Assembly (NCBI GenBank): GCA_003224085.1
Contig: QHYK01000092.1
Coordinates: 1-37,746, forward strand
Length of the DNA stretch: 37,746 bases
Source of the DNA: Acidobacteriota bacterium
GTDB taxonomy: Bacteria > Acidobacteriota > Terriglobia > Acidiferrales > UBA7541
Reading direction: 5' to 3'
The notes below the pieces were generated by a model, which saw only the letters and a list, made by a program, of their open reading frames with translations, ran no database searches and was not told the origin of the DNA. Of this stretch, positions 1-37,746 are shown piece by piece (position 1 is the first letter of the stretch; the number at the start of each line of letters is the position of its first letter). The position numbers and the translations under genes were made by a program.

Positions 1-2
1 AC

Positions 3-128
3 CTGGACACCAAGGACTACCCGCTCAAAGTCAAACCGTCTGCCCAAAGGTTACGAGAACTCCGAATCACCCGACACACCACCCTCCCAAAGTGGAACTA
101 CACCATCGCCCCCTCCAATGCGAAGTAA
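3..128 (+). CDS. C-terminal fragment of ISAzo13-family transposase (cut by window edge)
   Basis: An open frame enters from the left edge and stops at a TAA at 126-128, giving 41 residues. It starts LDTKDYP and ends with the block KWNYTIAP. A 'LDT..YP..+K.S' segment followed by '.H....WNYTI.P' is how I remember the C-termini of ISAzo13-type (Rhodopirellula-type DDE) transposases. The catalytic domain lies outside the window, so neither intactness nor element ends can be judged. The stop lies only 78 bases before the ftsY start, so the element's right end must sit very close to the ftsY promoter. The frame is too short and edge-truncated to be an obvious ORF, and the family call rests on motif memory. 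Confidence 0.68.
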   Translation: MDTKDYPLKVKPSAQRLRELRITRHTTLPKWNYTIAPSNAK

Positions 129-162
129 TTCTTGCGCCGATCCTTAGCTGGTCCGCCGCTTC

Positions 163-171
163 TGATACAAT
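163..171 (+). promoter_or_regulatory. candidate extended -10 promoter of ftsY
   Basis: TGA followed by TACAAT (hexamer 166-171) forms an extended -10 of the sigma-70 type, 34 bases before the ftsY start codon. The region about 16-17 bases upstream shows only a poor -35 (TTAGCT-like), which extended -10 promoters tolerate. It lies between the transposase stop and ftsY, so it could belong to the element end or to the resident gene. Confidence 0.4.
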
Positions 172-205
172 TTTGGTCTGCGCCGGCGAGACCGCGCGCG
201 ACCGT

Positions 206-1177
206 ATGATCTCCCTGTTTGGCAAAAACGAGCCGGAACCGACGTTTCTTGACAAGCTGAAAAAGTCCGTCAGCAAGACCAAGGCGGCGCTCTCCGAGAC
301 GGTCGACACGATTTTTCTCGGCGAGCGTCAGATTGATCCCTCGATTCTAAAGAATCTGGAGACGGCACTGCTTTCAGCGGATCTCGGTGTAAATCCAACA
401 CGCGAAATTCTCGACGCCGTCCGCGAAAAAATGGACCGTAACGCGCTTTCGGACGCCGCACAGCTCAAGCGTGAAATCAAATCGCACATCGTTCGAATCC
501 TCAATGCCTCGCCGAAACCGGATGCACCCATTGCAAGCGGCGTGTCGGCCTCGCCAAACGGCGCGCGGACGCGCGTGATCTTCATCGTAGGCGTGAACGG
601 CGCCGGCAAAACCACCAGCATCGGCAAGCTGGCCAACCAGCTGCGGAAGGAAAACCGCAGCGTCGTGCTTTGCGCCGCAGACACCTTTCGCGCCGCAGCC
701 ATCGAGCAACTCGAAATCTGGGCGCAGCGCAACGGCGTGGAGGTCATTAAGCAAAAATCCGGCGCCGACCCTGCCGCCGTTGTGTACGACGCCATGGCTG
801 CTGCTAAGGCTCGCTCCGCCGACGTCGTCATTGTGGATACCGCTGGCCGTCTGCACACCAAGTCCAACCTGATGGCTGAGCTCGAAAAAATGAAGCGCAC
901 CGCTGCCAAGGTGATTCCCGGCGCGCCGCACGACATTCTCCTGGTTCTTGACGCGACCACCGGGCAAAACGGCCTGGCGCAGGCGCGCGAATTCACTTCG
1001 ACCGTCGGTGTCACCGGGATTATCCTCACCAAGCTCGACGGCACGGCCAAAGGCGGCATCGTCGTGGCCATCTCGCGCGAACTCGGCCTGCCCATTCGCT
1101 TCGTCGGCACCGGCGAACAGATCAACGACCTGGTGCCTTTCGACACCGAAGCGTACGCGAATTCCCTTTTCGAATAA
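206..1177 (+). CDS. ftsY: signal recognition particle receptor FtsY
   Basis: FtsY is the membrane-associated GTPase that docks SRP-ribosome complexes at the Sec translocon. The 323-residue product has an N-terminal helical domain (about 1-110) followed by the SRP-type G domain. Visible motifs are the P-loop GVNGAGKTT (129-137), DTFRAAA (159-165), DTAGR (211-215), TKLD (275-278) and GTGE (301-304). The frame is open from 92, but the upstream 38 codons look non-coding and overlap the putative promoter. ATG 206 begins [10 protein letters not shown], a plausible FtsY start, although no strong Shine-Dalgarno is visible. The long acidic A domain of enterobacterial FtsY is absent, as in many bacteria. 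ribD follows after 3 bases, so the two are probably cotranscribed. Confidence 0.96.
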
Positions 1178-1180
1178 ATC

Positions 1181-2314
1181 GTGAACGAACACGACATCCG
1201 CTTCATGCAGCACGCGCTGATGCTCGCGCGCAGGGGCATCGGCCTGGCCAGCCCGAATCCGACCGTAGGCTGCGTCATCGTGCGCGACGGCGAAATCGTC
1301 GGCGAAGGCTTTCATCGATACGAATTGCGCGACCACGCCGAAATCGTCGCGCTGAAAGCGGCAAAAGAAAAGGCGCGCGGCGCAACTCTTTACGTGACGC
1401 TCGAACCGTGCAGCCATCAAGGGCGCACCGGCCCTTGTACCGAGGAGATTATCGTTGCCGGCGTGCAGCGCGTGGTTGCCGCGATGCAAGATCCGAATCC
1501 CGTCAATTCCAGCCGCGGCTTCGAGCGATTGGGCCTGGCGGGCATCGAAGTCGTTACCGATGTTTGCGAAGAAGAAGCTCGCCGACTGAACGAGGCATTT
1601 GCGTGCTGGATTCGAACGAAAAAACCGTTCGTGACTCTAAAATCCGCGCTCACCCTCGATGGCCAGCTTGCTCTGCCTCACCCGGCAAAGAAGAAAGCAA
1701 AAAGCTCGAGCGAGCGCTCCGGAGCCGAGTGGATCACATCCGAGGAATCGCGCGCCGAAGTGCATCGCATGCGCCATGCATCCGACGCGCTACTCACGGG
1801 AATCGGGACGATCCTCGCCGACGATCCGCAACTTACCGATCGCAGCGGCCTTCCTCGCCGCAGGCGGCTCTTGCGCGTCGTGCTCGATTCGAAATTGCGT
1901 CTGCCGTCAAAATCCCGCATCGTTCAGAAGGCGGACGATGATCTCCTGGTCTTAACCGTGGTTCCGCTCAAGTCGCCCAAGGCTCGGGCATTGCAAAGTG
2001 CCGGCGTCGAAATCGTTCAGCTAAAGGCGAAAAATGGCCGCATCGATTTCCGGGCCGTTCTCGCGGAGCTCGGCCGGCGCGAGATTCTCAGTGTCTTGCT
2101 GGAAGCTGGCCCGGCGCTGAACGGCGCGGTCCTGGCTGCAGGTATTGTCCATAAGCTCGTTCTGTTCTACGCGCCGAAAATCGCTGGTGAGAGCACCGTC
2201 CCATTCGCCCTTGCTCCCCATTTCAAATTGCCCCCACTCCAGAATCTTTGCACACACCAATTCGGCCCTGATATCGCGGTCGAGGCGTACTTACGCGCCG
2301 CCTTTTCGAATTGA
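1181..2314 (+). CDS. ribD: bifunctional diaminohydroxyphosphoribosylaminopyrimidine deaminase / 5-amino-6-(5-phosphoribosylamino)uracil reductase
   Basis: RibD carries out the second and third steps of riboflavin synthesis: zinc-dependent deamination of the pyrimidine ring and NADPH-dependent reduction of the ribose. The 377-residue protein starts at GTG 1181. The deaminase domain (about 1-145) shows the zinc site HAE (52-54) and the PC...PC pair (Cys77 and Cys86) with the proton-shuttling Glu54. The reductase domain (about 150-375) contains [13 protein letters not shown] and a C-terminal [14 protein letters not shown]-like segment. The segment after DPNP reads NSSRGFERL rather than the commoner V.G.G form, a small deviation. 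It lies 3 bases after ftsY. The partner gene ribE lies 3 kb downstream, behind two unrelated genes. Confidence 0.95.
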
Positions 2315-2402
2315 CTAGCAAGGCCGGCGCGCACATACTCTCCCCACATACTTCCTTTTCTGCTTTCCAGGGTTTGACAAATCCGCAGCGAGGAGGAGTC
2401 TT

Positions 2403-4013
2403 ATGCGCCGCATTCCGATTCTTTTGATCGTGTCGCTTGGATTTTTTCCAGCGCGCCTGGCAGCCCAGGAACACCGCCATGAACTCTCCGCCGAAGAAGT
2501 TGGCTCGGTCCAATTCGCCACTTCCTGCTCGAAATCATTTGAGCAAAGTTTTAACCGCGCAGTAGCTCTGCTCCACTCCTTTCAATACGAACGGGCCAGA
2601 GGAGCATTCACAGAAATCTCGAAGCAGGATCCCTCCTGTGCGATGGCGCAGTGGGGCGTCGCGATGTCTCACTATCACGGTTTGTGGAGGAACGGGGACA
2701 CGCAAGCGGGCCGGCTAGCGCTCAAAAATGCGCAACAGCTCGCAGCTTCCAACTCCGCCACCACGACCCGCGAAAAAGCATATGTTGACGCCCTCTCGGC
2801 TGTGTATGCGGAAGACGGCAAGCCCGCTCCTTCTTACGACCAGGCATTCGAGAAAAAAATGGGTGAATTACAAGCGGCTTATCCCGACGATGACGAAGCC
2901 GCGATTTTCCACGCCCTCAGCCTTGGCATAACCGCGCCCAAGACCGACAAGACCTTTGCGAATCAGCGCAAGTGTGGTGAGATCCTCGAACCTATTTTCC
3001 AGAAGCGCCCTCACCATCCTGGTGTCGCGCATTACATCATCCATTGTTACGACAATGCTGTGCTCGCGGAAAAGGGACTTCCAGCGGCGCGCATGTATGC
3101 AAAGATTGCGCCGGCTTCCGCCCACGCCAATCACATGCCTTCGCATCTCTTCACGCGTGTGGGGTCGTGGGAGGAATCGATCGCCTCAAACATCAAGTCG
3201 GAACAGCTCGCAGCGGCGGATGAGCGTACCTCGAAAAATGGCGAAGCACGCGACCAGCGTCTGCACGCCATGGATTACCTCGAATATGCGTATCTGCAAA
3301 GCGGCCAGGTGAAAAAAGCGGAGTCCGTGCTGGAGGAAATGAATGCGCTCCCGCCCCTTTCGGGGCTTACGCTGACAGGCGACTACGCGCTTGCTGCCAT
3401 TCCCGCACGCGCGGCGATTGAACTTGGCAACTGGCAGCGGGCCAGCGGCTTGCCAGTGAGAAAAGGCGCCGTGCCCTGGGCAGAAGCAATCACTTGGACG
3501 GCCATCGGCGAAGGCAGCGCGCGCTCCGGAAATCTCGAGCGCGCCGCGCAGTCCGAGCAAACGCTCGCTTCGCTGCGCGACGCAGCCTGGAAGCTCAACA
3601 ATGTCTACTGGGCGAACCAGATCGAAGTCCAGCGCCGGGAGGTCGCGGCATGGATTTCCGAAAAAGCCGGAAACAAGAGCGAAGCCTTCTCCAAGATGCA
3701 ATCGGCAGTGGAGCTGGAAGAGACCATGGACAAGGACGCGGTAACTCCCGGAGCCGTCATGCCTGCTCGAGAAATGCTGGCGGAACTGTACTCCCTGGAG
3801 AACAAGCCGAAGGAATCTCTTGCCGAATATGAAGCCGTTCTTAAAGTTGCGCCGAATCGCTTCAGCGCCGTCTACGGAGCCGCGCGAGCCGCCGAAGCCT
3901 CGGGAAACAATGAAATCGCCAAGCGCTACTACCAGAAACTCACCGAAATCTCGCCCGGCGATGAACGGTCCAAAGCGCCAGTGAGAGTGGCGTCGACTTC
4001 ATCCTCAAACTAA
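2403..4013 (+). CDS. secreted tetratricopeptide-repeat protein
   Basis: A 536-residue protein with a clear N-terminal signal peptide: MRRIP, a hydrophobic stretch to about residue 19, and a probable cut after ARLAA. Alpha-helical TPR-like repeats follow across most of the length, for example FNRAVALLHSFQYERARGAF near 50-70 and YEAVLKVAPNRFSAVYGAARAAEASGN-like repeats near the C-terminus. A GAGGAGGAG ribosome-binding site precedes ATG 2403. TPR domains mediate protein-protein contacts, so a periplasmic scaffold or binding role is likely, but no catalytic motif is visible and the partner is unknown. The gene starts 88 bases after ribD and may be read from the same transcript. A strong hairpin downstream (4059-4081) probably ends it. 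Confidence 0.85.
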   Translation: MRRIPILLIVSLGFFPARLAAQEHRHELSAEEVGSVQFATSCSKSFEQSFNRAVALLHSFQYERARGAFTEISKQDPSCAMAQWGVAMSHYHGLWRNGDTQAGRLALKNAQQLAASNSATTTREKAYVDALSAVYAEDGKPAPSYDQAFEKKMGELQAAYPDDDEAAIFHALSLGITAPKTDKTFANQRKCGEILEPIFQKRPHHPGVAHYIIHCYDNAVLAEKGLPAARMYAKIAPASAHANHMPSHLFTRVGSWEESIASNIKSEQLAAADERTSKNGEARDQRLHAMDYLEYAYLQSGQVKKAESVLEEMNALPPLSGLTLTGDYALAAIPARAAIELGNWQRASGLPVRKGAVPWAEAITWTAIGEGSARSGNLERAAQSEQTLASLRDAAWKLNNVYWANQIEVQRREVAAWISEKAGNKSEAFSKMQSAVELEETMDKDAVTPGAVMPAREMLAELYSLENKPKESLAEYEAVLKVAPNRFSAVYGAARAAEASGNNEIAKRYYQKLTEISPGDERSKAPVRVASTSSSN

Positions 4014-4043
4014 GCTGAATTCTGAACTTCGCCGCACACGTCC

Positions 4044-4100
4044 GTCATTTCGACCGGAGGGACGGCGTCTTTGGCCGTCCCAAAGGGAGAAATCTCTCTT
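4044..4100. repeat. dispersed-type intergenic repeat with terminator-like hairpin
   Basis: This lies between the convergent TPR and dehydrogenase genes. It begins GTCATTTCGACCGGAG and ends GGGAGAAATCTCTCTT, a layout I recognise as a family of dispersed intergenic repeats seen in acidobacterial and some other genomes. Its centre is a perfect 8-bp stem, GGGACGGC and GCCGTCCC (4059-4066 and 4074-4081), around a 7-base loop. The tail lacks a clean T-run, so as a terminator it would be imperfect in either direction. Only one copy is in this window, so the repeat nature is recalled rather than shown. Confidence 0.5.
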
Positions 4101-4118
4101 CCATTTCGAAATTCAAGC

Positions 4119-5120
4119 TCATGGCTGTACGCGCAGAACCGCGGCGCCGGGAATGGCGTCATTCTTCAGCGCATTCAGCGCGCGATTGGCGTCGCGCAGC
4201 GAGAAAATCTGCACGCGCGTTTGAATGGGGATTTCCGCCGCAACGCGAAGAAAGTCTTCCCCGTCTTGCCTCGTGTTGTTGGCCACGCTGCGAATCATTC
4301 GCTCCTGATACAGCAGGTCATAGTCGAACGACGGGATCGGGCTCATGTGAATCCCGCCAAGCACCAGCACGCCGCCTTTCTTCAGCGCCTTGAGCGCTGC
4401 CGGCACGATCTCCCCGGCAGGTGCAAAAACAATGGCTGCGTCTAGTTTTTTCGGCGGCTCATCCAACGTCCCTCCCGCCCATTTCGCTCCCAGTTCCAGC
4501 GCCAACTTCTGATGCCGCGCATCGCGTGTCGAAGCATAAACTTCCACGTTCCAATGGCGCGCCACTTGGATCGCCACATGCGCGGCCGCACCGAAGCCGT
4601 AAAAGCCAAGCTTTCCACCCGTCTGGATGCCCGAAAGCCGCAGCGACCGAAATCCGATGATTCCTGCGCACAAAAGCGGCGCAGCTTGTTCATCAGGAAA
4701 TCCTTCCGAAATGGCATAGGCAAAATCTTGCGGCGCGACGACGTACTCGGCGTAGCCTCCATGCACGGTGTAACCGGTAAACTCCGGGTGATCGCAAAGA
4801 TTTTCCGCGCCCGCGCGGCAGTATTCGCAGGTTCCATCGGTTTTGTGCAGCCACGCGATCCCCACGCGCGCGCCCATGGCCAACCGCTCCGCATTTTTGC
4901 CCACCTTCTCGACAACGCCCACCACTTGGTGGCCAGGGATCACCGGCGACTTCCTCGGAGGCAAATCGCCCTCAATCACGTGCAGGTCCGTTCGGCAGAC
5001 GCCGCAGGCATGGACGCGCACACGAACTTGGCCCTCGCCGGGTTCCGGCATTTCCGCGTCCGTGTACTCCAGCGGATTGGTTTCCACCTTCGCTCGAGCT
5101 CGTAGCAAACAGGCCTTCAT
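4119..5120 (-). CDS. zinc-dependent alcohol dehydrogenase (MDR superfamily)
   Basis: A 333-residue medium-chain dehydrogenase/reductase, expected to oxidise alcohols or reduce aldehydes with NAD(P). It has the GroES-like fold with catalytic zinc ligands Cys39 (HACGVCRTD) and His64 (PGHQVVG), and a probable third ligand near Cys152 (PLLCAGI). A Rossmann segment [16 protein letters not shown] follows. The structural-zinc loop reads [15 protein letters not shown], with Cys98, Cys101 and Cys109 but Asp95 where the first Cys usually stands. An acidic ligand at this position is known in some archaeal ADHs. The gene is monocistronic, convergent with the TPR gene and divergent from ribE. Substrate cannot be inferred. 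Confidence 0.9.
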
Positions 5121-5458
5121 CCCACGTTCCCAGAACCGGCAGTATAGTAGCTAAAGGTGGCCCCCTGTTCGCAAACTTCGCAAGCATCGCAAATCGCGCG
5201 CACACCACCGCCCTCTCCTTTCCCAACTCCTTCAGAATCAACACTTGCGGGACCCCCCCTGTAACTGCTCATTCTAAGAAACCTATCGATCCCCGTAACT
5301 CCCCTATAATCCATATTTACGAGATTCCAAGGGGGGGTGCCGCGGCCGTTAACAATACGGTTGAGGTACGCATCATGGAATCGGCCACCGGTCGGCGTTG
5401 CTCTTCCTTCCTACGCTTTCAACTGTCAACCACAAACGGTAAACTTCTTCCAGAGCAC
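5121..5458. other. divergent intergenic region between the dehydrogenase and ribE, no riboswitch seen
   Basis: This 338-base spacer holds the promoters of two divergent genes. A perfect TATAAT lies at 5305-5310 on the plus strand with no convincing -35, and the minus strand shows TATACT near 5141-5146 pointing at the dehydrogenase. I looked for the conserved FMN riboswitch core (GGGGCAGGGTGAAA-like, then ACCGGCGGT) and did not find it. An in-frame ATG at 5375, with GAGG eight bases upstream, could extend ribE by 28 residues. Confidence 0.45.
5305..5310 (+). promoter_or_regulatory. candidate -10 box (TATAAT) for ribE
   Basis: A perfect TATAAT hexamer in the spacer upstream of ribE, 65 bases before the upstream ATG and 149 before the favoured start. 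No recognisable -35 lies at 16-18 bases, so the call rests on the hexamer alone. Confidence 0.3.
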
Positions 5459-6118
5459 ATGTTCACCGGCATCATCGAACATCTTGGCACGATTGAATGT
5501 CTCGAGCGGCATCCTGACGGCGGCCGCGTCACCATTCACGCTCCATCTCTCGGCCCTTCGCTCGTGGTCGCAAACAGCATCGCTGTAAACGGCTGCTGCC
5601 TGACGATCACTGGAATTCACAATGGGCGTTTCTCCGCCGATCTTTCCGGCGAAACCATTGCCAAAACTTCCTTCGGCACACTTGGCGGCGCGCTTCGCGT
5701 CGGCTCGCGCGTCAACCTGGAACGGCCGCTCACCGCAGGCAAGGAATTCGGCGGCCACTTTGTTCTTGGCCATGTGGACACGGTCGGCACGGTAACGCAT
5801 CGGACGGCCGAAGGAGAAAACTGGTGGTACGGCGTGCAAGTCCCCGAAGATTTCGCACGCTACATCGTGCCGAAGGGCTCTATCTCCCTTGACGGCATCA
5901 GCCTTACCATCGCACGCTGGCACAACGGCATCGCGGAAGCAGCCATCATTCCTTATACCTACGATCACACCAACATACGCGATCGCAAACCCGGCGACGC
6001 CGTCAATCTCGAGGGCGACATCCTCGGAAAATACATCGAGCGCTATCTGGAAGCGCGCACGGTTGCGGTTTCTTCGCCGCCACTCACGGTAGCCCGCTTG
6101 CTGGAAGAAGGCTTCTAA
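5459..6118 (+). CDS. ribE: riboflavin synthase, alpha subunit
   Basis: This enzyme dismutates two 6,7-dimethyl-8-ribityllumazine molecules into riboflavin. The 219-residue product has the two homologous lumazine-binding barrels: the first contains SIAVNGCCLTI and the second SISLDGISLTI, with GHFVLGHVD at the junction. The start MFTGIIEHLG matches the nearly invariant N-terminus of the family, so ATG 5459 is preferred although its ribosome-binding site is weak (CCAGAG). The frame stays open to an ATG at 5375 that has a better GAGG site. A 28-residue extension is therefore possible but would be atypical. The VOC-fold gene starts 17 bases after the stop and is probably cotranscribed. Confidence 0.95.
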   Translation: MFTGIIEHLGTIECLERHPDGGRVTIHAPSLGPSLVVANSIAVNGCCLTITGIHNGRFSADLSGETIAKTSFGTLGGALRVGSRVNLERPLTAGKEFGGHFVLGHVDTVGTVTHRTAEGENWWYGVQVPEDFARYIVPKGSISLDGISLTIARWHNGIAEAAIIPYTYDHTNIRDRKPGDAVNLEGDILGKYIERYLEARTVAVSSPPLTVARLLEEGF

Positions 6119-6135
6119 TCCACAGGGAGCTTCCC

Positions 6136-6549
6136 ATGCCTTCGCTCACCGGAGTCCTTGAAACTTCCCTTTACGTGGACGATTTGGATCGTGCGTCTCG
6201 TTTTTATGAGGAAATTTTCGGCCTGATCTGCATCCACCGCGATGATCGCCTTTGCGCGTACGGCGTCGGTGGCCGTAACGTGCTTCTTCTTTTTAAGCGA
6301 GGCGCGTCTGATCGCGTCCTTTCCTTGCCGGGAGGGCAATTAGGCCCGCACGACGGCAGCGGCCCGCTGCATCTTGCATTTTCCATTTCCGCCGAAGAGT
6401 TGCCTGCTTGGGAAAAGCTGCTGGCCGACCGTGGAATTGCGATTGAAACTCGCATCAAGTGGCCGCGCGGCGGAACCAGCATTTATTTTCGCGACCCGGA
6501 CAATCATTCACTCGAACTCGCCACTCCCGGCGTCTGGTCAACCTACTGA
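6136..6549 (+). CDS. VOC-superfamily (glyoxalase/bleomycin-resistance fold) protein
   Basis: A 137-residue single-unit VOC protein. The N-terminus LETSLYVDDLDRASRFYEEI is the first beta-alpha module. The second runs from about HLAFSISAEELPAWEKLL to IYFRDPDNHSLEL, which carries the typical DPD.N..EL signature with the C-terminal Glu metal ligand. The usual first-strand His is not evident (Glu9-Thr10 in its place), so metal binding may differ from glyoxalase I. An AGGGAGCTT ribosome-binding site precedes the ATG, 17 bases downstream of ribE. Members act as lyases, dioxygenases or antibiotic-binding proteins, and the specific reaction cannot be told from this sequence. Confidence 0.85.
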   Translation: MPSLTGVLETSLYVDDLDRASRFYEEIFGLICIHRDDRLCAYGVGGRNVLLLFKRGASDRVLSLPGGQLGPHDGSGPLHLAFSISAEELPAWEKLLADRGIAIETRIKWPRGGTSIYFRDPDNHSLELATPGVWSTY

Positions 6550-6555
6550 GGTTCT

Positions 6556-6801
6556 CTAGGAATAGTTCTGCTGGAACTCCGCTCCAAGCCACAGTGGAGG
6601 CAAGTCTGTCGAGAACAATCCCACCGCTACCATCCCGGTGAGAAATATGGCCGGTTGCATCGAGGGCAGGGCCAAGTTCTCAAACGACAATGAGCGTAAA
6701 CACTGAGAGCGAATAAACAGATTAGAGGCAAGCACGGAAGGGATGAAAACAACGCCGCGGATGCGAAATTCTCGCCAATCGGATCGATACTGGGCAATCA
6801 T
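6556..6801 (-). CDS. possible small membrane-associated protein, translationally coupled to the APC transporter
   Basis: An 81-residue ORF whose ATG overlaps the transporter's TGA as ATGA, the same arrangement as at other junctions of this operon. It has two moderately hydrophobic stretches (about RGVVFIPSVLASNLF and PAIFLTGMVAVGLF). I recognise no family. The coupling and position make it a reasonable candidate, but the composition is not strongly protein-like and it could be chance. It converges on the VOC gene, leaving only 6 bases between their stops. Confidence 0.28.
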   Translation of the reverse strand: MIAQYRSDWREFRIRGVVFIPSVLASNLFIRSQCLRSLSFENLALPSMQPAIFLTGMVAVGLFSTDLPPLWLGAEFQQNYS

Positions 6802-8252
6802 CGTGCAGGTTGCGCGCCCTTGGCATGGACGCCGCGAAAATAGAGGAGCAGGCCGATCGCAAGCGCCAGCACGGTCCCGCCCACAAGTTTCATCTCGAAT
6901 CCAAACTTGTCAGAGGCATCTCCCGGCGGCACCAGAGAAACAATGATCCCGATTAGGACGATGGCGAATCCCAGGCTGGAAATCACCCAGACTCCTGGCT
7001 TCCCGCCGGGAATCAGGACCGCTTGAGCATTTTCACGGCGGTCCGGAAGCTTCACGAGTTTGATTGCCGCCGCAAACATGTAAAGAAACGGAATGAAATA
7101 CAGAATAATCGCGGCATCGACCAGGAACTGATACGCACCGCGCGTCGTCTCGTTGACTTGGCTGATCAGCAGAATCAGTCCGGAAATGATGGCTTGCACG
7201 AGAATAGAAACGTACGGCGTTTTCCAGCGCCGGTGAATTTTCCCAAACGCAGCTGGCAAGTAGCGATCTATGCCGACGACAAACGGTACACGCGCAATCC
7301 CAGCTACGGTACTGCCGACACCGCCGGCATTACCCACGGTGACGAGCATCGCTGCAAGAATCCCGAAGAACCCCACTTTCAGCACCATGGAACCGACGGT
7401 AATTGCATGAAAAACGCCGCTGGTTACAGATACCTCACCCGCAGGCACGAGCACCAGCACCGCCAACGTCCCAGCAATGTACATCGCGGCAATCAGCACA
7501 CCCGCCGAGTACACCGCACGCGGCAAAGTTCGCTGCGGATCGCGCACTTCGCCACTCATCGCAGAAACCAATTCCAACCCGGTAAAGGCAAAGGCAATTT
7601 GCGACCAGAAATTGACCGTGTCCCAGTTCCATGCCGGCATCATGTTGTGCAGGCTGAAGTGCGTCACCGACCCCTGGCGCAACCAGAGCAAACCCGCTAC
7701 GCCGACCAGTAGTGACAACGGCAAATACGTGCAGGCGCCGCCGGCATTCTGCAGCCATTTTCCAATGTTGAGTCCGATGATGTTCAGGACCACCGCCACC
7801 AGCAGCAAACCCAGTGAGACAAGCAAAAGGAATGCGCGGTCATGCTCCAGCCGCGCGCCGCTTTCGCCAATCCCATACGCGCTCATGGAAGCGCTCGCAA
7901 GCAGCAAACCCGGAAAATAGAAAACCGTATAGATCCAATAGCACCATCCCGCGACGAATCCATGAAAATCCCCGAACGCTTCTTTCGACCACACGTACAG
8001 ACCTCCTTCGTGGGGAAAGCGCGAGGACAGTTCGTTGATGACCAGTGCCGACGGGACAAAGAAAAATAGCGCTGCGATGATCCACAAGCTGATGGAGGAC
8101 GTTCCATTGTGCGCGGCCGCCGCAATCCAGCGCGGTCCGAGCACCGTGGCGATGTTGAATAGCAGGACGTCCCAGAATGCCATCTCTTTGCGAAGCTGCC
8201 CGATGGGATTGGAAGAGTTGGGATCGGAGGAGCCGTTCGCGGGCCGGCTCAC
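6798..8252 (-). CDS. APC-superfamily amino acid/polyamine permease
   Basis: A 484-residue inner-membrane secondary transporter. It begins with a short polar leader and then LRKEMAFWDVLLFNIATVLGP, the first APC helix region. About twelve hydrophobic segments follow, with FAFTGLELVSAMSGEVRDPQRTLP in the middle, the conserved 'F.G.E....GE..DP.+..P' signature of the family. GTG 8252 overlaps the upstream ATPase stop as GTGA. Substrates of the family are amino acids, polyamines or organic cations, and the specific one is not evident. It is the fifth gene of the minus-strand operon that starts with the histidine kinase at 13190. Confidence 0.9.
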   Translation of the reverse strand: MSRPANGSSDPNSSNPIGQLRKEMAFWDVLLFNIATVLGPRWIAAAAHNGTSSISLWIIAALFFFVPSALVINELSSRFPHEGGLYVWSKEAFGDFHGFVAGWCYWIYTVFYFPGLLLASASMSAYGIGESGARLEHDRAFLLLVSLGLLLVAVVLNIIGLNIGKWLQNAGGACTYLPLSLLVGVAGLLWLRQGSVTHFSLHNMMPAWNWDTVNFWSQIAFAFTGLELVSAMSGEVRDPQRTLPRAVYSAGVLIAAMYIAGTLAVLVLVPAGEVSVTSGVFHAITVGSMVLKVGFFGILAAMLVTVGNAGGVGSTVAGIARVPFVVGIDRYLPAAFGKIHRRWKTPYVSILVQAIISGLILLISQVNETTRGAYQFLVDAAIILYFIPFLYMFAAAIKLVKLPDRRENAQAVLIPGGKPGVWVISSLGFAIVLIGIIVSLVPPGDASDKFGFEMKLVGGTVLALAIGLLLYFRGVHAKGAQPAR

Positions 8253-9112
8253 AGAGTTTCGTCCAGCGCAGGAATGAGTTCGTCCTGTCTGCGGAAATTC
8301 ACGATGAAAGGATCGTCCGAACTTTCAAATCCGCCCCACGGCCCAAAGTACGTCACGCGGCCTTCTTGCAGAAAAACGACAGTGTCGGCCAGCTTCTTCG
8401 CCAGGTGCGTGTCATGCGTCACCACGATCGAAGTTTTGTGGAATGCTTCTTTCAACCGCAAAATCAAATCGCCCATGTGTCCCGCCATGATGGGATCGAC
8501 CATCGTGGTTGGCTCGTCGTACAGAATTGCTTCGGGATTTTGCGCAAAGGCGCGGCCAATGGCCACCGCGCGCTTCATTCCGGTGGAAAGCTCGCTCGGC
8601 AGCTTGTCGAGCACGTCGTCCACTTCGAGCAAATGCGCGATTTTTGTAACGTACTCGTCGATATCCTCGGGAGTCAGGCCCGGTTGCCCGTCCAGTGGGA
8701 AAGAAATGTTCTCGCGGACTGTGAGCGAATCAAAAAGCGCGCCGGATTGAAACACCATCGTCACTTTGCGGCGAACTTCCGCAAACTGCTCCTCGGTGTA
8801 ATGCGTCACGTCTTCGCCATCCACGATGACGTGCCCGGAATCCGCCTTCAAAAACCCCATGATGTGTTTCAACGTGACGGACTTGCCCACGCCACTTCGC
8901 CCCATGATCACGCAAGTCTCTCCATGCTTTACGAAGAAACTGACGTGATCCAGCACCTGGCGGTCGTCGAAGGCTTTGCAGACTTCACGAAACTCAAAAA
9001 AGTCTTCCGCACGAGGATCAACGTAGTCCTGAGCTGTCCAGTCGCGGGCGTGTTTGGTCGGAAAGCTCAGCTTCGTTGGTCCGCCGCGATTGATTTTTAG
9101 TAGGTCGGTCAT
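8249..9112 (-). CDS. MlaF-like ABC transporter ATP-binding protein
   Basis: A 287-residue ABC ATPase resembling MlaF/Ttg2A, the ATPase of phospholipid-transport (MCE) systems. Visible motifs are Walker A GRSGVGKS (71-78), the Q-loop MVFQSG (Gln122), signature LSTGM (175-179), Walker B AILYDEPTT (195-203) and the H-loop VTHD (His233). The signature has Thr for the second residue of the usual LSGGx form. An N-terminal extension of about 35 residues precedes the first strand. No MlaE permease or MCE-domain gene is next to it, so its membrane partner must lie elsewhere, if the role is lipid transport. It overlaps mobA by ATGA and the APC transporter by GTGA. Confidence 0.88.
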   Translation of the reverse strand: MTDLLKINRGGPTKLSFPTKHARDWTAQDYVDPRAEDFFEFREVCKAFDDRQVLDHVSFFVKHGETCVIMGRSGVGKSVTLKHIMGFLKADSGHVIVDGEDVTHYTEEQFAEVRRKVTMVFQSGALFDSLTVRENISFPLDGQPGLTPEDIDEYVTKIAHLLEVDDVLDKLPSELSTGMKRAVAIGRAFAQNPEAILYDEPTTMVDPIMAGHMGDLILRLKEAFHKTSIVVTHDTHLAKKLADTVVFLQEGRVTYFGPWGGFESSDDPFIVNFRRQDELIPALDETL

Positions 9113-9762
9113 CCCTTTTCAGTTTCCAGAATTCGCCGCGCTTCTTCGTATTCGGCGGGCGTGTTCATGTTGCAGAAGAGCCGGCCTGCTTTGTCAAATC
9201 GTGCCCAATCCCTTTCGTCAACAACTTCCATGCTAACGCGTTTCATGGCTTCGGTCACTTTGCGTATCCCGTCTTCAAACGCATACTGCAACTTGCCGGA
9301 AGCGCTTGTATGCCAGCAGGCGCAGAGCGGCTCGAGCCCAAGAGCGGATTGCGGCGCGACCACAGCGGCGGTGCTGGCGGCCGCGCGATCTTTCAAGTAC
9401 GCCAGCCACTCGCTCGTAAGAAACGGCATGTCGCAGCCAACAATGAGACACCAGGCATGCTGATGATCTCGCGCGTGAGCATCCATCAAAGCGGTGATGA
9501 TGCCGCCAAGAGGCCCTTGGCCCGGCCATTGATCCTCTACGATACGTTGGCCAAATTCCGCGTAGCGGCCGAAAGGCGCGACCACACTCACCGACCCGGT
9601 TCCTTCCTGGACCAGCTTGCACATCCGCGCCAGCATGGCTTCGCCGTTCAATTCGGCGCGTGCTTTGTCGAAGCCAAATCGGGTGCTCGCGCCTCCGGCC
9701 ATGACGTAACCGGCGACGCCTTGAACTTCCTTGCGCGCCGCTCGCCACTCGTCACTCGCCAC
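9109..9762 (-). CDS. mobA: molybdenum cofactor guanylyltransferase
   Basis: MobA transfers GMP from GTP to molybdopterin to form the bis-MGD type cofactor. The 217-residue protein shows the nucleotide-binding signature VMAGGASTRFGFDKA near residues 20-34, GQGPLGGI, and the metal-binding GCDMPF. GTG 9762 shares its first base with the regulator's TAG stop (TAGTG), a tight coupling. Alternative downstream starts would remove the GTP-binding loop. No other molybdenum cofactor gene is in the window, so its place between a two-component pair and an ABC ATPase is unexpected. A different NTP-transferase substrate cannot be excluded. Confidence 0.85.
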   Translation of the reverse strand: MASDEWRAARKEVQGVAGYVMAGGASTRFGFDKARAELNGEAMLARMCKLVQEGTGSVSVVAPFGRYAEFGQRIVEDQWPGQGPLGGIITALMDAHARDHQHAWCLIVGCDMPFLTSEWLAYLKDRAAASTAAVVAPQSALGLEPLCACWHTSASGKLQYAFEDGIRKVTEAMKRVSMEVVDERDWARFDKAGRLFCNMNTPAEYEEARRILETEKG

Positions 9763-11165
9763 TATTCTTCCTCTCCCATCGGCTCGCGCCCCGGCCTGCG
9801 AATTCCTAGCTCGCGCAACTTTTCCTGCAGGCTCTGCCGGTGCAGCCCGATCGTCGCCGCCGTGCGCGAAACATTCCAGCGATGTTCCGCCAACTGCTTG
9901 ATCAGATACGCCACTTCAAACTTCCGCTTGGCATCGCGAAAATCCCGCTCGCCCATTCCATTATCCAGTTGCTCGCCGGCATGTTTCACAGAAATCGCAT
10001 CGCCATGCACGATTTCTGCCGGCAGATCTTCCGGGCCGATTTCCTCCTTGCGGCAGAGCACGACGCTGCGCTCCAACGCATTCTTCAATTCGCGGACGTT
10101 CCCCGGCCAATCGTATTTCTCGACGGCAGCCAGCGCTTCGCGGCTCAGCCGCGCCGTTTTTCCCAGTCTCGCGCCATGCATTGGCAGAAAGACTTCCGTC
10201 AGCAGCGCGATGTCACCCTTATGCGCGCGCAGCGGAGGCAACTCTACGGTCACCACACGCAGGCGGTAAAACAAGTCCTCGCGAAATTTCCCATTGCGAA
10301 TCTCCGCGGCCAGGTTGCGGTGGGTCGCGCTGATCACCCGCACATCTACGGGAATCGAATGCGTTCCGCCCAGACGCTCAATCGTGCGATTTTCCAGCAC
10401 GCGCAGCACTTTGGCTTGCGTTAGCGGATTCATATCTCCAATCTCATCCAGAAAAATTGTTCCGCCCGATGCCAGCTCAAATTTTCCCTTCTTCTGCTGC
10501 GCCGCGCCCGTGAACGCGCCGCGCTCGTAGCCAAACAATTCGGACTCGATAAGCGTCTCCGGCAGCGCCGCGCAATTCACCGCGACGTACGGTTTTCCAG
10601 CACGCGGCGACCGCGCGTGAATTTCCTGCGCCAGCAAATCCTTCCCCGTTCCGCTTTCGCCGAGAATTAATACCGTTGAGTCGGTTGGGGCTACGCGGTC
10701 AGCCATCTCGAACGCACGGCGCATTTCCGCGGAGCGCCCAATCATTTGCCCGAACTGGCCCTCGGTGGCCATCCGGCGGCGCAACGCGTTATTTTCTTTT
10801 TCCAGCATCGCCAGCTTCAGGAGGTTTGCAACGCGTTGCCGAAGCTCGTCCAATTCGAAGCCCTTTACCAGATAATCCGCCGCTCCGAGTTGCAGCGCCT
10901 GCACCGCCGTTTTCGCGGTGTCCAGCGCGGAGACCATCAGCACAGGCACTTCGCTCCCCTGCTCGCGCAGCCATTTCAAGAATGACATTCCATCCTGGCC
11001 CGGCAGAACCACGTCCAGCAGCACCAAGTCCGGCTGCTCGCGCGGTAACGCCTCGCGCGCCACCTCGACCGAATCGGCTTCCGCAATGCGATACCTTGCT
11101 TCCAGGGCCCGCCGCAACCCGTATCGCGCCGCCGGCTCATCATCCACAATCAGTATCGTCTTCAT
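9762..11165 (-). CDS. NtrC-family sigma-54-dependent response regulator
   Basis: A 467-residue bacterial enhancer-binding protein. The receiver domain (1-120) has the acidic pair Asp8-Asp9, phospho-acceptor Asp51 and Lys101. The AAA+ domain has Walker A GESGTGKD (169-176), an intact sigma-54-contacting GAFTGA loop (216-221) and Walker B GTIFLDE (235-241). The C-terminus carries a Fis-type helix-turn-helix (about WNVSRTAATIGLHRQSLQEKL). It lies 24 bases downstream of its probable cognate kinase and overlaps mobA by one base. It should activate sigma-54 promoters when phosphorylated; one candidate lies upstream of its own operon (13265-13280). Confidence 0.94.
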   Translation of the reverse strand: MKTILIVDDEPAARYGLRRALEARYRIAEADSVEVAREALPREQPDLVLLDVVLPGQDGMSFLKWLREQGSEVPVLMVSALDTAKTAVQALQLGAADYLVKGFELDELRQRVANLLKLAMLEKENNALRRRMATEGQFGQMIGRSAEMRRAFEMADRVAPTDSTVLILGESGTGKDLLAQEIHARSPRAGKPYVAVNCAALPETLIESELFGYERGAFTGAAQQKKGKFELASGGTIFLDEIGDMNPLTQAKVLRVLENRTIERLGGTHSIPVDVRVISATHRNLAAEIRNGKFREDLFYRLRVVTVELPPLRAHKGDIALLTEVFLPMHGARLGKTARLSREALAAVEKYDWPGNVRELKNALERSVVLCRKEEIGPEDLPAEIVHGDAISVKHAGEQLDNGMGERDFRDAKRKFEVAYLIKQLAEHRWNVSRTAATIGLHRQSLQEKLRELGIRRPGREPMGEEE

Positions 11166-11189
11166 GGCTTCCTTTGCCTCATTGCTTCC

Positions 11190-13190
11190 CTACTTTTTTA
11201 CCTCTTCCAGGGGCAATGTCACCTTGAACCTCGTTCCGTGCCCATCCTTCACCGGACTTTCCCAATCCACCTTTCCTCCAAATTCCGCCGCGCGGCGCGC
11301 AACAATCGCTAAGCCCAGCCCCGTGCCCTGCGATTTTGTGGTGAAGAACGGCCGCAGGATCTTTTCGCCTAGCGCTGGTGGAATGCCCTGCCCGTCATCT
11401 TCCACGAGCAAGCACAAATTTTCCTGCTCCTGCGCGGCGGTCACGCTCACGTGTCCGCCGCGCGGTGTGGCTTCGAGCGCATTCACCACGAGGTTCGAAA
11501 CAATGTCATTGAGCGCCTCCGCGGTTATGGCCACAGGGGCGCCGGCATTGCATGTTTCTGCTTTCAACTTCAGCCCGCGGCGTTCCGCCTCACGGGACAA
11601 AACACTAACCACCTCTTCCGTCACCGCCGCGGCACCGCAACTCGCCACCTTATCTCCCGTGCGCACGGCCGGCCGGCTGAATTGGAGCAATTGATTCAGC
11701 TTGTTCGAGAGCCTGCCAATTTCTTCGAGGATCATTTTCGTTTCGCCGCGAATGGAATCCGGCAACTCGGGATTTTCCAGTTGCACCTGCAGAATTGTCT
11801 TCATCGAGCCCAGAGGGTTCTTCAAGTTGTGTGAAATGCTCGCCGCCATTTGGCCTACGAGCGCCAGCCGTTCGCGCTCGGCCAACTCCCGCTCGAGCCG
11901 CACTTTTTCCTCGATGAGCCGGCACAAGTCCAGCGCTCCGGGCAATTGCTCGCACAAAAACTCCAGCGCCGCCCTCGTATCTCCCGAAATGATCGCGCCG
12001 TGAGATTCCACGTGAAGGAAGCCCTCGTTTTTTCCGTTGCGCAGAATGGGGAATTCGCGTGGATCGAAAGCAAGCGCGGCCCGGGGCTCCTCCGATTTTG
12101 TGTCAGCTAAGCGCGTTTTCTTTGCGTCGGGCAAATCCAGCCATACCTCTCGAAGCTCCAATTGTTCTCTGGTCCTGCGTTCGATGAAACTCACGAGTTC
12201 CCACAGGTTGCCTTGGCGCGCTTCCTGCTGGATCTCAGCCATCAGTTTTTGCACGCGGTCCATTTCCAGTTGGGCCGTCTCGCGGAGACTTCGCCCTAGC
12301 ATCCGCTGCAAAGGCTCGATGAAAATCACCAGCACGAATAAGAGGATGGAAGCGGAAGCTTCCGGTGGGAGCAGCGGCTCCAGCCAAATGCCGACGCGGC
12401 GGACCAAGCTGAGGTAAAGCAGCGCCAGGAAAGTGGCGGAGACCGCATAGAGCAGATTTTTTTGGCGGCCGATCTGGAGGAAGTTTCTCCGGTATACGAG
12501 GTCGATTAGCACAGTGAATGGAACGATCGGCAGCAGTGAAAAAGCAGTCTCGAGCATCGCGATAGCCTGCTTGGGAATGGGGTATGGCGCTATATGCAGC
12601 ACTCCCGTGGCCAGGAAAGCCAAGGCAAAGAAGAACAGCAGCGCCCAGTGAAAATAGCTCTGCGGTTTGTCTGGAACCGTTGTAGCAAAGCGCCTCTCCC
12701 AGCCTGCACACCAAGCCAACGAAATGGACAAGACGATGGCGAAGCCAGTGCCAAGGGAATTGCCTGGCCCAATGAAGTCGAAGGTCCCCTCTTGCAGAAG
12801 TAACGGGATGCGGTGGAGGGCAAGATGCAAACCGGCAAGATAGAAAAGCGCCAGGATTGCGCGCTTCCATGCCTTGACCTGGAGCAAGCCGCGCGTTTGC
12901 GCATACTCCAGATGAAGATGCAGCAGCAGCGCAGGAGACAAGCAGAGCCCTACAGAAATAACGACAATCGCGAATGCCTGCAAACCTGCGGGTGGTTTCG
13001 GGTAATAGATTTGCGAGTTCAGGGCAAGCAGCGAGCCACCATAAAATAGAAAGAAGGCGAGGCACAGAAAAAAAAGAACGCGCTCGAAATTGCGCTGCCG
13101 CCGGTAACCGAGGATCACCACCATCCAGAACAGTTCGATGAGCGTGCCCAACGTGTAACCAATGAGCCGGAGATAGAGCAAAGGACCCAC
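11190..13190 (-). CDS. membrane-bound sensor histidine kinase
   Basis: A 666-residue kinase. The first ~295 residues contain about eight or nine hydrophobic segments with little periplasmic sequence between them, suggesting that it senses a membrane or lipid-soluble signal. A cytoplasmic linker, possibly GAF-like (about 310-430), follows. The dimerisation/phospho-acceptor domain has the H-box SISHNLKNPLG (His454). The ATPase domain shows the N-box LNDIVSNLVVNALEAT, G1 VEDDGQGIP and FFTTKSQGTGLGLAI. Translation starts at GTG 13190 with a GGAG site. The partner regulator follows after 24 bases. It is divergent from groESL across a 300-base regulatory region. Confidence 0.92.
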   Translation of the reverse strand: MGPLLYLRLIGYTLGTLIELFWMVVILGYRRQRNFERVLFFLCLAFFLFYGGSLLALNSQIYYPKPPAGLQAFAIVVISVGLCLSPALLLHLHLEYAQTRGLLQVKAWKRAILALFYLAGLHLALHRIPLLLQEGTFDFIGPGNSLGTGFAIVLSISLAWCAGWERRFATTVPDKPQSYFHWALLFFFALAFLATGVLHIAPYPIPKQAIAMLETAFSLLPIVPFTVLIDLVYRRNFLQIGRQKNLLYAVSATFLALLYLSLVRRVGIWLEPLLPPEASASILLFVLVIFIEPLQRMLGRSLRETAQLEMDRVQKLMAEIQQEARQGNLWELVSFIERRTREQLELREVWLDLPDAKKTRLADTKSEEPRAALAFDPREFPILRNGKNEGFLHVESHGAIISGDTRAALEFLCEQLPGALDLCRLIEEKVRLERELAERERLALVGQMAASISHNLKNPLGSMKTILQVQLENPELPDSIRGETKMILEEIGRLSNKLNQLLQFSRPAVRTGDKVASCGAAAVTEEVVSVLSREAERRGLKLKAETCNAGAPVAITAEALNDIVSNLVVNALEATPRGGHVSVTAAQEQENLCLLVEDDGQGIPPALGEKILRPFFTTKSQGTGLGLAIVARRAAEFGGKVDWESPVKDGHGTRFKVTLPLEEVKK

Positions 13191-13264
13191 TGTGCACTCC
13201 GCTTCTAGAGTTGGCCGAAGTCCGTTGGCTCAAAGACTTGTGAAAATGCTACTCTTCAAGGAAA

Positions 13265-13280
13265 TGCAAGGCAATCACCT
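13265..13280 (-). promoter_or_regulatory. candidate sigma-54 (-24/-12) promoter of the kinase-regulator-mobA operon
   Basis: On the minus strand the element reads AGG, ten bases, then GC within a perfect TTGCA -12 box (GG at 13279-13278, GC at 13267-13266). This keeps the essential GG-N10-GC spacing. The -24 half matches TGGCACG poorly beyond the GG. A transcript would start near 13254, about 64 bases before the GTG at 13190. The operon encodes a sigma-54 activator, which makes autoregulation plausible, but one such match in a region this size could arise by chance. Confidence 0.35.
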
Positions 13281-13303
13281 GGTGCAATATTTTGCTTGCA
13301 CCA
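13280..13303. promoter_or_regulatory. perfect inverted repeat, possible operator
   Basis: The arms TGGTGCAA and TTGCACCA are separated by 8 bases, giving a 24-bp perfect dyad in the divergent kinase/groES region. It abuts the candidate -24 box on the minus strand and lies about 77 bases upstream of the groES -35. Spacing of arms one and a half helical turns apart, centre to centre, fits a dimeric DNA-binding protein. Confidence 0.45.
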
Positions 13304-13379
13304 CTTAAGTATCTGCAATTGAAGGCCTTAGCAAATAATTCCAGAGCAACTGCAGTGGCCTAAAATGTCGGGGAAATGC

Positions 13380-13407
13380 TTGACATGGAAGGACTTTATG
13401 CTATATT
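13380..13407 (+). promoter_or_regulatory. sigma-70 type promoter of groESL
   Basis: A perfect -35 TTGACA (13380-13385), a 16-base spacer and a -10 TATATT (13402-13407) preceded by TGC, an extended -10. The CIRCE operator begins at the end of the -10, so repressor and RNA polymerase should compete. Confidence 0.85.
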
Positions 13408-13432
13408 AGCACTCGGTTGCGAGGAGTGCTAG
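13406..13432 (+). promoter_or_regulatory. CIRCE element (HrcA operator)
   Basis: The arms TTAGCACTC (13406-13414) and GAGTGCTAG (13424-13432) flank a 9-base spacer. This matches the CIRCE consensus TTAGCACTC-N9-GAGTGCTAA at every arm position except the last base. It overlaps the -10 box and the expected start site of the groESL promoter. By established knowledge HrcA binds here and represses chaperonin genes until heat shock. hrcA itself is not in the window. Confidence 0.95.
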
Positions 13433-13494
13433 CGCCTCTTCGACTCCCGAAAGCACATCAGAAGCCGCAAGATCACCTACGGAGGTTTTCAAAG

Positions 13495-13815
13495 ATGGCA
13501 GTACATCTGACACCGCTCCACGACCGTGTCATCGTGAAGCGCATTGAAGAGAAGGAAACGGTCAAGGGTGGCATCATCATCCCTGACTCGGCAAAGGAAA
13601 AGCCCATGGAGGGCGAAGTCATCGCTGTCGGGGCCGGCAAGCGCGAGAAGGGCGAGTTGATCCCGCTTGACGTCAAGCCCGGCGACCGCGTCCTCTTTGG
13701 CAAATACGGCGGTACGGAAATCAAGATCGAAGACGAGGAATATCTCATCCTTCGCGAGGAAGAGATTCTGGCGAAGCTGAGCGGCGCGGCCAAGGCAGCT
13801 GGTTCACGGAAGTAG
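13495..13815 (+). CDS. groES: co-chaperonin GroES (Hsp10)
   Basis: GroES is the heptameric lid of the GroEL folding chamber. The 106-residue product begins [18 protein letters not shown], has the mobile loop around residues 17-33 ([15 protein letters not shown]) and the conserved [14 protein letters not shown] near 70-83, then [14 protein letters not shown] 13495 has a strong GGAGG site at 13481-13485. The frame is open from 13417, but that part overlaps the CIRCE element. The C-terminal tail after LAKLSG (about ten residues) is slightly longer than in E. coli GroES. It is cotranscribed with groEL, 73 bases downstream, under CIRCE control. Confidence 0.97.
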
Positions 13816-13841
13816 TTCGTTTTCAGGGTGTGATTGGTAAT

Positions 13842-13866
13842 TTTCGAGTTTCAAATTTCGAGTTTC
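13842..13866 (+). repeat. short direct repeat in the groES-groEL spacer
   Basis: Two copies of TTTCGAGTTTC at 13842-13852 and 13856-13866 lie between groES and the groEL ribosome-binding site (AGGGAGGA). The segment is AT-rich compared with its surroundings. No function is assigned. Confidence 0.5.
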
Positions 13867-13885
13867 GATTTTAGGGAGGAATTGA

Positions 13886-15520
<1,635 letters not shown>

Positions 15521-15549
15521 GGTTCCAGATCGCCCAACCCCTCATCGCC

Positions 15550-15582
15550 AAAAGGGCGGCCCGATCCCCGGGCCGCCCTTTT
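15550..15582 (+). terminator. intrinsic terminator of groESL
   Basis: A perfect 13-bp stem (AAAAGGGCGGCCC pairing with GGGCCGCCCTTTT) closes a 7-base loop, with the T-run forming the end of the stem, 29 bases after the groEL stop. Confidence 0.92.
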
Positions 15583-15634
15583 GGTTTGATGGGGTAGCCG
15601 ACCGCCCAGCACGCTTGCCGCCGAAAAACTCCTC

Positions 15635-15664
15635 TTGGCTATTCCGCCTAGTTTTTGCTAATAC
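15635..15664 (+). promoter_or_regulatory. candidate promoter of the doxX-like gene
   Basis: TTGGCT (15635-15640), 18 bases, then TAATAC (15659-15664), 27 bases before the ATG at 15692. It lies downstream of the groEL terminator, so this gene needs its own promoter. Both boxes are imperfect. Confidence 0.4.
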
Positions 15665-15691
15665 TCCTCCGCAGGGGAAAGGCAGGTTGCC

Positions 15692-16132
15692 ATGAGCACA
15701 CCAAGCACCTTCTCATCCGGGGGCACGCGGGAACTGAATTTTGAGCTTCTCATCATGCGCATCGCTTGCGCGCTACCTTTTCTTTTTCACGGCAGCGCGA
15801 TCCTGTTCGGAGCCTTTGGGGGTCCTGGCCCCAAAGGATTCGCGGCATTCATCCAGGCCCCTGTGTCCGTCGGTTATCTGGTCGGTTTGGCACAATTTGC
15901 AGGAGGCCTAGCTATCCTGCTCGGTGCACTTCTCCGCCTTGGAGCCATCTGCGTGATGACGGTCATGTTGGGGGCGATTTACCTCGTCCATTTCCACCAC
16001 GGCTACGACATCAACCAGGGCGGTATGGAATTTGCGCTGACCGAATTCCTTCTCTCCGCCGGACTGTTATTTGCCGGCCCAGGAAAATATTCTCTGGCTA
16101 GCTTGCTTCCGGCCCCGCTCCGCAAGCTCTAA
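15692..16132 (+). CDS. DoxX-family inner-membrane protein
   Basis: A 146-residue integral membrane protein with four predicted helices: about 25-45 (MRIACALPFLFHGSAILFGA), 58-80 (VGYLVGLAQFAGGLAILLGAL), 84-105 (ICVMTVMLGAIYLVHF) and 115-132 (EFALTEFLLSAGLLFAG). The order, with R.A.G..F..HG in helix 1 and G..E..GG..L..G in helix 2, is typical of DoxX/DUF417-like proteins. These have been linked to quinone redox or sulfur/thiosulfate oxidation and to oxidative-stress complexes, but most are uncharacterised. The ATG follows a GGGGAAAGGCAGG ribosome-binding region. It stands alone after the groEL terminator. Confidence 0.85.
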   Translation: MSTPSTFSSGGTRELNFELLIMRIACALPFLFHGSAILFGAFGGPGPKGFAAFIQAPVSVGYLVGLAQFAGGLAILLGALLRLGAICVMTVMLGAIYLVHFHHGYDINQGGMEFALTEFLLSAGLLFAGPGKYSLASLLPAPLRKL

Positions 16133-16442
16133 GCGACAGTTCTGGCTTCGAAGCTCTCGCCGGGAGCCGCGGATCGTTCAGTCGCCGATCCTACCTTCTG
16201 GTTACGCTTTTCCCGGTGTTGCGCACCATGTTCCTTCCAGACGAGCAGAAGTGCAATTTTTTTCATCCGGAACGGTAAAACATTGCCTACATCCAAGATG
16301 GTTCCAACACGCAACGTCATGTGAAATCAACGAGTTGCCTGTAAGCCTTCTTGGTAGCAAGGATGCACATCTCACCTGTGTCAGCCGCCTCGCTCGCGAG
16401 TTTGGAAGGAGCGGGTTCGCCGCAGCCGTTGCGCGGGGGCTT
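16133..16442. other. 310-base stretch without a convincing gene
   Basis: Between the doxX-like stop and the small ORF at 16443. A frame stays open across it on the plus strand, and a 63-residue frame lies on the minus strand (16129-16320). Neither looks protein-like and neither has a good ribosome-binding site. I see no terminator hairpin or promoter I would defend. Confidence 0.4.
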
Positions 16443-16718
16443 ATGATCATCCTGGGCAAATCCGAAGCCGAAGCTCTTGAGCAGTTCCTCAGCGGGGAAC
16501 GGCTCTGGTCTTGGCCGAATGGTAGGATTCAACTCGGCCAGACCTTTCCCGACATTGCGATTATCAACCGATTAGTGGCCGAAGGCTTGCTCGACCAAGA
16601 CTACGAGCCCACGGAAGCCGGGCGTTCCGCGCTGCAATCCTGGCTCGCCGCGACTCTGCCCTCTTCGGCCGTTCCTGCTTCGAGCCAAGGCAGGCCTCAG
16701 AGCATAACCGGGGACTAA
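16443..16718 (+). CDS. small hypothetical protein, possibly winged-helix-like
   Basis: A 91-residue ORF. The segment AIINRLVAEGLLDQDYEPTEAGRSALQSWL resembles the recognition helix and wing of small winged-helix or PadR/MarR-like proteins, where '...L...GLL......LT..G...L' is common, but the match is only general. The frame is open upstream to 16071. ATG 16443 is chosen because protein-like composition begins near it, and the GGGGGC before it is a weak ribosome-binding site. The C-terminal twenty residues are low in structure. I do not recognise a specific family. Confidence 0.42.
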   Translation: MIILGKSEAEALEQFLSGERLWSWPNGRIQLGQTFPDIAIINRLVAEGLLDQDYEPTEAGRSALQSWLAATLPSSAVPASSQGRPQSITGD

Positions 16719-16747
16719 TTTCAAAATGCTAAGCCTGGGCGGAAGCC

Positions 16748-16768
16748 GACAATCACCGGACAATCACC
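16748..16768. repeat. 10-bp direct repeat
   Basis: GACAATCACC occurs twice (16748-16757 and 16759-16768), one base apart, in the short region between the small ORF and the dioxygenase gene. It may be chance. Confidence 0.35.
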
Positions 16769-16840
16769 AAAGAACTTCAATCCTAGTCCCATGATAGCTT
16801 CATAGATGGCTATTCTAAGATTGGCGCCCGCTCCGCCGGG

Positions 16841-17710
16841 CTATCCCTTGAACAGCAGCGGGAAAAACTGGCCGCCCATCTTCCCGCCATTAGGGATGAC
16901 CGGAACGCCTTCGAGCAGCGGTTCATTCGAATTGGACATCACGCCGTCGAGAAATACGTTGATCACCGTAGCGCGTCGAGGCCGTGGCGTGTCATTCGCG
17001 CCGGAGCCGTGCATGGTTCGCGCATGGTGAAACGAACCTTCGCCCTTTTTCATTTCTACGGCCACGGGCTTGAACTTTTCTTGCAGTGCCTCGGGGAGAC
17101 TGCTCCGGCTCTCCTCTAACCCGCCCGCCAAGACGGGTTTCGGCAGGTCCGGCCATTTGTGGCTTCCGGGAACATAGTGCAAACAGCCGTTCTCGCGCGT
17201 CGAATCGTCCAAACCAATCCAGCAAGTCAGGTGAGCCAGCGGCGTGGTCCTCGTCCAATAGGAATAATCCTGGTGCCAAGCCACAACGCCTCCATGGCGC
17301 GCGGGCTTGCAAAAAAGCTGGTCGTGCCAGAAGCGTACAGGCCCGCCCAGTAATTGCGAAGCCGGCACCAGGAAGGCGGGGTTCCAGAGCAAATCATGAA
17401 AGCCGGGCAGGACGCGCCAGGCTCCTAGCGCGTGAAACAGCACTCGATCCGGATCGGTCGATTCGTTCGAATGATATTCGTGGAATAAATGACGCCCAGG
17501 ATGCTCTGGATTCATTAGCTGCTCGAGTTCGGCTCGCAGGACGTCCACTTGGTCGTCGTTCAAGAGGCCAATGCCCTTCAAAAAGCCGTTCTCGCGGAAG
17601 AATTCGACTTGCTCGTCGCTGAGCCGATAGTGATCGAGGTCTTTTCCGTCAGCGATGTGAGCGAGCAGGGTGCCAATTGGACGATGGTATTTCGATAGGT
17701 CTTCATTCAT
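16841..17710 (-). CDS. phytanoyl-CoA dioxygenase (PhyH)-family Fe(II)/2-oxoglutarate oxygenase
   Basis: A 289-residue member of the PhyH family, non-haem iron enzymes that hydroxylate small molecules using 2-oxoglutarate and oxygen. The iron facial triad is visible as His146-x-Asp148 (WHQDYSYW) and His234 (HARTMHG), with an Arg-rich segment after it (RPRRATV) suited to 2-oxoglutarate binding. [10 protein letters not shown] at 181-190 is also typical. The frame is open upstream to 18010, but that part lies in the overlap with the glucoamylase tail. ATG 17710 has a GGAGAT ribosome-binding site and begins [10 protein letters not shown]. An extended -10 lies 61 bases upstream. The substrate is unknown; its place after two glycosidases suggests a sugar- or plant-derived compound at most weakly. 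Confidence 0.9.
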
Positions 17711-19295
17711 TTCGCAGATCTCCGGATAGCGAAAACCCTCCGCCCGCCTTTTGGGGTGGGGCAAAGGGGCATAATAGCAAAGGGGAATCGCAGCGCGAGT
17801 CACGGCCTGATTTACAGACGCGCCACCGGGGCCTCGCCCTGATTGGGTGATTGTCTTCCTCCAAGCGAGACACCCTGCCTTTTCGATTGTGATTCGAAAG
17901 AGAATGTTCCTTACAAATGGCCCGATAACCTTGAGTGGCCGAAGGAGAGGATACCTGAGGATTCTCCGGGTGAAACCCGGCGCGGACCATGCCTCGTTTG
18001 ACGTCTTCATCTTTCATGAATTGTTCCCACACAAAACCGGTACGATGATTTTCGGCCATGAGCATGGTGATGCCCAGATCGATGCCAAGCACATCGGTGT
18101 CATACCAGTTCATGAGCGGATTGAACGCGTCGCGGAAACTGTATTTCGTGCACACCTTTTCGCCGTAGGGACCGCGGATATGACGCAACACGCGGATGCA
18201 ATCCTCAAAGAGAAACGGGAGCGAGCCGCCCGTGGCGCACGGAACGATGCTGCCATCGACCGGGCCAATCGGCCCTCCTTGAGCATTCGGGCCGCCCCAT
18301 GCCGTATAGCCCTTCACATAATCGGATGCGCTGATGCCCCAGAGATTCTCGCTGTAATCGGGAAAGCGATTGCGGAGTGAGAGGCAAAAAAGTTTGTGCG
18401 CCTTCGTGGCTTGGACGGAATTTTCAAAATAATTCGCGTAGGCGTCACGTTCGTTGCGGAAATCAAACCAGGCATGGGAATACTGGTGAGTGAAGATGGG
18501 ATCGTCTCCAGAAATATATTCAATTCCCTGATACTTGATTTTCGGCCGCGTCCAAGCATTCCACGTCCCTGGCGGAAGCGGATGCGTAGGAGAACCGATA
18601 CCGAGGAGATAGATCATCATCAACTCGCAGTAATGCTCCCAGCGCGCTTTGAGAAAACCAGATTCGGGATGCCACCCCATGGAAAGAGTCGGGCCGCCGT
18701 TAAGCATCCACGGCCAGTCAACGCGCTGATAGATTTTTGTGGCGAGATCCTGGATTTCCTGGTCAGCAAAATACTGGCGAGCCGTGAGGACGCCGCACAA
18801 CAGAATGGAAGAATCGATGGAGGAGAGTTCGCACTTGGCCCAGCGCTCGCCGGTTTCCATGTGGATGAAATGAAAGAAAAAGCCGTGCTCGTTGCGCAAA
18901 TCGTTGGCGAGAAAACGGAGAGTATTTCGAACGCGCTCGAGAATTTCTGCGGATTTCCGGTAGCCGCGTCGGTCACCAATGGAAAGACTTGTCAGGCCAA
19001 ACCCGGTGGCTGCGATACTCGACATCATCCGGGGATCATTACCGCCATTGGCGAGCGAACGATCCTTTACTTGCCCGGTTTTGGGGCTCGCTTCGTTCCA
19101 GAAAAAATCAAAACTGGCGCGTTGGATTTCATCAAGCAGTTGTTCGTCGGTTCCTTCGAAGGGGGGGCCTTGGGGTTCCACAAAGGACGGTGAGGGGCGC
19201 TTCTGACAACTGGCAATGGTCGCTAGGGGAGAAGCCACGAGGCCCATTCCGCAAATGCGGATCACTTCCCTTCTATTCAGAGGGATGTTAATCAT
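17703..19295 (-). CDS. glucoamylase-family (PF10091-like) exported lipoprotein, with an anomalous C-terminal tail
   Basis: The N-terminus has a twin-arginine motif ([10 protein letters not shown]) and a lipobox-like TIASC with Cys30, indicating Tat export and lipid anchoring. The body from about residue 48 ([27 protein letters not shown]) to about 440 matches the glycoamylase fold found next to GH3 beta-glucosidases. Landmarks are [37 protein letters not shown] and [16 protein letters not shown]. It probably acts on oligosaccharides at the cell surface. Recognisable sequence ends near MVRAGFHPE. The last ~90 residues are basic and low in homology-like features, and they run over the PhyH start by 8 bases. 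A frameshift or loss of the native stop is possible. It begins 15 bases after the GH3 gene. Confidence 0.85.
17771..17779 (-). promoter_or_regulatory. candidate extended -10 promoter of the PhyH-like gene
   Basis: On the minus strand TGC precedes TATTAT (17776 to 17771), an extended -10 about 60 bases upstream of the favoured PhyH start. It lies inside the doubtful C-terminal tail of the glucoamylase frame, consistent with that tail being intergenic in origin. Confidence 0.42.
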
Positions 19296-19310
19296 CGCCA
19301 GCCATCCGGC

Positions 19311-21668
19311 CTACTTGGTGATTTCCAGTGTGGCTTGGAGGCCCTGGGCCGAATCGGAAGCGATCCACAGGGTGACTTTTGCCGGCTCAACAGCAAACTT
19401 TTGCTGGTCATTCCAAATTGCGAAAGCATTCGGACCAAGTAGAAAAGTTACTTTTCTCGTTTCGCCAGGAGCAAGGGTAATGCGTTGAAACTTAGTCAGG
19501 GCCCGGACAGGTTGGGCAACGCTTGTTCCTTGGAAACGGAGATAGCATTGCACCGTTTCCACTCCTGGGTGCGTGCCGGTGTTGGTGACATCGGCGCTAG
19601 CGCTCAGGGCCGCGCTTTGTCTTGTCTCGCGCCCCAGCAAATCTTCATTCAAGCTCTTGGCGCCGATTTGCGTTTTGTCAACGTGGAGATTTCCGTAGCG
19701 AAACGTCGTATAGGACATTCCGAAACCGAAGGGAAACTGCGGACTATTCTGTTCGTCGATATAACGCGAAACGTATTTTTCATTACCGGTTCGGGGCGGC
19801 CTGGTCAGATCAACCTTTCCTGCAGGGCGCCCGGTACTCAGTGCGTTGTAATAGAGCGGCTCTTGGCCGACGCTGCGAGGCCAGCTTACAGTAAGCCGGC
19901 CACTCGGATTTGCGTCGCCGAATAAAGTCCGTACAAGCGCGGGCCCCGCCTGGATTCCGGGAAACCACGCCGCCATCACCGCAGGCACATGTTGAAAGGC
20001 CCAAGGAAGCGTGATCGGCCGGCCACTGAAGAGCATTAGGACAACGGGCTTTCCGGTGGCGGCGATTTTCTCAAGGAGTTCTTCCTGGCGGCCAGGCAAG
20101 CCCAAAAACGCGCGGGAAGCGGCTTCGCCGGTCATCTCCGGCGCGTTTTCGCCGAGCGCCAGTAAGACGATGTCGGACTGCTCAGCAGTTTTGACGGCTT
20201 CGGCCAATTGATCGTCAGTGCCGCCGAGGATTTCACCTCCTTTGGCGTAGTGAACATTTTGTGCGCCAATTCTTTCGCTGAGGGCAGCACGCAATGTAAC
20301 GACGTCCTGGGGACGTCCCAGCCCTCCCCAAGAACCAAGCATGTTTCCCTTGTCGTTGGCGAGGGGGCCCACCAGCGCGATCTTTTTTAACTCGCTGGGA
20401 AACGGGAGAATGGGTTTGCCACCTGACACAGTATCGTTCTTCAGCAGGACGAAGGATTGCTCCGCGGCATTGCGCGCCAGCGTGATGCTGTCCGGCCGGA
20501 GCATGGCGCCAGCTTCTTTGGATTCGTCTGCATAGGGATGCTCAAAGAGGCCCAACGCGAGTTTGACACGCAAGACACGCCGAACAGCTTCGTTCACCGC
20601 AGCTTCGGGAACCTCGCCGGAGCGGACTAGCTGGGCCAAGTGGTCGTGGTAGAGGCTACTTACCATGTCCATATCAACGCCCGCCAAAAAAGCCTTGCGG
20701 GCTGCGGTAGTTCCATCGTTGGCGATGCCGTGCGCAATGAGTTCCGCAAGAGCCGTATAGTCGCTGTCCACAATTCCCTGAAATCCCCATTCCTTGCGAA
20801 GGATTTGCGTCAAGGTAGAAGGATTGGCGGAGGAAGGCACAGCATTCAAGGAATTGAATGCACTCATAATTGTGGCCGCGCCTTCTTCAACCGCGGCATG
20901 GAACGGTGGCAGGTAGAATTCACGCAAGGTGTGTTCGGAGATTTCCACGGAATTGTAGTCCCGGCCGCCTTCTGCAGCGCCGTAGCCCACGAAATGCTTT
21001 GCGCAAGCCGCGATACTGTCAGGCGCGTCCAGGCGCGATCCTTGATAGCCGCGCACATACGCACGCGCCATCGCCGACCCGAGGTATGGATCTTCGCCGG
21101 CGCCTTCGGTCATTCTTCCCCAGCGCGCGTCTCTGGCAATATCGACCATCGGAGAAAAAGTCCAGCGTATGCCGCTTGCGGAAGCTTCTTGTGCAGCCAC
21201 ACGGGCTGTTTGCTCAACGAGTTCCGGATTCCAACTGGAAGCAAGCCCCAAGGGAATGGGAAATTCCGTCCTGAATCCGTGAATCACATCCAGACCAAAA
21301 AGAAGCGGAATGTGCAAGCGGGACTGCTCGACGGCGACATGCTGAAAGGCGTTGACCTGCTTGGCGGCGGTGATATTGAACAGCGCTCCCACTTCGCCTT
21401 TGCGGATCATGTCGTCATAGTCCGTGCGGCCAGTGCCTGGACCAGTCGGCTGGCCCGCGGAATATTGGACCAGTTGGCCCACTTTTTCCTCGAGCGTCAT
21501 TTTCTGGAGCAAATCGTCTATTTTCTTCTCCGTGTTTGCATCCGAGAAACCTGGAATGGCCAGGGCGGGTTTGCGAACGTTCTCCGGTGAAGGAGCGGAT
21601 AACGGCGAAAAGGAACAAAGGAACAGAATAAAGGCTGCGACAGCCGAGCGAGGCGGCAGAGATGTCAC
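19311..21668 (-). CDS. bglX: glycoside hydrolase family 3 beta-glucosidase, periplasmic
   Basis: A 785-residue GH3 enzyme that releases terminal beta-linked glucose from oligosaccharides. A signal peptide (about 1-25) is followed by the N-terminal barrel with KVGQLVQYS, DVIHGFRTEFP, FSPMVDIARDARWGR and KHFVGYG. The catalytic nucleophile is probably Asp303 in GIVDSDYTALAEL. The C-terminal (alpha/beta)6 domain and a terminal fibronectin-III-like domain (after GMSYTTF) complete the BglX layout. GTG 21668 has an AAGGAG site ten bases upstream. The glucoamylase-like gene follows after 15 bases, and a LacI-type regulator diverges from it, consistent with sugar-induced expression. Confidence 0.94.
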   Translation of the reverse strand: MTSLPPRSAVAAFILFLCSFSPLSAPSPENVRKPALAIPGFSDANTEKKIDDLLQKMTLEEKVGQLVQYSAGQPTGPGTGRTDYDDMIRKGEVGALFNITAAKQVNAFQHVAVEQSRLHIPLLFGLDVIHGFRTEFPIPLGLASSWNPELVEQTARVAAQEASASGIRWTFSPMVDIARDARWGRMTEGAGEDPYLGSAMARAYVRGYQGSRLDAPDSIAACAKHFVGYGAAEGGRDYNSVEISEHTLREFYLPPFHAAVEEGAATIMSAFNSLNAVPSSANPSTLTQILRKEWGFQGIVDSDYTALAELIAHGIANDGTTAARKAFLAGVDMDMVSSLYHDHLAQLVRSGEVPEAAVNEAVRRVLRVKLALGLFEHPYADESKEAGAMLRPDSITLARNAAEQSFVLLKNDTVSGGKPILPFPSELKKIALVGPLANDKGNMLGSWGGLGRPQDVVTLRAALSERIGAQNVHYAKGGEILGGTDDQLAEAVKTAEQSDIVLLALGENAPEMTGEAASRAFLGLPGRQEELLEKIAATGKPVVLMLFSGRPITLPWAFQHVPAVMAAWFPGIQAGPALVRTLFGDANPSGRLTVSWPRSVGQEPLYYNALSTGRPAGKVDLTRPPRTGNEKYVSRYIDEQNSPQFPFGFGMSYTTFRYGNLHVDKTQIGAKSLNEDLLGRETRQSAALSASADVTNTGTHPGVETVQCYLRFQGTSVAQPVRALTKFQRITLAPGETRKVTFLLGPNAFAIWNDQQKFAVEPAKVTLWIASDSAQGLQATLEITK

Positions 21669-21989
21669 GTTTCAGACGCTCCTTGCGATGAAAAAAGCCC
21701 AGGGACTTTCGCACGCCAACTTCTAAACTAAACCTATCTTGAAATCAAATAGACACGCGTAGGATGCGGTTGGTTAGCATTCTCATCCCGATGAACCAGG
21801 CCCCGGGATAAGTGCTGGAGTGGACTGAACTGCCTACCGGAGCCTCCCGTTCCCACAGAACAGGAAGCATCCTAAACCGATTTATTAGCTGAAACAAGTG
21901 AGGCGGCGCGAGTTTGCGATTCCTCCTTCCCGACAAATTGCTTGTGAGCCCTTCCATAAATGTGGGAAACTACTCCGCACCATATCGTT
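21669..21989. other. divergent regulatory region between bglX and the LacI-type regulator
   Basis: A spacer of about 320 bases holding both promoters. The clearest feature is the LacI-type dyad at 21873-21884. A short minus-strand frame across the region has no protein-like features. I could not assign a confident -10/-35 pair to either gene. Confidence 0.5.
21873..21884. promoter_or_regulatory. candidate LacI-family operator
   Basis: TAAACCGATTTA contains the AA-n-CG-n-TT core common to LacI/GalR-family operators, with TAAA/TTTA arms. It lies 106 bases before the regulator's likely start and about 205 upstream of bglX. Confidence 0.4.
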
Positions 21990-23057
21990 ATGCCCCGCCC
22001 CAAATCAGGCACAGCTTCGCGCGCGCACAAGGCTTCGGGGCAAGGCGTGAGCCTCAAGTCTCTCGCCGAGCATCTGGGACTTTCCCAGGCAGCCGTGTCC
22101 CTGGTCATCAACCGTTCACCGGGCGCGAAATCCATCCCGCATCGCACGCAAGAACTTATCCGCAAAGCAGCGCGAGAACTGAATTATCGGCCCAATCATT
22201 TGGCGCGGTCCCTTCGACAACAAAGGAGCTACACGATCGGCGTGGTGGTGCCAGAAATCAGCGAAGGGTATGCCGCTTTGGTCATGTCCGGGATCGAGGA
22301 CCATCTGCTGCGAGAAGGTTATTTTTATTTTGTGGTGAGCCACCGGCACCGCGATGAGCTGATCGAGGAATATCCATTGCTCCTGCAGCAGCGGGCGGTA
22401 GAGGGTTTGATCGCCGTGGACACGGCGATTACCAGCGCGGCGCAGGTGCCCACCGTTGCCGTCTCCGGTCATCGTGAGTTGCCGGGAGTTACCAACATCG
22501 TGCTGGATCACGCCCGCGCGGCGGCACTGGCAATGGAGCATCTGACTAACCTGGGACACCGCCAAATGGCGTTCATCAAAGGGCAGGCATTCAGCTCGGA
22601 CACGGCCATACGCTGGGAATCGGTTCGCAACGCAGCGCAAGAAGTGGGTGTGCGGATCAACGAGCGTCTTGTAGGCCAATTAGAAGGCGAATCTTCGTCA
22701 CCGGAGCTGGGATATCAAGTTGCAAAGAAGCTGCTTGCCTCCGGGGAGAACTTCACCGCGCTTTTTGCGTTCAATGATATATCCGCGATTGGCGCCATTC
22801 AGGCGCTGCGCGAGGCGGGCCGGCGGATTCCGCAGGACGTTTCGGTGGTAGGCTTTGACGATATTCAAAGCGCTGCATTTCAAAACCCCGCGCTCACGAC
22901 CGTGAGACAACCGCTGCGCGAAATGGGAATGCTGGCAGCCGAGACTCTGTTGCGCCGAATCTCCGCCCCTCACGAAGCAGACTACCCGAAAGAAATCGTG
23001 GTGCAGCCAGAGTTGATCTGCCGCGCAAGCACCGCTGCAGCACCGGGTCCATCTTGA
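21990..23057 (+). CDS. LacI-family transcriptional regulator
   Basis: A 355-residue repressor. The helix-turn-helix with hinge is VSLKSLAEHLGLSQAAVSLV (about 20-39), followed by NRSPGAKSIPHRTQELIRKAA and the hinge LNYRPNHLARSLR. A periplasmic-binding-protein-like sugar-sensing core runs from YTIGVVVPEIS to the C-terminus, including AFNDISAIGAIQALREAG and VSVVGFDD. ATG 21990 (MPRPKSG) is preferred to the in-frame ATG at 21960; neither has a clear ribosome-binding site. It is divergent from bglX and the glucoamylase-like gene, so it probably represses them until an oligosaccharide-derived ligand binds. The ligand is unknown. Confidence 0.93.
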   Translation: MPRPKSGTASRAHKASGQGVSLKSLAEHLGLSQAAVSLVINRSPGAKSIPHRTQELIRKAARELNYRPNHLARSLRQQRSYTIGVVVPEISEGYAALVMSGIEDHLLREGYFYFVVSHRHRDELIEEYPLLLQQRAVEGLIAVDTAITSAAQVPTVAVSGHRELPGVTNIVLDHARAAALAMEHLTNLGHRQMAFIKGQAFSSDTAIRWESVRNAAQEVGVRINERLVGQLEGESSSPELGYQVAKKLLASGENFTALFAFNDISAIGAIQALREAGRRIPQDVSVVGFDDIQSAAFQNPALTTVRQPLREMGMLAAETLLRRISAPHEADYPKEIVVQPELICRASTAAAPGPS

Positions 23058-23090
23058 TGGCACGATGAGCACGATGAGAAGGAAGAGCGC

Positions 23091-23840
23091 TTAGGAAGAG
23101 GCTTCCCGACTCATGGAACTTGAGGAGTAGAGAATTTTTGCAATGATTCCGGCTCTGTTATCGGCCCCCATCTTCATCATGATGGATCGCAAGAAAGCCT
23201 TTACCGTGTTTGGACTGATGCGCATTCGGTCCGCAATTTGCCTGGTGTTGAACCCACGCACCAGGTGATCCACTGTCTCGACTTCTCTTGGAGTCATGCG
23301 AAATCGAGCGAGGAGGAAGGAAAGGTCGATGCCGGGTTTCTCATTTCTCTCCAGCAGTATTGCGAAGCCTGGTTTAAGATCGTTGGCCAAAGGCGACCTC
23401 ACGGAAAACATTCGCAACCGATAACACCTCCGGCCGGAAGCGAAGGAATCACGACAGCCTAATTGCCGCGAGCCTCTGGGTGCTGCAAATAGCGATCGAA
23501 CGCGGTTCTCCACAAAAGCGTCAAGACCACGGTTCTTACCGGGATTGGCGGGGAAAGCTATTGCGGCCAGAGCTTCGTGATTGGCGTACAGCGGGCGAAA
23601 AGAACTGTCCAACAGAACAAACCCAGGACACGGTGAAGGTGTACCGTTTAATTCCCAATGATCCGCGTCTTTCCCTAGGCTTGGCTCCGTGTTGAGCTGC
23701 TCGGGTTGGCCCTTTGGGTTTTGTCTTGCGAACTTGCTCTTACTCTGAGCGACATTGCCAGACATCTGCATGTTCAAGCCCCAGACTGCTTGGGTCTTTT
23801 TTGGATTGGGGTCTAACGAGTGGCTGAACCCGCTTTGCAC
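23091..23840 (-). CDS. PAS-LuxR type transcriptional regulator
   Basis: A 249-residue protein. A PAS-like sensory region (about 70-165) contains GFVLLDSSFRPLYANHEAL. The C-terminal LuxR/FixJ helix-turn-helix (about 180-245) reads RMTPREVETVDHLVRGFNTR followed by QIADRMRISPNTVKAFL, with the conserved Glu, the GF/NTRQIA turn and NTVKAF recognition helix. No receiver domain is present, so control is likely through ligand binding by the PAS region rather than phosphorylation. The start is GTG 23840; an ATG at 23771 is an alternative. It converges on the LacI gene, 33 bases apart at the stops, and lies 187 bases downstream of the kinase gene, so it could be a separate unit. Confidence 0.85.
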   Translation of the reverse strand: MQSGFSHSLDPNPKKTQAVWGLNMQMSGNVAQSKSKFARQNPKGQPEQLNTEPSLGKDADHWELNGTPSPCPGFVLLDSSFRPLYANHEALAAIAFPANPGKNRGLDAFVENRVRSLFAAPRGSRQLGCRDSFASGRRCYRLRMFSVRSPLANDLKPGFAILLERNEKPGIDLSFLLARFRMTPREVETVDHLVRGFNTRQIADRMRISPNTVKAFLRSIMMKMGADNRAGIIAKILYSSSSMSREASS

Positions 23841-24027
23841 TGCATCCCAGAGGTAAATCCGGGCAGCCAGCTAACTCCATTGGTTCCAGTACGCTAATCC
23901 TTCAAAACTAGCGGGATTCAAGAATTTCCGCTATCCGGTTCAGACCATAATTTAGATGAGGAAAACACCCGAGGTGCAGCCTTGCGGGTCCATTCGGTGC
24001 CTTTTCTGATTAATCCCGGACGCCATT

Positions 24028-25362
24028 CTAAATGGGCAGGCGAAGCCTGGCCTCGCACCCTCGCGCATCGGTGCGGTTCTTCAAGGTGAGTTCGCCACCA
24101 TGAGCTTCGGCAATCTGGCGGCTGAGGACAAGCCCAATGCCGGAGCCCCCCGGCTTGGTGGTGAAGAAGGGCACAAACAGATTGGCGGTGTTGGGAAGGC
24201 CAGGACCGTCATCGACGACCCACAACTCCACTTGCCCGCGCTTTCGCGTCCAGCCAATCTCCACTCCTCCCTTCGTTTCCAAGGCGGCATCGGCGGCATT
24301 GCGAACCAGGTTTATCAATAACTGTTCTAGCTGGTCAGGGTCGGCTGAGATGACCGTGTCGGGCCCCTTACCCAGATTGATCTTCACCCGCGTCTCAAGT
24401 TTTACCGTTCTTCCCACCCAATCCGAGACCCTCACGGGCAGTAATTTTGGCTGCGGCAGCCGCGCCAGTTGGGCATAGGCCGTCATGAAGCGACCCAGGG
24501 CTTCGGTACGCGAACGAATGATGCTTAGTCCCTGGCGGAGATCATCCATAATCCCGGCGAACGAATCGCCGTGAGCATTGGAGGGCTTGGTCGCGGCGAC
24601 CAGGCTGCTTTCGAGGCTCTGCGCGACGGACTGAATCGGCGCGAGCGAGTTATTCAGTTCGTGACCAAGAACGCGAATGAGGCGTTGCCACGCTTTGCGC
24701 TCTTCGTCGCGAAGCGTTCGGCTCAAATCACTCAACACAATCAGATGATGGGGCAGGCCTTCCTCGCGAAATGAGCCGCGTCGAAGCCCCCAGCGCCCGG
24801 AACCACCGGGAAAAGCCAACTCCATCGTACGGACAGGCTCGCCCTCCAGGCATGCGCCGAGCCCAAGCTCTTCCGCGGTGAATCCGAGGAGGCGCTCGAC
24901 AGGATGGCCCAACAGGCGCACGCCGGCGCGATTGACTAGCCGGAGCCTCTTGTCCTGGTTGAAGGTGAAGATGGCGAGATCGATTTCCTCCATCACGGTT
25001 CGCAACAGAGCCAGGGCTTCCAAGGCGCCCAGACGCTGCTGGCGCAAGGTTTCGCTGAGTGCGTTCACTTCCACCATGACTTCGCCCATGGCGTCGCCGC
25101 TGCCGGCACCGCGGGCGCGCATGGAAAAATCTTCCTCGCGCAGCGCGGCCAGGAGATTCGAAAGCGTCTGGAGCGAGAAAACTATGCGGTTTTTTACAGA
25201 AAAGGCGAAACCCAGCCAGAAGACCCCGATGAAGAACGTAATCGTCCAGGCAGCGCCGGAGGAGAAACTTCCATTCCACAACAGAATCAGGGCGACCAGC
25301 GTTCCCGGAAGGCCTGCGCCCAGCGCAAGGAGATGGATGCGGCGCTCGTAAGTCAGTCGCAT
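24028..25362 (-). CDS. NtrY-like membrane sensor histidine kinase
   Basis: A 444-residue kinase. Two transmembrane helices (about 8-28 and 38-55) with a short loop are followed by a HAMP-like linker and a PAS domain (about 118-215). The H-box RVLGHELNNSLAPI has His234. The ATPase has the N-box LEQLLINLVRNAADAALE, G1 VVDDGPGLP, and FFTTKPGGSGIGLVLS. ATG 25362 overlaps the regulator's TAA as TAATG. The frame extends upstream to 25635, but those residues overlap the regulator gene and are not protein-like. With no large periplasmic domain, it probably reads an intramembrane or cytoplasmic signal and phosphorylates the regulator encoded just upstream. Confidence 0.92.
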   Translation of the reverse strand: MRLTYERRIHLLALGAGLPGTLVALILLWNGSFSSGAAWTITFFIGVFWLGFAFSVKNRIVFSLQTLSNLLAALREEDFSMRARGAGSGDAMGEVMVEVNALSETLRQQRLGALEALALLRTVMEEIDLAIFTFNQDKRLRLVNRAGVRLLGHPVERLLGFTAEELGLGACLEGEPVRTMELAFPGGSGRWGLRRGSFREEGLPHHLIVLSDLSRTLRDEERKAWQRLIRVLGHELNNSLAPIQSVAQSLESSLVAATKPSNAHGDSFAGIMDDLRQGLSIIRSRTEALGRFMTAYAQLARLPQPKLLPVRVSDWVGRTVKLETRVKINLGKGPDTVISADPDQLEQLLINLVRNAADAALETKGGVEIGWTRKRGQVELWVVDDGPGLPNTANLFVPFFTTKPGGSGIGLVLSRQIAEAHGGELTLKNRTDARGCEARLRLPI

Positions 25363-26738
25363 TATTCCAGATGGTGTTTTTGGAGCCGGCGGTACATGGC
25401 GCTGCGGCTCAATCCGAGGGCTTTGGCCGCCTGGCTGACATTTCCCTCGTGACGCGAAAGAGTGCGTTGAATCAAGTAACGCTCGACTTCGTCCAGGCTC
25501 ATCTCTTCGAGTTTTGCGGCGCCGCCGGAGGCGGGGGCACGCAATCCGAGATCTTGCGCGCGCACCGATGGGCCAGGCGAAAGGAGTACGCCCCTTTCGA
25601 CGGCATGGTCCAATTCGCGTACATTGCCGGGCCAAGGATGCTCATGCAAGGCTTTGAGCGCCGCGGGATCGAAAGAAGAAATGTTCTTGCGGTAGCGCTG
25701 GGCGTAGCCGTGAAGGAAATGGAGCGCCAGCAGATCGATGTCCTCCCGCCGGTCGCGTAGCGGAGGAAGATGGATCTCAATGGTATTCAAGCGAAACAGA
25801 AGATCCTGGCGAAAGCGCCCCGCAGCCGCTTCCGCGGTGACGTCCGCATTGGTCGCGGCGAGTACCCTCACGTTGACGCGGCGCGTGGTGGAGGAGCCAA
25901 CGCGTTCCAGGTCTCCGGTTTCCAAAACGCGCAAAAGTTTTGCCTGCAAGTTCAACGGGACGTTGGCAATTTCGTCCAGGAACAACGTGCTGCCGTCGGC
26001 TAATTCGAATCGCCCGACGCGATCGGAACGCGCATCGGTAAATGCGCCTTTCACGTGCCCGAACAGTTCGCTCTCAAAGACGCCCTCGGACAGACCGCCA
26101 GCATTGACCGTCACCATAGGCTTGCTTGCGCGCCCCGACAGAGCATGAAGCGTGCGCGCCACGACTTCTTTGCCCGTGCCGTGTTCTCCGGTGATTAAAA
26201 CATTGGCGTCGGAAGGTCCAATCTGCGCAATCAGTTCCATGACCGGAGCCATTGCCGGGGAATTAGCCAAAAAAGCGGGCCGCGACTCCGCCCGCAAGAG
26301 GCGGTTTTCAGCCTCCAGGCGCGACGCACGGCGCAAAGCCTGCCGCAAGTCAATTTGCGTTCGCAGAATGGAGAGCAACCGGTTATTTTCCCAGGGCTTG
26401 GCAATGAAATCGCGCGCACCGCGGCGCATGGCCTCGACCGCCAATTCGATGCTGCTCCAGGCCGTCATGACCACTACGGGCACGGTACTGTCGATCACCT
26501 GGATGCGCGTGAGCAAGTCGAGGCCTTCCTGCCCTGAAGTGGTGTCTCGCGCGTAATTGAGGTCCATGAGGACAGCGTCAAATTCGCGCGCCTCGATGGC
26601 GTTTATGGCTTCGCTCGGAGAAGCCACGCCTTGCGTTTCATAGCCCTGGCCCTTGAGCAGCAAACGAAGCGAATCGCGGATGTCCGCTTGGTCGTCTGCC
26701 AAAAGCACCCGATAAGATTGCCCGGTAGCGGTCTTCAT
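25362..26738 (-). CDS. NtrC-like response regulator with variant GAFTDA loop
   Basis: A 458-residue regulator. The receiver has Asp15-Asp16, phospho-acceptor Asp59 and Lys114. The AAA+ domain has Walker A GEHGTGKE (184-191) and Walker B TLFLDE (251-256). The loop that normally contacts sigma-54, GAFTGA, reads GAFTDA (231-236). A Fis-type helix-turn-helix ends the protein (GNVSQAAKALGLSRSAMYRRL). The Gly-to-Asp change in the loop raises the question of whether it uses sigma-54 in the usual way. It overlaps its kinase by one base and starts 185 bases downstream of the four-permease operon on the same strand, making that operon its probable target or partner. Confidence 0.92.
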   Translation of the reverse strand: MKTATGQSYRVLLADDQADIRDSLRLLLKGQGYETQGVASPSEAINAIEAREFDAVLMDLNYARDTTSGQEGLDLLTRIQVIDSTVPVVVMTAWSSIELAVEAMRRGARDFIAKPWENNRLLSILRTQIDLRQALRRASRLEAENRLLRAESRPAFLANSPAMAPVMELIAQIGPSDANVLITGEHGTGKEVVARTLHALSGRASKPMVTVNAGGLSEGVFESELFGHVKGAFTDARSDRVGRFELADGSTLFLDEIANVPLNLQAKLLRVLETGDLERVGSSTTRRVNVRVLAATNADVTAEAAAGRFRQDLLFRLNTIEIHLPPLRDRREDIDLLALHFLHGYAQRYRKNISSFDPAALKALHEHPWPGNVRELDHAVERGVLLSPGPSVRAQDLGLRAPASGGAAKLEEMSLDEVERYLIQRTLSRHEGNVSQAAKALGLSRSAMYRRLQKHHLE

Positions 26739-26830
26739 TCGAATGTATAAATAAAGTTTATCTTAATGCCCTTGTTCATGCACGGCGCCCGGCCCTGGAT
26801 ATCGCCACAACCGACCCGTTTTACTCCAAC

Positions 26831-26890
26831 GAAAGAAGCCCTCATCTCATTGGAAACAAAGCACTCGCTCCGTCCAGCCAGGCTTCTTTC
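26831..26890. repeat. 10-bp inverted repeat with 40-base spacer
   Basis: GAAAGAAGCC (26831-26840) and GGCTTCTTTC (26881-26890) are perfect complements in the 185-base spacer between the last permease and the regulator. In RNA it could form a long-loop hairpin ending the permease transcript, or as DNA it could be an enhancer-type site 93-152 bases upstream of the regulator start. Confidence 0.5.
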
Positions 26891-26923
26891 ATCCTTCGTT
26901 GTGGTCCCCCGTGGGGCCATGGG

Positions 26924-29362
26924 TCACTCGTAACGTAAAGCGACGAGCGGATCCACGCGCGTGGCCCGCAACGCGGGAATACTGCAAGCAATCAGCGCCA
27001 CCAGGGCCAACGCCGCGGCACCTCCTGCCAGTGATATGGGATCGTAGGGCCGCACAGCAAAAAGCAAACTACCAAGAACCCACATCAAAGCAAGCGAAAG
27101 CACAAGTCCCGCCCCAAGCCCCGCCAGCAAGAGCGACATGCCTTGCCGCACTACGAGCACCAGCACATCGCTGCGAGAGGCGCCCAGAGCCATGCGCAAA
27201 CCGATTTCCTGTTGCTGCTGCGTCACCATATAAGCTGTGACGCCGTAAAGGCCCAACGCCGCGAGCAACATCGCACCGCCCGCAAAGACGCCGAGCAGTG
27301 TCAGAGTGAGGCGGCGACGCGCCAGGGAATCGGCCATCACCTGTTCCATGGTGAGCACGTGATCCACAGGCTGCTGGGCGTCGAGGCCAAGCACAACTCT
27401 TTGCACGGCGGGAGCAAGAGTCATGGGGTCGCCGGCCGTGCGCACGGCAAGGCCCATAAAATTCGTGGAAGGAGTTTGCGCCTCAGGCCAGTAAAGCTGA
27501 ACGCGAGAGCGCGCTTCGAGGGTGCGATAGCGTACATGACGGACGACTCCGATGATGGTCATCCAGGGTAGTTTTGATTTCCGGCCGCCCACTTTGATGC
27601 GTTTTCCAACAGCGTCTTCATTAGGCCAGTACGCGCGTGCCATAGTTTCGTCAATGACAGCCACTGGCGGAGCGGTGTCCGTGTCGCGGTCTTCGATGTA
27701 ACGACCGGCAATGAGCGAAATCCCCATGGCTTGAAAAAAACCGGGCGTCACGATGCGCTGGTCGACCTCGGGGGAGGCATCGGGGCCAGAGACCACGCGA
27801 GAGTCAACGGTGGCGGTCCCGGAACTCTCACCGCTTAACGGAAGATTTGAGATGGCCCCGGCTGCTTGCACGCCAGGAAGCTGTGCCACGCGAGTGACGA
27901 GTTCGCGGTAAAAAGCTCGAGCTTGCTCGGGCTTTGTGTATTTCGCGGTAGGAAGGGCGATTTGCATGGTCAGCACGCCCTCCGGGCGGAAACCGGGGTC
28001 AACCTCGAGCAGCTTCAAAAAGCTGCGAAGAAACAGACCGGACCCCGCCAGGAGGAGAACAGCTAGAGCCGCTTCCGCAGCAACAAAGATGCGGCGCAAC
28101 TTCTGCGAACCACGGCCCTCCCTGCCCGTGCGGCCGCCCTCCTTCAAGATTTCGTAGTGAACGCCGCGGCTTGCATCAAGAGCAGGGGCAAGGCCAAACG
28201 CAATTCCCGTGCAGACGGCGACGCTGAAGGTGAAGAGCAACGCGCCGTGATCGATTCCTGTGGAGACGACTCGAGGAAGGGCGTTAACGCTGAGCGTCAC
28301 GATAACCCGCAGAAGAAGCGGCGTAAGAAGTAGGCCTAGGAAGCCGCCGAACAGAGACAAGAGCAGGCTCTCACTCAACAGTTGGCGGATAATTCGCCGC
28401 GTTCCCGCACCCAAGGCGACGCGAACGGCAATTTCCTTTCGCCTGGCAGTGCTGCGGGTTAGAAGCAGGCCCGCAACATTGGCGCATACCAGCAACAAAA
28501 CGAAACCGACCGCGCCCATCAGCACCCACAGGGACGCTTTCACATCGCCGACAGTTTCTTCCAGCAAAGGATGGAGGAACATTGCGTAATGGAAGCGTTC
28601 GTAAGGGTAGTCGCGGTTACGCTCAACGATGGACTTGGCGACTTCTTGTATATCTTCGCGGGCCTGGGCAAGAGTGACACCAGGTTTGAGCCCCGCCAGA
28701 ACCTCCAAACCGTGGTTGCCTCGATTATCCGGAGCAAAATCCTTGGGAGTGAACACTTGAGGAGTCCACAGTTCGGCCGACAAAGGATAATCAAAGCCCC
28801 CAGGCATTACGCCAATGACCTGGCAGGATCGGCCGTCGAGTACGAACTCCTTGCCGACGATCTGAGGATCGGAGCCGAAAGCCCGCTGCCAAAGGCTGTA
28901 CCCGAGAATCAGAACACGGTCGCGTCCCTCCTCTGCTTCATCGGCAGTGAAGGTACGCCCGAGCATCGGACTAACTCCCAGAATCGAGAACATGCTGGGG
29001 GAAACGACAGCGCCTTTGACGCTTTGAGGATTGCCGCTCACACCAAGATTAACGGGTCCGCCACCGAGCACGGCAACATTCGAAAAACTGCGGTTCAAGT
29101 CGCGGAGGTCGCGAAACTCCGGCGCGGAAAACCACATTTGGTCGTTAGGCAAGCCAATTCCGGTGAACCGCCCCCAGACTTTTACGAGTCCTCCAGGATT
29201 CGTATAAGGCAGTGGTTTCAGCAGAACGGTGTTGACGATGCTGAAGATGGCGCTGTTGGCTCCGATACCCAATGCAAGCGTGATCACCGTGACCAGAGTG
29301 AACCCCGGATTCCTGATCAACCCGCGAATCGCATAGCGGAGATCCTGCCATAGCGTATTCAT
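26924..29362 (-). CDS. ABC transporter permease, ADOP (duplicated FtsX/MacB) family, copy 1
   Basis: An 812-residue integral-membrane permease. It has the ADOP N-terminus (LRYAIRGLIRNPGFTLVTVI then [12 protein letters not shown]) and a MacB-like periplasmic core, then a second FtsX half. The C-terminal helices end in [11 protein letters not shown]. Two FtsX-like halves in one chain, each with helices flanking a periplasmic domain, define the family. ATG 29362 is preferred because AAAGGGAG lies nine bases upstream; an ATG at 29389 is possible. It is the last and distal gene of the permease run, 19 bases after copy 2. Function is likely mechanotransmission or export, not classical solute import; the substrate is unknown. 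Confidence 0.9.
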   Translation of the reverse strand: MNTLWQDLRYAIRGLIRNPGFTLVTVITLALGIGANSAIFSIVNTVLLKPLPYTNPGGLVKVWGRFTGIGLPNDQMWFSAPEFRDLRDLNRSFSNVAVLGGGPVNLGVSGNPQSVKGAVVSPSMFSILGVSPMLGRTFTADEAEEGRDRVLILGYSLWQRAFGSDPQIVGKEFVLDGRSCQVIGVMPGGFDYPLSAELWTPQVFTPKDFAPDNRGNHGLEVLAGLKPGVTLAQAREDIQEVAKSIVERNRDYPYERFHYAMFLHPLLEETVGDVKASLWVLMGAVGFVLLLVCANVAGLLLTRSTARRKEIAVRVALGAGTRRIIRQLLSESLLLSLFGGFLGLLLTPLLLRVIVTLSVNALPRVVSTGIDHGALLFTFSVAVCTGIAFGLAPALDASRGVHYEILKEGGRTGREGRGSQKLRRIFVAAEAALAVLLLAGSGLFLRSFLKLLEVDPGFRPEGVLTMQIALPTAKYTKPEQARAFYRELVTRVAQLPGVQAAGAISNLPLSGESSGTATVDSRVVSGPDASPEVDQRIVTPGFFQAMGISLIAGRYIEDRDTDTAPPVAVIDETMARAYWPNEDAVGKRIKVGGRKSKLPWMTIIGVVRHVRYRTLEARSRVQLYWPEAQTPSTNFMGLAVRTAGDPMTLAPAVQRVVLGLDAQQPVDHVLTMEQVMADSLARRRLTLTLLGVFAGGAMLLAALGLYGVTAYMVTQQQQEIGLRMALGASRSDVLVLVVRQGMSLLLAGLGAGLVLSLALMWVLGSLLFAVRPYDPISLAGGAAALALVALIACSIPALRATRVDPLVALRYE

Positions 29363-29381
29363 TCCCGAGGCTCCCTTTACC

Positions 29382-31793
29382 TCACTCATAGCGCAAAGCA
29401 GCCAGCGGATCCACGCGAGCCGCGCGGCGGGCCGGGACGTAGCTTGCGAAAACTGCCACGGCCACCGAAATTGCCGCCGAAACCAGATAAGACAAAACAT
29501 TGGTTGGTTTGATTTGATACAGAAGGCTACTCAGGAACCGGGAAAGCCCCAGCGCCACCGCGGTACCAACTACCACGCCAACCAGCCCAATGGCCAATCC
29601 TTGCCCCACAATAAGTCGCAGGATCTGCTTCTGCTCGGCACCTAGCGTCATGCGGATGCCGATTTCGTGCGTGCGCTGCGCGACAAACAAACTCAAGACT
29701 CCATAGATACCGATCGCCGCCAGTACGAGGGCTATGCTTGCAAAAGCACTCAGAAGCACGGAATCGAAGCTCTGTCCAGCGACCGAGCCGGCGACAACAT
29801 CCTTCATGGACCGAACCTCGGGTATCCGCTGGTCGGGGTCAAACTCCTTAATTGCCTGGCGCAAACTGGGCACGATATCCACACGGCCAACGGTGCGCAC
29901 CACCCACGCCGTCGAACCATTGAGCATGTCACCTCTCTGGGATGCGGGGATATAGACCGTGGGCGGAGCGGGGCGCATAAGCAACCTGCCCTTTACATCT
30001 CCAACTACGCCAACCACTTCGCGTGGCATGGGATTCGGGAACAGATCCCGGCCCCTGAACTTCCCAATTACGACCCGCTGGCCGATCGGATTTCCATTTC
30101 CCCACCAGCGGCGCGCGAGGGCTTCGTTGACCAAAGCCACCAGAGCACTGGTCGCCTGGTCGGTTTGCAAAATCCGGCGGCCTTGCAAGATCGGAATGCG
30201 CATGGTCTCAAAATAGTCCTCGCTGATGGCGCGGATTTCGGTCCCGCCGATGCTGTGCTCTTCATCATGCAGTCCGAAGGCTTGCGCTGGGAGATTCGCT
30301 TGCTGTGTAAGCGGTGCGACCGTTACCATCGCAGCGGAACGCACGCCGGGCAGACCTTGGATCTTCCGCAGGAATTGCTCGTGCAAATTCCATGCCTGCT
30401 CGGAAGTGAGATTCCTGGCCGGAGCAGGAGTCGTCATGGTCACGACATTGTCGGGATCAAACCCAAGCTTCTCTTGATATAGGCGGTAGAGGCTCTCTCC
30501 CAGCAAGGCTGCGCCGACCAGCAAGGCAAGCGAAAGCGCAATCTCGCAAGTCGCAAGAACGTTGCGCACGCGGCCGGGCGACGCTTTCCTAAGGGCCTGT
30601 CGTTCTTCATTTCCCACTGCGGTGATTGGATTGTTTCGCGCGGCCTGCCAATAGGAGACCAGGCCAAAAACCACGGTGGTCACCAGAAGGGTCCCCAATG
30701 TAAACAGCAAAACACTCGCATCAATACGAATCGGACCAGCCCAGGAAAAATTGAACGGCATGGAAGAAACCAAAGCTGCCAACACCCACTGAGCCGCTAG
30801 TACTCCCCCCAGTGCGCCGGCCAGCGCGAGCAAGAAGCTCTCCGCCATAAACTGCCGCAATAGTTGTCCTGCTCCTGCGCCAATGGCCACGCGAATGAAA
30901 ATCTCTCTGCCTCGAAAGGCACCGCGAGACAGCAGAAGGTTTGCGATGTTCAAGCATGCGAGGAGAAGAAGGAGTCCAGTCGCGCCAAAGAGGAGGACCA
31001 AGCTAACACGGAATTCACCGGCGAGCCAGCGCTGGTAATTGCCGATGAACACTCCGCCGTTTTTGGACGGAAATTGCTGGAAGAGAATGTTCAACTCTAT
31101 CTGAGCCTGTGCCATGGTGACTCCAGGTTTCAAGCGCGCAATCATGCGCGTGTTCCTCCCCTGATCGCCTATCGAGTCACTCCATTGCAAGGCGATGTAG
31201 GCATCGGCGGGCTGCTCGACAAAAGTGAAACTACGGGGCATCACCCCGACGATCGTGCAGAGGCGGTCATCCAATTCAATCTGCGTTCCGATCACATGGG
31301 GGTTGGCACCTAGAACATTTCTCCACGCGGCGTCGCTAAGCACGACTGCCGGGGGCGCGCCACGTTTCATGTCTTCGCTTTGGAGAGTTCGGCCAAGACC
31401 CGGGGCCGCTCCCAGCACGCGAAAGAAATCCTCGGTCACTCGTTGCGAGGTCAACCAACTCACCTGATCCTGCTGCTTCAGCTCAAGCAGAGAGCCCGGT
31501 TGGAAAGCTGCGATGGAATCAAACGCGGAGGCAGGGTGTTCCTGGAAGAAGGTAAATTGAGGCCCCGTGACGTAACCTTCCGGCTCTCCGTTCTTCAGGG
31601 ATCCACCCAGTTGCACTATTCGGTCGGGCTGCGGGTACGGCAAAGGCCTCAGGAGCACGGCGTGCAGCACACTGAAGATGGCGGTATTTGCCCCAATGCC
31701 TAATGCCAGGGTCAGGATGGCGACAGTTGCAAAGCTGGGACTTTTCAGCAGCGAGCGCATTGCATAGCGAAGGTCTTGGAAAACGGTTTTCAT
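29382..31793 (-). CDS. ABC transporter permease, ADOP family, copy 2
   Basis: An 803-residue ADOP permease beginning MKTVFQDLRYAMRSLLKS, then [20 protein letters not shown], and ending RVDPLAALRYE. The central segment GATGLLLLLACLNIANLLLS marks the end of the first FtsX half. Start ATG 31793 lies 6 bases after the stop of copy 3, so translation is probably coupled; its own ribosome-binding site is weak. Sequence blocks are shared with copies 1, 3 and 4 but interior periplasmic parts diverge, consistent with ancient duplication and specialisation. Confidence 0.9.
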   Translation of the reverse strand: MKTVFQDLRYAMRSLLKSPSFATVAILTLALGIGANTAIFSVLHAVLLRPLPYPQPDRIVQLGGSLKNGEPEGYVTGPQFTFFQEHPASAFDSIAAFQPGSLLELKQQDQVSWLTSQRVTEDFFRVLGAAPGLGRTLQSEDMKRGAPPAVVLSDAAWRNVLGANPHVIGTQIELDDRLCTIVGVMPRSFTFVEQPADAYIALQWSDSIGDQGRNTRMIARLKPGVTMAQAQIELNILFQQFPSKNGGVFIGNYQRWLAGEFRVSLVLLFGATGLLLLLACLNIANLLLSRGAFRGREIFIRVAIGAGAGQLLRQFMAESFLLALAGALGGVLAAQWVLAALVSSMPFNFSWAGPIRIDASVLLFTLGTLLVTTVVFGLVSYWQAARNNPITAVGNEERQALRKASPGRVRNVLATCEIALSLALLVGAALLGESLYRLYQEKLGFDPDNVVTMTTPAPARNLTSEQAWNLHEQFLRKIQGLPGVRSAAMVTVAPLTQQANLPAQAFGLHDEEHSIGGTEIRAISEDYFETMRIPILQGRRILQTDQATSALVALVNEALARRWWGNGNPIGQRVVIGKFRGRDLFPNPMPREVVGVVGDVKGRLLMRPAPPTVYIPASQRGDMLNGSTAWVVRTVGRVDIVPSLRQAIKEFDPDQRIPEVRSMKDVVAGSVAGQSFDSVLLSAFASIALVLAAIGIYGVLSLFVAQRTHEIGIRMTLGAEQKQILRLIVGQGLAIGLVGVVVGTAVALGLSRFLSSLLYQIKPTNVLSYLVSAAISVAVAVFASYVPARRAARVDPLAALRYE

Positions 31794-31799
31794 CTTCGC

Positions 31800-34256
31800 T
31801 CATTCATAACGCAGGGCTACGAGTGGATCCACTCGCGTGGCACGCCATGCCGGAACCCAGGCCGCGAACAACACCACGCAAGTCAACAACAGCGCCGTAC
31901 CCGCAAACGTCAAAGGATCGGTCGCGCTGACTCTATAAAGCAAGCTCGTCAGAACACGTGTTAGAGCAAAAGCTGCGATGAGGCCGCCGGCGACTCCAAG
32001 GAGCGCAAGCCGCAGGCTTTCACCGAGCACCATCCGCAAAACATCTCCGCGCGACGCACCCAGCGCGATGCGCACGCCGATTTCCTGCGTGCGCTGCGTA
32101 ACGTTAAACCGAATCAAGCCAAACAAACCTACCGCCGCCAAAGCCATCGCCATGGCCGCAAACACGCTAAGCAGCGTCACGGCAGAGCGCCGCGGTCCCA
32201 TCGACAGAGCGATGCGCTGGTCCATGGTCTTCCAATCGGAAACAGGTTGTGTGGGATCCACCTCGTGCACCGCGGCACGCATTGCGCCCGCCAGAGTTGC
32301 CGGATTGCCGCTCGTGCGGGCAATCAGGAACACCGCGGGCGAATTTTCCTGGTACAAAGGAAAATAGTAGACACCCTTTGCGGAACCTTCCGTGCCGGTC
32401 GCGGATGCTTCTTCTCCGACAACCTGGTAGTGGCGGACATGCGCGACGATGCCGACAACGGTCTTCCAGGGAACATTGTTTCCATTGCGAATGCGTTGGC
32501 CCAGCGCATCCCGATGAGGCCAATACTCATGGGCAAGATTCTCGTCGATGATGGCCACTGGCTGGCTGCCTAAACGGTCTTGATCAGTGAAATAGCGGCC
32601 ACGGAGCAGCCGAATACCCATAGTCTCGAAATAGCGCGGGCTGACGCCCCGAATGTCACCATGCGGGCCCGGATCCCCTGGCGGGGCCACGCGGCCTTCA
32701 ATGCGGAACGATGCGGAACCGCCGAAGCCGCTAAACGGCAGCGGCACTCCGGCGGCGGCGGATACTATGCCCGGCGAATTCGATAGCCGTTCGAGCGCAC
32801 TGCTAAGAAATGCAATCTGCTTGTCCGGCGTATCGTACTGGCGCTCCGGCAAGGCCATGGCGGCAGTCATCAAACCGTGAGGACGAAAACCAACATCGAC
32901 GTCTTTGAGTTTCGCCAGGCTCTTCAGGAACACGCCCGCACCGGCCAGCAACACCAGCGCCAAAGAGAGCTCCGCCACCACGAGTCCGCTGCGAAAACCA
33001 TGCCGGGCGGCAGTTCCCTCCCCCGTGCCGCGGCCTTGCTTCAAGTTTTGCTGGGGATCGATGAATGCCATTTGCCAGGCTGGGGCAGCGCCGAAAATGA
33101 TCGCCGAGGCGCCGGCAGTCAGCGCAGTAAAAAGAAGCACATACAGATCCACATGAATGTTCATGCCGGTGGAAAGATTCTCCGGAGCGAGCCACAACAA
33201 AGCATGGACTGCTTGCACGGAAACCACCAAGCCCAGGGCCATGCCGAGGAAAGCCAACACCATACTTTCCGTGAGCATCTGGCGCGCCAGCCGCCACGGC
33301 GAACCGCCGAGCGCAGTGCGGACAGCAAATTCCTTGGCTCGCGCCGAAGCACGGGCCAGCAAAAGCCCCGCGACATTCGAACACGCGATGAGCAGAACCA
33401 GACTTACAGCGCCCGAGAGGATTAACAGCGGCGTTCGAACGTCGCCATAAACAAATTCCGTGAAAGGAACCGCAAACAAGCTCCAACCGGAGGCCTTCGG
33501 GTATCCTTGCGCGCGAGGATCATCGCTGACTTGCTGAGAAGTCATTTTGAGGAAAGCCGCAGCGTTCGAAAATTTCGCTCCCGCTTGCAGGCGCGCGACG
33601 GCAAGAAAGTTTTCGTTGAAAATGTTGTTGAGCTGAAAGGCATTCTGCGGGAGCCCCAGGGGAGCCCACAAATCGGTTGGGCTCGGCCACTGGAATTCCG
33701 GCCCCATCACACCGATGATTTTGTAGGGCTGCTGGTTGAGCTGGACGGAGCGGCCAACCATTTCGGAGTCGCCACCAAAAATCGATTTCCACGTGTTGTA
33801 CGCCAGAACCACTTCACGGTTGGCGTCGGGCTGATCTTCTTCAGGAGTGAAGACGCGGCCCAACAGGGGCTTGGCCTCAAAAACGTCGAACCACTGCCAG
33901 GAGACCTGCGCGCCGCGCAGCCGCAACGGCCAAGCGCCCGTGGCGTAATTAAAATCGCTTTCCGTCTCAATGGCCGCCGCAGCGAACGTCTGCTTATTGT
34001 CCCGCACAAACGAAAAGTCCGGCGCGGAAATCACAATGCTTTTGAGGTTCAACTTTTCGTAGCGCGCGCGAACGGCAAGCAACCGCCCGGGGTGTGGAAT
34101 ACCATAAGGATGCAGTAGCAGCCCGTTCACCACGCTGAAGATAGCCGTGTTCGCGCCGATGCCAAGGGCAAGCGTAAGCACTGCAACAGTCGTGAATCCA
34201 GGGTTTTTCAGAAGTATGCGCAAGGCGTGGCGAAGATCCTGAAGGATGGTTCTCAT
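31800..34256 (-). CDS. ABC transporter permease, ADOP family, copy 3
   Basis: An 818-residue ADOP permease beginning [18 protein letters not shown], then [20 protein letters not shown], and ending [11 protein letters not shown]. The first half ends near [23 protein letters not shown] 34256 has TGAGGC upstream. The spacer to copy 4 is 102 bases, the longest within the run, and contains sequence shared with the ATPase upstream region plus two GC-rich hairpins. It could therefore hold an internal promoter or processing site that resets expression of the distal three permeases. Confidence 0.9.
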
Positions 34257-34262
34257 TTTTGC

Positions 34263-34292
34263 CTCATTCCTCAGAAAATAGCCTTAAAATCG
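34263..34292 (-). promoter_or_regulatory. sequence modules shared with the ATPase leader
   Basis: On the plus strand a 17-base word CTCATTCCTCAGAAAAT (34263-34279) and CCTTAAAATCG (34282-34292) also occur at 37555-37571 and 37541-37551, in the opposite order. Both lie directly upstream of minus-strand genes of the same operon (copy 3 and the ATPase). Their role is unknown. Confidence 0.6.
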
Positions 34293-34303
34293 TTTACTTT
34301 CAG

Positions 34304-34320
34304 TGGCCGCGTTGCGGCCA
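34304..34320. other. perfect hairpin in the copy 3-copy 4 spacer
   Basis: TGGCCGC and GCGGCCA pair around the 3-base loop GTT, followed on the plus strand by TTTT. The operon is transcribed on the minus strand, where no T-run follows, so it is not a good terminator in that direction. It may act as an mRNA stability or processing structure. Confidence 0.55.
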
Positions 34321-34358
34321 TTTTCATGGTTCGCTTGTGACGCCGCAGGCGGCATGAC

Positions 34359-36779
34359 CTATTCATAGTGCAGCGCGATCAAGGGGTCCACTCTCGTCGC
34401 GCGACGCGCCGGCGACCACGAAGCAAAAAGCCCCAGCAAGGCAATCGCGCACCAAACGCTGAACATCACGAGGGGATCGCGCGGCTGAGATTCGTACACG
34501 ATGCTGGTTATTACCCGGCCGGCCGCTAAAGCAAGAACAAAGCCGACCAGCGAGCCGAAAAAGAGGAGCACCGCCGTCTTGCCTAGGATGACACGAAGAA
34601 TTTGGATGGGCCGTGCCCCGATGGCCATGCGGATGCCTATCTCGTGCGTGCGCCTGGAAACAGCATAAGCCACCAGGCCGTGGATGCCTGTTGCCGCAAG
34701 CATGATGGCAAGCAGCCCGAAGGCACTCAGCGCGACGGCTGCGGCACGCGTTGGGAGAAACGCGAAACCCAGCATCTGCTCGAGTCCGCCGGCGCCATAG
34801 AGCGGCATCTCGGGATCAAGCTTGGCCATCGCGCTGCGAACCTCGCTGACCATTTGTGCGGCCGGCAGAGAAGACTTCACCTCAAGCGTGGTCGTGGAGT
34901 TGTAACGCTGGAGGATCGGCCAAAAAACCACGGGCTGCTGCGATTCCGTGAGGCTCTCATACTTGCCGTCTTCGGCGATGCCCACAACCTCCACCAGGCT
35001 GCCGGAGTAGGACGGAAAGCGCTTGCCGACGGCGTTCTCGGTGTGAAACGCACGTTTAGCCAAAGCAAGGTTGATGATGGCGACCGGGGGAGATTTGGAA
35101 TCGTCATGCCAAGTAAACTCGCGGCCGGCGAGCAGCTTGATTCCCAGCGCAGCGAAAAATTCCGGGGAAACCTGATAATAGACCACGCCGATGCGGTCGG
35201 AAGGCCGCAGGTCCGTTTTATCCGCCGGGTACAGGGACGTGCGGGATTGGTCTATGCTGAGCGGGACGGAGTTGGAGTATGCCGCGGACTCGACGCCGGG
35301 CAGTTTCTTAATGGCTTCCAATGCTTGCCGCTGGAAGGCGCGGCCACGTTCTTCGGAATATCCAGCGAGGTTCAACTCGAATGCTGCGGTGGAAACGTGC
35401 TGCGGTTCGAAACCGAGGTTCAACTTAAAGGCTTGCTGGAGACCGCGCAAGGAGAGAAAGGAAGCGGAGACAAGAACAAAGCAGAGCGCCACTTGAATGA
35501 CGACCAGCACGTCGCGAAAAGCTAGGCGGCTGCGGCCCCAGGTGGTGGAGAGTCCGCGCAGCGTGGCATTCGGGTCGGTTCCAGAGGCGTGCCAGGCAGG
35601 AGCGGAGCCGAACAACCCGGCGGCGACTATCGAGCCCGCCAAAGCAAACAAAAAAACACGCCAATCTACCGTGACGTTCCATTGCACCGGGAAGTCCATA
35701 GGCGCACGCCAGCGGCTCAGGGCTGAGGATAGGAATGACGCCAGCAGGTAGCCGGCGCCCCCGCCTGCCAGGGAAAGCACCAGGGTTTCCGTCAAGACTT
35801 GGCGCACTACGCGCCCGCGACCAGCGCCGATGGCAAGTCGGACGGCCAGTTCGCGCTGCCGGTCGGCAGCCCGCGCCGTAAACATGCTGGCCAGGTTAGT
35901 ACAAGCCGCCAGCAGGACCAGAGAGGCCAGCACTAGCACACCGAGCCAGAAAGTCCTCGCGGGGCCGCCAATGAGATCACCGATTAAGCCGGGCTTAGTC
36001 AGTTTGAAGTGCAGGCCATCGTTTTCGCTCGGAAATTGGCGAGCCAATTCGACTGCGACAGTGTTTAGGTTTACTTCTGCCTGCGCCGGAGAGACGTTTG
36101 GCTTTAGGCGGCCTAGTAGGAAAGTATTCGACGTGCTTCGCTCGTCCAGCCAGGCCTGACTTTCGATTCGCGGCTCCATCATCATGGGCACCCAGACTTC
36201 GGGCCAATAGAAAAGCTCTGTCCCATGAAAGTCCGGCGGGGCCACGCCAAAGACCGTATACGGCAGGCGGTTGATCGGAATGGTTTTGCCGACGATGGCG
36301 GGATCGCCCCCAAATCGCGCTTGCCACGCGCCGTAGCTCAGCACTGCATAAGGGCTGTCTCCGGGATGCACGTCATCATTTTGATGGAAGAAGCGGCCCA
36401 ATGCGGGCTTGACGCCGAGGACATCGAAATAATTGCCGGTGGCAAGATAGCCCCAAATGCGCTCCGCGCCGCGATCGGTCTCTAGCTCCATGGGAGCCAT
36501 GCGGTATCCGACCAGTCCGGCAAACGTTTGATTGCGGTCGCGGAGGTCTCTGTAGTTCGGGAAGGATTGGCTCGGGCCGTAGCGCGCGTTTTCAAGGAAG
36601 GCTAACTCGCTCGGCCGCTCGACAGGTAACGGACGGAGGATGAGGGCATTCACAACGCTAAAGACCGCGACGTTCGCGCCAATGCCGAGGGCAAGCGTCA
36701 GGACCGCCACCGCAGTGAAGCCGGGGCTCCTCATCAGCATGCGCAGAGCGTAGCGGAAATTCCGAAGAATTGTGGTCAT
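34359..36779 (-). CDS. ABC transporter permease, ADOP family, copy 4 (ATPase-proximal)
   Basis: An 806-residue ADOP permease beginning MTTILRNFRYALRMLMRS, then [20 protein letters not shown], and ending RVDPLIALHYE, where His replaces the Arg of the other three. It has the same two-half layout, with LGVLVLASLVLLAACTNLAS closing the first half. ATG 36779 has a clear GGAGG site. It is the first permease after the ATPase (37 bases) and so the most likely primary partner of that ATPase. Confidence 0.9.
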   Translation of the reverse strand: MTTILRNFRYALRMLMRSPGFTAVAVLTLALGIGANVAVFSVVNALILRPLPVERPSELAFLENARYGPSQSFPNYRDLRDRNQTFAGLVGYRMAPMELETDRGAERIWGYLATGNYFDVLGVKPALGRFFHQNDDVHPGDSPYAVLSYGAWQARFGGDPAIVGKTIPINRLPYTVFGVAPPDFHGTELFYWPEVWVPMMMEPRIESQAWLDERSTSNTFLLGRLKPNVSPAQAEVNLNTVAVELARQFPSENDGLHFKLTKPGLIGDLIGGPARTFWLGVLVLASLVLLAACTNLASMFTARAADRQRELAVRLAIGAGRGRVVRQVLTETLVLSLAGGGAGYLLASFLSSALSRWRAPMDFPVQWNVTVDWRVFLFALAGSIVAAGLFGSAPAWHASGTDPNATLRGLSTTWGRSRLAFRDVLVVIQVALCFVLVSASFLSLRGLQQAFKLNLGFEPQHVSTAAFELNLAGYSEERGRAFQRQALEAIKKLPGVESAAYSNSVPLSIDQSRTSLYPADKTDLRPSDRIGVVYYQVSPEFFAALGIKLLAGREFTWHDDSKSPPVAIINLALAKRAFHTENAVGKRFPSYSGSLVEVVGIAEDGKYESLTESQQPVVFWPILQRYNSTTTLEVKSSLPAAQMVSEVRSAMAKLDPEMPLYGAGGLEQMLGFAFLPTRAAAVALSAFGLLAIMLAATGIHGLVAYAVSRRTHEIGIRMAIGARPIQILRVILGKTAVLLFFGSLVGFVLALAAGRVITSIVYESQPRDPLVMFSVWCAIALLGLFASWSPARRATRVDPLIALHYE

Positions 36780-36816
36780 GGAGTGGCCTCCAGCTAAGTT
36801 CGAAGGGCGGGATTTC

Positions 36817-37533
36817 TTAGCCGGATTGCGCCGCGCTGGCGCTGGCGTCTGCCGTCGCGGTTTCTCCCACCACCCACCCGTCCTTTAGTTGGATGATGCG
36901 ATGCCCGTAAGACGCATTCCTCTCCGAGTGTGTGACCTGAATGATCGTCGTGCCCGCATCATTCAGCCTCTTGAACAGTTGCATGATCTCATCGCCCTGC
37001 GCGGAATGGAGGTTTCCCGTGGGCTCGTCGGCAAGAATCAGTTTGGGGTTCATGATCACCGCGCGGGCTACGCCTACAAGCTGTTGCTGTCCGCCGGAAA
37101 GCTGATTGGGAAACAAATCCTTCTTGCCTACGATGTTGAAGCGATCCAGGGCATCGCAAACGCGGCTAACGCGCTCCTTGTGCGGCACATTTTTGTAAGA
37201 AAGCGGCACCTCGAGATTCTCAAAAACAGTGAGATTGTCGATGAGGTGATAGCTTTGAAAGACAAACCCGGTGTTGGCTTTGTGAAGTTCATTGCGTTTT
37301 TTGACGTTTAGCCTGTGGACGGGCTCTCCCATGAAATGATATTCGCCCGTCCATGCGCCATCCAACATTCCAATGATGCTGAGCAGCGTGGATTTTCCGG
37401 CGCCCGAAGGGCCCATAATGGTGACAAACTCGCCGGGCCGAATGTCGAGATTGACGCGGCGAAGTAGGAAGAATTTGTTCGGACCGGCCTCCACGGATTT
37501 TTCTAGATTTCGCAACTGGATTAGAGGTTCCAA
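36817..37533 (-). CDS. MacB/LolD-type ABC transporter ATP-binding protein
   Basis: A 238-residue ATPase with Walker A GPSGAGKST (41-49), Q-loop FVFQSY (Gln93), signature LSGGQ (145-149), Walker B LILADEPT (165-172) and H-loop VTHSE (His202). The D-loop reads GNLHS, with His176 where most MacB/LolD proteins have Asp. The start is TTG 37533, spaced five bases from an AAGGAG site; no ATG or GTG start fits as well. It leads an operon with four ADOP permeases. A single ATPase would have to serve all four, unless others lie outside the window. The short tail ADASASAAQSG is low-complexity. Confidence 0.92.
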   Translation of the reverse strand: MEPLIQLRNLEKSVEAGPNKFFLLRRVNLDIRPGEFVTIMGPSGAGKSTLLSIIGMLDGAWTGEYHFMGEPVHRLNVKKRNELHKANTGFVFQSYHLIDNLTVFENLEVPLSYKNVPHKERVSRVCDALDRFNIVGKKDLFPNQLSGGQQQLVGVARAVIMNPKLILADEPTGNLHSAQGDEIMQLFKRLNDAGTTIIQVTHSERNASYGHRIIQLKDGWVVGETATADASASAAQSG

Positions 37534-37560
37534 GATATCTCCTTAAAATCGCTTCTCATT

Positions 37561-37614
37561 CCTCAGAAAATCGCTTCTAGGCGACTTCCTCAGAAAATCG
37601 CTTCTAGGCGACTT
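37561..37614. repeat. perfect 27-bp tandem duplication
   Basis: A 27-base unit starting CCTCAGAAAATCGCTTCTAG and ending GCGACTT is present twice with no spacer (37561-37587 and 37588-37614), and a partial AAAATCGCTTCT occurs just before (37545-37556). Each unit contains TCGC and GCGA arms around TTCTAG. The second copy includes the transposase stop codon and its last few codons. It lies in the leader of the ABC ATPase. Confidence 0.9.
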
Positions 37615-37744
37615 GCGCTAAAGGCTCCAAGGTCACTTTGAAGCCCAGACCTTCAAGGCGTTTGGTTAAGCGCCGGCGCAGCCCCTCGGGGTTCAGGCGA
37701 TCGAAGTAGTCGGGTCCAAGGTCTCGGTAGCAGACCTTGTCTCG
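37604..37744 (-). CDS. C-terminal fragment of a transposase, probably IS110 family (cut by window edge)
   Basis: An open minus-strand frame enters from the right edge and ends at TAG (37606-37604), giving 46 residues. It reads VCYRDLGPDYFDRLNPEG, then LRRRLTKRLEGLGFKVTLEP. A 'Y..LG.DYFDR..PE....R.+.+LE.LG..VTLE' C-terminus is one I associate with IS110/IS116/IS902-type transposases. The catalytic domain is outside the window. Only 70 bases separate the stop from the ATPase start, so the element end must lie within that spacer. Family assignment is from motif memory. Confidence 0.6.
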   Translation of the reverse strand, partial: RDKVCYRDLGPDYFDRLNPEGLRRRLTKRLEGLGFKVTLEPLAQVA

Positions 37745-37746
37745 CA

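Follow-up and report, generated by a model that had tools for sequence, protein, structure and literature searches.

The locus described here raises the question of how four duplicated permeases can be powered when one ATPase gene is read beside them. It lies towards one end of a contig of 37746 bp from an Acidobacteriota bacterium (GCA_003224085.1; assembly contig C84), and this entire contig is referred to as the window. The original name of the ADOP family, to which the permeases belong, implies orphan status, i.e. the lack of an adjoining ATPase gene. Acidobacteria and some Bacteroidota have tens of duplicated permeases that are termed orphans because no ATPase adjoins them. One acidobacterial genome is reported to hold 102 duplicated orphan permeases, 80 of them transcribed (PMC10564751), and 28 and 33 copies of duplicated permeases are reported for two Dyadobacter genomes (PMC11573002). 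In the account of the biosynthetic clusters of Candidatus Angelobacter, MacB-type genes are the commonest transporter genes (PMC9723581). With a probability of roughly 0.55, we favor a reading in which an engine of two ATPases and an adaptor serves exchangeable ADOPs, perhaps orphans too; as part of this proposal, the window would be the 3' part of a type VII (MacB-like) exporter operon that is split at an IS110 element in this assembly.

All window features given below lie on the reverse strand. The permeases P1 (34359–36779, 806 aa), P2 (31800–34256, 818 aa), P3 (29382–31793, 803 aa) and P4 (26924–29362, 812 aa from the conserved start, beyond which the listed ORF extends to 29500) match the ADOP profile TIGR03434 with 819–959 bits against a cut-off of 622.3, cover its positions 1–803 or 2–803, and each contain two MacB_PCD and two FtsX stretches (Pfam). 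The preliminary description of four full-length, intact permeases of about 800 residues is thereby upheld. It had named the lack of predicted coupling helices as an argument against a coupled system; a coupling-loop sequence was found in both halves of all four, and the structure model of P2 has helices at these loops (residues 307–315 and 723–731). P1–P4 are 34–42% identical to one another, which rules out recent tandem duplication and, judged by sequence, makes them old paralogues. The tree requested at the outset took in operon ADOPs of at least 700 aa and, as orphans, those of this genome only, at a minimum of 740 aa, and left out all class-level operons.

ATPase 1 (36817–37533), of the MacB/LolD type, has the signature LSGGQQQ-L and the D-loop GNLHS. 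Its TTG start stands 5 nt after AAGGAG and is identical in four relatives, all those whose junction was read. The ATPase type, TTG start and D-loop histidine that had been proposed from the sequence were thus correctly read. P1 starts 37 nt downstream. Because ATPase 1 adjoins P1, P1–P4 belong to the ADOP family yet are not orphans. A plasmid search with ATPase 1 gave eight records, every one below 60% identity.

The window ends in the tail of an IS110-family element (37555–37746), consisting of the end of the transposase gene and two 27-nt repeats. These final 192 bases begin about 21–24 bases before ATPase 1, so that what lies upstream of this gene cannot be read within the window. The preliminary description had passed over the fact that the window is a complete contig with such an end. 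The same repeat occurs on contigs C21 (192 nt, 100%), C67 (189 nt, 100%), C158 (189 nt, 99%) and C136 (104 nt, 100%), the last copy carrying transposase domains, and a 23-nt repeat of the element end gave eight matches on four contigs, exclusively at copies of the element. The repeat had no match in a plasmid search.

In relatives the gene order is adaptor, ADOPs, ATPase 2, ADOPs, ATPase 1, ADOPs, regulator and kinase. Another contig of this genome, C35, ends in adaptor, ADOP, ATPase 2 and ADOP, and an alignment of this end and the window with a relative leaves a gap of 15 nt between them. The junction of C35 and C84 is spanned by no contig, which counts against a split operon, and the link of the adaptor to the operon in this genome is one of synteny. 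The C35 adaptor and that of the relative G032 both contain HlyD domains. The search for a fusion protein beyond position 37746 therefore led to an HlyD-type adaptor at the matching contig end. The window itself contains neither a membrane-fusion protein nor a TolC gene, as first noted: BLAST found no HlyD adaptor there, and no HlyD or OEP/TolC domain was detected among 21 window proteins scanned with Pfam. Loci L164 and L171 include an OEP gene in the operon, and in L177 and L195 such a gene adjoins ATPase 1. The operon was also observed in culturable bacteria, namely Edaphobacter lichenicola M8UP30 (L168) and Granulicella sp. L60 (L171). ATPase 2 is 43% identical to ATPase 1, and two unlike ATPases are thus co-encoded in the operon. 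The reading of one ATPase for four permeases arose because the contig edge hides the rest of the locus, and it gives way to a further ATPase gene nearby, which the preliminary description had itself named as refuting it.

The permeases are followed by an NtrC-type sigma-54-dependent response regulator (25362–26738, 458 aa) and a PAS/HATPase_c sensor histidine kinase (24028–25362, 444 aa from MRLTYERR; 445 aa in relatives), in agreement with the GAFTDA regulator and kinase reported there initially. The regulator has all the hallmarks of an NtrC-type activator, namely a receiver (PF00072), a sigma-54 interaction domain with GAFTDA (PF00158) and a Fis-type HTH (PF02954). Across all operon loci the strict sigma-54 consensus gave five matches, none at the operon head, and best-match scores upstream of the regulator and of ATPase 2 equaled those of shuffled sequence; they were 7.9 against 7.6 in shuffled sequence upstream of ATPase 1 and 8.0 against 7.5 upstream of the adaptor. 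The promoter analysis covered adaptors of at least 380 aa and 60% identity that start with MDIQRPSNA. A first, looser pattern matched upstream of the adaptor in 5 of 18 cases, against 6.3% in the control. A promoter-like GG-N8-TTGC precedes the adaptor gene in 17 of 18, by a pattern set after seeing these sequences; as a control, the same pattern was applied to 90-nt stretches drawn at random from these loci. Kinase and regulator may switch the operon on from this putative -24/-12 site.

The relatives retain both ATPases, the adaptor, the regulator and the kinase while the number of ADOPs per slot varies, some of the ORFs counted being halves of split genes (G018, G026, G029). In many loci the genes of ATPase 1 and ATPase 2 are directly adjacent, without an intervening permease, and some operons have no permease at all; ADOPs were found elsewhere in the genome in 10 of the 10 such cases tested. 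Variable permease numbers and operons without permeases lend support to the idea that permeases share ATPases. The proposal of alternative permeases swapping on a shared ATPase therefore survives as to the sharing and fails as to the single ATPase.

The two ATPases differ in the D-loop. None of the 80 ATPase 1 loci, the best of 524 confirmed matches, keeps the D-loop aspartate (His in 71, Asn in 7 and Gln in 2), whereas ATPase 2 has the canonical aspartate in 31 of 31; this comparison used matches of at least 60% identity, and sequences below 280 aa served for profile building. L129, one of the 80 loci, is probably the same genome as the relative G014. Among 61 relatives, in raw counts that ignore kinship, ATPase 2 is present in 39 of 45 ADOP-bearing genomes and 0 of 16 ADOP-free ones, and ATPase 1 in 30 of 32 genomes with at least ten ADOPs, 4 of 13 with fewer and 0 of 16 with none. 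Per-genome ADOP counts of 13 in one count and 31 in the other mean at least 13 and at least 31.

As an ADOP is a fused two-half permease, each should seat two ATPase subunits, and one ADOP at a time would be served by an asymmetric pair of ATPase 1 and ATPase 2. The full operon comprises an HlyD-type adaptor, canonical ATPase 2, D-loop-His ATPase 1, variable ADOPs without the NF038403 prefix, regulator and kinase. Its ADOPs would be interchangeable, the substrate being set by the ADOP, and adaptor and outer-membrane factor would complete a pump for which we infer an export function. Synteny, the kept core genes, the D-loop split, co-occurrence, permease-less operons, OEP genes in some related operons, the promoter-like site and the coupling loops of orphans were counted in favor of a shared engine.

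The main alternative, which we consider rather unlikely, is that two ordinary pumps share one operon: homodimers of ATPase 2 and of ATPase 1 would drive different ADOPs, adaptor and regulation alone would be common to both, and the D-loop change would merely tune ATPase 1. Of the 39 genomes with ATPase 2, seven have no ATPase 1, among them G052 with at least 12 ADOPs, so that ATPase 2 can probably work alone. Conversely, 15 of the best 80 of 524 ATPase 1 loci come from genomes in which ATPase 2 had no match at E <= 1e-85. Solitary ATPase 1 genes also occur, among them those beside the OEP genes of L177 and L195. In G038, G049, G050 and G060 the two ATPases lie on separate contigs, and no ATPase 2 was found in G020 or G048, each with a single ADOP. 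All these cases except the separate contigs were counted against the shared engine. The type VII systems described in PMC12646458, e.g. YbbA, are reported to have identical ATPase subunits. Against two pumps stand the back-to-back ATPase genes and the rarity of ATPase 1 without ATPase 2, both being present in 32 of 34 ATPase 1 genomes among the 61 relatives, with the remaining two being cut contigs.

That the extra ADOPs are sensors or decaying accessory hitchhikers rather than pump parts is improbable. Their turnover is high: P2 alone is represented in each of the four nearest operons (82–87%, split into two ORFs in G018), P1 has no orthologue among the relatives' operons examined, and one ADOP of G026 has an internal stop; the co-encoded kinase would suit sensors. 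P1–P4 are nevertheless all intact with both coupling loops, and the operon adaptor and the OEP genes of some relatives point to export. The picture of one ATPase and four alternative permeases as the complete ATP-driven part matches what the window shows, but is contradicted by synteny, with a second ATPase in the relatives' locus and at the matching contig end, and is very improbable.

The preferred shared engine may also power ADOPs that are encoded away from the operon and lack an adjoining ATPase. This genome has 68 long ADOP ORFs, and an ATPase of this type accompanies only six, all of this operon, making it the sole ATPase-linked ADOP locus found there. The orphans retain coupling loops. 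More tentatively, a heterodimer of ATPase 2 and D-loop-His ATPase 1 with one adaptor could be shared by the operon ADOPs and, in trans, by roughly 60 orphans. The locus is thus a concrete candidate engine, possibly the one that powers dozens of permeases of this genome that lack an engine of their own; it narrows the engine hypothesis for orphans to two ATPase genes and suggests that type VII ABC systems may include an asymmetric ATPase pair. If true, one engine would drive many exchangeable pump heads.

In the literature surveyed, which lay largely outside subscription journals, no description was found of an ADOP operon with two ATPases, of an ATPase serving orphan ADOPs or of a heterodimeric type VII ATPase pair. 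The orphan ADOPs of Acidobacteria belong to the same family TIGR03434; unlike the operon ADOPs, most carry the NF038403 prefix and lack a neighboring ATPase. The best NCBIfam match of ATPase 1 is DarD (NF038007, 236.7 bits) of the darobactin exporter DarBCDE and P1–P4 match DarB weakly, but the curated cut-offs of 375 (NF038007) and 700 bits (NF038008) are not reached. Close in architecture is the E. coli type VII system YbbAP(-TesA) (PDB 9GE6–9GE8), likewise with a fused duplicated MacB-type permease, separate ATPases and two coupling helices, an arrangement of both halves in one chain that P1–P4 share. A Foldseek search with the P2 model lists YbbAP first (E 8.8e-19, TM 0.44, 14% identity), and two ATPases per permease are reported for it (PMC12646458). 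Its permease has 10 membrane helices where the P2 model has 8 and, unlike this operon, it has identical ATPase subunits, an esterase partner, no adaptor and a single permease per operon. MacAB-TolC shares the adaptor, here co-encoded by synteny with C35 as in tripartite exporters of the MacA-MacB-TolC kind, the MacB-type periplasmic domains, the ATPase family and, in some related operons, the OEP gene. MacB is, however, a single polypeptide with a fused ATPase that acts as a homodimer, whereas the locus has separate ATPases of two types, fused permease halves and many permeases; scores on MacB NF007826 reach at most 205.9 bits (cut-off 966), ATPase and permease being in separate genes. For a D-loop change in one subunit, the heterodimeric type IV exporter TAP offers a precedent from a different fold class, in which the engineered D674A in the TAP1 D-loop is reported to uncouple transport from hydrolysis (PMC4242082).

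On the minus strand of the window, a MacB/LolD-type ATPase gene (ATPase 1, 36817-37533) is followed by four genes for ADOPs, the duplicated MacB/FtsX-type permeases of family TIGR03434 (P1, 34359-36779; P2, 31800-34256; P3, 29382-31793; P4, 26924-29362), and, after P4, by an NtrC-type regulator and a histidine kinase whose genes overlap. The gaps from ATPase 1 through the four permeases to the regulator measure 37, 102, 6, 19 and 185 nt. Each of the four permeases scores above the TIGR03434 cut-off and contains two MacB_PCD and two FtsX stretches. The preliminary description had the sequence right, including the TTG start of ATPase 1, identical in four relatives (G018, G019, G032 and G030), and the His of its D-loop (GNLHS). 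Its reading of a single ATPase merely reflects where the contig ends. The window is a complete contig (C84) of a 6.8 Mb assembly in 159 contigs, and its final 192 bases are an IS110-family tail (on the C136 copy, transposase domains were seen) and recur on four other contigs (99-100% over 192, 189, 189 and 104 bases). In same-genus relatives, an HlyD-type adaptor, ADOPs, a second MacB-type ATPase (ATPase 2) and ADOPs lie 5' of ATPase 1, which is followed by ADOPs, the regulator and the kinase. The extreme end of contig C35 of the source genome carries an adaptor (PF13437 and PF16576), one ADOP, ATPase 2 and one further ADOP; that contig is free of IS sequence. Its final 3 kb align at 79% with relative G018 up to position 16724 and the window resumes at 16708 (83%), which leaves a gap of 15 nt between the contigs, corresponding to the final codons of an ADOP. 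Judged by synteny, the two contigs would join into one operon, counted without a prefix-bearing ADOP that lies beyond the C35 adaptor in opposite orientation. The locus is a predicted operon for a type VII exporter, in which the ATPase pair is unusual and the complement of fused permeases varies.

Several IS110 copies in the genome have ADOP, FtsX or PadR genes in their vicinity (C84, C136, C158 and C21; window 37555-37746, L003, L004 and L070). On C21, the IS110 tail seen at the window end runs in frame into the ORF of a truncated MacB-like permease (L002:1501-2665), through either insertion or misassembly. Elsewhere in the window (6798-13190), genes for another sigma-54-type regulator and histidine kinase lie on one strand together with those for a separate ABC ATPase (8249-9112), a MobA-like transferase and an antiporter-like protein.

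The permease content of the operon varies. In the 21 operons of the genus whose two ATPases share a contig, the three successive slots hold 0-5 (five of these first-slot counts being lower bounds), 0-3 and 0-3 ADOP ORFs; the last slot of the window holds four, with pairwise identities of 34-42%. P2 has counterparts at 82-87% in all four nearest operons, P3 in two (78 and 53%), P4 in one (78%) and P1 in none. The P2 counterpart of G018 is split into two ORFs (L071:11049-13564) and is likely in decay, the rest of that operon being intact. A 20-nt stretch (34263-34282) between P1, for which the examined operons yielded no orthologue, and P2 matches the end of the IS element at 95%. In a tree of 144 ADOPs, P1 clusters with two orphan ADOPs of the same genome, i.e. 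ADOPs with no adjoining ATPase gene (support 0.93-0.96). The operon/orphan label changes at least 24 times on this tree, against a mean of 46.8 (minimum 39) for shuffled labels; the distribution is therefore structured, with repeated exchange. Some operons are permease-free from adaptor to kinase (L131, L132, L155, L172 and L189; also L171, which has an OEP gene). Ten loci without permease between adaptor and ATPase 1 or directly 3' of ATPase 1 were tested (these six, L148, L158, L176 and L188), and all ten genomes encode ADOPs above the family cut-off, with 6 to at least 31 matches at E <= 1e-100.

The stretches examined of the source genome contain 68 ADOP ORFs of 740 aa or longer (72 of 600 aa or longer). 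Within flanks of about 4 kb, ending at contig ends, only the six ADOPs of the operon have a same-strand MacB-type ATPase; one further ADOP lies near it on the opposite strand. The NF038403 permease prefix is present in 43 of the 68, of which 28 have a PadR-like gene within 6 kb; among the 25 without it, such a gene is near the two of C35 only, on the opposite strand. Thirteen of the other 15 prefix-bearing ADOPs, all full-length, form with one shorter ADOP ORF (603 aa) a tandem array on one strand over 38 kb (L122 and L123, G000:C32:753-38747), within 6 kb of which no MacB-type ATPase or PadR-like gene was found. The two cytoplasmic coupling loops are equally conserved in orphan and operon ADOPs (mean commonest-residue share 0.64-0.69 in all three groups, against 0.48-0.51 outside the loops), which would be expected of orphans that still couple to an ATPase. 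For P2, an AlphaFold2 model (23 sequences, mean pLDDT 79.9, pTM 0.70) has an N-terminal helix, eight long helices and two periplasmic domains, with short helices (307-315 and 723-731) at the sites of the coupling helices of MacB and YbbP. Its top Foldseek match in the PDB is YbbP (E 8.8e-19, with a TM of only 0.44 and an rmsd of 12.3), then MacB, LolCDE and BceAB. The preliminary description had asked about stoichiometry; since YbbAP has two ATPases per fused permease, one ADOP would by analogy need two ATPase subunits, which answers the question in principle.

Co-occurrence was counted, uncorrected for kinship, in 61 genomes (the source and 60 relatives) at E <= 1e-80 for ATPase 1, 1e-100 for ATPase 2 and 1e-186 for TIGR03434. 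ATPase 1 is present in 34, ATPase 2 in 39 and both in 32, on separate contigs in G038, G049, G050 and G060. Both genomes with ATPase 1 alone (G005, G022) have contigs ending before the expected place of ATPase 2; seven have ATPase 2 alone (G034, G035, G045, G046, G052, G054, G056). In raw counts that ignore kinship, ATPase 2 occurs in 39 of the 45 genomes with ADOPs and in none of the 16 without. The six exceptions, in which alone partial matches were sought, comprise the two genomes with cut contigs, G012 and G008 with partial matches (91% over 77 residues; 81% over 181 residues), and G020 and G048, with one ADOP each and no full or partial ATPase 2. ATPase 1, kinship again ignored and an ADOP number of 13 meaning at least 13, is present in 30 of 32 genomes with at least ten ADOPs (exceptions G012 and G052), 4 of 13 with one to nine and 0 of 16 with none.

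Upstream of 17 of 18 adaptor genes with a common start, the motif GG-N8-TTGC, chosen after inspection, lies at 35-41 nt; of 90-nt stretches drawn at random from the same loci, 4.1% contain it. It would fit sigma-54 control by the co-encoded GAFTDA regulator; no strict sigma-54 consensus was found upstream of the adaptor.

The two ATPases are 43% identical and differ at 24 fixed positions (34 against 30 sequences). ATPase 1 has the D-loop GNLHS and signature LSGGQQQ-L in 34/34 sequences, ATPase 2 GNLDS and LSGGQQQ-R in 31/31. Walker A, the Walker B Glu and the H-loop were identified in every sequence, and the Q-loop in every one but that of G050. A wider survey scanned genome contigs with peptide patterns excluding the D-loop. 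Of 524 confirmed loci, the best 80 (by record title from Acidobacteria, Gemmatimonadetes, Verrucomicrobia, Bacteroidetes, Deltaproteobacteria, Krumholzibacteriia, Aminicenantes, Zixibacteria, Ignavibacteria and Kapaibacterium) have D-loop His in 71 (three assigned by eye from variant motifs), Asn in 7, Gln in 2 and Asp in none, and signature Leu in 76. Among these 80, again uncorrected for kinship, ATPase 2 lies within the stretch examined in 43 and elsewhere in the genome in 22 of the other 37; it was not found at E <= 1e-85 in 15 (by title five Bacteroidota-type, three Acidobacteria, three Ignavibacteria or Kapaibacterium, and one each of Deltaproteobacteria, Verrucomicrobiota, Aminicenantes and an unplaced bacterium). 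Solitary ATPase 1 genes in genomes without ATPase 2 at this threshold precede an OEP gene (L177, L195) or a 436-aa gene (L170); the D-loop residue of L170 and L177 is Gln. Eight genomes chosen for ATPase 1 without nearby ATPase 2 showed ADOPs above the cut-off in six, one weaker match in one and none in one.

The main rival explanation, that both are ordinary homodimeric ATPases, is less likely than a shared engine. The latter is the best explanation of the locus (probability about 0.55), and ATPase 1 and ATPase 2 may form a mixed dimer. As D-loops meet at the dimer interface (PMC4242082), the two sites of such a dimer would be unlike. Among the closest solved relatives listed, E. coli MacB, a streptococcal transporter and MJ0796 have Asp and Arg where ATPase 1 carries its D-loop and signature changes.
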